From assembly GCA_015039365.1 (NCBI GenBank), contig WION01000196.1, positions 1 through 64,000 on the forward strand: a stretch of DNA of 64,000 bases, written 5' to 3'. The DNA is from Amanita rubescens (lineage: Eukaryota > Basidiomycota > Agaricomycetes > Agaricales > Amanitaceae). The translations under genes and the position numbers were made by a program. The stretch's first letter is position 1, and the number at the start of each line of letters is the position of its first letter. The notes under the pieces are model-generated. The model had not been told where the DNA came from and made no database searches. It saw nothing but the letters and a program-made list of their open reading frames with translations. Positions 1 through 64,000 of this stretch are shown in pieces.

Positions 1-180
1 GAATTTGTGAATTTTGCAGCTTTTGAGTACTTTTGCAAAAAATTTTGTGCAGTTCTGCACAATTTAGCCTATTCTAGACACCTGAAAAAGGACACAAAAG
101 GATAGGGGGGCATGACTTTTTCTGGCTTTTTCTGCTTTTGCAGACTTTTTCCAATTTTTATGGTCATAAAATGAGGCAAA

Positions 181-340
181 AGTGGAAAAAGGTGGAAAAA
201 GGTGGAAAAAGGTGGAAAAAGGTGGAAAAAGGTGGAAAAAGGTGGAAAAAGGTGGAAAAAGGTGGAAAAAGGTGGAAAAAGGTGGAAAAAGGTGGAAAAA
301 GGTGGAAAAAGGTGGAAAAAGGTGGAAAAAGGTGGAAAAA
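181..340. repeat. 10-bp minisatellite, 16 tandem units
   Basis: Sixteen consecutive decamers. The first reads AGTGGAAAAA and the other fifteen read GGTGGAAAAA without a mismatch. The array is purine-only on the plus strand and creates open frames on both strands simply because it has no stop. Those frames have no other coding signature. The lack of variation suggests recent expansion. Confidence 0.97.
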
Positions 341-994
341 GCCATGTTGCAAAAGGATGCAAAATGAACTGCACCTTTTCCTGATGTCTTGATATGGCAT
401 ACCCCATGATGACAACAATGGAGTATTATTGTGATTAATGCAATTTGCATTAATCCCCTATCAATGCCCTGGGATGGATAGTGAAGCCAGACCTTCCTAG
501 ATGGCATTGTGCACATGGGTGGACCAGGGTAGACCAACCTCTACAAAGCGAGATAGTAACTCTCATGTTGCCAGATCACAATAAAGCACCTATGCCAAGT
601 TTGCCAGAAGTTGATTCTCAACATAAAACTCAATTCCTCTCTTCATTCTCTTCAATCTTGTGTGACTGTTCTTTTCTGAGCCTAGTATCACATCATATTC
701 ACATGTGCACTGCCCCATTATGTCTATGACACTATAAATCTCAAGACTGCCAGTGGGGACATATAAGCAATAGAATTCAAATTACAACACCAATAATGTC
801 TACATCAGAGAGAAAATTTGAGACAGATGCATAGGCAGCCAAGGGAACACATATGAGAAAGTTGATCTATGTGCAGATAAATATGATCTCAATGCAGAGG
901 TGGTGCAGCTAATAAATCACCTGGATACCATGCCATGTGTTTCAGCCTGCCATAAATTGTTCATAAGTAGTCCATGACTAGGCAAAGTACATAC
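341..994. other. CpG-poor stretch downstream of the G-domain gene
   Basis: No convincing exon was found. It lies 3' of the minus-strand G-domain gene and may hold its last short exon and 3' UTR, because the conserved exon ending near 995 is followed by a good donor (GTATGT). Base composition matches the CpG-depleted domain that continues to about 7.6 kb. Confidence 0.4.
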
Positions 995-3900
995 CATCAA
1001 TATGAGTTGGCACCTGCCTATGGAGTAATGTGACAAAATCATGATGACCAGAGTGCATAAAGTTAGGAGTAATGTCAGTCTTCAGCTTCTGGACATAGCC
1101 TTTTTGCTTGTATTGATCCAAGGCCTCTGTGACTGATGGCAGAAATGGTTTATTGATCCAAAAGGATAGCTTGGCAATGATAACAATTGCTTGAAAGTTT
1201 AAGCATAAATACAGTAAATGAAAGAAATAATTTACAAACTAAGATCTGGCAATCAGTTATCTTATTCTGCAATGGCATCAGTTGTTTGCTACACACTGGA
1301 AAAGAAACAAATAAAAACCTTGATGTTCCTTTCCTTGTCTCTAAACATGAACTTGCTGGCTGCAAAGTCCCTTTGCTTGTCTCCAAACATGGAGCAAAGT
1401 TCACCCTAGTAGTTATCAGATAGAGTAAAGCATCCAATGTATCATCAGACCTACAGGCTAGCATGCAAGCCAATATCAACATCAAAATCTCATGAACCAG
1501 CAAGGCTACTCACCTGGAAATCGAGGAAAGTGATATAAGTGAGACTAATGATCACATGAGGTGGCAGTGGGCCAGCTGGAATCTTACAATCTGTGATGAT
1601 AATAATGTAAAAGGAAGGCATGTTGGAAAAGATATGGCAACATGCTCACTTTCTATAATGATATATTGAACATCAGTGAATTGAAGAATGTACTAAGATC
1701 AGAAAATTTGCAATGTCACTCACAAGCTGTTGGTCAAAGGAAAAGAAGTCATGAGACTGCCTGTCACAAAATATACTATGTCATTCACTCCCTGTCAGTC
1801 ACAGGAAAAAATGTGATGAGACTGCCTTGGAGAGAATATACAATGTCACTCACTTGCTATTGGTCACAGGATTGAAAGAGCTTTTCACAAAATGTGCAAC
1901 ATCACTTACCAGCTGTTGGCCATAGATGAGACTGCCTTTCTCAAAATGTCCAATGTCACTTACTTCCTGTTGGCCATATTGATGAGACTGTCTTTCATAA
2001 AATGTGCAATGTCACTCACAGACTGTTGATCATAAGAAAAAATGTGATGAGACTGCCTTTCACAAAATGTGCAATGTCACTCACTTGCTGTTGGTCATAG
2101 GATAAAATGTGATGAGACTGCCCATCACAAAATGTGCAATGTCACTAACTCGCTGTTGGTTATAGGAAAAGATGCAATGAGATTGGCTTTCACAAATTGT
2201 GATAATGTCACCTACAGACTATTGGTCATAGAAAAAGATGTGATGAGACTGTTTTTCACAAAATGTGAAATGTTACTCACTTCCTGTTGATCAGTTCAAT
2301 ATGGTGCTGAGATTGCCTTCAATAAAATGTGCAATGCCACTCACAAGCTATTGGTCATGGAATAAATGTGATGAGACTTCCTTCCTTTCACACAATGTGC
2401 AATGTCACTCACAGACTGTTGGTCATAGGAAATGCTGTTTACAAAATGTGTAATGTCACTCACAGACTGTTGGTCACAGGAAAAGAGCCAATTCACAAAA
2501 TGTGCAATGTCACTCACAAGCTGTTGGTCATAAGAAAAGATCTGATGACACCACCATTCACAAAATGTGGAATACAGTCACTCACTCCCTGTTGATGATA
2601 GGAAAAGATGTGATGAGACTGCTGTTCACAAAATGCACAATGTCATTCACTTCCTGTTGGTCATTCAAGGAAAAGATGTGATGAGATTGCCTTTCACAAA
2701 AAGTGCAATGTCACTCACAGACTGTTGGTCATAGAAAAAGAATGTGATGAGACTGCCTTTCACACAATGTTCAATGTCACTCACTTGCTGTTGGTCATAG
2801 GGAAAGATCTGATGAGGCTGCCTTTCACAGAATGTGTACTGTCACTCACTTGCTGTTGGTCATAGGAAAAGATGTTTGGACTTTTATTATTATTACAAAT
2901 CACACAACATCAGTGACTCACTTGCTGGTTGTCATAGGAAAAAATGTGATGAGACTGCCTTTCACAAAATATGCAATGTCCCTCACATACTGTTGGTAAA
3001 ACATGTAATGAGACTGCCTTTCACAAAATGTGCAATGTCACTCACTTGCTGTTGGTCATTGGAAAAGATGTGATGAGATTGCCTTTCACAAAATGTGCAA
3101 TGTCACTCACTTGCTGTTGGTCATAGGAAATGATGTGATGAGACTGCCATTTATAAAATGTGCAATGTTACTCACTTGCTGTTGGTCATTGGGGAAGATG
3201 TGATGAGCCTTCCACAAAATGAACACCACTCACAGACTGTTGGTTATAGAAAAGGTGTGATGAGATTGCCTTTTACAAATTGTGCAATGTCACTCACAAG
3301 CTGTTGGTCATAGGAAAAGATGTGATGAGGCTGCCTTTCATCAAATGTCACTCACTTCCTGCTAAAGATGTGATAACTTGACTGCCTTTCACAAAACATC
3401 ACTCACTTGCTGTTGGTCATAGGAAAAGATACAATGAGACTGCATTTACAACAAGATGTCCATTGAATGCCACTGTGTCACTCACTTGCTGTTGGTCATA
3501 GGAAAAGATGTGACAAGACTGGGGCCTTCCACAAAATGTCTAATATCACTTACTTCCTGTTGGTTGTAGGATAAAATGTGATGAGACTGCAATTAACAAA
3601 ATGTCTATGTGACTCACACGCTGGAGTCAGTCATAGGAAAAGATATGATGAGACTGCTTTTCACGGAATGTGCAATGTCACTCACAAACTGTTGATTATA
3701 GGAAAAGATATGATGATGAGAATGTCTTTAACAAATGTCCAATGGTCACCATGTCACTCACAAACTGTTCCATGGTTAGAGGAAAAATGTGATGAGGCTG
3801 CCTTTCACAAAATGTCCAATATCCAAGTCACTCACAAGCTGTTGGTCATAGAAAAAAATGTGATGAGACTGCCTTTTACAAAATGTCCAATGTCACTCAC

Positions 3901-6900
3901 TCGCTGTTAATCATAGGAAAAGATGTAATGAGGCTGCCTTTCACACAGTATATGTAGTATAATGTCACTCACAAGCTATTTGTCATAGGAAAAAATGTGA
4001 TATTATGTCACTATGTCACTCACTCGCTATTGGTCAAAGGAAAAGATGTGATGAGATTGCCAAGTTTTCACAAAATATCCAATCATTTTACTCACTTGCT
4101 GCCATTGGTCATGGGGAAAGACATGATGAGGCAGCCTTTCACAAAATGTGCAATGTCACTCACTTCCTGTTGGTTATAGTACAGGGAAAGTACTGCCTTT
4201 CACATAATATGTAATGTCACTCACTCTCTGTTGGTCATGAGGAAATATGTGATGAGACTGCCTTACACAAAACATGCAATATCACTCACAAGCTGTTGGT
4301 CATAGGGAAAGTGCCTTTCACAACAAGTGCAATGCCATGACTCACTTCCTGTTCATTGTAGGAAGAGATATTTTTCTCAAATTGTACAATGTCACTCACA
4401 GACTGTTCAAGGTCATAGTAAAAGATGTGGTGAGGTGACTGCCTTTCACAAAATGTCCAATGTCACTCACAAACTGTTGATCATTGGAAAATATGTGATG
4501 AGACTGCCTTTCTCAAAATGTGCAATTCCATAACTGACCCCCTGTTGATCATAGTAGGGAAAGATGTGATGAAACTGTCTTTCACAGAATGTGCAATGTC
4601 ACTCACTTGCTGTTTATGAAATGAGATGTGATTTTCACAACATGTGCAACTTATGATGTCACTCACAGACTGTTGGTCATAGCAACAGATGTGATGAGAT
4701 TGCCTTTCACAAAATGTGCCATGTCCCTCACATACTGTTGGCAAAAGATGTAATGAGACTGCCTTTCACAAAATGTGTAATGTCACTCACTTCCTGTTGG
4801 TCATAGTAGGAAAAGATGTGATGAGATTTCCTTTCACAAATTGTGCAATGTCACTCACAAGCTGTTGGTCATAAGAAAGATGTGATGAGACTGCCTTTTC
4901 CAAAATGTGCAATGTCACTCACTCGCTGTTGGTCATAGGAACAATGTGATGATACATACTGCCCATCACAAAATGTGCAATATCACTCACTCGCTATTGG
5001 TCATGGTATATGATGAGACTTGCCTTTCACAAAATGTGGAATATAGTCACTCACTCCCTGTTGGTCATATGGAAAGATGTGATGAGATTGCCTTCCACAC
5101 AAATCTTCAACGTTGCTCACATCCTGTCAGTCATAGGGAAACAATGCATAGAACAGTTTTTTCAGTAATATTTACAATGTTACTCACATACTGTTGGCAA
5201 TAGGCAAAATTTTGATGAGGTCATCTTTTGAACAACTAAATCAGCTTGACATGTTGCTAACCACCTATGTTTTATAGGAAGACATGCAATTTTGCTGCTT
5301 TTCACAAAACTTGCAATATCACTTACAATCTGTAGAACAAATGAATGTGTCCAAATTGTCCTGTACAAAATGGCCATCATCACTCACTTCCTTTTAGAAT
5401 GGAATTAGCATCATGAATTTGGAAAAAAGAATGCACTGCACTAACTCTCTTTTCAATGCCATAGTGTTCATATCATGAATTCACACCTCACAAAAGGATC
5501 ACATACATCCTATTTGTCTTGGAATAGCTTGTGAAGAGGCTTTGAAAAGGAGGAATATCTACCATCTGTTGTTTTGGGACAAGATGTAATGCTAATGAGC
5601 AGACAGGAAGGAAATGTCACTTGCTTTCTGTTATTGATTCAATGAAGTTGAGACTTGCTTTCAGATAATTATATGTCACCCAACTTTCTATTGTTCATTG
5701 AGTTACATGTCTGGTACCTGCACAAAAACCAATGTTGCTTACTTTCTTTAAGTAGATCAGATGTGGTGTGAAGCAGTGTTGTATTACATACTCACCCCCT
5801 GTCCATGAGAGACTGGATTAACAACTCTGCTTACAATGATAGATTGGCAACTCACTTGCTATTGGTCATATGATGCACCATGGGACCATTTACAAAAGAA
5901 ATCAAAATTAAGTCATGGCACTCACTTCCTGTAGATTATGAGACAACACTGTTGATCACAAAAAGAAGCACTGTTACTCACAAACTGTCTTACCCACTGA
6001 TATCAATATCATCAGATCTTGCACCAAGAATATGGTGAAAACTAACCTGCCCTTCATCCAGTTGTTCATTGATCATCTGAATCATGACTAATCTTGTTTT
6101 CATGTGAAGGCATTGGAGTGTTACTTACTTCCTGATGAACTTTGAAAGTATTTATCATTCCATATGAAGGCCACCTACTGCCCTGTCCACCTATTACCAT
6201 TTAAAGCTTTCTGTGCTAATGTGCAGTTTGACAAGAATACACACCCAGAAATGTGGAAATTTTGAAAAAATTACAAGAATGACTTGATCCCATGTCCACC
6301 AATCTTTGTGTTTCAGAACATGTCTGAAGTTTGAACAATGTTGATGTTAATAAGTAACATGTTGAATGTTTAAGTGACCCTCACTGAAGTGCAGATTTAA
6401 CACAAAGGTCAAGATTATTCATCTGTGTTGAAACAAATAGTTGATGTATGCTGTCATCATCTATTGCATCAGCAGTTTTCTGAGTTAATTCAGCACAATT
6501 CTTGTCCAGTAAATCCATGTCTATGAAACAATATTAATCCCATCTTTTGGCAGAAAGAAAAATCTTACCTTCCAATCGTACACATGCCTTGGGAGGATAT
6601 TTGGTGTTCAAAACTTTAGGAAGATATACTGTCTGAAAAGTGGTTTCAGCAACTTCCCTGGCTCTCCCCCACTTATCTTCATCATGTGCATCAGTCAAGT
6701 TGACAAATTCACTGGATATTTGACCATCAAATTTAGTGAATATAACCACCAAAGGAACTGTTGAGGAAATATTTACTGGTCAACACACTGTAAAATTAGT
6801 ATTTAGCAATAGTTACCTTTGCCTGTTCCTTTATTAAAGAATTCAAGTTCTGCAGGTAGGATGGGACGAGGACTGTCCATGGGTATGCAGTACCTACAGG

Positions 6901-7548
6901 AAGCCAGGTCAGCCAGTACTGTAAAGAGATAGAGCAAGATACCAAATTGCATGCAACTGGTTTTTCAGCTCAGTTTCTGCAGACTTCTTTTCAATGAACC
7001 TCCAAGCAGCATCCAATTCCTCAGTTGAACCTGATTCAAAACCCTGAGAGTCATGGAAGATAAAGTTACTTCCAGGGTATGTAATTTGATGCTCAATATC
7101 ATGCAGGCCTCTCTGTTAGAGTCATTTGCATGTGAATAAGTCCATACATCATCATCTAACTCACCTCATGTGATGGCACCAAATGAATAGGAGACTGTAC
7201 AAGCTGATTACCTGCAAGAAATTCAAAATCAAAGGAAGCACAAAACTCAAACTGACTGTAGTACCACTCTTGTCATATATGATGGCAATTGTCCCCTTTG
7301 CTACACCACAGACCTTCTCAAGGATGGTTGTCTTGCCTGCATTAGCCCTCCCAATAAGAAGGATGTGAAAGTGCGGGCATTGATAGCGTTCCCTGAGCTC
7401 TTGAACATGTGTCTCAGAGTCTGTATCTGCAGTGATATATGTCAGCCAAGGATTAGCAATGCTAAGTCACACAAATTAGCCTACTACTCAAAGAACTTGA
7501 AGGTGCACCACTAGTTGTAGCTGCCATGACTGAAGACGAAGTACTCAT
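995..7548 (-). CDS. G-domain (P-loop GTPase-like) protein with a giant micro-exon array
   Basis: The start is ATG at 7548-7546. Recognisable exons follow on the minus strand. Exon 2 carries the Walker A motif GRANAGKT (about 7310-7360). Next come an exon with NQLVQSPIHL, an exon with FHDSQGFESGS (about 6950-7115), an exon with MDSPRPILPAELEFF, an exon with VVIFTKFD (6570-6765, a G4-like TKFD), an exon with LLDKNCAELTQKTAD, and an exon ending in FSKFPHFW (about 6200-6320). A 30-nt exon lies at 6047-6076. C-terminal conserved exons are PAGPLPPHVIISL (about 1513-1589) and AKLSFWINKPFLP (995-1172). Agaricomycetes carry many such G-domain proteins of unknown role. Between the two conserved halves lie about 70 intron-like units. 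With canonical borders, the last two exons do not join in a single frame to what precedes them, so extra small exons or pseudogenisation are possible. The 3' end is undefined. Confidence 0.75.
1650..6131 (-). repeat. Array of ~70 intron-like units separated by single triplets
   Basis: On the minus strand every unit ends in an acceptor (consensus TTTTCCTATGACCAACAG). Exactly three variable bases follow, then a donor (GTGAGTGACATTGC). Unit spacing is 46-79 bp with a mode of 65, so each inferred intron is about 43-76 nt. The 70 triplets are CAA 13, GAA 11, CTT 8, TCT 8, CGA 5, AAA 4, TTT 4, GGA 3, TAT 3, AGA 2, GGG 2, GAT 2, and ATG, ATT, GTG, CGT and CTG once each. None is a stop. Donors are mostly GTGAGT, with some GTAAGT or GTTAGT and one GC donor (GCAAGT, near 5620). 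Units nearest the G-domain exons (5.2-6.1 kb) are the most diverged. Those at 1.7-5.2 kb are similar to each other. Splicing itself is inference. Confidence 0.85.
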
Positions 7549-8593
7549 GTTTTGCTAGGATCAAGATCAGATTGTTTGATTGACTCAAGTCTCGGAGGGG
7601 GTGGTGAAAGGGAAATGCCCACAAGAGATAATGGAAAAAGGCAGAGACAGCTGGGTGTGTGAACTTGAATCAAGACAGAGTCAACACTGGATGACTCTGT
7701 ATCTGAACTCTGGATTAAGATAGCAGCAAGTTCAATGATGTGGCTTGACCTACCAGTACGTGAAGGTAGATGGCGTGTGCTGGGTCGAGATCAGATGACC
7801 GTGGGATAGGTGACAGCTGGCCAGAAACGATGCGTTTCAAGGTCAAGACTAGTACTTGGGCTTGAGCGCGCACAGACTCGCGATGCGAGTGTACTGCCTG
7901 GCGCAAAATCGAACAGTGCGTCTGGTCAAAGGGTCGAGAGCGCGCGGGACTATAACTTGTTCACGAGGCTGCACTGACCCCAGGAAGCTCTCAGGTCCAG
8001 TCACATTACATATTTGGATATCTTCTCCATTCAGTAACGTGGGTTACCCCGTCCCGTATTCCTTCCGATATTCTAGCTCTTTCTCGAAACTACGGAACTC
8101 TCAGGTGACGCAATTCACTACGACGGGCGTTCGCTCAAGAGCTCCGTCCCTGGATCGGATGGCGTTAGTCCATAACAGGGCCACTAGTAGGTAACTACTG
8201 TGGGTCCCCGACTCCCCGTGCTGAGCTCAGATCATGATCGATGATCGATGATCGACGATCGTCTATATAGTAAATGAAGTACATTCGACCACTACACTTT
8301 CAGGTTCCGCTCCTCAGGCTTCTCTCAACGACGCCCGTATTATTTCCTAGAAACTATACGATCAAATCCTATAACAGCTGTTCTTGATACCCTGTATTGC
8401 GGTCTTCAGATCACCCTATATTCGCAAACATGCAAATCTGTACGCGCTCGTCGTCGTGTTGCATGATCATGTGCCATGGACGTTGTGGGCGTCTATCTTG
8501 AAAAAAAGCTGTGGATAAGCTGTGACAGGACTCGAGGGCGCTAAATTGCATACCTTTCCTTTGCGTAGATTCCACGACTCGAAGCCTGCCACT
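7549..8593. other. Intergenic region between divergent genes
   Basis: No coding exon is supported. It lies between the start of the minus-strand G-domain gene and the start of the plus-strand MLKL-like gene, so it should hold both promoters. Sequence composition changes here: CpG is rare before about 7.6-7.85 kb and frequent after it. Confidence 0.5.
8231..8262. repeat. Short GATC-rich direct and palindromic repeat
   Basis: About 30 bp consist almost entirely of tandem copies of ATGATCG and CGATCGT, giving many GATC sites. It lies about 330 bp upstream of the MLKL-like gene. It could be a protein-binding site or simply a microsatellite. Confidence 0.6.
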
Positions 8594-9360
8594 ATGCGTT
8601 TCTTTCAGACCTTCGCCTCAGCTTCCGTTAAGTCAGGTACCCAGGCCGCTGCCGTTGCAGTCCCAGGCTTAGGAGGTGTCGGAGAGATTCTCTCTGCCAT
8701 TATCATGCTATGTGACAGCGTCCCTCAGGACAGGTACATAAGATACCTCTCACGGTGCAATTATTCTCTGACCGGTTTGCATAGAGATGCTGCCCGCAGG
8801 CTGGCAGAGAGATGTCAGCAATTGCACAAGGCTTTGGAGCAGTACGAGCAAACGCCTTTGCCTCATCGCACAGTCCGATATAGGGCTGACGTGTTTAAGT
8901 CCGTTATCTGTCCCTCGACGATACAATGATTTTACTCACCAAGTGTAGATGTCTTAAGAAGGTCAAGGATACGATGGAGAAATGGTCCGGGAAAGGCTGG
9001 CCTCGCATGTTAGTAAATCAGGAGAAATTCGAGAGGGACGTCGATGATTGCAGCAGCAAAATATTGGACTGCTTTACAATCTTCACGGTGAGCACTTTGC
9101 GTCTGGATTGTGAAAGGGATAGTGTCATGATTTTTCAGACTGCCTCCCAAATGGAATTGCTGGCACAGTGCCAGGATGGGGTGGAAAGGCAGAAAAAAGG
9201 CCTGAAAGAGAGTCGTGATGGCGACTATCATCGTAAAACGAGTTTCTTGAGAGCGTTTGACGCTGTCAAATTCATGTTGGCCCGGGTAGTGACAAATATG
9301 GTTATGCATAGCCTCGGAGCGCCCTCGGGCCTTTTTTTTTCTAAGTCGTTTGGTATTTGA
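8594..9360 (+). CDS. MLKL N-terminal-domain-like small protein
   Basis: Four exons can be read. Exon 1 starts at ATG 8594 (MRFFQTFASASVKSG) and contains the motif VPGLGGVGEILSAI. Exon 2 carries ARRLAERCQQLHKALEQYE, with donor GTCCGT. Exon 3 begins near 8948 with LKKVKDTMEKW. Exon 4 begins near 9140 with ASQMELLAQCQDGVE and reads to TGA at 9358-9360. The phases fit. The N-terminal pattern (small hydrophobic stretch, glycine loop, helices) matches the domain that Agaricomycete proteins share with the four-helix bundle of mixed-lineage-kinase-like proteins, where it usually precedes a kinase or repeat domain. Here nothing follows it, so this is either a stand-alone helical protein or a truncated relative. 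Family assignment is by pattern recognition only. Confidence 0.6.
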
Positions 9361-9446
9361 TCCTTGATTATTGATCTGAAGACCATCGCTGTTATCAACT
9401 GGATGCCACTAATATTAGATCCTAACAATCACAAACAGATAACATC

Positions 9447-10363
<917 letters not shown>

Positions 10364-10384
10364 CTTCCCACCGTTAGTTTAGTT

Positions 10385-13300
10385 ATGCAGTCTCTCGAAA
10401 CATTAACTCTCACACGAAGACGTAGTTGGGGTCAAGCCAGTTCAAATGTTGTCTCTCCCATGAACCTCGATACTTTCAACCACGACCCGCGTGTCGTCGA
10501 CGCGTTTGAAGAGACTGAAGATGATCAAGCTCGTCTCACTCAAAACATTTCGCTCACAATCGACACTTCCCTTAGCCATGATACAGAACACCGCGCTGGA
10601 ATGTCCCCTCGTTCTCGTCGCCGTACAAAACGTTACACTCCGGTCAGTCCAGTGAAAATGACTGGAAATGTAGTCAAGTCCGTTTCCAGGAGTTTACATA
10701 GGGCGTCACTCCGCGTCGTCAATCTATCAAACGCCGGTCTTTCGAGCCAGATTCGACTACCGGACGATGATGACGAGGAAGAGAATGAGGAGCAGGACGA
10801 GCCTTTGCAGCAGGAGCAGGAACAGCGGAGGAATACCCCATTACGTGGTCGGACCCTCGGGTTCTTTGGTCCAGAGAGTAGGGTCCGCTTGGCTTTGAAT
10901 ACGTTCCTTCTGAATAGGTACGTCATGCTTAATGTCTGGTGGAGTCGATTGACGATCTTATCAGGTGGACGGAACCTTTAATACTCGTGCTGATCATCAT
11001 TAATGTCGTTGTCCTCACTATGCAATCTGCGCGTTCATTAACGTTACCATCTAATGGTACGATCACCTCGCAAGGCTACTTTCATACTTGGGAGGACTTT
11101 GCACTTTTCGTCATCTTCGCAGTATATACGTAAGTGACTCTTTCAAATGTGTAGGTGTTTAGTCTGACCCTCCGTAAGCTTGGAAGCTTTCTCCCGGATG
11201 TGTGTATCCGGTTTCCTCTTTGACCCAGAGGTTCCTTTCTCTTCCTTATTTTCTCCCCGGGATTGGGAGAACTCTTCAATCACCCCTACCTCTGCAACTA
11301 CATCTCTATCCCGCCAACCATCTCTTTCCCGCGATACATCCATAAGAAGGACATTTTATAAAATACAACGTGTTCTAGTACGACCTTTTACCCTTGCACC
11401 GGCTGCGAAAGGACATTACTCTCATCCATCCGTATCTCCCTCAACCACTACCATCGTTCCCGAGAAACTAAAACGCGCACATGACGCTTTCCGCAACCCC
11501 TCTCCCCAAACATACTTTTCCAATTTTGTCAAGTCCGATTCCGACAAGCTTGCACTTCCTTTTCGTCTTAACGTTCATCAAATCCATGACCAAACGCGTC
11601 GAAATCTGCCCTACCTCCGCAATAGTTGGAGTAGGATCGATTTCGTGGCTATCGTCAGCTTTTGGATTTCGTTTGCATTGGCATCTGCGGGGTGGGAACG
11701 AGGCGCGCACCATATTGGCGTGTTCAGGGCGATGAGTGTGATTAGGTGCGCCCGACTGTTGGCTGTGACGGCTGGAACGACGGTGAGCCGCTCCGTACGT
11801 GACTAGGTTTTTTTCAACTGATGACGGTTTCTAGACTATTATGCATTCGTTCAAGTTGGCTGCGCCACTTCTCGGGAGCACAGCCTACTTTATATTATTT
11901 GCCATGATGTTATTTTCGTGAGTGTACACATTCATCATCGTTCCCATTTCCTGATTAGGTTTTAGTATTATAGGTGTACAGAGTTTTCGAGGTTCCCTAA
12001 GGCGCTCGTGTTATTTGCAGCCAACGCTAGGGGAGAACCAAACGCAGCTCCAACAGTTTTGTGGTGGGTTTATTAATGCCACCACGTTGGACATTTCGCC
12101 CTATGTCAAGATGGATGGATCCATCTCCTCGACCGCCAAGGGGTTCATTTGTCCCCTCGGGCAGGTCTGTATTGTGAGTCGCATCTTAGTCTCTAGGCCG
12201 ATTCCGCAATATTAAAACGAGACACGCGCCTAGGAAGCAGAAAATCCCAACAGCAACATTGAGAGTTTCGATACGATTTACAATTCTGCTTTGCAAGTGA
12301 TCGTCATTGCCAGTGCGAATACGGTGAGTCGCTCGTAATTAATGCCGGATCGTCACTCAAAACGAAAAAAAAAAAAACAGTGGTCGCAACTTATGTATTA
12401 TACGCTTGACGCAGAGTACTTTGTCTCGTGCATCTTCTTTATCATATGCATCGTCGTCTTGAACTTTTGGCTGTTAAACCTTTTCGTAGCTGTTATCACC
12501 AATACGTTTTCGTCCATCAGGACGGTGACGAACAAGAGCGCCTTTGGTGCTGCACCGTGAGAGTCGTGATTAAAGTCTTCTCTTTTGGATGAGCTAACGT
12601 CGTCGTTTTCTAGCCTTGCAGCGAGCGTAACGGACGAACAAGATGACGAGTACTCCAAGGCAGGACGAGTCATACCTAGGCGTAACTGGGCCTACACAGC
12701 CGTTCAACACACAGAATGGTGCTGGATCCTCCTCGCCCTCGCTTCCACCATACTCCAAGCTACGAGAACGGTGGGGATGAGCAGCTGGCGAGAAACCCTC
12801 CTTTACTACGGCGAACTGGTTATCACTTTCGCCTTTGACTTGGAGATATTGTTGAGGCTTTTCGCTGCGTTGCCGGACTGGAGAAGCTTTTTCTTGCATG
12901 GGAGGAACGTGTTGGATTTGGTCCTTGCTATTGGGTCAAGTGTGATTCAGCTGCCGGTTATTTATTCGTCCCCGGTGTATCCCTGGTTGACCGTCTTCCA
13001 ATTGGCGAGATTTTATCGTGTGATATTGGTTTGGCCGAATATGAAACCGATGATGGTCAGTCGTATTTGTTGCGCTCGACTCGTGCTGTATGCTAATTTT
13101 TGCGACTTCCTAGCTCGCGGTGTTTGGTAACCTGTACGGGTTACTCAACATGACTTTCTTTTTGCTTCTCGTCAACTTCATCGCGGCACTCGTAGCTGTC
13201 CAATTTCTGCGAGGAGACGTTTCAAATTCACAATTGATGGACTTTGGAAATGTTTACAATTCCTTTTTGGGTGTTTACCAGCTCTGTTCTTCAGAGAACT

Positions 13301-16300
13301 GGACGACGGTTCTTTACGGCGCTGCCACGTCTGAAGTCCCGTTTGGTCAAGTGGTCCTCACAGTGGTCTATCTTTCGTTTTGGCTGTTGTTTTCGTACTG
13401 TGCGTCTCTGTTCCTTGTATAGGCAACATAACTGACCGTTGGAACAGTTATCATTCTGCAGATGTTTATTGCCGTTATTAACGAAAACTTTCAAGTGGCA
13501 GAAGAGATTAAGAAAAGCAAACAAGCATCGAGTTATTGGGCGATGCAGAGGAGCGAAGAAGCTAGGCCAAGTTGGATGCGCAAGCTTAACCCGTACAGAT
13601 GGCTCAAGGCGAATCCCGTTACCGTCAAAGTGGACAATCTGCCTTCGAACCTTGTCCTGCCTATGCAAAAATCATTGGTGCAGGACTATAATCGCGTTCC
13701 AGTGTTTGAACGGTCCAAGAGTGTTTGTATTCTGTGTGTTTTGGGGCTGTGGAATTGTTTTATTGACGATCGTTTTAGAAATCGCAAAGGCCGTCCAAGC
13801 CAGGGCATTATGTATCAAGGTCAATAACGGCCCTTCATCGGTTATTTGTTGGGGAGACACATTCGAATGTTATTCCGTTAAAGAATCTGCGGCATGCTCG
13901 GGAGGAGACAAGCGCAGAGGGATTGATGCAGGATGAGGATGAACCAGACCGTAATCTGTACGTGATTGCTTCACAATGCGCGGTGTTTTGTCTGATTCGG
14001 AGATAGGGCGCTATTGGCTGCCATCAACGGGGCAGGGGCGAGCAGCGAAGATCTCAATGACGTTTTGTACGAGCGAAGAGCACAAAAGGCTGATTTCATT
14101 CGTAATCACCCTTCGTACGACGAGACGTTTTGGATGTTTTCGCAAAATAATCCACTTCGGAAGATGTGTCAAAAGCTGGTGCAGCCTGCAAATGGGGAGC
14201 GGCTATTTGGCACGCCATGCTCTCCCGTTGCTCATCCGATCTTTCAGCTCGTTTTGTTGTTGGTCGTACTGGGAGGTATAGCTGTAGAAGGTGTCGCGAC
14301 GCCCCTCTATCGGCGTGCGTGGTATGCGGAGAATGGAACGACCCGCGGTTCTTGGTTCGATATCACCAATACGGCATTTGGGCTCACCCTGGTCGTCGAA
14401 TTTCTGATCAAGATCATCGCCGATGGATTCTTGTTCACCCCAAATGCATATATCAAGAGCGGATGGAACATACTGGACTTGTTCATCATGACCGGTGTTC
14501 TCGTCAGCGTCGCGACTGGTCTTGTGTTCATTGGTGGTCTCAGCAGATTGACGAGGGCACTCAGGGCACTTCCGGCTCTCAAGTTGATCACGCTGATCGA
14601 CAAGATGCGGTATACCTTCCAGTCATTGCTTATCGACGGCGCACCAGGTATCCTGCACGCTGCCCAGCTCTGTATTCTGTATATGATACCCTACGCTATC
14701 TGGGGTCTGAACATCTTTGCTGGGAAAATGAACGAATGTACGGATACCACCGTCCATGGGATGTCCGACTGCATATACGAATACAACAACAATGTCATTG
14801 GTAGTGCTTTCGGCTTCACAGCTCCTCGCGCTTGGAACAATCCCGCGCCATCGACAGTCTTTTCGTTTGATTCGTTTCGAGATTCGTTGTTGATCCTTTT
14901 CGAGATTGTATCTTTGGAAGGATGGATAGACGTGTTGAACGTCGCGACCAGCATCACTGGGACAAATTTACAGCCTCAGATGCATTCATCACCGGCCAAC
15001 GCAATCTTCTTCGTAATCTATAATTTGCTAGGATGTGTTGTTCTTTTGACGATATTCGTTAGGTGGGTTTTGTTTTGTCGTTCTTTGAAGGTCAAGCATA
15101 CTTATGGTGGCGGCTTCGTAGCATCATCATCGGTAATTTCAGTGCGCGGACTGGGATGGCGTACCTCACCGGACCTCAGAGGGAGTGGATTGACTTGCAA
15201 AAGCTTATCAAGCGCCAACGACCTTCAAAAAGGCCAAAAGTCAAACCGACGAACCCGATTCGGGCTTGGTGTTTTGACCGCGCTGTGCAGAAGCACGGAT
15301 GGTGGTCTAGAGGGATAACTGTCATGATCGTTTTCCATATCATCGCGTTGATGTATGTTCGTTAATTGCCATCGATCAACCCATCTAACAAGAGAAACAG
15401 GACGCAAACCTACAATTCCGCCGGGAAGAAAGACCGGATTCTCAGTGAGTTTAGTGTTCTCTTCTTTTCAGTTGTTTGACCGTCAAACTTAGACTACTTT
15501 TTCCTGGCCTTTACTGCCATTTACATTGCGGACGTTGTGGTAAGGTCTTTTGGCCTGGGCTGGTTGAGCTTCCGAGCGAACGGCTGGAATATCTTTGATG
15601 TCTTTGCATCCACCGGAAGTTTCATTACAACTGCGATAGTGCAATCTGGATACACTGGGTACGCTATTGAGCAGTTGCAAAAGCTTTTCTTGGTCAGCGT
15701 TGCCTTCAAACTCGTTCAGAGAGCGGACAGCCTGAATATGCTCTTCAAAACATCCGTGTACGTTTATGCTTGCTGTTATTAAACATGACGTTGACTTTTT
15801 CTTACCAGCGCGAGTTTGCCAGCAATTTTAAGTTTGGTTGGTCTATGGGCGGTTTTCTTCATCTTTTTCGCCATCCTGTATCTGGAAGTGTTCGGCATGA
15901 CCAGGTGGGGCACAGCCGAAACTAGATACCAAAACTACACCTCTCTTGCGAGATCGATCGTGATGTTGATCTTTATGAGCACAGGGTACGTGGTGACTCG
16001 CGGATAATGCGGTTAGAGATTCATACATCACTTCAGGGAAGGCTGGAATCAATATATGCACGATTTGTGGGTACATATTTGATTACATCGTCCATCTGTT
16101 CTGATGCGTCTTAGCACACTGGAATACCCTCATTGCACTGAAGAAGGAGAAACTGACTGTGGTAGTGCCGCTTGGTCGTTCTCGTTATTCATTGCGTGGA
16201 ACTTGTTGAGTATGGTAAGCTCAGTGTATTATTTGACTTGCCTGAGCGCTCAATCTTCCTTCTAGTACATCTTTGCCAACTTGTTTACCGGTCAGTATCG

Positions 16301-17546
16301 CCTGCTAAACGCTTTCTTTGATTACTGAACGAATTCTCAGGTATCGTCGTGCAAAACTTTTCCTACGTGTTCCAAGCCTCGGGCAGCGGCTCCAAAGCGA
16401 TTACGAGAGAGGAGATGCGTGCATTCAAGAAAGTCTGGGCAGAATTCGCTGATCCCAAAACTGGTTACTTGCCTCCGAATAACTTTGGGCGATTCTTCTC
16501 CGTATGTTTTCCACGTTTGTTGTCTATACATACTGACGATGCATCAAGCGGCTGAAGGGGATATTTGAAGTTCGGATCTATCCAGTTGAAAATAGCGTTG
16601 CCAACATTAGATCGTCCTGTCAGGCCGATGAACGGTCGAAACAGGGAAATGTTGTGGATGGCCTGGATGTCCGTAAACTGGCGAAGAAGCTTAGCAAGAT
16701 TGATCACAAAGCTATCAGAAAGCGCAAATTAATATACAGTCGACTCTTCCACGAGGCCCGCATATCACACGAGGGGCAAGGTATATCGTTCAGGGGGATG
16801 CTTACTTTGTTGGCCCATCACAAAATTATTGTCGACGCTGATGCATTGGTGTAAGTTTGAACAGAACTACGCGTGACCGAGCTGACGCGGTTGTGTAGCT
16901 TGAAAGATCTTCTGATCCGAACGGAAACGAATAAACTCGTTACAGATTTAGTCAACTTGGACCTTGTTCGATCTCTGCTCAGAATGCTCACAGTGCGTCG
17001 TAGATATACAGAGGAGCGAGATAAGAGAAGAATGGGTATGCTTTCATCATGATATGCGATACATTAGGCACTGATAGTCCTATGATGCACAGCTGACATA
17101 CCCTCAATTATTGTCGATGTCATGCCCAGCACACCACCGTCCTCTAGCAGAGACATATCCAGTGCCTTGCATGATTTGTCGCCATCCTCCTTTTCTGGAA
17201 GCTTTGCGTCAGAGGATCGATATAGCCCGTCTGACGTATCTTTTGCTCTGGAAGACGTGACTGGACTTCGCAGAGGCCCGAGAAGAACCAGCGAAATCAG
17301 CATGCTATCTGCTGATCTTGGCTCTCGTTCTCCGTAAGTTATCGCAATGCTATCTGCTTTCGAATTTGACGCGGGTTTTTTTTAGTCGCGTTTCCTTTCA
17401 AGAAGATGATCCGCAGACCATTCTATCGTCTATCAAAAATTCCATGTGGGGAGGTGAGAATAATGCCAACATTTAAATCAACAAGTGCTAATCGTATCTC
17501 AGAACTCATGCGAGAAGCTACCGAGGAAGAGGAAAATAGATCATGA
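10385..17546 (+). CDS. CCH1: Voltage-gated high-affinity calcium channel alpha subunit CCH1
   Basis: This is a four-domain, 24-transmembrane channel of roughly 1,900 residues spread over more than 20 short exons. Fungal Cch1 works with Mid1 in the plasma membrane for calcium entry under stress. The start is ATG 10385, followed by a basic, acidic-patch cytosolic N-terminus (about 180 residues). Domain I runs from [14 protein letters not shown] (10970), domain II from about 12690, domain III from about 14230 and domain IV from about 15490. Pore loops carry ANTW (I, with an intron inside the loop near 12325-12380), SENW (II, about 13297), LEGW (III, about 14915) and GEGW (IV, about 16035), so the filter reads N-E-E-E. 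After the last S6 comes an EF-hand-like helix pair (about 16410-16500), then a basic C-terminus. The stop TGA is 17544-17546. It is convergent with eIF3a. Confidence 0.93.
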
Positions 17547-17785
17547 GCATCCAAAAAACGGACTACAATCTACCTATTACCATCTCACGATACCCGAACA
17601 TGCAAGGAACTCATTAATTTATCAATCATACGGTATATGTAGACTAGTAGAATTTAGACTTAGACCTTTTTGATAACCTTTCGAACAGCCAAGTCATCAT
17701 GGACAGTAGCATAATCACACCAAATGAAGGCCGATTTACAGTTTGAAGTGATGGAAAAAAGTACAATGATAATGCAAGAATGACA

Positions 17786-20700
17786 TCATGACTGTCTATG
17801 CCGAGGACGCCAAACACCAGGTTTTTTCTCTGGCACTGTTTGGAAGCCGTCCTCATCCTTAGCAGGTTCCTCTTTCCTAGGGGGCAGAGCAGAAGATGCT
17901 GGTTGAGTAGCGGCAGGTGGATTAGCACCACCGCCGGCGGCTTGCTGCCTAGCTTCCTCGCGTGCACGCCACCCACCACCGCCAGAGGAAACTGCGGCAC
18001 TTGCGCCAACTCGTAACCGACTAGTCCTTTCAGCAGGCGCCGGGCTCTCAGGACGAGTCGGAGGTCCTGTAGGTAGAGCACCTCTTCTCCATGTGTCTCC
18101 TCCATTTTGAACGGCTGCCACGGGTGCTGGGGTGCCAAGTGGCTTCCGCTGTAAACCAGCTTTTTCTGCCGCTTTTTCTGCGGCACGTTGTTTTCGGTGT
18201 TGTTCGGCCTCTTCCTCCCTCTGTTGCTGTCTCCGGACTCTTTCGAGATCGGCAAGACGGTCTGCCTCTCGCTGCCTTCGGCGCTCTGCCGCTTCCTCCT
18301 CTACCTTGCGTTTCGCCTCTTCTTCCGCAGCTTTTTTGGCCTCTTCTTCTCTCTGTTGTCGGTCTTCTTTTGCTCTCCGCTCTGCAACGGGTCAGTTTCG
18401 ATATACTCAATGTAAACTGTTTAACCGAACCTTCTTCGAGCCGTTGCTCCTCCTCTTCCTTCTCCCGCTTGCGCCTTTCCTCTTCTTCCTGGCGATGCTT
18501 CTCCTCTTCCCATGCTTTGACTACAGCCTTTCTCTTCTTCTCCCTCTCTTCCTCGATCTTTTTTCGGGCCGCTTCCTTCCGCTTAGCAAATTCTTCGCCT
18601 TTCTTTGCCAACAACACTTCTTTACGAGCCGAAAAGTCGTTCATCATCCGAGCAAGGCGAACCTTGGTAGCAAGATCCTCTTGGTGAGTTGTCTTGGAAG
18701 ATTCCTTCCGAGCCTTTTGGGATGCTTCGAAGGTCTCGCGATCTGCCTTTTGTTGCTGTTCGTAGTCCTGAGCCAGGAGGGGATGTTCTTCTTTTCTGTA
18801 TGCACGCTCAATGTGATCTATGCGTTTTGATACGACGCGTAAGCGTTCATTTAGCCCCTTCTTCTCCTTCTCAAGCTGTGCCACTTGAATGGTGATAAGA
18901 CCTTCCGTGTCATAGTTTTCGAGCTTCTGTGTGCAACTTATCAGTTAACAATTTCCATGATTTGTGATGCACTTACATCGACATCATTGGCCTTGAGAAT
19001 TCCCTTAGTTACCAGACTCTGGGCGTACTTCTTGGCTTCGTCGATCTTAATCGACTCGATCTCTTTTCTGGCTCGTTCCTGTTCCTTGCGTCTCAAGTCT
19101 TCTCTTCGGCGCTTCTCTTCCTCCTCTTTCTCCCGTCTACTGATCTCTGCTCTCCTACTCGTCTCCTCTTTCTCCTTTCGGACGCTGAGCTCGCTGAGCA
19201 GCTCTCTTCTCTTAGCCACCAGCGCACGCCGCAAGCGTAAAGCATGCCTTTCGGCCTCTGCTGCTGCCACCAAAGACTTGAACTTTTCAGCCTGCTCTTC
19301 AGGTGATAGAGAAGCCTTGGGCTCAATTATCTCCAGTGACTTGTGAAGAGTCGTCGCGATCCGGCTTAATCGGGTCCTCACAAACTCCGCCATACTGGGC
19401 TGAACGAAACCTTCGCTTGAAGTGCTCGTTTTGGCCTCTGGGTTAATCCTTGGCTCATCTGTTAAGACGTATGGGTCGTCAACGAAGGTGATACTTCCAT
19501 CCTTGTGATCAACGCGGATGTTCAGTTCGCCACGCCTAGCGCAACCCATAATGTATGACGCTAATTGCTCTTCGTCAAATGCGCCCTCAATCCCTGCATC
19601 CTTGAGGGGTTTAACCAAGGCATTTAGGTTGTCGATTTTGACAGTTGAGTAGACTTCGGAAAGCTGCAGGAATAGTCGTGAGAGGAGAGCTCTCTGGAGA
19701 AGAGATAGATATGGAGCATATGCTTCGTCGGCGGACAGTTGTTGGAGAAGGGGTGCAACGGAAGTGCAAAGAGTAAGAGGATCGAATGTGACTTCAAGGA
19801 TGTTGTATAATGACTTGATAGTTGGAGGAGATAGTTTCAAGACGTCTCGGGAAAGCTACAAGAACATGAAAAGACGGCATATGGTGGCAACGATAAAGAG
19901 CTCACCGCGTCCTTGAGCAACCCTGCGCGGGTTGGCATCTTAGAAAGGCCAAGCAGAGCAGTGAGGCGGGCATTTCGACCCTTCAACCCATCTTGATCTT
20001 CGAGTTGGAGACCGACAGGTACCGCTAGGGCGCTAACGAGGACCTGACCGGCGAGCCTGCTCAGCTCTTCCTCTGATTTTCCCCCAATAGACATGACAAT
20101 GGAATAATATCTGCTCCAGGCAGCGGCATGATAAAGCGCGTTACCGCTCATCAAGAATATCTTGGTGAGCTTTTCGTAGTAGTTCGCCATCATCGCAGGC
20201 CGTGGGGCCTTTTTCGCCATCGTCAACAAGTTATGCACATCCTCCACTGATCGGAAGGCTTCCTGCCAAAGCTCCAGTTCAACAGATGTATTCAGCTGGG
20301 CGAAGCGAGTGTCAAGGTGACGCTGTAGCGTATCGGGGTCAGAGAGGTTGATTGCATGGGGTTGATTAGGATATTTTGCGATATTCCCGAGATGCAGCCG
20401 CAAGGTCTCGCATAGACGTCGGAATTCGACTTTTCTGCTGTATTTAAGGCAAAACTTAAATGCTTGTTGAGCGATTTGCTGCCAACCGGATCAAAATATG
20501 TAGAGTCAGGGTTACTGATACACTCACCTGGTATATCGTCTCCAATCTGGAGTTGTTTTTTAATGTCTCCAGCGAAGTCCTATAACTCTCCCACAAAAAC
20601 TTTAGCCAGGGTGTGACCAGAGCACGGTCGGTGCGATCTTTATTTTGGTCACCGCTAACGGCGCCGAGTAAGATGCTTTCTGGGGTCTCGCTGGCTTCCA

Positions 20701-21055
20701 AATCATCGACATCCACTGCAGATTTCACAGCCGCCTTTTCCTGTGCATCACGAACTTTTGCATCGGCCAACTGAACAAATCGAGTGATGACGGCTTCTAT
20801 GCTTTGCACATTGAGATTTTGAGCGATATTCTTGTATTGCATCAGGCCTTCCTTTGCTGTTCGCCCTTTTCGCAATTCTACGCAGAGTTCGATGAAGCGG
20901 TGCGTAATCGGTTCCAAAGAGGTTAAAGGTGTGGATCTAAAACGCTTCGATGCGAACATTTCCGACAATGACTGCAATGCCGCATGAGTCTGGCCGACAG
21001 AGACAAGCCCTTCGGCTTGCTTGAGCACCGTTTCGGGTTTTGAGAAGGGCGCCAT
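17786..21055 (-). CDS. TIF32: Translation initiation factor eIF3 subunit A (TIF32)
   Basis: eIF3a is the scaffold of the eIF3 complex on the 40S subunit. The N-terminus begins at ATG 21055 with [17 protein letters not shown]. The middle has the PCI region (about 19400-20000, [12 protein letters not shown] and YILEVT-like stretches). A long charged coiled coil follows, rich in EEKRRR (18430-19350). The tail holds [16 protein letters not shown] just before the stop at 17786, typical of fungal eIF3a. Several short introns are visible (near 20430-20520, 19850-19910, 18930-18975 and 18375-18430). The length of about 1,000 residues fits the family. Its 3' end lies 240 bp from that of CCH1. The long Ser/Leu/Phe-rich frames on the opposite strand are shadows of the coiled coil. 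Confidence 0.95.
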
Positions 21056-21422
21056 GATGACTGGAACACGGTTATAAGAGGTTTATTTGAGTGAATGGGA
21101 GATTTACTGGAATGAAACGGGATTCGTAGGGCGCCCGACTTCCGCTGATGGTTATGATTTGACTCGGTCGGCTCTTCAGCGATACACTCGCCGCTGTGTG
21201 TACGCCTGCAAAAATTAGGTTTGGCTTTAGGGCAGGCTGCTCGGTACCGTCGCGGCGTTCTCCGTATTACATAACAAAGCCCGATCGCCCCGCTTTCGCT
21301 ACATACATCAATCTACTCGCATATCTCGTTTTTCCCCCACCACCTCATCCCAGCCCCCCACAATGACGCTCAATTAGACCTCCAGTCCTAAAAGAGAATG
21401 CCACTAAGAAACAAAAAAACAA
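21056..21422. other. Upstream region of eIF3a
   Basis: No gene is supported. It should contain the eIF3a promoter and 5' UTR. A pyrimidine-rich stretch lies near 21300-21360. The segment around 21410-21470 resembles 36270-36310 (both contain AAAACTCACCT next to GTCCTGTT or GTCTTGTT), so it may already belong to the dispersed element that follows. Confidence 0.4.
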
Positions 21423-22420
21423 CTAAAAACTCACCTGATCGCCTCGCCAAAATTCCTGTCCTGTTATCTTGAGCTTCGTCCAGTATGTTCCAGGGAGCAA
21501 TGGATGGAATAAAAGAAAAAGCTGCTCATTGGCGACAACCGGTAGGACACAGCTTCTGAGGCAAGAGGGGTGTATTTGAAAGATGTCACGCGCAATTGCG
21601 CATGCTCCCAAGGGTACGCGGCCAGTCTATCCAGGAAGTGGGAGAGACACCGGATGTCATTGTCTTCCTCTCGAGCTTATTGCCACTTTTTCTGACGGTC
21701 CATGACACACAGTGACCTGGGTGGGAGCTCGAATTAAGTGAGATTTCAGCTGCATTTATCATTGAAGAAAACAACTTCCTACTTATGATGACTTGTTCAA
21801 ACAAATTCGGGGGGGATGGAACTTCTGCTTTCCATGCTTCAATTTCGATTCTCCATGTCAAGTTAACGAGGACATCCGATGATAACGAACGCTCGAGAAC
21901 TTGATGTTGCTGCACGTAATCGGCCATATCTGAGCTGGCATCTCCCATTTTTCCCAATAAAGTTGAGCCTGAAGGCGTCGTGTGAGTTCATAGAACGTGT
22001 TAAGAACTATGACAGCCTAGGGAAGGCTTCATACCAAGGTCACGGTTAATGATTTTACGCCAGTTATAGAAGCTGAAATGACTGTCCAGTGTGGCGGCGA
22101 AATCCAGGCCTCATTTCTTTTGTGCTGCTCGCCAGCGGGCCAACTTCCGCCTAGCCTTGTTCTGGAGCCCCGTCATCTGTGCGTCCAACGCTGTAGTTGA
22201 ATGTGTATCTTGTATGTCGCAGGCAGGTGATCCCCGTTGATGACAGGGAAGTCGGGTCTATTCACTGAAGTCGGCATTTGATATTCAATGAACACTGGCA
22301 TGCAATTAGAGTGAAGGAAACATAAGGCACACCTCGGCTGCAAATCTGGCCCAACGCTTCATGTTGTGACGCGGTGATTTCAGTTTGGTTTTGACTGGAG
22401 ACCTTTGCTTATGTAACGGA
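21423..22420 (-). mobile_element. Decayed dispersed element, transposase-like (copy 1)
   Basis: Minus-strand fragments include a 123-codon frame at 21586-21957 (GKMGDASSDMADYVQQHQ, IEIEAWKAEVPSPP) and LDAQMTGLQNKARRKLARW near 22130-22170. They are broken by stops. The stretch 21700-22350 is clearly related to 32040-32560 over several blocks, for example the block with GATAACGAACGCTCGAG followed by CAATAAAGTTGAGCCTGA. Relatedness to KDZ-type transposases of mushrooms is a guess from the short charged motifs. It could instead be a multi-copy orphan gene. Confidence 0.5.
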
Positions 22421-23178
22421 TCGCATCAAGAATGACAGGCCGATCGCCCGTTTTTACGCCTCCTCGGCGGTTTTGAGTGTACCCTTGCTTTCTGCACTGC
22501 GACTTCCGTTAGTACTCCTTTTCGCTTTGCCTCGTCAAGAAAAAGCTATGATTGGATCTTTATCTCTTGGAACGCAGGCTACCTATTGATACTACTACTT
22601 TACACAAGAGTATACCTACACACGATCCAGTATAGGTTTCGCAAACGTCCAGGTAGCTGTCTAGATAAGAGAGATATGAATAGCATACAGCGTGCTACTC
22701 CTTTCGAGCTCAGGTCCAGGCTCCAGGCTCTTCCTGTGCACAACGACATGACTCATACGAATCGACATTTCTCATGGCAAGTCACCGATCACCAGCGGTG
22801 ATAGTCAAGACAGGGTAGAGGCCAACATTCCATGAACGGCACGCCCAAAATTTGCTCGTGCAGCCCTCTGGATCTTGGGCGGTAAATACGGGGGATCGCA
22901 GCTGAGGCAACATCGGTTAGTCAGGCCTTGAAGCTTGATTGTCTGATGACGATACACACCCTGCATCAACAAACATCTCTTCCAGTCCCGATAATAATCT
23001 TTCGATAGGTATAAAATCATATTCTTTACTTGTTCTACGGCCTCATCTAGTAAAGGCAGGAGTCGAGAGGGAAGAGAGCTTGCTGCGCAGGACGATGGCC
23101 GTGCTGGTGATGGAGCGATCTTTAAAACGTGGCCGGTTATACATACGAGAAAATCGAAGTTCAAGAAAAGTCTTATTG
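22421..23178. other. Intergenic region, no supported gene
   Basis: Short open frames occur on the minus strand (22805-23182), without introns, motifs or similarity that I recognise. Nothing else stands out. Confidence 0.4.
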
Positions 23179-23433
23179 TCACTGTTCTCCGGTTTGAGTA
23201 TTTATATTTGAGGGCGTCGCGTAATTGGGCTGCCGCTGTGGCAATGGGCCTATCGAAATCATAAGTAACTTTGCATTATTGGGGACACATATACTTACCC
23301 GCAGACTGGCACCGCCATAACCTTTGGTCATCGTAGCTAACAGGCCGGCAAGCGGTCTTGACTTCCGTCCTAGGTCAGGTATCATGATGAAAGGGGCAAT
23401 GAGAACAACATCAAACACTGTCACGTTCCTCAA
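23179..23433 (-). CDS. Possible small orphan gene or exon
   Basis: A minus-strand frame from ATG 23433 contains IAPFIMIPDLGRKSRPLAG and ends its first exon at a good donor (GTAAGTATATG). An acceptor (CCACAG) is followed by RQPNYATPSNIN and a stop. The spliced product would be about 60 residues. No family is recognised. The clean splice signals are the only support, and it could equally be the remnant of a longer gene. Confidence 0.25.
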   Translation of the reverse strand: MRNVTVFDVVLIAPFIMIPDLGRKSRPLAGLLATMTKGYGGASLRVSICVPNNAKLLMISIGPLPQRQPNYATPSNINTQTGEQ

Positions 23434-23489
23434 CCCCTACTACTCAACTTCTCGTTGAGTCGTTCTTTCTATTTCTCGCCGCGTTATCA

Positions 23490-24452
23490 ATGTCTGGAAA
23501 CCATTCGCATCCGAGCTTTCACATCCTATTTAGCGATCCTTTAATTCACAAGAATGTACCTGCTCGTAGGTGGACTACAGGAGCTGCCCGTGACGTGGCA
23601 ATCACCGCGATCAGGTCACACCTAAGCGACTCACTCCCCGACGCCGTGATGCCCCCTGCCAATGAGGTGAAAATCTACAGAGGTAATCCCATCTTTTTCT
23701 TCTACTTTCATACCTAAACAATCTTGACAGAGCAATCGGAAACAGGCCCACCAACTACTCTAATACGAAACCTCCGTCCAAGCGCAGACGGTGATTTCCT
23801 GGCGCTTGTTCCCCCACCAGCGAATACTCCAGTTGGATTTGGTGCCCTTGTCGCAAAACTCAACAATGAAATCGAGCAAATGAAAAAAGACTCAGAGGCT
23901 ACCAAACAGAAACTGCTCGAACACGAGCAGGCACTCGTGGATCTTCGTGCGCAGCAAGCCGACACCTTGAGTTGGATGGTAATTGGGGTATGTCTATCAT
24001 CTTTGATCATTTTAGGAGACAACAACATTTGTTGGCAGGATGAGGGCATTTTAGACCGAATCATGTTGAGGAATTTGTTAGATAAGGCACAAACAGCACT
24101 GGCGGATGCATGTGGCCTGAGGGTAAACAATCAGGAGCCCACCTCATGGAATTGGAGGTCCCAATTCACCGGGATCACGCTGGCGGATTGCCTAAACAAG
24201 GCAACATCACTATTACAGGGTTCGTCCCTGGAAAGTCCACTCATCCGGCAACTCTGTGCCTCGAAACGCACCCTCTTGATACTTCTAGAAAAATCAGAGA
24301 TCAGGAGGGAAGGAGACAAACTTGCACACGAGGAATTGATAAATGTGCAACGCTATACAGCTGCAATCAAATGGCAGCAATCCCAATCAGACCCGGAGAA
24401 GTCCCAGGTGCTGAAGCTACTGCTTCAGGTTGTCAAGGATTACAAGCAGTAG
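23490..24452 (+). CDS. Hypothetical coiled-coil protein
   Basis: The start is ATG 23490. Two introns are readable: about 23683-23730, with phase-1 junction E, and about 23989-24038, donor GTATGT and acceptor TTGGCAG. Exon 2 has a heptad-like stretch (VAKLNNEIEQMKKDSEATK) followed by EHEQALVDLRAQQ, indicating a coiled coil. The last exon is mixed alpha-helical (GILDRIMLRNLLDKAQTAL) and ends at TAG 24450-24452. The spliced product is about 285 residues with no signal peptide or membrane segment. No family is recognised. Frame length, codon use and phased introns make it likely to be real. Confidence 0.65.
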
Positions 24453-25767
24453 TTCATGGACGAGTAGGACCTTTAGATTACAACTGTATTACCTGTGATA
24501 CCTCAACGTACTACACCCATTATTTAATATTGTACCTTTTTTGGAAGGCCTCATTTTTGGGCTTTAAGATGCTCTCCGGCCGGGAGGAAGTTATCAAAGC
24601 CCATGTATTTGTAATTCGTAAATTAGAAGTAGAATGAACAAGAATGATTTTTTGGGCTGTGAGCGAAACAGCGCTCTTGAACGGCAGGGTGTCCATTTGA
24701 ACATTTGAACGTCAGTTACCACATTCCGATTCGACGCAATAGCCATTAAAGGTCACTTTATATGTAAATAATGTACGCGACACTGTATGTGCGCACCCTA
24801 ATTCAATGGGGCTATGTTCGAACTCTGAGAGTGCACTAGTTTTTGTTGTGAGCTATGGCAATAATAATGTTAAACGATATCTATATGCGGCCCGGGTGTC
24901 AGAATAGTGCGCAAAAGAATATGCGGAAAACTCACTCCGATATGAGAACCTTTAGTCAGTGACTCTTGAAGATGCATAGCAAGCGGTGATATCTAATCAT
25001 AAGTAAGGATACGACAACACGAATGCGCACAACTCTCACCTACCTTGGAATTCTGATGCCCAGCCGCATCTGCCTCTCCGCGCTCCCCAAGCGCAGCAAC
25101 TAATGACATCCCCTGACGCGCTTGAACGCTGGTTGATACTCTGCGTCTCCCTCATCCCTTCCTTACCCGCAACGACTCCCGGCGCAAAACTGACGTTCTG
25201 CCTCTCGCTACCCCACACCACGAGGGGCTGTAGAGCTGAATGGATCGCATTTTTTGACGTTTCCAACATTGACACCTGTTATGGGGAATACGGAATGTGA
25301 GCTAAGGAACGCTCGTTGACGAGTGTAGCTGCTAGACTTCGCGATCGAGCGAGAGACGACAAAGTTTTGACCTGAGATGGCAGTGTGAGAGGGATAATAG
25401 TTAGGCTCGTGACGCGTGTTGCGCCAGCCGCCGGACCGTGCTTGATCCCGTGTTTCTTCTCTGCTGTCGAGTTTGCGGGATCTAAGACGTCACGTAAAGT
25501 TTTGTTATAGTAATGGATTGGATGAGTCGAGGATATCGTGAAATTTTTGGAATACATACGTACAATCTCAATGTGCTACCATCCTTTAGTACTTTAGTCT
25601 TCATGGACCGGAACGCCTGCCCTACTGCTCTTGGTATCATACTGACTGATGTTTCGGTCTATGAGTACCATCAATAAGTAGCGCTCCGAGTAAAGCTGGT
25701 GTTTTGCTTACCGTGCCTCCATAGATCCGTGGCGGCGGCAACGTACACGATGATCGCACATGACACG
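24453..25767. other. Gene-poor stretch with uncertain minus-strand frames
   Basis: 24453-25035 shows no coding signal. At 25036-25557 two minus-strand frames (92 and 79 codons) could be exons joined across a donor GTCAAA at about 25376. They contain NAIHSALQPLVVWGSERQN, which reads like protein, but no family is recognised and no full gene structure emerges. Confidence 0.3.
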
Positions 25768-26564
25768 TCACTCAACGCCAGCGCGCGAGGCCAGGGCGCT
25801 ACTATGTGAGTTCCTCGTCTCTCTTTTCATTCTCGCACGCATCTGTTCCCCTTTCGGCCGTGTCTTTGATTCACCTTCTCTTGATTCACCATTCGAGATC
25901 GGGACAGGTGAGCGCGGGACGAGACAGACAATGACGCTTGTTTCGTTCCTAAAAGGAACATAAGCCAAATCGTTGGCATATTTCATTAACCTCTTGTCGA
26001 CATTACACCCGTTCGATAACAAGCGGGTTAATTCCGATTTCCGCTTTATTCTCATCCATGCAGGAGGCGTTATGCGTGGCACCTGATTGCAATACATGAG
26101 CCATTCCCAACGTTCCTCAACTGGCAGAAAAATGATCTCAAGGGGATGCGGGAACGTGGACAAATGGAGACACAGTTTCTCCACATTCTCTCGAGAATTC
26201 GAACGTATGCAGATCCATCGTTTTCCACCGGGTGGCAAAAATACCCCATTGGCCCATTGGGGTCGCACCTTGAGACGATCTTGGAGAAGGATGACGCTCT
26301 CTTCTTCTGCTCTATCCTTCAACATTGCCTAGTTCATGGCGAAACAAGAGAAGTTGAGATAAACTTACTCGCACTCGAACTCTCCATAGACCAGTATCCT
26401 CTTCCCTCGGCATCCGCATCACATACTCGGCCAATCTGGCGATCCAGTCATTTTGGACGATGTTCAGACTCGATTTCATCCTGAGCCCGGGAGATCTGCG
26501 CCTCGTATCGATTAATCACGTCCTCCAGGCGACGATCCAAAGGCCTTCTGCTACTACTAGCCAT
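25768..26564 (-). pseudogene. Truncated Spt5-like protein (NGN + KOW remnants)
   Basis: On the minus strand, ATG 26564 opens MASSSRRPLDRRLEDVINRY. Then, in a different frame, comes WIARLAEYVMRMPREED followed by LWRVRVR with a donor (GTAAGTTT near 26370). The next exon continues with KDRAEEESVILLQDRL and RWICIRSNSRENVEKLC, a pattern like the NGN domain of elongation factor Spt5. PPAWMRIKRK and DLAYVPFRNETSVIVCLVPR follow, resembling its first KOW domain. The frame then stops at 25768, so most of Spt5 is missing. The frame change near 26480 argues for a broken copy, unless translation starts at the internal ATG near 26490. Mushroom genomes often contain extra Spt5-like copies of this kind. Confidence 0.5.
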
Positions 26565-27550
26565 CGCTGGTGACGGAGAAGCACAGAGTCATCATCAGTT
26601 CCCTTCTTATAACAGAATATATATATCCAGGCACTTACAATAAGCATGGTTGTATTCTTCTGACAATTCCAAGTTCTCTTCGTCGTGTCGTCGTCGTCAT
26701 TAATGAAGCCATCCTCTCCCGTTCATCCGATATCAAAATCAATATAATTTTTTGGCGTAGCAAGATACCGTCATTATTCGAATCGATTGTCTCTCCGTCT
26801 CCAGGTCCACCCTCCGAGGCTTCTATGTCAAGGAAATGCCGGACGTTTGTCTTGAACTGCGTAAGCATTGGGATCCCGTAACAACGCGACGCCGCATACC
26901 ATAAATCTTCGTTTCTTGCTCATCTCATCCTGGACAGGGCTGCGAGGTCTCTTGCCACTCTAACATGTCTTGAGCACGTTTCTGGTGTAAAAAATCAGTG
27001 CTCTAACCTGCGCATCCAGGTCTGGAATGGGCGGTCGTGTTTTAGGTCTGAAGACTCACCGCGTCAGGAAGCTCGTCCGGAGAAGCTCGTCAACAAGCGC
27101 AAATGATTGCGGAAGGGGGGTTACTTAATACTTTGACCCAAAGGCCGTGTGAAACCCCGGCCGCCCCGACATTCCACTGTAATCAATTGCTTCACCTGCG
27201 TTCCACGCGTAGCATCAGGTCGCATCTCCGTTTGTCTCTCGACGGCAGCAACCGCCTCACCTACATCAGCCTACATCCTCCTACATCCAATGATCAAATT
27301 GCTTCACCCGCGTTCCACACGTAGCATCAGGTCGCATCTCCGCTGTCTCTCGACGGCAATCGCCTCACCTACATCCAATCACGGGTCTGATGATGAACCT
27401 GCGCACATTCCCTAGCTGCATCGCAACCATCATGGGCTGCCGCTGCGGGCAGCGTATAAAAAGAGAGCACAAATTTAAGAAGTCTCCTCAGAGCCAGTCT
27501 CTTCATTCATACGTCTATTCCCGCATTCGAAAGCAGGTCTTTTGAATATC
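26565..27550. other. Intergenic region upstream of a secreted-protein gene
   Basis: No gene is supported. The proximal part (about 27380-27550) is the promoter of the downstream gene, and a TATA-like ATAAAA lies at about 27456. Confidence 0.4.
27179..27378. repeat. Tandem direct repeat, two ~85-bp copies
   Basis: The segments 27180-27268 and 27292-27378 share long identical blocks (for example AGCATCAGGTCGCATCTCCG and CTCTCGACGGCA), separated by about 20 bp with ACATCCTCCTACATCCA. It lies about 170-370 bp upstream of the small secreted-protein gene, so duplicated promoter elements are possible. Confidence 0.85.
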
Positions 27551-28129
27551 ATGCGTCTCCTCTCGCTTGCAATCGCCTTCACTCTTCTCTTCAGCCCCTG
27601 TGCCATTGCTGCAGGTGAATCCGATTTCGAAGTTAATGGCGGCGGTAAGGGTGTTTTTGATTGGAACGATGTAGACAAAACGCACCAAGGATGGGGAAGG
27701 GTACAAACCAAATTTTATGTGGGAATTAAAATTACCCTTTATCTGTCTCATTCCTAACAGTAAATTATGCATTGTTCACAGGACCAATCATTGTGGAACA
27801 TGGACAATCCCAACAAGTATCAAAAAAACATAAGGGGTCGATTCCACCCAGCGATGATTCTCGGTTCGTCGAAGGCTTCGGGGGGTAAAGAGCTTTACTT
27901 TGCTCCAATGAGCAGTACCTCAGTAGACAATGACCTATTTATCTCCGGTAAAAGCGCGCTCTACCTGTCAGGACCAAAAGTGGATGATAAGTCGGTGATA
28001 CATATTGGGAGGCCATTCAAGACGGAGGCTAGTAACATTCGGGCGCTGAGCGCGTCCGAGCCACCTTTCATGCAGACTCCAGAACAGAAGGCGAAATACT
28101 ATCATGACGTGGAGCAGCACACATCCTGA
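27551..28129 (+). CDS. Small secreted protein, orphan
   Basis: ATG 27551 opens a classic signal peptide (MRLLSLAIAFTLLFSPCAIA, then A-G-E-S). One intron (donor GTACAAAC at about 27700, acceptor TTCACAG at 27780) joins in phase 0. The mature part is about 145 residues, rich in polar residues, with a GRFHPAMILGSS segment and no obvious domain. The stop is TGA 28127-28129. Cleavage probably falls after the AIAA region. Short secreted orphans like this are often host- or substrate-induced in mushrooms, but no function can be inferred here. Confidence 0.75.
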
Positions 28130-28336
28130 CTATGTACGTATTTCCCTGCGCTCCCCCGAGTCGTCAAGACTTGAACTTTCCGTGTAGATTCCTCAGCGTA
28201 CGCTTAACCCATTTTCGTTGGACTCTCCGTGACAAACCAATGTATAATGATTGTGGTGTGTTTCGATCGCAAGGAGTACTAGCAGTCATTCGACGAGTTT
28301 CCTCATCGTAGTCCCAAGGTACCACCCGATAAATCA

Positions 28337-28921
28337 TTGGTGGTCGAATTCCAACCACGACGTCTAGAATTAGATGTCATCAATAAAGAAATAAGGACGA
28401 GCGTAGCTCATACCTCGCCTGTTCATCATCCCGAGAGCCCAGAGCTCTCTTACTCATTGTCGGAGGCAGCTCCTAAACTGCTGGCCTCGACCCTTGCTAC
28501 TCCAGTCGCTGGTGGTCACGAGACGAAGCCACGACGACTAGAACAAGCCGTCGAGAGTAATAGACGCTCGGATGAGCATCTAGAAACTGAAAGCTCGGTT
28601 TCGAAAGAGCCGGCTATGCCAGCTCTAACTGAGACCCGGAGACGCTCTCGCGAGAGTTTCGCATGTGGCTGGAAGGCCATTCAGGAGGGTGCCGTATGTT
28701 TCGCTGTCCTGCAAGAAAGCTCGACAGTAGATGAGATTACTGGTATCACGGCTCAACGTCTCGGAGAGCTGAATATCGTCAGTAATGAAGCTATGAGTGT
28801 GCACTTACACTCACCTGCTTCCTTGGTGACCCCCTTGTCACCAATACTCTCTCGTCTGCCTGTTCTCCGCAGGCTCCTTCTCCTCGTTAGCCAAGTTTTG
28901 CATCTGGTGAACTGTTGCTGA
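28337..28921 (+). CDS. Long orphan open frame, uncertain
   Basis: A 194-codon frame without introns (MVVEFQPRRLELDVIN...) contains ESFACGWKAIQEGAVCFAVL. No family, signal or membrane segment is seen. Length alone is modest evidence. It may be a fragment of a larger, unrecognised gene, and a shadow frame on the minus strand is short. Confidence 0.3.
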   Translation: MVVEFQPRRLELDVINKEIRTSVAHTSPVHHPESPELSYSLSEAAPKLLASTLATPVAGGHETKPRRLEQAVESNRRSDEHLETESSVSKEPAMPALTETRRRSRESFACGWKAIQEGAVCFAVLQESSTVDEITGITAQRLGELNIVSNEAMSVHLHSPASLVTPLSPILSRLPVLRRLLLLVSQVLHLVNCC

Positions 28922-29266
28922 AGTCTCCCGAAGATGGAGACCTTGAACAACGACTTCATGATGTCGTTAGTGAGGTAGGGATGGCGAGCCCAAGCATCCG
29001 CTCAGCCTACGGTAGAGAACGCTAAGTTCTCTCATTCGCAAACCGGTGGTCATTGAGATAAAAACTTCATCGAACCTGAGAAGCAGATCATTGTTCGAAG
29101 GCTGATGACAGTTGGCATAGCGGTAGCACCGACGTGTACAAAACCACCTGGACATCAGTTTCTTTCATCGATGTGAACCACCTCAATCGAGTCTTCCCTC
29201 TTTCTCTTGTCTCACGCAGACCCACAAAGCCAAAAAAAAAAAAGAGTACAGTCACGTGCTGCCATC

Positions 29267-29521
29267 ATGCCAAAGCGCCCCCGAGCCGACTCGCATTCAG
29301 AGGCTATTAATTCTGTCTTCGAAAAGCTCTTTGCTATCGCGAATGTTTCCGAGCCTGAAGACAATGTTCCTGTCAGAATTCTTAAGAAGTTGAAACTCCA
29401 GGTCCTTTCCGCAGAAGCAAAGAAGCCCGTACACAAATTTGGGTTGTTTCACGGAAAACGCCAATATGCTTGGGAAGAGACCGGAGTTTTTTCAGGCCTC
29501 AAAACTATTGTACAGATATAG
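29267..29521 (+). CDS. Small basic hypothetical protein
   Basis: The frame from ATG 29267 gives 84 residues beginning MPKRPRADSHSEAI, with a nuclear-localisation-like KRPR start and a short helical region ending LKTIVQI. The stop is at 29519-29521, two bases before the stop codon of the minus-strand lectin gene. No family is recognised. A poly-A run (29231-29242) lies just upstream. Confidence 0.4.
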   Translation: MPKRPRADSHSEAINSVFEKLFAIANVSEPEDNVPVRILKKLKLQVLSAEAKKPVHKFGLFHGKRQYAWEETGVFSGLKTIVQI

Positions 29522-29522
29522 T

Positions 29523-30797
29523 TCAAGTATAAAGGTTCGCAACGTAGCGAACGGTCTTATCTAATGCCCATTCCCCACCATTAAACCCAAAGGCATCAGT
29601 AAGCTTCTGAACCGGACCAAAGTTCCCATTCCCTTCGTTGTACGAAACCCATACTGCATTCTCTCCAAAGCCGATAATATCCGCGGTCCCACTACCCGTC
29701 AAATCAACAACAAAACGCAAATGCTTCTCAACACGCCATCCGCCGGCATTGTATCCAAAATTCTTGATAACTAGTTTGGCAGGCTGGAATGTGCCATTAC
29801 CGTTGTTGAGTGACACGTATACTCCTGCATCACCAAAACCGACAATATCCCCCCGTTTGTCGCCTGTAAGGTCAGCTACAAACCTCGGGTGTTTATCGAC
29901 GCGCCATCCTTGTGCAAACGCAAAGTTATTGAGCACCATTGTGACGGGTCCGAATGTTACGTTGCCTTTGTTGAGAGAGACGTAAACGCCCGCATCTCCG
30001 AAACCAAGAATATCGGCTTTTCCATCACCAGTAAGATCGGCGACAATACGGGGGTGCTTATCGATCTGCCATCCACCCGCACCAATGCAGAAGTTGTCAA
30101 TAACAGACGCAACAGGATGGAAGGTATAATTGCCGTTGTTACGACCGACGAAAACATGGTGTTCTCCGAAACCAACAACATCCAGGAGCCCATCACCAGT
30201 CACATCGGCGAGGAAACGCAGATGCCTATCTAGCCTCCATCCTTGGTTGAAACCGAAGTCGGCGAGCGCAAGTTGAGCAGGGCCAAATCCGCCACTACCA
30301 TTGTTGCGCGAAACCAGTATGCCTCCATCACCGAAACCTACAACATCAACGCGTCCTGTCCTCTTGATGTCTGCAACGAAACGAATATGCTTCTCCACAC
30401 GCCATCCTCCAGCAGAATACGCGAAATCTTTGAGGACGAGTTTTGGGTTCTGGAATGAGTTTCTCCCATTGTTGACGGAGACAAAAATTCCATTCTCGCC
30501 GAACCCAATAACGTCACTGGCGTGGTTGCCTGTGGTATCGCCGAGGAGACGGACGTGTTTTTCTACGCGCCATCCACCTGCGTTGTAACCGAAGTTGGCA
30601 ATAACAGGTCTGGCCTGGAGGTCGACAGAATTGCGTATGATGATAACGCCTTTAGTCCCAAAGCCGACAATGTCAGCGATTCCTGGTGTCGCAGTGGGGA
30701 CTGCGAATGAGCAATGGCCACGTTAGAATGCACAAACCAATTCTAAGAATTTATTTGATGTACCTGGTAATGCTTGGCTGATAACTTCGCCGGTCAT
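29523..30797 (-). CDS. PVL-type beta-propeller lectin (FG-GAP/VCBS repeats)
   Basis: Seven repeats of about 55 residues carry the pattern D-x-T-G-D-G-x-x-D-I-x-G-F-G-D/E-x-x-V (for example VADLTGDGKADILGFGDAG, 29990-30060), the signature of calcium-binding FG-GAP blades. Psathyrella velutina lectin, a seven-blade propeller binding GlcNAc/sialyl sugars, has the same length (about 400 residues) and lacks a signal peptide. I place the start at ATG 30797 (MTGEVISQALP). An in-frame ATG at 30905 adds 36 residues that the family does not have. One intron (about 30715-30777, donor GTACAT, acceptor TTCGCAG) joins in phase 1. Likely a cytoplasmic or cell-wall defence/recognition lectin. Confidence 0.9.
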
Positions 30798-31559
30798 TTG
30801 GTTTTGTTGGTATGTTTTGGAAGAAGTTGCAAGTTCAGTTATGCAAACTCTAATGCTCCTTTTCAAAAGTGAAGCCCTTAAATACCACTTCAACGACCCA
30901 AACATGGACTGAGGCTCATTTCAGATGCAATGTCGACAAGCACTTGACAAGCACCCCATTTTCTAGAACCACATCTCTGGTCGTAGCCGCATAAGACTCT
31001 TTCTGCTCCTTCTTGGCGCGTTTTCAACGCCCAACCAAAATATCACTATGAAAATAGTGACAAGGCGGTAAAGTCCGGTGGTTCTTAGAAAAAGAAGAAC
31101 TTGAGGATACTAATAGTGACGAATCTCATTGGTGGGAACATACCGGCGATATGACTTAAAAGCAAACAGCTCGTCTGTGTGCGGTAGGGCGCATATGACT
31201 ACTGGCCGCCGAATGATAAAATATGAACAAAAAATCACGCAGAGAAAGGGAAGACTTACTCTTATATCCAAACCAGTCTTTGGCACGCGACTGGTAAGCT
31301 CGTGAGATAAATGTGGCTGTGTTAATTACCCGGAAAGGCCGACTGCGGCGGCGCTGTGTGAACCTAGTACATCACATGCTGCCCGCGTGGCAGCAACCTT
31401 GCTTGACGTACCGTCGAGGATCGGTTTATATTCTCTCCCCCAATTATATAACCGATGCACGTCTACACATCTGTAACTTTACGACAAACCTCCACAAAGA
31501 AGCCCTCTTCCCGTCGTTGAGTCACTGAAGCGTTATAACACAATAGAATGGATCATGAG
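30798..31559. other. Upstream region of the lectin gene
   Basis: Contains the promoter and 5' UTR of the PVL-like gene. No further gene is supported. Short frames at 31313-31528 lack coding character. Confidence 0.4.
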
Positions 31560-32740
31560 CAGGATGAGGCGTCGCCAGAATCAAACGATGTCGGTTGGGG
31601 CCATGTCAGTATAGACCAGGAGATAAACCGCCCCGCAATGCGCAACTTCCACTCCATCTCCGCCAAATGAAAGAGTTATCAAAGGATTCGAATGCATTTT
31701 TCTCTACAGGTTGTGATACGTTACTGTGTAGCGCGTGGATGAATGACATGTACATCTTCTCGTACATCTCCTAGGCATTGACCTCCCCGGTGAGACGATT
31801 GATATGCAGTTGGTACTGGGTTCGCTGACAATCCTGCGCATGGTCCCATAACCCAGCATATTCAACTTTCAGAGCACGTCTAGCGTTTCCCTTAATTAGT
31901 GTAACAGAAACAAACGCTGTTCAGTAATACCAATGGCAATAAACGAACTCAGTAATACTTCGACGTCTAGCGAAAAGTCCTAGCCAGTTCGGGGCCGCCA
32001 ATGGTTTTCCCTATTGTTCAGAGTCTTCTGACAGTTCGCGGCGCACGATGTAAGTGAGATTTTAGCTGCAATATAACCAAGAAAACAACCCGCTTATGAT
32101 GATTTGCTCAAACGGACGATGGTGCCTCTGCTTCCCATGCTCCAACTTCCATTCTCCATTTAGCGAGAACATATGATAACGAACGCTCGAGTTCTTGATG
32201 GTAATTGGCCATATCCGAGCCGGCATCTTCCATTTTTCGCAATAAAGTTGAGCCTGACGGCATCGCGCGAGTTCATAGAATGTGTTAACTGTGGGTCCAG
32301 TGTGTCACGGCGAAATCCAGGCCCTATTTTTTTGTGCTGCTCGTCAGCAGGTCAACTTCTGCCAAGCCTCGCTCTGGAGCCTCGCCATTTGTGCGTCCAA
32401 CGTATTTGCTATCCTTGAATGAGTATCTTGTACGGCAGCGAGCATGTGCGCATACGCAGGCAGGTAAATCTTGGGTACCATGTACCGGGCTTGCATACGA
32501 TCCATATTGATGACAGGCGGGGTCTATTCGGATTTGGTATTCAATGACCACTGGCATGCAATTAGAACGAAGGGAACCGAGGTGAACGTGAGGCACAGTT
32601 CTCTCCCTACCTTCTGCAAATATCCTATAGCTATAGTATTTTTCATGATGTGACGCGCACATTCCGCCGTGCCAACTCAGTACTCAGTACTAAGGGGGTG
32701 ATTTCGGTTTGGTTACCTTGCTTGCAAGGTTTATTCGTTG
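31560..32740 (-). mobile_element. Decayed dispersed element, transposase-like (copy 2)
   Basis: Related to 21700-22350 in the same orientation. Recognisable minus-strand pieces include RIANTLDAQMARLQSEAW near 32345-32410 and the block around 32180-32290 that matches copy 1. Stops interrupt every frame. The copies differ by many substitutions and indels, so both are old. Confidence 0.5.
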
Positions 32741-33097
32741 TGAATTTAGAGGTCTAAACACATCCAAATACCCCGGCTTCCACCGAGCTGGCAGCCGGTC
32801 CCCTCTGATTACGTGCGCTGCTTAGCTCCTCGGCTATACGTGATCATCCAGATCGTGGTGCTCCACCCGCCGCTACCCATGTATTCTCTCTTCGTCCGCG
32901 ATAACTTGTCCTGTTCGCTTTCAGTGTAGGAGACCCATATCGTAGGGAGCTCCCAATTCAATTGATAGAAATTTCATGGATCGTTCTGGACCTTACCGTC
33001 GGCGCCACGTGTGGTCGTCTCCATATTTTGTCCCACCCAACGTTCTCCTCTTCTCTCGTCGCCCTTTTGCTCGCAATCTGATAATTTTTTAGGAGGC

Positions 33098-35540
33098 ATG
33101 TCCAGCCACGCTGATTCCCATACTCCTTCGCGCGAAGAGTCATACAACCGTCTATCGGCAATGTCTCTGAATTCCCTTCGCCACTATGCCTCCCACTTCC
33201 TCGGCCTGCCGTCCACAGATTGCCAAAACAAGCATGATCTTGTTCTGTGGTTTCTCCAGAACTCGTCTCAGCACATTTTAAACCTGATCTTGTCGTTTGC
33301 GGAATCAAGAGACGTTCGGGATGATCGTACCCGCCGAAAACGTGTTCGTGAGCCTGTCGACGATGACGATTCGGAGAGGGATGTCGTACGAGTTAGACAT
33401 GAGCACCAGCCTCCCAATCCGTCCGTGTTCCTTGAGCTTCCGTCAGATGCGGAAATCAAGATCCTGCTACCGTGCTTTCTATGAATCCACTTCCAATGCG
33501 CGTCTTTCCTCTGGCGTTTGTGGTGTATGTGGACGACAGGCCTTTTAGTATTTACAACTCGGATCAATTGCAATGGTTTTCGCTGCTGCGGATCCCCAAC
33601 AGACGTCGTTTGGTTCCCTCCGTTCCTCACCCCGCTCATCGCTTGTTCTATGATCTGCTTCTCGAACCGTCTGCCACTCAAATGAGGCCTGAGGGGTTTT
33701 TTGTGCAAAGTTGTCGTCACTGTGTCGGTGATTTGAAATTGGGCGATTGTAACCTTCCGCTTAGGAGGTCCTTGGCTAACAACCTCTGGATCGGGGTGGT
33801 TCCCGATGTGTTGAAACGTTTGAGCCTGCCAGAACAGTTACTCGTTGCTCTTGTCTATCCTAGACTCTTCGTATTCAAATTATTTTCAAGACGTTTGAAC
33901 AATCGTTATCTTGGAGGTGACAATCCTACCCTTCAACGTGCCATGCGTGGTAACGTCTGTACAGTGCCTAAAAAAAGTATTGCACCACCCAATATCTCAT
34001 GAAATATTACATAGATTACCTTGGTCCTTTTTTAAAATAAATACTAGACCTTCTTGACTGTCGTTCTTGATAGCCCATTTGTTAATCCAGTCATCTGCTG
34101 ATCAATGAGAGAGAAAGTGTCCAATCTGACATTTTCGACGACAAGAACCACTTGATCAAACTGGCTGGAAAAAATTGAGAAAGTAGTTTGAAGTATTCCT
34201 GAGAAGATCCACATAACAGATTGTAAATAACTAGAGTGGTTCAAGCGGCAGAAAATTCCAAAGTTGATGATTTTGAGTGAATTTGCTAAAAAAACAGCCA
34301 TTTTGGCCAACTTTGGAATTTTTTATCTCTTAAACCGGTCTAGTTATTTACAATCTGCTACGTGGATCTTCTCAGGAATACTTCAAACTACTTTCTCAAT
34401 TTTTTCCAGCCAGTTTGATCAAGTGGTTCTTGTCCTCGAAAATGTCAAATTGGACACTTTCTCTCTCATTGATCAGCAGATGATTGGATTAACAAATGGG
34501 CTATCAAGAACGACAGTCAAGAAGGTCTAGTATTTATTTTAAAAAAGGACCAAGGTAATCTATGTAATATTTCATGAGATATTGGGTGGTGCAATACTTT
34601 TTTTAGGCACTGTAGCTATGACCTTGATACCCCGGGCATCGCCGACATGATCCAAGGCAACTTGATGCCTCGTCGTCCTTCAGTTCTTGCCTCTGTGATT
34701 CAAATCACGTTGTTCGGCCAGCGTCATTTGCCGGAGAACTGGATGCATAACCTCTTTCGCGTTCGGTGCCACTATATTTGGGAAGCTCTAGTTTGGTGAA
34801 AGGCAAACAATCTGTTTTACAGAGATATTGTCATCTCTTCAGACAACTTGGACTCCCTTCCCGCCGATGGCGTCCCATCAGAATTAATGATTATTGCTCG
34901 TCAAGTGGACAATCTGGACGTTGTACGTGAGCAGAATGATTCTTATGTACCAGATGAGGATGATGATCCTGGTAATATCCTTTCCTGCTCATCTGTTTTC
35001 TTGTTCTCATCGTTGCACAGAGCATGTTGACAGCCTCCCTGACATCCCTTCTGACTATGACTCGGACCATGATGATGATCCTCCCGATTCCTGTATGGCA
35101 AGCCTCCCTTCCCTCAATCATCTATGTTCAATAACCCCCGCTCCAGTGCATCCAGAAGTCTTTCCTATTCAGATATCGGGTGCAATCGATACAGATCTGA
35201 CATCTATATCTGCTTCTGAGCTCTCGCGGAATGGTCTATCCAACATGTGCTCTAATTCACGAGAACCCCCCTATGCAGTCCGGCACGGAACGCGGCCGGT
35301 CTCAGACTTTCCCAGTCGCGAACAGGAACTCGATGCTCGCCGTCCGTTACCCCTCATCATTTGTTCGAGAGAGCGTTTCCTTGCCTGTTCCCGTACGGAG
35401 ATGGGGGGTTTGGAATCTCGATGGTGCCTCCATTATCATGTTGTTGTTTACCGTTTACGACGAAGTCCTGGTCGAAAGTCAAACACGGGGTTCTCTTCAT
35501 GTACATGTCTTGAGTTGCGATCCGAGCTAAAGCTTAGTGT
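33098..35540 (+). pseudogene. Helitron-type replicase/helicase N-terminal region, broken
   Basis: The reading starts at ATG 33098 (MSSHADSHTPSREESYN). A cysteine motif CGVCGR follows at about 33525. Then come LANNLWIGVVPDVLKRL and LPEQLLVALVYPRLFVFKL (33770-33900), typical of the region ahead of the Helitron-like N domain in mushroom Helitrons. The frame is broken by shifts near 33450 and 33540, and split at 33960 by a MITE. It resumes with YDLDTPGIADMIQGNLMPRR (34617) and meets an in-frame TGA at 34798. Later pieces (VRHGTRPVSDF, about 35280) are again in shifting frames. Rep and helicase catalytic parts are absent, so this is a truncated non-autonomous remnant. Confidence 0.75.
33962..34612. 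mobile_element. 651-bp fully palindromic TA-flanked MITE (Tc1/mariner-like)
   Basis: The ends read CAGTGCCTAAAAAAAGTATT inward on the left and the exact reverse complement on the right, with flanking TA at 33960-33961 and 34613-34614. The arms run to the centre (34287) with no net indel. A matching 88-codon frame lies at mirror positions in each arm (34044-34310 on minus, 34264-34530 on plus, both sums 68574). No transposase domain is visible. TA target and CAGTG ends fit Tc1/mariner-type mobilisation in trans. Removing the element plus one TA restores the reading frame of the interrupted host codon. Confidence 0.93.
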
Positions 35541-35818
35541 ATAAACTTCATTGTAATTATTGTCCTGAAAGGAAGAGAGGCTCGTAATTAAAGGCAAGCA
35601 AGGTTGCTGCCGACGCAGGCGGCGCTCCCGAGTTTTGAGGTGGACAAGTTCACCGCGTCATAACATGAGCAATTAAACAGGAACAGTTCGAGGGCCCGAC
35701 TATCATGCAATGATTCAATGTTGCCTATCGGTTCATATACTTTGCAAGATGTGCAGGCTATCGTCACGTTCGTCGCTTGGCATGTCTTTTCGTTAACGTT
35801 GGGGGCTGAAATTTGCGT

Positions 35819-36060
35819 CTAGAGTCTAGACCAAAAATAGTGAATATAGCCAGCTGTCACAGCCTCAGTAAACGAAGCAATCTGATACTCATACAGAAGG
35901 TTGTATACCGCTTGTCGTGTTCGGCCCTTTGGGCGGATTGACACTGGGCTGAGGACATCATCAACATTTTGTACAATATCAACGAGTCTGCTTTTCAATA
36001 CTCCAAAATCACCGTTGCAATACAAAACAGCATGGAGGTCCTTCCAACACCAATGCGTCC
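35819..36060 (-). repeat. Fragment of a dispersed coding-like repeat
   Basis: The minus-strand frame from ATG 36025 (68 codons, GDFGVLKSRLVDIVQNVDD) runs to a stop at 35819. A segment at 54960-55110 shares its nucleotide blocks (TGCTGTTT..TATTGCAA and GACTTGTTGATATTG-like), so this belongs to a multi-copy family. It may be part of a larger unrecognised transposon. Confidence 0.4.
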
Positions 36061-36629
36061 ATACAACCTGTCAACATTGCCACTATTCGATCTACCTCAC
36101 TTTCACCACCTTTCTCCTCCCCGCCTCAAAGACGGCTGCCAAACTTCCACTCGCGTGTCCCCGCTCCTTCCCTGATTCCGCCTCCACACCAAGATGCCCG
36201 ACTACCGCCACACTCGTACCCCTGAACCTCGCCGAGTCTGCAAAAGAATATCACTATGAAACAAAACGACAACTTAAAACTCACCTAATTGCCCTGCCAA
36301 CTCTTGTCTTGTTCAAACCGTATTCAACGTTCCAATCCAGTTTTTCAGATTTTCAGTGCAAGTACATGTCTGTTCCGAACGTCCTATCACTCGCGATGTA
36401 CCGTAGTCGTGCGCTCTGAGCACTTAAACCTACGGGCTCTGTTCTTCTTTCTCTACATACATGAGGGGATGCACAGGCGATATTGAAATTATATACACTA
36501 CTAATGGTACACGTACAACAAGATTTGTTACGAAGCCAAAGTTATGTTGAAGAGAGTTAACTAAGACCCTACTGACGCTACTATAAGTATAACCATGGAA
36601 AAGTCGAAATTGAAGAACGCACCAACTAT

Positions 36630-37281
36630 CTACCGGAAAGAAAAGTCTAACTTGACCTCCTTGGTGTTGTCACGGTCTCCAGTCCATTTCAGTTTGTCCC
36701 CAGCCCTTGTAAAATAAGCCATGAGGATGTTGACTGTTACAGGATTGGATGGAGTCATTGAATCCACTAGCATGTTGCTATACGGGTTATCGTGGGTGCC
36801 AAACGAGGTGGGAGGAAATTCAATGGTCGGGTAAACTATCAGACAACCTATGGGAGTGTCACAGGGGTCATTAGTTTAATATAGGTCACTCAAGATCGGA
36901 GAGATGATATCACCTTCGGTAAGGTGAATTGACAACTTTGCAACTTTAAGTACTATATCGCGTCCCTTGGGAAGCTTCAATGGCATGATCATGCACATCT
37001 CACGAGTCAGGTCCCGCTGGCCTTCTGGCTTCAGGATCTCCTCGTCAAGGTATGCTTTTGATGCTTCATATGTGGTCGGTACTAGGTTTGGGAATTGCTC
37101 TTGGACCCCGGCGAGAAGTTGAGCCTCAATTTCGCTGGGTAGAGTGTCAAGACGTTCACCAAAGGCATAGAAGGTGGCCCGGGCCTTAAGATGAGTTCAG
37201 ATCACCAATATGTTATCGCGTGACGAGAGACTCGCAGAGTGATGTAAAACTTACAACAGCTCTACTAGATCCAGTGGCCAT
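36630..37281 (-). CDS. Hypothetical protein, three exons
   Basis: The start is ATG 37281 (MATGSSRAV), with a first donor GTAAGTTTTAC at about 37254. Exon 2 runs from about 37183 to 36916 with RATFYAFGERLDTLPSEIE and LTREMCMIMPLKLPKGRD. An intron of about 62 nt (donor GTGATATC, acceptor CCCATAG) joins in phase 1 to exon 3 (LIVYPTIEFPPTSFG, then TVNILMAYFTRAGDKLKW). The stop is TAG at 36632-36630. The product is about 180 residues without signal peptide. No family is recognised. Phased introns and a clean long reading make it a confident gene even though no single exon is long. Confidence 0.7.
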
Positions 37282-37559
37282 GCTTAATGTAGTGCAATAC
37301 TAGAGTGCATAGATACTCATACTCAAGAAGGTTTGAGCTGGGTTTGAAAGCGATCCATATATGTACAAACAAATTCGCTACCAGGACCATGACTCCTGGC
37401 GGTATTATATACTTGTATAGATTTCTGAACATTGTGTACCAGCCTGGGCTCTCCTCCATCACCGAAACCTTCTTTTTCCAAATCACCTCACATATATCGC
37501 ACCGCTTTCACAAGTGCTACGAGGAGTAGGTCACGTTCGGACCTGGAATCATGAAAGCC

Positions 37560-37790
37560 TAGTATTTTGACTCGCACATCGGGAAAGATGTGTTCGCAAA
37601 TTTCTGTGTATGAACTTGGCCAGCCTGCCCAATCTCGTAACGAACGAGTTCCGATCCTTCCAGAAGGGAAATTTTGATATCTTTATAATGTTTCCAGGCA
37701 TCGCTGCAGTGGGGAAGGGGGGATTCCGAAGATCGCTACTGGATCTCTTGTACAGTGAATAGCCTCGCTCATTGAAAGCTTTTGTTTAAC
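37560..37790 (-). pseudogene. Decayed partial copy of the neighbouring orphan gene
   Basis: The minus strand around 37640-37770 aligns with 38240-38340 of the adjacent gene: shared pieces such as GATCTTCGGAAT versus GGTCTTCGGCAT, and GCCTGG-AA-ATTATAAA in both. The copy has stops and shifts. It is consistent with a tandem duplication followed by loss. Confidence 0.5.
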
Positions 37791-37964
37791 CGGTTCGAGC
37801 GATAAATCTCCTTTAGTGCATCACGTCGGCGAGTGCTCGTCGACGTCGTAGTCATCTGGACTTGACGTTGCACAACCGTACAAAACTCCGAAGAAGAATT
37901 GACTAGGAGTTTGGTACAAAAATAAAATTGCAGAAGCTAACATTGAGCCGTTTTGGAAGTGTCG

Positions 37965-38381
37965 CTATTTCGCCATAAAAAACCAGCCTGAATTCCCATG
38001 GAAACCTTCTTTTTCCAAGACTTCCTTCAACTTCTCCAGGACGCCATCCTGCGGAATAAACTGATCGTTTCTGCGGGTGCTCGCTACGAGGCCGAGAAGT
38101 TGGAAATCCTCTTCCTCTTCCGAACAAGCCCTCACAATCTCCACAGTTGGCCAAATAGGTTCGCAAAGTTCTTCAAGGCGGAACTTGGCTTTTTCAATCT
38201 GCTCCATTCCGTAGCAAATGGGGTCATCTTCGTCATCCGAGTCAAGAACGATGGGGAAATGTTTGTTTTTATAATTTTGCCAGGCATCAAACGGAAGTTG
38301 GATGCCGAAGACCGCTGCCGCCTTTTCTGAACGAATAGCCCGAAACATTGAGATCTGTCTTCCAACTTTTTTCTCTAACAT
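37965..38381 (-). CDS. Hypothetical acidic protein
   Basis: A single 138-codon frame starts at ATG 38381. It contains a basic start, an acidic patch (DSDDEDDP), a helical region (MEQIEKAKFRLEELCEP) and a C-terminal helix (LEKLKEVLEKEGF). No family is recognised. A decayed relative lies immediately downstream, suggesting a small local family. Confidence 0.55.
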   Translation of the reverse strand: MLEKKVGRQISMFRAIRSEKAAAVFGIQLPFDAWQNYKNKHFPIVLDSDDEDDPICYGMEQIEKAKFRLEELCEPIWPTVEIVRACSEEEEDFQLLGLVASTRRNDQFIPQDGVLEKLKEVLEKEGFHGNSGWFFMAK

Positions 38382-39413
38382 TAGTGTTATCGATGCAAAA
38401 ATTAAATCTGTTCGTACCTATATCCTGCATCTGTGGCAACTGTCACAATGGCTCTGGTCGGCTTATTTAGTGCCGAACCGGTGTGACTTTTCTGTGAAGC
38501 GCTCGCACACACGCGATGCAGGGGCTCGTTTCTTGTCTCACTCGCACAATGTTCCGCAATCCGCAGATCTGCCGGTTATCATCATAAGACATATCAGTGA
38601 TATTCTTCAAACCTCTGTCATGACTGCGGCTGGCCATCACTCGACACTCGCTGCCCCGTTCGTCTAGTAACTGTGCCTACAATTCAATCCTCTTCCGATC
38701 AGTGGCGTGACAAGGCCACTCATTGGAAACCACACAACATGCGCATGTGAACCTGTGTTAACCAACATGAGTGCACAATCATAAAGGATCTAACAGTTGA
38801 CTTGTCTATAACAGCGATGTTAGAAAGCGGTGACAGGGGACGAGCGATGTTTAATGATACAGGTGTCAACCCCGCTCTCTACCGGTTCAGGCCTTCAGGT
38901 GTCATATGTCACCGCCAGCCGCAACACTATGGCTTTGAAAACCTCTGTCTTCTCATTACAGTGATCTCTTCTTGACGACATTTCTCATACATATGAACCA
39001 CAGACAAATCGTTGCTCGAGACGGTTGATCGTGCAACTGATCCCCATTTCCGGGATCTGCAAGCTTTCTCCATTCATTTCATTGATCGTCGCCTATCCCG
39101 TATGATCGTTGCCTATATCCTGCAGCAGCAGTATGGTAACAAGGTCGGGCTACATAGGGCTACATAACATAACATACCATTTCAGGGGACGCTTATCATC
39201 GATGTCAAGGCTCGCCCTGGAAACGCTTACATTATGTGCCCCCAATTGGCTTGATAGGCGCAATAACAGGTCTCCTTTAGGCATACAATCACTAACGCTT
39301 CCCACTGTAAACTGTTATATACGCCGACATATCATGCCCCCCCATCTGTGGTCTTGACGATCGCCGGAGCGACACCTCGATTTTGGGCAGAGAGTATTGA
39401 CAAATCGAGGACA
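38382..39413. other. Intergenic region, no supported gene
   Basis: Short frames only. The last 200 bp should carry the promoter of the first DUF6533-type gene. Nothing else stands out. Confidence 0.4.
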
Positions 39414-40936
39414 ATGGAGGCTCTCCTAGCGGACGTCGCATATATAATGCGTCTTGGTAACGTACGCTGATATCTTCATATTTCATATCTTTCCTGACGT
39501 ATTCCACCGCAGTACTTTGTTCGTGAGTCACCTTCATGCTAGGATGACAAACAGATCCATTGCTAATTGTCACCAAGTTGCGGGAAACACACTCTTCGTG
39601 AGCTCCTATGTTCCACGCCAAACCTCGATTCTCATCGCAAGCTAGATATATGACTACCTTTTAATGTTCGACCAAGAGGTTTCACTTATCTGGGGATCTA
39701 AGTGGACTCTCGTCAAAGTTCTTTATCTGCTGTCAAGATATATGCCCTTCGTGGACGTGACGGTCGTTTCTTATCGTAAGCCCAGACTTGATAATCAGTA
39801 CCATCCCGTTGACTTTTACCTTTGTAGACCAATTTGTTCCACTTTTGACAATTGATCAATGCAAGATTGCTTACAGGATAAATGGCAGTGAGTCAAAGTC
39901 TTGCCGCCGTCTCAGCCTCTGGATAATTCCATATCACGCAAGGCATGTTTGTCATCGGGATGGCAATGAGTGAAGGTAAATTGGACCGCCGTAGGCATAC
40001 GGATCTCGCACTTATCTTTCAATTCCTTAGCTGTTCTGACTATCCGAACTTGGATCATCTGGAATAAAGACCGCAGGCTGGCAATCGGTCTTATGATTTT
40101 CTTTTTCACCGTTTGGGGAGTGGGTCTCTACATTATGTATCAATTCATCGAATCACTGCAATGTAAGTGAGGAAGCGGAAAATGGACTGGACCAAACTAA
40201 CGCCTACAGTTTTTGAACTGCCGTTTCCGGTTATCAACGGTTGCGTATTCCTTGCTGGTAGTCGCATCGTCTCAGTCGACTGGGCATTGCTACTCTTTTA
40301 TAACACGGGTGAGTGATGGCATTATGACCCTAAAAGGATGGCTGAATTATGAAATCGCGCAGGAAACCTGGCGCTCATGGTCATCAGGGCAACATCTCTC
40401 TGTGCGTACATTTGTGGCCAACGTCCTCTATACTCATATGTATTAGACTGGTCGGGCGTTGATTCCCATCTTTTCAAGCGCTTGCATAGGGATGGTACGT
40501 TTCCTCTATCCAACAGTCTCCGCTTCTTGATTTAATCGTCTCAGGCGTGTATTACTATGTCTTCCTCTTTCGTGCGTGCCAAAAGTATGAGTGGATAAGA
40601 CACCTTCACTGATCTTTGGATTAGTGCTTGCAGTCATCAATGTATCTGTGATATTTTCGTCTCCTGTGAGTCGTCTTGCAGTAGCGTAGTTTGTGTGCTG
40701 AAGATAATTTGATTAGGCGGAGTACGTAGATTTATTATCCAGGTATGTGCCCGGTTTTGGATTGTCAGTTCAATCGTACGATGCCCGTAAACAGCGTGCT
40801 GCGCATGTTGCACTCCAACCTATCAAGTCGTGTTATACTCGACATCCGCAGGCAGGTGGCGAAATCAAATGGAAGGGCGGAGCTTCCCGTAGTGCACCGT
40901 GTACAACTTCCAACGAATCCAACGAATCCTGTATAA
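39414..40936 (+). CDS. DUF6533-type multi-pass membrane protein (tandem copy 1)
   Basis: ATG 39414 opens MEALLADVAYIMRL. Exon 2 holds the family core YDYLLMFDQEVSLIWGSKW followed by VKVLYLLSRYMPF (39655-39777). Later exons give LTIDQCKIAYRING, a TM segment with LTIRTWIIWNKDRRL and IFFFTVWGVGLYIMYQF (40030-40160), VSVDWALLLFYNT, DWSGVDSHLFKRLHRDG, and a basic C-terminal exon LHSNLSSRVILDIRRQVAKS ending at TGA? or TAA near 40936. About ten introns of 45-60 nt. The product has about 300 residues with several TM helices. The family is abundant in mushrooms and its function is unknown. Not all exon borders are certain. Confidence 0.7.
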
Positions 40937-41717
40937 AAAATGAAATTGGTTTTCTCTCATTCCAGACCGTCAGCTGACCACATCGTGTCCGATGTGTCGT
41001 AGGTTGTTCAGATGCCCTTGGATTGTTGATCTTGTTTCATGGAGACAAATATATGGGTGCATATGCCACTTCTGACCATGTGCCATTCGGTTGCGCCGGA
41101 AACGAACTTTACCAGGCGCGAGTTGTTTATAGATGCAGCCGTCAGTGATGCATTCATTTCATCGGTTACGAAGTGGTTAAATTGGGCATGGTACTTGAAA
41201 TATCCTGGTTCGAGACCCCGCTCAGATTCTATAAGCGATTGCCCGGATAGATCTTTACTTTTTCAGTATGAGCATACGGCTAGATAAAATCTCGGACTCA
41301 TCGTGCTCGAGAAAGGCAAGCCTTGAGAAGCATTACTGTGGCGCGTGAGCGGAATATAAATAATTTATAAACCTCCCCGAATCCCCATCTGTCAGGCTGA
41401 TTTTCACACGCTGGTGACAGTGCCATGTGCCACGAACATCTCAGTTCGTCAAGGTAATCAATTGCTGCTAACATGTCTCCTTCTTTTCGATCATATGTTT
41501 ACCGGTACGTACAGCTTTACTACCGGCCTAGATGCGGGCTATTGTAAACTGGACAGGCGGGTGCCTCGAAATGGCGGAGTCTGCCGCGCCGTTTGGCAGT
41601 GAACGGCCTCTGCCACTAGTATATATCCTGACATTCCACATCCACAAAACGTGGTCTTGATGATCATTGAAGCTATATCTTAACTCCAGGCAGAGCATCT
41701 CCACGCTTTATTCCATA
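40937..41717. other. Spacer between tandem membrane-protein genes
   Basis: No gene is supported. It contains a TATA-like TATAAATAATTTATAA (about 41355) and the promoter of copy 2. A segment near 41620-41690 resembles the region just upstream of copy 1 (TATATCCTGACATTCCAC versus TATATCTTTCC), as expected for a tandem duplication that includes the promoter. Confidence 0.4.
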
Positions 41718-43270
41718 ATGAACCAGGACACTCTTCTAGCTGAAATTGCGTCCGTGATGTTTCTAAACAATGTACGCTCAAATATTTTTATGACTTTGGG
41801 TCTGTCTTACTTGCGTGGCTACAGTGCTTTACTGGTGAGTATCCCCCGAGTCGAAGAAATAATTAAACTCATTATTTCCCGCTCAGTTGCCAGCAACTCG
41901 TTACTGGTAAACATCCTCAAGAGTTGCCGAATCTGGATTCTCAATGTCATTTCATTGATAGGTTTACGACTACTTGCTGATGTTGGAAGACGAACTCTCG
42001 CTGATCTGGAACGCCAAATGGGCCCTTGTAAAAGTCCTCTATCTATTCTCGAGATATATGCCCTTTGCGGATGTAGTCATTGTGTCTTATCGTAAGCCTG
42101 TGCTGCGCGTTTTTCCATGTCAATCTTTACATTTGATATCGATAGATCAATTTTTCCCGCACTTGACAAATGAACAGTGTAAGACCGCATACAGAATTAA
42201 CGGCAGTGAGTCCGGTCATTCCCCATCATCTCCGAGTATGTCGTTGTTGATAGTCTATTATGAAAGGCATGTTTATTGTTGGTATGGGTATGAGTGAAGG
42301 CGAGTTAACCCTCGGTCGTGACATGTTCTCCTACTCATCCACCAATATTTCAGCTGTCTTGACACTTCGGACTTGGATCATCTGGAACAAGGACCGAAGA
42401 TTAACGATTGGTCTCCCCATTTTCTTTTTTGCTTTGTGGGCAGCAGGACTCTACATCATGTATCAATCCGTCGAATCGCTACAATGTAAGGTCGCCTCCA
42501 TTGGACTCCTCGATCACATCAAATACCTATAACAGTCGTTCAATCGCCGTCGCCGTTCATCAAAGGGTGCCTATACTCTCATGGCAGTCGCGTTATCTCG
42601 ATAGATTGGGGTTTGTTGTTGCTGTACAATACTGGTGAGTAGTATCATTGTCCGATTAGATACAAGTAATTCAAATCGCGCAAATATTACAGTGAACTTA
42701 ACACTTATGATCATCCGAGTAACATCTATGTGTTGAGTATGCCCATACTTACCTCGGGTTGGATGCTCATCTAGGCCGAACTATTAGATTGGTCGGGTGT
42801 CGATTCCCACCTTCTAAAGCGTCTTCATAAGGATGGTACGTCATGCTCACGTCTTATGGGTCGCAATCTATACTCACTCCATAACTAATGCAGGTGTATA
42901 TTATTATGCGTTTCTTTTCCGTGCGTGACCTGTTCTGAGATAGCATATCCTTCTGATGTCGATATTACATCAGTGCTTGCTGCCATCAATGTATCGTTTA
43001 TATTGTCGGTTCCTGTGAGTCGTTTTAATGACACATAAGCATCAATCGGAACTGACGCCCTGGTTAGACGGTGTTCGTGAATTTACTATCTAGGTATAGT
43101 TAGCCAATCCGTCTCTACTGCACCTTTGTCTGACACTCACTAATAGTGTCATGCGTATTCTGCATTCGAATCTATCGAGTCGCGTTATTTTGGACATTCG
43201 TAGGCAGGTAGCGAAATCGGCTGGCAGACTAGAGTCTCGTACTCGCTCACGACCAAATTCTTCAGTTTAA
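41718..43270 (+). CDS. DUF6533-type multi-pass membrane protein (tandem copy 2)
   Basis: ATG 41718 opens MNQDTLLAEIASVMFLNN. The core exon reads YDYLLMLEDELSLIWNAKWA, then VKVLYLFSRYMPFADV (41962-42091). Next come LTNEQCKTAYRING, LTLRTWIIWNKDRRLT with a following TM helix (42355-42490), DWSGVDSHLLKRLHKDG and the C-terminal exon LHSNLSSRVILDIRRQVAKS (about 43152-43219). The stop is TAA 43268-43270. Exon order and length match copy 1, with most differences in introns and the N-terminal exon. Plasma- or endomembrane location is inferred from the TM pattern. Confidence 0.72.
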
Positions 43271-43938
43271 TCAAATATGTATATATAGTTGCGAATCTTT
43301 GACATTGAGCCCATGACACATGACCATACCGGGGATGGGATCTATGGAAGGACACGGTGAATCTAGCCATATGTATCATGATGAGAGTTGCAAGGGGAAA
43401 TCGACTAGTGGTGTATTCAAACCATAGATGATGCGCTACCTCTGGTATTCTGGATCGTCCTTGAAGATCTTCTCCAACAGGTCACCCAAAGCTCCATTTC
43501 CTCTTGCGTCTCGACGGTATATGGAATAAGCAGTGCAACATCTACATCGCAAGGTCCTTGATACACTTATCTCAGCATCATGCACACCGTCTTCTGCCGA
43601 AATGGACGTGGAGTACGACTGTGCTTACATTGCAAGCTGGCCCCTTGCAGAGAAGAGGTAGGGTGATGGGAATGTCATCGGCGGATTCGTCCATATACAA
43701 GTCTCGTGAGTGCCCGCGAAACTGGGGTGAGTCGTTTTTGTATAAGACCTCGATCATCACCCTAGTTCATAAAATTTAGGTAGGTAGACTCGGAGCTTTA
43801 CGTTCCTCGACCAATTCTTTGATTGCACTAGAACGACTTTCGTCGTTTCTTTTATTATTCCTAAACTACGATTGCTATATGCATATCAGAACGGACCCAT
43901 TGCAAACTAGATGTACACTTCTTCTTTCTAGACCGACT
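43271..43938. other. Short minus-strand exons of an unrecognised gene fragment
   Basis: At 43437-43530 a minus-strand exon reads YRRDARGNGALGDLLEKIF, ends DDPEYQR and a stop. At 43650-43735 another reads GHSRDLYMDESADDIPITLP, preceded by an acceptor (CACCCCAG). They could be the last exons of a small gene. No start and no family are evident. Confidence 0.3.
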
Positions 43939-45397
43939 TTAAGCCCAACGTTGAACGACGACACTATTAGCCAACCCTGCCGCTTCAATAGTTTGCATGT
44001 TGTCTTCAAGGATGCGGTTTGGGAACGTCGTTCCGATTGTGTAAGTTCGAGACATGTTTTCAGGGCGTGATCTGATCATGTCAGGTTTGAAATGATAGCA
44101 TATATTGAACAAACGTACGCATTGATGAAGTTTCGGATATCCTGAACGGTATGAATCAAATTCATCCTGCAAACCATTCTAGTTCACGGAATTAGAGAAG
44201 GACTCAATTTGAATTGTTTGATGTTTTACCTTGTACCATCAGCGAGGCGAAGCTGTATGCTCGTCATTGGCTTGGTTTGATCAACCTCAAAGCGAGTATT
44301 GAGGCTCTCGCGTTCTTCTGGCTCTCGCACATTCGAAGAAGAGGAGGCAGGAAAAGAGCCAGGCATAGTAGAAGCCGCACTGGTGAAGGTTGGAACAGGT
44401 GCTCCGAGGCGATGGCCAGCGCCACCGAATGCTTTCTTTTGTGGAGGAACGTAGTCCTCAGTGGTACGTTTCGCGACTCTAAGCTCTACGGGTTGGCCGG
44501 GAAGGACGTTTAAAATTGAAGGAGGTGCTCGGCTACGATATGAGATGAAGTCTTCAAATGAGCAGTTCACTTACCCGGCATTGATTTCCGATAGTATATG
44601 CGCGTTGGCGGGATCATCATAACGCATAAGCTCGCCGTCTTCAACTGCGAACCCATCTCTCCAGAAAGTGATATGTCGTACGGCGATTTCTTCTGTTGTT
44701 TAAGTAAAGATGAGTGCGGAGGGGGATCCACGTACCTTGTTCAAGGGGTTGTGCACTGGGATCTGGGATGTAGGTGCTAGGTTCTTCATCACTGCCAAGT
44801 CTATGTCCGCCTCCGGTAAAGACATTGGAATGCGACGTAGAGACAGGAGGAGGTCCTGCCCTAGAACAGGGTTAATATAGGAGCCGAAACAGCGCAGATC
44901 ACCAACTTACTCAGCAGCTCGGCGCAGTAAATCCCTTACCGTGTCACCGCCAGGAATTGCCCTGTGCCTATCAGGGTTTTCAATCGATATGCCACTGAGG
45001 TGGAATGAGCACTGCGCAGTATATGTATGAGGTGAAAAATAAGACCTTCTTTCGCCACCAGCAAACCAACTCTCGCCGTGACCCTCTTCATCTTCATCTT
45101 CGTCCTCATCCTCGTCGTTGCCGGCTGGGGCAGATCGAGGTGGACCACCAGACGATGCGGAGTTCATGCTATCAATTGTTGTAAACCTACTGGTACCTCT
45201 TCCACTCGAGCTGGATGGACTGTGCCCAGATGAGGTTTATACAGAGCGCGAGAGATATAGGCTTACGTTGCCCAGTCGCCAATGCGACCGACGCGGGGAT
45301 TCGAAGATGGACGAGCCCAAGTAGATGGAAGAGACTCGACTGCACGTCCATCGAGAGTGCGTCCAGTACCAGAAGGGTTGTCATCGTCGTTGGACAT
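43939..45397 (-). CDS. SHP1: SHP1/p47-like Cdc48 adaptor (SEP + UBX domains)
   Basis: Cdc48/p97 cofactor that recruits the ATPase to membrane-fusion and degradation tasks. ATG 45397 opens [17 protein letters not shown]. The motif RVGRIGDW precedes the first intron. Exon 2 has an acidic run ([11 protein letters not shown]) and [10 protein letters not shown]. The SEP domain follows ([20 protein letters not shown], about 44940-45000) and the exon [14 protein letters not shown] carries the Shp1-type linker (44500). The UBX domain starts with [11 protein letters not shown], and contains the TTFPNR signature near 44030. It ends QRWA and TAA at 43939. No N-terminal UBA domain is visible. Divergent from the SigF-like gene. 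Confidence 0.9.
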
Positions 45398-45598
45398 TGG
45401 GGAGATTACGCAAGCGATGTTCCCGCGCTACTTCGCTTAAGTTTTAAATAAATAAACTATATAGTATACATTATACTATGTACTATAATGCTCGCCCTCG
45501 ATCGCTCTTCATACGACACCATGACGTCACTCTCACCCGCCATTTAATCACCCGCGTCTAGTTTCAAATTTCTTCATCCTTTCTTTCTCTCCTTCACC
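45398..45598. promoter_or_regulatory. Divergent promoter between SHP1 and SigF-like gene
   Basis: The two start codons are 201 bp apart and face away from each other. The middle is AT-rich (TATAGTATACATTATACTATG, about 45460-45480, given here in two overlapping TATA-like palindromes). A pyrimidine-rich run precedes ATG 45599. Confidence 0.65.
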
Positions 45599-46555
45599 AT
45601 GGAGGATCCAGTCAGAGATATCAAAGAAGTCTTCCGTCAGCTTACCGCTACCGCATCTCCCGACGTCCAGAAAGAAGCCGTTTACACGTATTATGTACCC
45701 AACGCCGGGTTGCACCACCCTCTGAGCTACATAGAACCTGGAATTCTCTCTAGAGAGTCCATTCTTGGGCTATACCAGTAAGTCCAGAATACCGCCCCTG
45801 ATGTGCGATTATTGTAAACATGCGATAGGTGGTATCGCGTCCTTTCACCGAACGTCTCTATTGACGTCACAAACATTGGTTAGTATCTGCATGTATGCGC
45901 GACATCGGAGCTCATGAAACCTGTAGTTTACGACCAACGTCACAATGTCCTTCTATTGGACGTCAAACAAACGTTTCACGTCTTCTTTTTGCCAGTCGTC
46001 CCCATGCCTTCACGGTAAGCAGGCAGTCATATGTAGTTTGGCGCTCATTCAACGTTCATTTTAGACTGCTAGTACGGCTGATCCTTAAGGAAGAAGACGG
46101 TCTCCATCGCATCGCTTTTCAGGAAGATTTCTTTCACCCCGACGTGAGTAGTCTGCTGATTCGAGACGTGTCGCAATACTGATGTGTATATAAAGGACCT
46201 CGCGGCGCTAGTCTTCCCGCCTGCTGCTCCCATTGTTCGATTGACCTTGCGCACTTTTGGCACGGCATCCAATATCTGCGCGAAGGTGTCTCAAGTCCTG
46301 GGATTTTGGCGTCCCCGCACGACAGGCATAGCAGATGAAAGAAACGACAAGAGGAAGTGTAACGAGTCCTCAAACGGTCGGGCGAAGAATAGTGATGCCC
46401 CCCGCTTGGGCCATGAAAGTACCCGAGTACAGGCCAAGAAAAAAGGCGGCGTCAAGAAGAGTAAAGGGCACGAAATCAAGTCAGCTACCTCGAGCGATAA
46501 CGTTAACAGTTCCTCGAATCAAGGCGGCGGAGACGAATCCATATCGCAACCTTAA
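45599..46555 (+). CDS. SigF-like NTF2-fold protein
   Basis: The ATG at 45599 (MEDPVRDIKEVFRQLTA) begins a compact N-terminal domain encoded by about five short exons: YYVPNAGLHHPLSYI, then WYRVLSPNVSIDV, then VYDQRHNVLLLDVKQTFHVF, then RLLVRLILKEEDGLHRIAFQ, then LVFPPAAPIVRLTLRTFG. This order is the SigF-like NTF2 domain seen widely in basidiomycetes. The last exon adds a low-complexity basic/Ser/Asn tail (KKKGGVKKSKGHE) to TAA 46553-46555. Length is about 260 residues. Function is unknown. A degenerate copy of its last domain exon lies at 47.7 kb. Confidence 0.75.
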
Positions 46556-47639
46556 GGTGGTTAATTTTCTTCAAATCGCAGCTTGGTTTGTAAAAATATT
46601 AATAGACATACATAATTGTGTAGAGACTTCCTTCCCTTGTGTTAATTTACCCGGGGTAATGCATGGCAAGCCAAAGTTACGGTCGCAATGAGTTGCTAAG
46701 AGTATGCGGGTGCCACCTCCATGAAATCCATAAACCAATCACTTCAAGCGCAACGATCGCAACGGCAGGAAAGGATGGCGGAGCCGCACTTGAGGTTTGC
46801 TGGGAGTTGTCAAACCTGTCAAAATGCTCGAGTTACCGATACGTCCAACGTGTTGGCTTGAAGATGCCCAAGCCCGTGTATAAATATGTGCTCGAGAAAG
46901 GCTTGTCATGGTCGGCGTGTGATGATCGAGATCGAGATCCATGATTTTGACGCGCCACCGCATCTTTCACTTTTCGTTATCCCAGGGATGTTATATTCAA
47001 ATACAAGCCCTCGACTCGATTGGAAATATCGAATGGCATTGCACTCGTTGTCGATCGGTGACACTTTTGCCAATGATCGCTTCAAACTCTTGCACCTCAT
47101 CCACTATCTGGCTTAGTTGTACGCGACTCTACATCTGGGATTGAAGGTGCTTTGCTGTCGGCAACAGACAAGATACCAGAGCTCTCACTTAGCCTGAAAC
47201 TGGCGCGTAAGCGCGTCTCAACTCTGGATCAATTGAGCGCCCTTCGAAGGTACACAAGAAGGACGTACAATACAATTACTCGACATTCATGCATCGTCGC
47301 TTGCCAACGCTTGTGACCAACAGTTGGACCTAGTATCTTCTGGGGAATGTCCTCTTCGTCCGCTCGATGAACCGGGGGATCCATTACGTCCATTATCTCC
47401 ACCTCCAGAGGATCCTCCGGGGGAGCGTCCGCGTCCAGATTGTGAGTATTGGTTGGCGGGACTTTGAAGCTCGGGTGAGTCTGATCCGTAGTTGGTTGGA
47501 GCAGCAATGACGTAGATGTTGAGCGGCGAAGGGAACAGACGCACGGTTGAAAAGATCGGCTCTGAGGATTTGTGCTTCGATGACCCCTTTTTATACGCGA
47601 AATTCGCTTCCTAAGGCTGTGTCACTAAAATTACCCACT
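46556..47639. other. Gene-poor stretch downstream of the SigF-like gene
   Basis: Several frames of 60-95 codons exist on both strands. One on minus at 47287-47544 encodes a Gly/Ser/Arg-rich peptide (GRGRSPGGSSGGGDNG). None has introns or family marks, so none is called. Confidence 0.35.
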
Positions 47640-47830
47640 CAGAAGGTTATTAATCCATTGGTAGACGCTCATGCGCTGATATGCCTTCGAGAAGCGCCGT
47701 ATACGGTTTAAGAGAATGGCGGGCCAAAGCTCCGGTATATCATTGGTGCCTTTGGCAAGGCAATTAATATCTGTGCGAAATTATCTCAAAAGCTAGGATA
47801 TTGATGCCCTCGTGGCATGTCGGACCTTAC
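47640..47830 (+). pseudogene. Degenerate fragment of the SigF-like gene
   Basis: The stretch 47735-47815 resembles 46250-46310: GCATTAATATCTGTGCGAAATT-TCTCAAAAGCTAGGAT-like blocks correspond to CATCCAATATCTGCGCGAA and TCTCAAGTCCTGGGAT. In protein terms FGKAINICAKLSQKLGY parallels FGTASNICAKVSQVLGF. A stop follows at once and no start exists, so this is a decayed partial duplicate. Confidence 0.65.
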
Positions 47831-48004
47831 TGATGACTCCACCGATAGAACGTATGTATTCAATCCGAATACCCTGCAAGTTGATACGTATAATAAATAA
47901 AATGTACACATCAGTAACCAATCCATAATCATGTATCGTGAATAGCGATTCCGACCGAGACAAAGTTAGAGTCGCGACGAGTTTCCTAAGGGGTCTGCTG
48001 CGCT

Positions 48005-49279
48005 CTACAGAACCCGGACCATCGAATCATCAAATTGTACTTCAAGAGGACTGATCGCAATGACAGGCAAAGGTGGCGGTAGTAGTACGTTATCATGATG
48101 AGAACCAACAATTTCATGCATGCTGTGCAGAAAGAATGGCGCAGGCTGAAGTGGGCAAGTTTGCTCGTGGAAACCAGGTACTGAGAAGACCGTGGTTCGA
48201 CCTGCGCTGCCGTCATCTGAGGCTTCCGTTTGCGCTTCATCCACCTGACAATTCTTCGGATCGAAAACAATAATCGACTCTTCGTCTATAATCAGACTGG
48301 GTACAGGAGGAACCGGATGCGCTGTCCGCCTCCTCGGAGGTGGTTCCTTCTGGCGCTTATCGCCGCGCGAAGTACGTCTTACCGGTAGGGATACACGCGA
48401 GAAAAACCTTGAAAGTCCCTGCGCGGGTGACCGCAAGCTCTTCGATGAGAATGATGTTCGGTCGAATGTGAATTTTGAACCTTTTGCACTGCGAGGGGCT
48501 TTAGGTGTCATGGGCGGTTCGGGGAGTTGAGGGGCTACCGCAACTATGACCTCATCATTCCGCTGAGCGGGAGGCGACGCCACCGGTTCATTGGGCACCT
48601 CGGAAATAACGCTAAGGACGGCGTGAGGAATGTGTTCTTCCAGCAATGGAGAGGGGCACTGAGGTAAGGGTTTTTCCGTCTCTGTTGTTACTAGGTTCGG
48701 GAGGTTCAGAACGAACGTGCTTTTCGTTGCTGAAGCGGATGCTAATGGAAGAATGAACTTTGAGGTTGGGCTGAACGCGACTGCGAAACGACGCCTATCG
48801 ACGCGGAAGTGGTTAGCCGATCGCTTCCCTGTGTCTGGGTCTGGATCTGTATTTCCGTCTGCAAATTTGCCCGTGTCTGGGTTTGGCTCCTCGTCCCAGG
48901 AATCCTGACTGTACACGCTGTCGATGGTGGCTGCGCTGAATGGAGTCTGGGCTGCGCCTAATTTCCGCGCGGAGGGTGGGCCAGAGGCGGACTTGGGGTT
49001 GAGGCACGGCCCACGGGCAAAAAATAACGGCGGAGGCTGGCAAATTAATATCACGATGGGATAGCTATGTGGAATGAGAAAAGATAAACGTACCATACCA
49101 CCGCTTTCGCCAGATTCCTCATCGATCGACGTTGGCGAAGTGGGCAAGAATCCAGAGTCGTACGCACCAAAAGTCCTAAACTTGAAAGACGGATGTTCGA
49201 CTAGCGACAAAGATAAGTTCTGTGCGGCGGGGCGGAGTAGCGTCCGTCGCCGAGGAGCGCCTGCGCTCATTAATGTCAT
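48005..49279 (-). CDS. Ser/Pro-rich hypothetical protein
   Basis: A 424-codon frame from ATG 49279 (MTLMSAGAPRRRTLLRP) to the stop at 48005. A 57-nt in-frame stretch at about 49036-49093 has perfect intron ends (GTACGTTT ... TTTGCCAG), so the mature protein is probably about 405 residues, or intron retention gives two isoforms. The composition is rich in Ser, Pro and Arg with no domain. Low-complexity blocks such as PPLPVIAISPLEVQ lie near the end. Probably an unstructured regulatory protein. Confidence 0.65.
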   Translation of the reverse strand: MTLMSAGAPRRRTLLRPAAQNLSLSLVEHPSFKFRTFGAYDSGFLPTSPTSIDEESGESGGMVRLSFLIPHSYPIVILICQPPPLFFARGPCLNPKSASGPPSARKLGAAQTPFSAATIDSVYSQDSWDEEPNPDTGKFADGNTDPDPDTGKRSANHFRVDRRRFAVAFSPTSKFILPLASASATKSTFVLNLPNLVTTETEKPLPQCPSPLLEEHIPHAVLSVISEVPNEPVASPPAQRNDEVIVAVAPQLPEPPMTPKAPRSAKGSKFTFDRTSFSSKSLRSPAQGLSRFFSRVSLPVRRTSRGDKRQKEPPPRRRTAHPVPPVPSLIIDEESIIVFDPKNCQVDEAQTEASDDGSAGRTTVFSVPGFHEQTCPLQPAPFFLHSMHEIVGSHHDNVLLPPPLPVIAISPLEVQFDDSMVRVL

Positions 49280-49588
49280 TACTCGGAGAACTAATTATGG
49301 ACGGCGGTGAGTGATGGAAGGGCGACCTGCGCTAGAAATTCCGCACTAGTTTATTACTTTTAAATTTTATATGATTTGGGGTGTGGCATATCTAAGGGGC
49401 CTGATGCCGCTCGATGAAAACATCAAATTTGATAGATGCTAAGCTGACTGATGTTCTTACAGCTGAACCGGCTGTTTCAGACTCACGCTGTCTTGTTTTC
49501 TTCATCTTTATAATGGTACATACTACATGAGTGATACGTACATTTACAAAATGGCCAGTACATCAGTTACGGAGGTTGTCCGCTCTCT

Positions 49589-51480
49589 TCATAATTCCCC
49601 GGAACATACTCCCTCAACCCAACTCGGGTCGCTACGAACGGTTGTCAGGTTCTCGTATCCCGTGTTTTTTATTAGGACGACGTCTTCGATACGGATCCCG
49701 CCGACAGCTTCATACCTCTTTAGAACCTCGTGATCAATGTGACGGGATTCTCTAATTGGTGCAAGCAAGTGAGGCGAGAAATAGATCCCTGGTTCGACAG
49801 TCTGATGGGGGTTCAGTTGGAAACAATACTCGGGAATCAGTGTATCCTGCTTACCACCACCATCCCTGCTTGGAGGGGAAGTCGTAGCCTGAGGTACGTG
49901 AAGAAACTCTCGTGTGAAATGGGGAACTTGGGTATAGTGGGATTATTCTGCGGCTGACTAGCTCCAGGAACGTCGTGCACGTCCATGCCCAGGGAGTGAC
50001 CAACGCCATGAGGGAAGAAAGCGGAACTGACGCCGGATGCCAAGATGGCTTCTTCCGAATTCCAAGAACCAGATCCGGGAGAATTAGGGGTCTTAAAGAT
50101 GCCAAGCCTTTGGAATCCTTTGACGAGCATGCGATGGCAAGTTAGCTGTACTTCGTCCCAGTGCAGACTAGCCCGAATAATATCGAATGATGCCTAATAT
50201 CACAACGTGAAGCATGTTCCGTTACGACGAAAGCATATATGCTCACCTTTTGCATCTCGAGTACCAACTCATAGATCGCACGAGCTTCCGGGGAAAATTT
50301 CCCGCCATTTCCGACTGGCATCGTACGAGTAATATCAGAGGCGTAACAGTTCCATTCGCAGCCCGCGTCAATAAGCAAAACTTGAGGCAGCAGTTGTCTA
50401 TCGCCACCATGTGCGAGCTCGTCCGCGTTGTGATGGTCATGCGGCTTTACTGGGCCCCATGCAAATTCGCGATCATTGCAACAGTAATGAAGGGTAGATG
50501 CACGAGTTGATGCGGCGACAATGGGCAGATAGGCTTGGTGCACAGCCCTAACGGTAACGAAATATCTGAGACGGATATAATAGTGGATCATATGGCGCGC
50601 TCACCCTTCTCTCCTGCATGATGCAACAAACACGGCCTCCGCTTCGGCTTCCTTCTCGATCAGCCATTCGCCTGGGAGTAGCGGCCTGTCCACCCCGGCA
50701 CCAGGACCTCTTTCAATCTTTCCCTTGACAGCTTTGCCGAGCACGCGCATCACGACTTCGTGTGCTCTTGAACTAATTTGATTCGCGTGTTTGATCAGAC
50801 TGATTTCATCTTGGTCCTTGATTAGCCTAGTGCACTGGAGTGCGGTGAGAAGGTACATGTCCGTAATCCCAAAGTCGGACCCTTTTTGTGATTTGAGAAT
50901 AGGCTGAAGATATTCTTCGGGAAGATGCGGGAATTGCGGCATATCCCTTGGAAGTGTATGGACAAGGGCATCGGGCAGAGCTTTAATCAGCGCCTCGAAC
51001 GTGGAAAGGAGTGAGCTCGTGTGTTTCACGGAAGTCACATCGTAAGTATTTGCTGCTTCTTCGAGTGAAGGCGGTGGCACGGACCACATGAGGTCAACGA
51101 GCCCCGCCTTGGGTATGAATAAATCTAACGTGGGTTTATCCTCTCCCGGCCGGTACGCGGCTATCAGGTAAGATGATGGGACGTGGCATCCTGTGAGGTA
51201 GAAAAAATTAGATTCCTGGCGAAATAGCAATTCGCGATCTGTATCGTTTCGAAAACCGGTGACTTCCGCGGTGAGGATAATGATTTGAGGCTAGGGAAAG
51301 AAATCGTGTCATCATGACGGGCTGTGTGCATGCTGGCAGCTATAACGCACCTTGGACCGTTCGCCGCTCGGGAGGATTTGTCTTAATGTGTCAAATGTCC
51401 TGAAGACATGGTTGCGTGCTAAGAGAGTTCAGTCAGTCGGGGGACCTGGAGATGTTAAGAGATTGACCTGGGTAAACCAT
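49589..51480 (-). CDS. Xaa-Pro aminopeptidase / prolidase (peptidase M24B)
   Basis: Metallopeptidase that removes residues N-terminal to proline. ATG 51480 opens MVYP. Exons 2-3 give RNHVFRTFDTLRQILP and PQIIILTAEVTGFRND, then the creatinase-like N domain (ESNFFYLTGCHVPSSY, about 51215). The catalytic pita-bread fold shows all metal ligands: D in LLIDAGCEW and D in ASDITRT (about 50330-50375), H in FPHGVGHSLGMD (about 49985-50010), E in TVEPGIYF (about 49790), and E in GGIRIEDVV (about 49690). It ends SGEL with the stop at 49589. About 500 residues. It is closest in layout to fungal PEPP-type prolidases. It shares a 59-bp divergent promoter with RRP42. Confidence 0.9.
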
Positions 51481-51539
51481 GGTTGTGTGTGAGTGAGCGG
51501 TCAGATAAGATTCTGGAATCTGGATCTCACCTGACTTTC
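51481..51539. promoter_or_regulatory. Very short divergent promoter, prolidase / RRP42
   Basis: The two facing-away start codons leave 59 bp between them, too little for two separate promoters. Core elements must overlap the 5' ends of one or both genes, unless one gene starts translation at a more internal ATG. Confidence 0.6.
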
Positions 51540-52703
51540 ATGGCATCAAGCTTAATATCACTCTCAAAGGCTGAAAAATCATTTATTCAAGCTGGTATAC
51601 TCTCTAATCCGCCACTTCGAGCGGATGGGCGTTCTTTAAAAGTCTACAGGAACGTAGAACTCGAAACGGGAGTTGCGCCGCTCGCAAACGGCAGCGCAAG
51701 AATTAGGGTTGGAAGGGAAGGAGAAAACACAGGAGGCGGAACAGAAGTCATTGCCGCATCAAAACTAGAAGTAGAAAATTTGGATGAGGACGGCGTTGAG
51801 GGCGGCAGAATGATCTGCACGGTATCCTGGTTAGTTCCTTCGCAAGGTTCCTCTCAGGCAAACTTGTAGATGAAACTAGTTCTCCCGCTGCCTACCCCCA
51901 GCTCTCATCAAATGCTCTTGATGACTTGCAGCAAGATATGTCCATTACGCTCCACCAAATACTCGCTAACCGAACATTACACCCCAAGAACCTTCGTATA
52001 CTACGCGGGAAAAAGTCATGGCTGTTGCATCTTGACATAGCGGTTCTCTCGGATGCAGGAAACATATATGACGTCATGTTTATGGCGGCGAGGGCTGCGC
52101 TGTGGGACACCAAGGTGCCAAGAACAAGAGGTGTAGAATATAAAGCGCCAAAAGGAGGAAAGGGCACTGTAGGATCTGACGCAATGGAAGTTGATGAGAC
52201 CGTCAGCGGATTCGACACGCGCCAGCTTGCTAAAGCTACAGATTTTGAATTGCATGATTATTGGGATGAAGGGGAGGTGCTTGATGGGAGAGAACGGTGG
52301 CCTGTGTGCGTCACGCTGAACTTGGTATGTATTTTGGTTTTACATACTTCCTGTGCGTTGAGAAGGAGTAGGTTCCTCCTGCCCACTTTTTGGACGCAAC
52401 ATTACCAGAGGAAGCCGCTACGCCGCTTCAATCACTTCTTATATTTTCATTTCCTTCATCATCGGCGTCAATACTCCAAGGAATACGAATGCTTGGACCA
52501 GGAGAGCTAGATCTCCAAACTACACAAGTGCTTATGCAGGTATTCCCAAGTTATTATTTATATACCGGTTCTCGATGATGATACTTCATCAGGAAGGTGA
52601 AAAATACGCTCGGGAGCTGTTTGCTTCTGTTGATGCCAAACTCAAGGAGGAAGACCTGAGGAGGAATCAAAAGGCGTATGCCAAATTTACAAAAGCACGG
52701 TGA
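51540..52703 (+). CDS. RRP42: Exosome complex subunit RRP42 (RNase PH-like)
   Basis: Ring subunit of the RNA exosome in nucleus and cytoplasm. ATG 51540 opens MASSLISLSKAEKSFIQAGI, then RADGRSLKVYRNVELETG, the usual RNase PH start. The intron at about 51831-51882 (donor GTTAGT, acceptor AACTAG) gives the expected CSPAAYPQLSSNALDDL. Later parts include LRILRGKKSWLLHLDIAVL and DVMFMAARAALWDTKVP, followed by EEAATPLQSLLIFSF and the last exon KYARELFASVDAKLKEED. The stop is TGA 52701-52703. Length of about 320 residues fits the family. The catalytic residues of bacterial RNase PH are not expected in this subunit. Confidence 0.9.
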
Positions 52704-53241
52704 AAAACATGTAACCTTAGTCATTGGAATGAAGCACCGGCTGTCATCTGTCTATAAGTATTATAGTCAAGTTTCACCGTGGATGTATCAAGGCTGTGTC
52801 CTTTTTAAGTTTCATTGTATTTGGCTGTTCAGGCGGTGATCGGTTGATCGGTCCGCACGCATTACCAACTGTTACCGACCAGTACATACCGCTACGTCGC
52901 GCTCAGCGATGAGCGCATAAAATGCAGCTCTGGTGTTGGATTGCCGAGTGAGAATGAGAATTATCTAGCATGGGAGCAAGTGCCTACATGTGCCTATGCA
53001 CAGCATATTCTTGATGACCCTGTTTCAGTCACATCAGATAGGTTGCTAAGGTCACCTCAGCGTCATTACGCTATTATATGAATTAAGTCTTCGTGGGCGT
53101 GGCATCTGATTGTTATTCTTACCCGTCAAAAGGCCGAACGTCTCTCTGCTCTCCCCCCGTCACCGGTGACCACCTACAGTCTGGTACTGTAAGAGCGCTC
53201 TTTCGTTCATCTTACGACGCTCCTCTTCGTTCTCTATCGAT
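52704..53241. other. Intergenic region between RRP42 and a Pro-rich orphan
   Basis: No gene is supported. It holds the RRP42 3' end and the promoter of the next gene (pyrimidine-rich near 53130-53160). Confidence 0.45.
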
Positions 53242-54447
53242 ATGGTTAGAAAACATCACCTCGAATTGGACAACTTGGATTCTCCCCTCGTTTCCCCCAG
53301 TCCCTTGACATCCGTGGGCGGTATACCTGGCAGCGCCATTGCAGAGAAAATTTTCAATGACCCTGATTCGTGGGATAACCCTCTGGAGCACCAGCTCGAT
53401 GCCAGCGACCTGGAGATGGCCTGGTTGGCAGAGGAGGTCGAGAAGCTGAAAAGACTCTCGATGGACGCAAACGAGCGGGAGATTGTTCTGTCTATGGAGC
53501 AGAATGACCTAATACTCCGTGCGTTTCCTGATCACTACAAGGTTGCGCCGTTGCACGATGGCGTGGAGACTTTTGAAGGCTATAGCCTGGTTTATGAGGG
53601 GATCCAGCAGGATGTAACAGGACCTCTTCATATCTCGCCACAGACGGGAACAGGAAAGAAGGGCGACATGCCAGATGGTTTTACGAAGATTTGGCAGGCG
53701 AAGGGTTTACGACCGCCACCATCCCCTCTCAGCTTCTCTCCACCCTCATCATCAGACAGTTCCGTGGGATTCGAGATCCAATTGCATGGACCATCGCCCA
53801 CGGAGGTGACGCCCCCTCCCAAGGTTGCTTCAGCCTCGACGACATGGAGTTTCCTGGAGTGGTACGGAATTCATCCGGAATCCCCCGGCAAACCACAAGT
53901 CAAATCTGCGGTCATCCAACAAAGAAAACCGCGGCCGCGGGGCATCCTGCAAGGCTCAACAACGCCATCGATTCCAGCCATTTCCCGGCCGCCCACATCC
54001 CCGCCCAAAGTTCCCCTTCCCCCAATTCCGACACAGTCGGCGAGAATACCGGCCGCTGACCGTCCCTCGTCAGCCGTTCGTCGATTACCTGCCGTACCAC
54101 CCTCATCTGAAGCACCTAAGACGGGCGTGCCATTCCCAAGCATCTCAACATCCCTTCGCCCGTCTCTAGCGCCATCCATCAATGTACGACGCCCATCTGA
54201 GCCTACGCAGGCCACGCAGTCAGCTAGGCCGCCCATGCAGCGTCGACCATCAGAACCATGGTCAACATTACCATCCGATACAACCTCCTTTTCATTGCGA
54301 GCACTTGCCATCCGTTCACCACCACCGGCAGGACCTCGTCCAAAGGGCTTTGCTCAGCGCGAGCGGGAGTCTTCTCATTCGAGCAGAGCATCAAGCCGAA
54401 GTCCGCCCCGGACGTTGGCACCGCGTCCTCCAGCATTGAATCTTTGA
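53242..54447 (+). CDS. Proline/serine-rich hypothetical protein, intronless
   Basis: A 401-codon frame from ATG 53242 without introns. The N-terminal third is alpha-helical and acidic (LEMAWLAEEVEKLKRLSMD). The remainder is low-complexity Pro/Ser/Arg (PPKVPLPPIPTQ, several RRPSEP blocks), which resembles proline-rich SH3-ligand regions. No domain, signal peptide or membrane segment is seen. The stop is TGA 54445-54447. Absence of introns is unusual for this window. Confidence 0.7.
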   Translation: MVRKHHLELDNLDSPLVSPSPLTSVGGIPGSAIAEKIFNDPDSWDNPLEHQLDASDLEMAWLAEEVEKLKRLSMDANEREIVLSMEQNDLILRAFPDHYKVAPLHDGVETFEGYSLVYEGIQQDVTGPLHISPQTGTGKKGDMPDGFTKIWQAKGLRPPPSPLSFSPPSSSDSSVGFEIQLHGPSPTEVTPPPKVASASTTWSFLEWYGIHPESPGKPQVKSAVIQQRKPRPRGILQGSTTPSIPAISRPPTSPPKVPLPPIPTQSARIPAADRPSSAVRRLPAVPPSSEAPKTGVPFPSISTSLRPSLAPSINVRRPSEPTQATQSARPPMQRRPSEPWSTLPSDTTSFSLRALAIRSPPPAGPRPKGFAQRERESSHSSRASSRSPPRTLAPRPPALNL

Positions 54448-55197
54448 TTTGACGAATCCCTTCTTATTATGGTGTTGTTGTAGGATGACTGTTCTTCATA
54501 TGTCACTTCTTCGTCGTTCGTTCTTATCGATTATCTTATCAGTTTAACACAACTGCCGTCATGTAATTCGAGCACTTTCTTTCATTGTAAACCACACACG
54601 CATGTTTTTTAACGGACTTTTGTGCGCAAGTATTAATACACAATTAGGTCGCACATAATTAATTATGGCTTTTTCTGATTCTGTAGATAAACCGTATTGG
54701 TTCAGCGCTTCTCAACCATCAATTAATGACGTAGATCGAGGTGCAAACGGGATGATTGGAAATATTCTGTCACCCAATCGTGGCGTCCACAGCGCGACAA
54801 GAGCTTTACGGCGACGCAGCACATTCGGTGTCACTCGTGAGTCGTTGCCACATACTTCTGCAGCACGAAACTTTGGATCTGGGTGCATCCAGGACTCCTC
54901 TGCCACCTGAAACGTTAATGTTCCATGCAAATGTCGCTGCTTTCATCGTCATCAACATTATTTTGTAAAATATGTCAATATCAACAAGTCGGAAAACGAC
55001 CAAGAACACTGTCGTTGTGGACATATGAATGCCTTTCAACACTCGAATCCGATTCCGGATCATCAAAATCGTCATTGCAATATAAACAGCATTCCAACAT
55101 TATTCAATGATCGATCCCTTCTCCTCCCCAACCCGGTGAGGTCGATGTATTACTAATATAATCGACATCACATTACTCTACTTATCTAAGACATCTC
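54448..55197. other. Region between the Pro-rich gene and the satellite array
   Basis: No confident gene. Frames at 54665-54910 (plus) and 54806-55075 (minus) are short. The stretch 54960-55110 shares nucleotide blocks with 35960-36030, so a fragment of that dispersed family is present. Confidence 0.4.
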
Positions 55198-58100
55198 ACG
55201 AGGCAAAGCCTCGCCTGCCCTTCGGGCAGGGGGGGTCGCCCCTTCGGGGCTCCTCACCGATAAGTCATCTGGCCTGTGGCCAGCTGAGGGTCGCCCCTAG
55301 CGGGGCTCCTCACTGATAAATCATCTGGCCTGCAGCCAGCTGAGGGTCACCCCTAGACAGATAAGTGTGGGCATGTTAGCTCTGTTAGCCTGTTGTCAAA
55401 CTGTGTTACTACACCCCTTCGCTGCGCTGCGGGGTGTGGGCGCTATATGCACAACATTTCCGTGTGAGGTGTGGGGACAGAATAGCCATATTTGAGATTT
55501 TAGTTTGATTTTTAAGCACTGTATTGATATCTAGCATTTTACATAAATTTTGCTGATTTTTATTATTATTATTTGGTGGAGGGAGGGAGGGAAAGAGGAG
55601 GGCAAGCAAGGGATCACACGAAATGTGCTTAAGTAATGCTTACATGAATTATTATGTCAGGATTATGTCAGGATTTGTCAGGATTATGTCAGAATTTGTC
55701 AGTGCGTACCTTTCCCACCCATCGTTCCCTTCTTTATAGACGAGGCTAAAGCCTCGCCTGCCCTTCGGGCAGGGGGGGTCGCCCCTGTTGGGGCTCCTCA
55801 CCGATAAGTCATCTGGCCTGCGGCCAGCTGAGGGTCGCCCCTAGCGGGGCTCCTCACTGATAAATCATCTGGCCTGCGGCCAGCTGAGGGTCACCCCTAG
55901 ACAGATAGTAAGTGTGGGCATGTTAGCTCTGTTAGCCTGTTGTTGAACTGTGTTACTACACCCCTTTGCTGCGCTGCGGGGTGTGGGCGCTATATGCACA
56001 ACGTTCCCGTGTGAGGTGTGGGGACAGAATAGCTTAGATGTGATAGGTGGGGGACATATTTGAGATTTTAGTTTTAGTTTTAAGCACTGTATTGATATCT
56101 AGCATTTAACATAGATTTTGCTGATTTTTATTATTATTATTTGGTGGAGGGAGGGAGGGAAAGAGGAGGGCAAGCAAGGGATCACACAAAATGTGCTTAA
56201 GTAATATTTACATGAATTATTATGTCAGGCTTATGTCAGGATTAAGATAGATAAAGTGCACAAATATATGCAATTACTGTCCCAATATCACATGAGGGCG
56301 TCAGAGTATGCATCTAGTATTTTACATAGATTTTTCAGATTTTTATAAGGTGGAGGAGGGCAAGCAGAGATCAGACTGGATCACGCAGATCACAGAATGT
56401 GCTTAAGTAATGATTATGTAAATTATTTGTCAGCTCTTAGTCATTTTAGTCAGCCTTAGTCAGAATTTGTCAGCGGGTACCTTTCTCAGGGCATTGTTCC
56501 CTTCTTTATAGACGAGGCTAAAGCCTCACCTGCCCTTCGGGCAGGGGGGGTCGCCCCTGTCGGGGCTCCTCACCGATAAGTCATCTGGCCTGCGGCCAGC
56601 TGAGGGTCGCCCCTAGCGGGGCTCCTCACTGATAAATCATCTGGCCTGCGGCCAGCTGAGGGTCACCCCTAGACAGATAGTAAGTGTGGGCATGTTAGCT
56701 CTGTTAGCCTGTTGTTGAACTGTGTTACTACACCCCTTTGCTGCGCTGCGGGGTGTGGGCACTATATGCACAACGTTCCCGTGTGAGGTGTGGGGACAGA
56801 ATAGCTTAGATGTGATAGGTGGGGGACATATTTGAGATTTTAGTTTTAGTTTTAAGCACTGTATTGATATCTAGCATTTAACATAGATTTTGCTGATTTT
56901 TATTATTATTATTTGGTGGAGGGAGGGAGGGAAAGAGGAGGGCAAGCAAGGGATCACACAAAATGTGCTTAAGTAATGTTTACATGAATTATTATGTCAG
57001 GCTTATGTCAGGATTAAGATAGATAAAGTGCACAAATATATGCAATTACTGTCCCAATATCACATGAGGGCGTCAGAGTATGCATCTAGTATTTTACATA
57101 GATTTTTCAGATTTTTATAAGGTGGAGGAGGGACGGAAAGAGGAGAGCAAGCAGAGATCAGACTGGATCACGCAGATCAGAGAATGTGCTTAAGTAATGA
57201 TTACGTAAATTATTTGTCAGCTCTTAGTCATTTTAGTCAGCCTTAGTCAGAATTTGTCAGCAGGTACCTTTCTCAGGGCATCGTTCCCTTCTTTATAGAT
57301 AGATAGACGAGGCTAAAGCCTCGCCTGCCCTTCGGGCAGGGGGGGTCGCCCCTGTCGGGGCTCCTCACCGATAAGTCATCTGGCCTGTGGCCAGCTGAGG
57401 GTCACCCCTAGCGGGGCTCCTCACTGATAAATCATCTGGCCTGCGGCCAGCTGAGGGTCACCCCTAGACAGATAGTAAGTGTGGGCATGTTAGCTCTGTT
57501 AGCCTGTTGTTGAACTGTGTTACTACACCCCTTCGCTGCGCTGCGGGGTGTGGGCGCTATATGCACAACGTTCCCGTGTGAGGTGTGGGGACAGAATAGC
57601 TTAGATGTAATAGGTGGGGGACATATTTGAGATTTTAGTTTTAGTTTTAAGCACTGTATTGATATCTAGCATTTTACATAAATTTTGCTGATTTTTATTA
57701 TTATTATTTGGTGGAGGGAGGGAGGGAAAGAGGAGGGCAAGCAAGGGATCACACGAAATGTGCTTAAGTAATGCTTACATAAATAATTTGTCAGCGATTA
57801 GTCAAGATTAGTCAGCTGAGTCAGTGGGTGCCTTTCTCAGGCCATTGTTCCCTTCTTTATAGACGAGGCAAAGCCTCGCCTGCCCTTCGGGCAGGGGGGG
57901 TCGCCCCTTCGGGGCTCCTCACTGATAAGTCATCTGGCCTGTGGCCAGCTGAGGGTCGCCCCTAGCGGGGCTCCTCACTGATAAATCATCTGGCCTGCGG
58001 CCAGCTGAGGGGGTCACCCCTAGACAGATAAGTGTGGGCATGTTAGCTCTGTTAGCCTGTTGAACTGTGTTACTACACCCCTTCGCTGCGCTGCGGGGTG

Positions 58101-58958
58101 TGGGCGCTATATGCACAACGTTTCCATGTGAGGTGTGGGGACAGAATAGCCATATTTGAGATTTTAGTTTGATTTTTAAGCACTGTATTGATATCTAGCA
58201 TTTTACATAAATTTTGCTGATTTTTATTATTATTATTTGGTGGAGGGAGGGAGGGAAAGAGGAGGGCAAGCAAGGGATCGCACTGGATCACACAGAATGT
58301 GCTTAAGTAATGATTACGTAAATTATTAGTCAGAATTAGTCAGCGCTTTGTCAGCTGAGTCAGCGCGTGCCTGTTCCCACCCATCGTTCCCTTCTTTATA
58401 GACGAGGCTAAAGCCTCGCCTGCCCTTTGGGCAGGGGGGGTCGCCCCTGTCGGGGCTCCTCACCGATAAGTCATCTGGCCTGTGGCCAGCTGAGGGTCGC
58501 CCCTAGCGGGGCTCCTCACTGATAAATCATCTGGCCTGCGGCCAGCTGAGGGTCACCCCTAGACAGATAGTAAGTGTGGGCATGTTAGCTCTGTTAGCCT
58601 GTTGTTGAACTGTGTTACTACACCCCTTTGCTGCGCTGCGGGGTGTGGGCGCTATATGCACAACGTTCCCGTGTGAGGTGTGGGGACAGAATAGCTTAGA
58701 TGTAATAGGTGGGGGACATATTTGAGATTTTAGTTTGAGTTTTAAGCACTGTATTGATATCTAACATTTTACATAGATTTTGCTGAATTTTATTATTATT
58801 ATTTGGTGGAGGGAGGGAGGGAAAGAGGAGGGCAAGCAAAGGGATCACACGAAATGTGCTTAAGTAATGCTTACATAAATAATTTGTCAGCGATTAGTCA
58901 AGATTAGTCAGCTGAGTCAGCCCGTGCCTGTTCCCACCCATCGTTCCCTTCTTTATAG
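55198..58958. repeat. Six-copy tandem satellite with TTCG-loop hairpins
   Basis: Units start at 55198, 55740, 56512, 57307, 57863 and 58402 with ACGAGGC(T)AAAGCCTC and measure about 542, 772, 795, 556, 539 and 557 bp. Units 2 and 3 are longer through an extra segment of about 220 bp (it contains GATAAAGTGCACAAATATAT). Every unit opens with hairpins: CCTGCCC-TTCG-GGCAGG, GCCCCTAGCGGGGC, and two copies of CTGGCC-TGC-GGCCAG. A T-rich middle, a (TTA)n stretch and GGTGGAGGGAGGGAGGG follow, then variable TTTGTCAG/ATTAGTCAG runs. Identity between units is very high. No transposase or long conserved frame is present, and the 66-72-codon frames on minus are incidental. Confidence 0.95.
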
Positions 58959-58965
58959 ATTATAG

Positions 58966-59503
58966 ATAATCATTATCTATCACGGGCACAATCGCCCCCA
59001 TTACTCACCAACTACACTATCAGAATACGAGCTGGGACCCTCTTGTTCGCTGGAGGGCGGGGCATCCCCCTTTACCCTTGGCGAGTACATTCTTGTCAGG
59101 ATCCCCCAAGAGATTAAGGTAGATGGATATGTTGACAACGAAGCGACCGCCCGCGGAACGGATCTCCCACCTACTTCCAATGGAACAAGTCATCAGCACT
59201 TCGCATTCATCCGTCAAACGTATCTCAAGCCGGATGATTCTTGGATACTTGAAGTCTACCCTGTATTTTCCTTCACCAGGAGCGGCGGAGCTGTTCAAAG
59301 TTACAGACAACTGACCGACGCTGGTAAAGCAGCACTTCTCCCACTCCCAAATTTGTCATTGCGACACCCTACGCCCGCTCCTTTTGGAACACCGCTTAAT
59401 TTCGGAACCTGGTCAACCTTTAGAGATTCATTCCTTCTTGTCATTCCTATTCGGTTCGAAATGCAGAGGCAGAGACCGGCGAGTCTTTCATTTGATCACT
59501 GAC
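58966..59503 (+). CDS. 3' coding exon of a gene lacking a visible start
   Basis: The plus strand is open for about 179 codons from just after the array (58966) to TGA 59501-59503, without an early methionine. It reads like real protein: EYELGPSC, LGEYILVRIPQEIKVDGY, HQHFAFIRQTYLKPDDSWIL, LLPLPNLSLRHPTPAPFGTP, FRDSFLLVIPIRFEMQRQ. No family is recognised. Either earlier exons lie on the far side of the satellite, with the array expanded inside an intron, or the array has truncated the gene. A minus-strand frame at 59020-59310 is a shadow of this exon. Confidence 0.55.
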
Positions 59504-59538
59504 AGTTTTTTGATTGCTGTTGAATCCAGTTTAAACGA

Positions 59539-60051
59539 ATGATCCCTCCTCTTGTCATGTCTGCCCTGGACTTGGCCCGCATTGATCGATACCGAGGATA
59601 CATACTCTCTAACATACAGACCCACATTCATGGCAACCAATCCCATCCTCCTCCCAATGGTGGGAGCGGAGATGATCAAAGAAGTTCTCATGATCAGCAT
59701 GGACGAACTGGAGATGGAGGTGGACCGGCGGCTTCCAGAACAACATCGGCAACCAGTCCCCCGACCATTATCGGTGATGGGGGGGGAGAGAATGTAGACG
59801 GGGCGGAGCCAAAAAAATATTCCGTCAACTCGTTCCACGGTCTCCTAGTTCTCGAAGGCGTCGATGAGGATGCAGAGGATGCTGATGCGACCATGCGAGA
59901 TGAACTCATCTTGATGGCGCGCTGCAGTCCAATATGGGAGGAAGAGCTCAGAAGATACTTAGAAAGAGAGGACAGGGAGAGAAAACAAATGCAGAAGGAG
60001 CGTGCGGAGAGATTGGCCCGCTGGCGTGAAGGCATACCTGAAGGCTATTAA
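59539..60051 (+). CDS. Hypothetical protein with acidic/helical C-terminus
   Basis: A 170-codon frame without introns (MIPPLVMSALDLARIDRYRG) starts 36 bp after the previous stop. The middle is Gly/Ser/Thr-rich. The C-terminus has VNSFHGLLVLEGVDEDAED and a strongly charged helix (YLEREDRERKQMQKERAERL). No family is recognised. It might be the continuation of the preceding gene through a missed intron, since both are on the same strand. Confidence 0.5.
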   Translation: MIPPLVMSALDLARIDRYRGYILSNIQTHIHGNQSHPPPNGGSGDDQRSSHDQHGRTGDGGGPAASRTTSATSPPTIIGDGGGENVDGAEPKKYSVNSFHGLLVLEGVDEDAEDADATMRDELILMARCSPIWEEELRRYLEREDRERKQMQKERAERLARWREGIPEGY

Positions 60052-61486
60052 GATCGAGGCCTGGGTCTTCTATCTGTATACTGAAGTGACACCAACTAGT
60101 TGCCAAAGGTAGGAGGTTGACGGCAACAAGGGTCTTACCGCTCCCAACTCTTTCGACCTAGAGGGTTGCGCCTATTACAGCCTTTGTTACATTCTACGTT
60201 CTTAATTATGGCTATAATAAAATGATTTGTAATGTTGTACATTTCTATGCGCCGTCTTCTTCCTTCTACAGGTTAATATACAAACTTTGCTGTATTTTCT
60301 CTGTTCGTATCGACTATGTAACCTTGAGAGCCTTCGTACGTGAGCTTCGCTATGCACTCCCGGCGCCGGCGGCCACCACGACTCCTTTCCCGACAAGAAG
60401 CTGCATAGTTCGCGCCGACCTCGACTGTAAACACGTGCCACGGCATTCCTTCACTGGCATTTCAAAAGGAGATTCTTCTGACAAGCGTTCAAGAGGTCGC
60501 ATATGCTTCTTGTCCGCTCTGCGTCACTCGATGGCATGACAATACGGAGCAGGGTCGCAAACTCAGCTTCCGCAATGTTTGCTGAGATATCATACTCTTC
60601 CAGAGAGGCACCACGAACGGATATCGATTGTAGCAGTCAACAGCAAATCATGCGTCTTTGACCTTTTTCTTTAACCCTTCGACGACATCCTCCTGGGTGT
60701 TAGCTAGTTTCGAGTTTCTTCGCAGCAGCATGTCATGCTTCATAAAGGGACCGCAATGTACTAACGTACCATGGTCACACGATTTTGACGTTGCACTAGT
60801 GACAGTGCATTCCAAGCATTGTGCGGTGTGGATGGACTACTGATAGAAATGGCTTTTTAATTAGATTTTTTTTGAAGGTGGAGAATTGAAGGAAAAAAAC
60901 CACAGCACCCAGGATTCCCGCGTGGTCCCCCACCGTGGTACTAACTAGGCGGCACTCTGGTTGACTGCGCAGATCAGACGGGATGCGGTGCTTTCAGATT
61001 CCTATGGCCGTGGATATTCACAAGGATTCTAGACATCTTATAAACCCTTTGCTTGGTTGCATAACAGTGATATCGATGCTGTCATGTTCTCCAAGTGCTT
61101 GGCACAATGTCACAACGGCGTTGTATCTGTTTGACATGGTGATATTGATCAGGGACTAAGACGCCGTTTCGACGTCGCTGACGAAGACAGTTAGGTGCAT
61201 TGGAGACGAGTGTAGGAATAACTACAGAGGAACGAACTTGAAGCTGGGCTTAATATTAGCAATAACCTGTGAAGCTTGAAGACTGAAGGCTACCAATATA
61301 TAAAACTTCGGCTCACTGCCTCAACATCAACGCCATCTGAACAATGAACATCAACGAATACCTGAATTCCATGCAGCATATAATGTCATAATGGTAAAAC
61401 AGGTTCAAGAAAGACAATAACGGATATCAAAATGGTCCAACCCTGCAACATCCACCAGCTATTTCTCTGACTGCCCCACGCACCAA
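60052..61486. other. Gene-poor stretch
   Basis: One short minus-strand frame at 60658-60750 (LANTQEDVVEGLKKKVKDA, stop) looks like a genuine C-terminus but has no partner exons that I can identify. Elsewhere there are only short random frames. A poly-T/poly-A patch lies at 60865-60900. Confidence 0.35.
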
Positions 61487-64000
61487 TTATTCTGCCGCAA
61501 ATCTATCCCGTGACTCTTCCATTGGCAGCTCACTAGTTCTCATCAAGTCCGTAGAGCCTAGTCGACTACTCTTGAACCTCGTCCCCTTTGCTTTCGAGCC
61601 TGGCGCGCTACTGGGTCTTGGGATAGTGGGAACCACACTATTACCAGTCGTAGAGGACAGAGCCATAGACAGAGTAGGGTCAGGGAGGCGAGCACGAGTA
61701 GTGATCCCGGATGTGCTTCCAGTAGTTCCCTGCACAGGGGTTGAGCCGTACGAATGTATCCTTCTTTTCCTGTCAAGTAAAATCGCCTCTAGAGATGACG
61801 CGGGAGTGGGAGCGTAGAGCGAGGTAGCGTGTGCACTGGTGCCAAACGTTACGGCCGACGGGGATATAGTCTTGACAGTTTCATTCGTGGTGGTTACGGT
61901 CGCATTCTCAGCATTGTTACAAGACATTGGCCCGTCTTGTCCAGTCAACTCTGCCCTAGATGGTGGCCTACTTCGCGTCTTGCCCGCTAAGTGCAACACC
62001 ACCTTCTGCGGCGTAGGAAGAACGTCATCAACCTTGAAATTAACGTTGTCCTCTGATAAAGCAGCGTTCGATTTGACAGGAACTTGCGCGATCTCTTTTC
62101 CAAGATGATTACAGTTGATTCGAGCATCGCCGTCTCCGGGAACAGGAGGCGCACTATGGGATCTCAGAGCAAAAATATCAAATCCTTTCAAAGGTTTAGG
62201 TATCTGTAGGCCGCCAAGCGACATTCGACCGGACGTGACTGGTAGACTACCATCAGGACCAAGAGATGTTTGTAGCTCGCTATTCGCAGAGCCGTAAGCA
62301 TTCGGTACTTTCGATTGATCCTCTGGCCTTGCAGGAACATGTAAATGTGGAAGCTCATAAGGGTCACCGCGGGCGCCTTGCACGTCGAATTCGTCGTAAA
62401 TCTCTTCCCCAATAAGCTCTACCATCAGTTCATGTCAGGCTATGCTTTGCAAAGCGAGAATTCACTTGCCTTCCAGAACGTCTTCGAGCGTAATAATTCC
62501 CAATGGCATCACTGCAGGGTCGAAATTCTTGAGAAACTGCATAGGACAATCAGCAACTCGAAGAAAGATGTGCGAATTCACAAGTACCTGCGCAGCCCCT
62601 GCCTTGCTGAGCACCGCGTCCGCAGGCATGTTCTGCTCAAGCTGAGGCAAAGAGATCATTCCGATCCCCGTCATAGTTTTCAGAGGTAGATTCAATCCTG
62701 CGCGTTTTCGGTCGGTATTACATTCAACCCCCGCATTTGAACTGCCTTCGATCTGTGCAGTGAGCATTACTCCTTTGTCCGTTCGCTCGGAGGTTACATC
62801 TTTCATGATATCATCAGCAGGGGTCAAACTGCCGGCTTCCAAAGCCCTGGCTTTGTCAAAAATGCCTTCCCTGTCCCTGAGCGTGGTTTCCCCGTCTTCT
62901 GATGACGCGTCTTCGTTCGATTTACCTTTGCTTCCTCGCTTTTTGCGGAATCTATATTTTGTTCGCAATCGGACGCCGTCAGCGCCATTTCCAGTCGAGT
63001 CTTCCTCGGAAGAATCCGAACGTGAGTCATCCGAGTCTCCAATGCCCACTTTGCCAAGAAGGCGTTGAGTCAAACCGCGCTTGACCACCTCCTTTACGCT
63101 TGCGGCCTATGGCACCATGTAAGAAGACTAATTACGTGGGATCTTAAAATCTACCTTCTCCATACTAAAGCGACTGACAATTGCCATGTGACTTCGGCCC
63201 TCTTGGAACCTGTCTAGGATGTGGAGAAGAGATTCATTGTTCGGTACGAAAGGAACTATATTTAACGGGATTTTGCGTAATGGTGTGGCGTCTGTGAACT
63301 TGTTTAGTTCTCATAATGGGCCAGAACATTCTGCGTTCTCACCCTTGGGATCCAACATAACACAATTCTTGACAAGAAGGATTCCCAGTATTCTTTTGAC
63401 CCTTTGCGTTCGTTCGCCGCCTTCTGTAGAACTAGAATACCCAGGTATATCTATTTCCTCGTATACCGGCACTCGACTATGACCCGTTTCGCAAATCTTT
63501 TTCATAAGGTCATAATCAAGTCGCGAATCGATGGATAACATGAAAACGTCTTCTATGGGTGTCATAGCCTCGAAGCAGTGTTATGGTTCATAATAATGAC
63601 AAAAAACAGTGCTCACCTGCTTCACAACCTTTTCTTGCAGGTCAAGTGTAGCTCCGATGATGGCAACGGTGTCCATCTTCAAATCTCCTCCGTGAGCAGC
63701 GTGCGCAGAATGCATCGCGATTAGTTCTTTCAGTTCTGCGGTGGATGGTCCAATTATCTAATATAGCATAAACACCGTCTACTGACCTGCGCGGCGATAG
63801 ATGATGCCATGGTGTGAACCAAGAACAAACTCCAATAGTTTAGCCACTGGCCAAGCGATTATGCCCTTCGTAGCACTGGATCAAAACCAACTCGGATAAA
63901 TAATCGTGTTCATACCAGAGCATATATTAAACACTGTGTGAACCCTGCCATCTTTGCCCCGAGATAGAGTCCATGGCGAGTGAACAAGGACTGTGGTATG
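61487..64000 (-). CDS. MAM3: MAM3/CNNM-type transporter, C-terminal part (5' end outside window)
   Basis: The gene enters from beyond 64000. Visible exons on minus: LFTRHGLYLGAKMAGFTQ; GIIAWPVAKLLEFVLGSHHG (end of the DUF21 membrane domain); ELKELIAMHSAHAAHGGDLK; AMTPIEDVFMLSIDSRLDYD (63490-63560), the start of the CBS pair with HSRVPVYEE; PLNIVPFVPNNESLLHILDR and RSHMAIVSRF; a long Ser/Lys/Asp-rich insert (62600-63090); PLGIITLEDVLE (about 62480); ELIGEEIYDEFDVQG. A disordered Pro/Ser/Thr tail runs to the stop at 61487. Yeast Mam3 is a vacuolar membrane protein tied to metal homeostasis, and CNNM relatives handle magnesium. The insert between CBS halves is large. Confidence 0.88.

Follow-up and report, generated by a model that had tools for sequence, protein, structure and literature searches.

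Schistosome micro-exon genes and aphid bicycle genes build fast-diverging proteins from many tiny exons of several codons each, and the ratchet points of recursive splicing leave zero nucleotides. Exons of 1-6 nt are described as isolated instances, among them the 1-nt exon of Arabidopsis APC11 (PMC4674806), and in Dactylellina haptotyla the gene lipS has two exons of 3 nt (PMC5639578). In Cryptococcus CNN00420 two introns were gained by expansion of a repeat of about 107 nt that includes exon ends and whose number varies among strains (PMC2395259). Introners and introner-like elements are many near-identical introns from one source sequence, and a target-site duplication of 3-9 bp is given for some known families (PMC9860276).

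The window analysed here, 64,000 nt of Amanita rubescens (contig WION01000196.1), holds a GTPase-like gene with a run of putative exons of one codon each. As in APC11 and lipS, exons of 1-3 nt would lie between introns, but those genes have one or two such exons each, whereas the A. rubescens array has about 70 consecutive whole codons and belongs to a family with 1,696 exact-flank units. Identical introns within a repeat are shared with CNN00420 as described there, although the A. rubescens unit bears one codon, is present in dozens and carries codons that differ while the introns are identical. Near-identical introns are likewise shared with introners, but the A. rubescens copies among the matches listed are stacked in the arrays of one family, one codon apart, and a 3-bp target duplication was not apparent from the neighbouring codons of the three loci tested. 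Unlike those of the schistosome and aphid genes, the exons are of one codon each and the protein is GTPase-like. The likeness to recursive splicing is one of arrangement: a 5' splice site would be re-formed where acceptor and donor adjoin, whereas the array would retain one codon at every step.

No description of such one-codon exon arrays was found among the best matches in the open-access literature (subscription papers and preprints lay outside this scope). If the array is spliced, a single codon would be a working exon, which would challenge views on the limits of exon smallness and crowding. The spliceosome would then work without space for exon-bound factors between adjacent introns, the gene models seen here would omit the entire variable region, and the family would be a natural setting in which to study the order of splicing steps, recursive splicing, how introns multiply and how proteins can diversify without loss of frame.

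Gene structure and triplet run in the window

The predicted parts of the gene are listed in Table 1. The P-loop exon was matched at all of the scored places in its own genome, alleles included (n = 150/150, scored out of 266 candidates), and the G-domain exons were under purifying constraint (pN/pS 0.28-0.48 in six comparisons with pS > 0.1). Against the Pfam P-loop GTPase model MMR_HSR1 (curated cut-off 21.9 bits) the window protein scored 20.7 bits, P0001, an annotated near copy on C46, 36.1 bits, and P0051, P0072, P0017 and P0117 18.1-20.8 bits. A structure look-up placed immunity-related GTPase (IRG) rows on top, with a margin too small to assign the family to IRG; a PDB sequence search with P0051 and a search of a plasmid collection yielded no match. 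Many of the listed Amanita gene models stop at or soon past the conventional long exon that directly precedes the array. In the protein, the array would supply a variable linker joining the GTPase-like domain to a helical C-terminal domain, and pLDDT was below 50 in residues 295-343 of P0051, the array-equivalent segment, and 320-386 of P0006.

Table 1. Predicted gene parts in the window, ordered from 5' to 3' of the gene.
Feature	Position	Strand	Basis
5' coding exon MSTSSSVMAATTSGAPS, start of GTPase-like gene	7498..7548	-	translation; splice end uncertain
P-loop exon (GRANAGKTT)	7269..7415	-	translation and matches in own genome
G-domain exon (RGLHDIEHQITYPG...)	6939..7112	-	translation; homology to P0051 and others
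G-domain exon (YCIPMDSPRPILPAEL...)	6818..6892	-	translation
G-domain exon (VPLVVIFTKFDGQ...)	6570..6758	-	translation
G-domain exon (DMDLLDKNCAELTQ...)	6387..6521	-	translation
Exon HVLKHKDW-WTWD-QVILVIFSKFPHFW, final conventional long exon 5' of array	6245..6322	-	translation
12-nt exon VDRA	6179..6190	-	same VDRA in P0006
Single-codon exon GAA (E), apart from main run	6129..6131	-	corresponds to E in P0048 VGRDEMANKQL
30-nt exon MINEQLDEGQ, between first triplet and main run	6047..6076	-	chaining, translation
69 single-codon exons and their introns	1650..5984	-	splice flanks, chaining, protein comparison
Probable last single-codon exon ATT (I), then GTAAGA	1588..1590	-	sequence; K-I in paralogues
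Exon (G)ELCSMFGDKQRDF..., probably equivalent to P0051 PELFSVFGEHSTFF	1319..1405	-	by-eye comparison
C-terminal exon IVIIAKLSFWINKPF...VPTHIDG	993..1187	-	tblastn: P0051 6.7e-9, P0072 2.4e-11

The sequence-only reading had listed about 70 minus-strand triplets, each between an acceptor and a donor, and 69 of the 70 positions were borne out: AG stood upstream at 69, followed by GT at 68 and GC at one. Position 4300 was misplaced, the true triplet being CTT at 4290-4292, and the TGA read there was an artefact of the coordinate. In the corrected set, stop-free in frame 0, AG lies directly upstream of all triplets (n = 70/70) and the donors are 69 GT and one GC, so that every triplet of the set has the form of a microexon, a tiny stretch with AG on one side and a GT or GC splice site on the other. 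The acceptor had been given as a uniform textbook motif; CCTATGACCAACAG is the modal one, but it is not invariant. The run, described as consecutive, is unbroken for 69 triplets from 5982 down to 1650, whereas the triplet at 6129 is separated from 5982 by the 30-nt exon. Judging by its sequence, ATT at 1588-1590 is probably one further triplet after 1650; the K-I succession was seen again in several paralogue chains, and P0006 continues past I into the sequence downstream. The PAGPLPP stretch, which had been proposed for the 3' exon, more probably belongs to an intron, and the counterpart of P0051 PELFSVFG probably lies at 1319-1405.

The array opens with a core, F-E-Q-G-K-K-K-M-D-R-E-I-V-Y-D-G (5982 to 5055), which is followed by a variable string. 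Counterparts of the 30-nt exon were found as MANEQLSETQ-like sequences in most paralogue chains and as NEQLSETK and NKQLSEAQ in P0006 and P0048. Frame +2 of the window triplets was stop-rich, while frames 0 and +1 were both without stops; since frame +1 is also stop-free, the window stops alone cannot separate the two, and frame 0 is set by the upstream 30-nt exon and tested by the genome-wide stop count.

Genome-wide constraint on triplets and gap length

Exact-flank units with a 3-nt gap numbered 1,696 across the genome, compared with none for the backwards pattern, and contained no stop triplets against about 133 expected; the 11 YYA hits among them were all CCA, that is, Trp. In the sampled chains one stop was found among 670 codons, where positional base frequencies predict 52.6. 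The units are related by descent, and p-values computed on them overstate independence. Gaps of other lengths were few (0-2 nt, n = 17; 4-5 nt, n = 8; 6 nt, n = 21), and the six-nt gaps held 42 codons with no stops, so that exons said to be always 3 nt are nearly so, and gaps of 3 or 6 nt accounted for 1,717 of the 1,742 exact-flank units counted at 0-6 nt. Changes of the gap to lengths that are not multiples of 3 do arise, since 22 of the 25 gaps of 0, 1, 2, 4 or 5 nt were found confined to two loci (C749 and C13). Intron lengths, in turn, spread over all three length classes (385:46:45, n = 476). A satellite would carry no constraint tied to the reading frame, and here such constraint was found.

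Splice chaining and paralogous loci

A splice-chaining script without length preference recovered 1,019 exons of 3 nt among 1,132 in 20 loci; L012, having no FPHxW site, fell outside this count, and L018 and L024 were truncated by contig ends. Alleles and near copies (L014/L015, L016/L017, L023/L024/L025 and window/L010/L009) stayed in all counts, the loci being therefore not independent. Reversed controls (n = 12) gave 0-20 three-nt exons among 18-90, and ten non-array stretches of the window gave none among 6-21 exons each. In two old arrays, whose introns exceeded their shuffled versions in alignment only to some extent (0.48 vs 0.37 and 0.455 vs 0.355), 3-nt exons made up 42/48 and 33/40, with no stop triplets.

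The exceptions were checked by eye, leaving aside 8 further cases of 55-60 nt. Among 589 gaps, 19 of up to 40 nt differed from 3 nt, and 16 of these came to 3 nt once a closer AG or an alternative donor was chosen; the three that persisted were 4 nt in L013, 6 nt in L022 and 9 nt in L026. Zero-length exons in L016, L017 and L021 were rejected as a chaining artefact, the zero point being the end of a longer exon (checked for L016 and L021). Some array copies are probably broken, because L029 and L030 have 0-, 1-, 2- and 4-nt exons, L013 has its 4-nt exon and L027 has one TGA. L031 bears a 4-nt exon (AGCT) within its run, so that either this copy would lose its frame there or the exon boundaries at that point are misread.

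Comparison with proteins from intronless contigs

Four proteins (P0006, P0017, P0048 and P0051) came from JGI contigs of 1.4-1.9 kb which, having no introns, we infer to be transcripts. Residues of the 3-nt exons only were read out from six loci, omitting the AGCT exon of L031, and scored against the four proteins with 1,000 shuffles each. Eleven of the 24 locus-protein pairs scored above all shuffles, whereas 13 did not. The window was among the former with P0048 (score 82 vs shuffle maximum 64; 22/49 identical columns) and P0006 (69 vs 51; 14/24), as was L031, an old array, with P0051 (106 vs 56; 23/53). For the window, 129 of 1,000 shuffles reached the score with P0017 and all 1,000 with P0051; L031 did not match P0072 (259 of 500 shuffles reached the score).

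P0051 continues through to the C-terminal domain. The end of P0006 corresponds to what lies downstream of the final array codon of paralogues (0/60 shuffles), and on this match the idea that P0006 is frame-shifted was rejected. The end of P0017 resembles an array-type intron retained and read in frame (1/2,000 shuffles; 5/60 when unanchored), and the last 20 residues of P0048 found no match here (52/60 shuffles reached the score). Tail-based searches for additional relatives yielded no hit at E <= 10 from 257 candidates and, from 5, P0006 itself only.

Proposed splicing, function and origin

Taking together the stop counts, the gap lengths, the chaining with its controls and the ordered resemblance to the proteins of the intronless contigs, we consider it very probable that about 70 genuine single-codon exons, set apart by GT-AG introns of about 62 nt, are spliced individually and spell the linker. 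The sequence-only reading, in which about 70 one-residue exons of a G-domain gene form a segment rich in Q, E, L, S and R, is to this extent supported by coding constraint, intronless-contig proteins and old arrays. For the window gene itself, with its 70 codons, we infer splicing from its relatives. Such splicing would have to be sequential, since a 3-nt exon is too small for acceptor-bound and donor-bound complexes together: each round would leave a new donor one codon onward, in a recursive, ratchet-like mode that retains one codon per step, up to a presumed joint with the C-terminal exons. Because each exon is one whole codon, the skip, gain or loss of a unit would preserve the frame and change the linker by single residues; two copies differ by exactly one 65-bp unit, that is, one arginine, for which an assembly error is possible. 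The linker would thus be a frame-proof variable region, with either a recognition role or neutral drift possible. We propose, tentatively and with rather more doubt than conviction, that a multiplying 62-nt intron split the segment into single spliced codons and that recombination within identical introns reorders, adds or drops residues in frame, making a codon-by-codon diversity generator in a large fungal GTPase-like family, with sequential one-codon splicing and possibly in-frame skipping.

With regard to function, the one-codon exons may be neutral baggage of constructive neutral evolution: units would duplicate, splicing would keep pace, and nearly any residue would be tolerated in a disordered linker. 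We lean slightly against this account, which fits the low pLDDT of the linker segments and the large divergence of the variable strings among loci, whereas the core W-F-E-x-G-K-K is shared by most paralogue chains and by P0006 and P0048, and splicing dozens of introns in the roughly 20 loci examined would be costly if useless.

An origin compatible with single-codon splicing is that an introner-like intron multiplied between the codons of an existing linker, the introns being young and alike and the codons old and different. One 62-nt intron consensus is identical in every locus that has eight or more introns of 62 nt (n = 14/14, near copies included), and the genome holds 352 exact copies of it, as the many near-identical copies of an introner would. 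The consensus makes up 23 of 28 introns in L019 and 21 of 24 in L028, where neighbouring codons nevertheless differ in 62-65%, and codons at matching units are mostly conserved between close copies. Random insertion, however, predicts many 6-, 9- and 12-nt exons, against the 21 six-nt and 1,696 three-nt gaps found, and a 3-bp target duplication predicts equal neighbours, while codons at lag 1 were equal in 22% (L023), 35% (L019) and 38% (L028). Among the matches listed, 100 of the 352 copies all lay in four array loci (C12, C13, C79 and C82) and none in another gene, because of which we lowered our estimate of this origin a little, to unlikely but well worth keeping in mind.

It is quite improbable that the family has true single-codon exons while the window copy, or most copies, have decayed, or the whole array is skipped as one intron to leave a short linker. 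Two loci do have many non-3 exons, L031 has its 4-nt exon, L010 matches the window at 98% over 3.5 kb up to a point within the array where the match stops, and in P0089, an annotated A. rubescens protein, FPHYW is joined almost directly to the C-terminal domain, without array codons; P0089 may be a gene model skipping the array or an array-less copy. Yet the window copy has usable flanks at 70/70 triplets and no stops, P0006 and P0048 contain residues resembling its array, and gene models are weak evidence, as automatic models are hardly capable of placing 3-nt exons.

That the region is an intronic satellite, a 65-bp tandem repeat in a single large intron with incidental splice-like motifs, fits the period of 65 of the tandem units in the window, the identical copies that form most introns of young loci and the P0089 model passing over the region, but it is highly improbable, because it leaves unexplained the missing stops, the gap staying divisible by 3 in units that otherwise vary freely in length, donors that have diverged less than the inner parts of introns (3.5% against 12.4% between the window and L009), the 3-nt gaps that outlast decay of the repeat in old arrays, and triplets that spell peptides like the intronless-contig proteins. 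An unspliced coding repeat was rejected, the array having no stop-to-stop ORF of at least 150 aa and the 65-bp unit not being a multiple of 3.

Codon change between close copies

Within young arrays (L019, L023, L025 and L028) codon sites differed at 0.35-0.69, compared with 0.04-0.05 for introns, and the occurrence of near-identical young introns alongside differing neighbouring codons is a puzzle left by the present explanation. Codon hypermutation or diversifying selection was not supported, since between near copies the codons at a given unit changed no faster than the introns: the changed sites were 0/141 in codons vs 7/2,048 in introns for L023/L024, 0/207 vs 1/3,042 for L023/L025, 2/90 vs 68/1,274 for L016/L017, and 18/204 vs 351/2,821 for window/L009.

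Probable one-codon exons in the window

The sequence-only reading had listed 70 minus-strand triplets, each between an acceptor and a GTGAGT donor, as apparent single-codon exons. An AG directly preceded 69 of the 70, and 68 were followed by GT and one by GC; position 4300 was wrong, and once it was moved to 4290, AG preceded all 70 triplets and the donors were 69 GT and one GC. The reading frame of the array is fixed by an upstream 30-nt exon. The corrected triplets hold no stop in frame 0 or in frame +1 and many in frame +2, and they spell E / F-E-Q-G-K-K-K-M-D-R-E-I-V-Y-D-G-R-R-L-E-Y-S-Q-G-F-S-E-L-R-E-Q-R-L-R-L-F-F-R-E-Q-Q-E-L-S-Q-Q-Q-Y-Q-Q-Q-S-E-G-L-S-S-L-E-S-R-Q-S-E-L-Q-G-L-K.

A script that chained AG...GT pairs, guided solely by splice-site scores and treating all exon lengths from 1 to 40 nt equally, was started at the FPHxW exon, the last conventional long exon before the array, in the window and in 19 loci related to it; the fetched stretch L012, which has no FPHxW site, was left out. 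Three-nt exons accounted for 1,019 of the 1,132 chained exons in these 20 loci, flanking ordinary exons and run-on ends counted in, whereas the reversed controls (n = 12) gave 0-20 among 18-90, the highest being that of locus L023 (20/90, 19 of them stops). The same chaining yielded no three-nt exon in any of ten non-array stretches of the window.

Arrays across the genome

The window belongs to contig C108 of an assembly of 75.7 Mb in 786 contigs, in which 266 places are candidates for the P-loop exon; each of the 150 that were scored matched, alleles counted in. Several loci occur as near-identical pairs or triples, suggesting that the assembly includes both nuclei of a dikaryon. Of the 20 stretches fetched, 19 contain an FPHxW site followed by three-nt chains, some of which are cut short where the contig or the array ends. 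Locus L010 (C97) is 98% identical to the window gene over 3.5 kb, the match stopping inside the array. Most loci share the 30-nt exon, M-A-N-E-Q-L-S-E-T-Q or a variant, after which most continue, codon by codon, with W, F, E, Q, G, K, K, E, T, D, R, E, I, K, Y, D, G or a variant; beyond this core the string varies greatly among loci, with K, I as a frequent end.

Units with exact flanks (CTCAC-NNN-CTGTTGGTCAT; in gene sense ATGACCAACAG-NNN-GTGAG) occur 829 + 867 = 1,696 times genome-wide with a 3-nt gap; because the units share descent, neither these counts nor those that follow are independent trials. Read backwards, the pattern had no occurrence in the genome; with up to three mismatches, 6,779 hits were obtained vs 695 in reversed controls. 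None of the 1,696 units was a stop codon, the YYA pattern (three stops plus tryptophan) hitting 11, all of them CCA, that is, TGG. Positional base frequencies predicted 52.6 stops in 670 sampled triplets, where one was observed, and about 133 in the 1,696 units at the sample-derived rate. With identical flanks, gaps of 0-2 nt were found 17 times, of 4-5 nt eight times and of 6 nt 21 times, the latter making 42 codons with zero stops. Two loci, C749 and C13, held 22 of the 25 gaps with a length not divisible by 3 (17/17 and 5/8) and therefore look like relaxed copies, showing that such gaps arise by mutation. Intron length is unconstrained (48-81 nt), with all three classes modulo 3 represented (385:46:45, n = 476). 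In the stretches L029 (C13) and L030 (C749), many 1-, 2- and 4-nt exons are mixed with 3-nt ones; these are possibly relaxed copies, or other phases may really be used.

Two loci on C1, L001 and L002, were initially isolated motif hits and were then recognised as arrays. Their introns aligned to one another only somewhat better than shuffled introns did (0.48 vs 0.37 and 0.455 vs 0.355), the opposite-strand chains giving 0.33 vs 0.28 and 0.34 vs 0.26. Three-nt exons made up 42/48 and 33/40 of the chained exons, with zero stop triplets; wider fetches of the same loci (L031 and L032) showed P-loop and FPHYW exons upstream, and 50/64 and 44/55 three-nt exons, again stop-free. Such three-nt, stop-free exons would not be expected to persist in a decayed satellite. 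The run in L031 includes one 4-nt exon (AGCT) at base 2999.

Proteins that continue past FPHxW

A search with the G-domain protein returned 932 proteins. Among the best 120 of these, many annotated A. rubescens proteins stop at or shortly after FPHxW, and several JGI proteins extend beyond it; four of these (P0006, P0017, P0048 and P0051) are encoded by intronless contigs of 1.4-1.9 kb, which we infer to be RNA. Many listed proteins of A. muscaria, A. brunnescens and A. polypyramis likewise end at FPHxW, before it or shortly after it. Pointing the other way, the annotated A. rubescens gene model P0089 joins FPHYW almost directly to the C-terminal domain, as would be expected of a model that skips an array.

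Residues of the 3-nt exons only, from six chosen loci, were scored against the four proteins from intronless contigs with 1,000 shuffles each, and 11 of the 24 pairs exceeded every shuffle, the other 13 failing to do so. The window scored 82 against P0048 (shuffle maximum 64; 22/49 columns identical) and 69 against P0006 (maximum 51; 14/24 identical, essentially the core), whereas its score was reached by 129/1,000 shuffles for P0017 and by 1,000/1,000 for P0051. L019 scored 98 against P0006 (maximum 54), and L031 scored 106 against P0051 (maximum 56), with 23/53 identical and all 49 read residues covered; L031 did not match P0072 (259/500 shuffles reached the score).

P0051 reads on into a C-terminal domain, which the window also encodes near 993-1187, and so resembles an mRNA in which splicing of the array is complete. 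The end of P0006, IVRFHFRGSPNPTSC, matches what comes after the final array codon of paralogues (26.6 bits, 0/60 shuffles). That of P0017, VCDIAQFSECQSHLNYCVT, matches array introns translated in frame, starting at the donor (consensus VSDIAHFVKGS...; 1/2,000 shuffles), the unanchored comparison being reached by 5/60 shuffles. By these matches, P0006 and P0017 look like spliced arrays, each with one retained intron. The final stretch of P0048 had no match (52/60 shuffles reached its score), and two tail searches retrieved no further relatives.

Possible origin and predicted splicing of the arrays

Eight or more 62-nt introns were present in 14 loci, near copies counted in, and all 14 shared one identical consensus for them. 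Exact copies numbered 352 genome-wide, and the 100 listed all lay within four array loci (C12, C13, C79 and C82). In L019 and L028, 23/28 and 21/24 introns equalled the consensus and 35% and 38% of neighbouring codons were equal. When near copies were compared, codons at the corresponding unit changed no faster than introns.

Old codons reshuffled through recombination within identical introns, or an intron multiplying at codon spacing, are candidate explanations. Plain unit duplication is not one, since it predicts equal neighbouring codons, unlike the values for L019 and L028; the mostly identical introns and differing codons of the young arrays (L019, L023 and L028) fit no ordinary duplication model. 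Random intron insertion into a normal exon likewise fits poorly, as it predicts many leftover multi-codon exons.

Splicing would be sequential, each step re-creating a donor one codon further along, as expected if a 3-nt exon is too short for acceptor and donor complexes to bind next to each other. Skipping or duplicating a unit would never shift the frame, because the exons would all be single phase-0 codons. Over the compared array, the only differences between L023 and L025 are exactly one 65-bp unit and a single intron substitution (...DDRRYRRFEE... vs ...DDRRYRFEE...), though the one-unit difference may be an assembly error in the repeat.

Passages of published work describe isolated exons of 1-3 nt (PMC4674806, PMC5639578), intron gain in Cryptococcus through a repeat of about 107 nt (PMC2395259) and introners (PMC9860276), and one from 2024 states that functional microexons had until then been undescribed in filamentous fungi (PMC11121469); the open-access titles and passages listed contained no description of runs of one-codon exons.

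Other features of the window

Further features of the window and their coordinates
Feature	Position	Strand	Remark
10-bp repeat AAAGGTGGAA	178-341		sixteen near-perfect copies, just downstream of the GTPase-like gene
Long ORF	12500-15300	plus	presumably resembles a voltage-gated calcium channel
Long ORF	18000-21100	minus	resembles, we assume, eIF3 subunit A
399-aa ORF	29523-30722		repeated ADxTGDGxxDIVGFG-like units; taken by us to be a VCBS/FG-GAP-type protein
56-bp repeat (GGGTCGCCCCTAGCGGGGCTCC...)	55233-58562		several pairs across 3.3 kb
5S rRNA gene	60897-61015	minus
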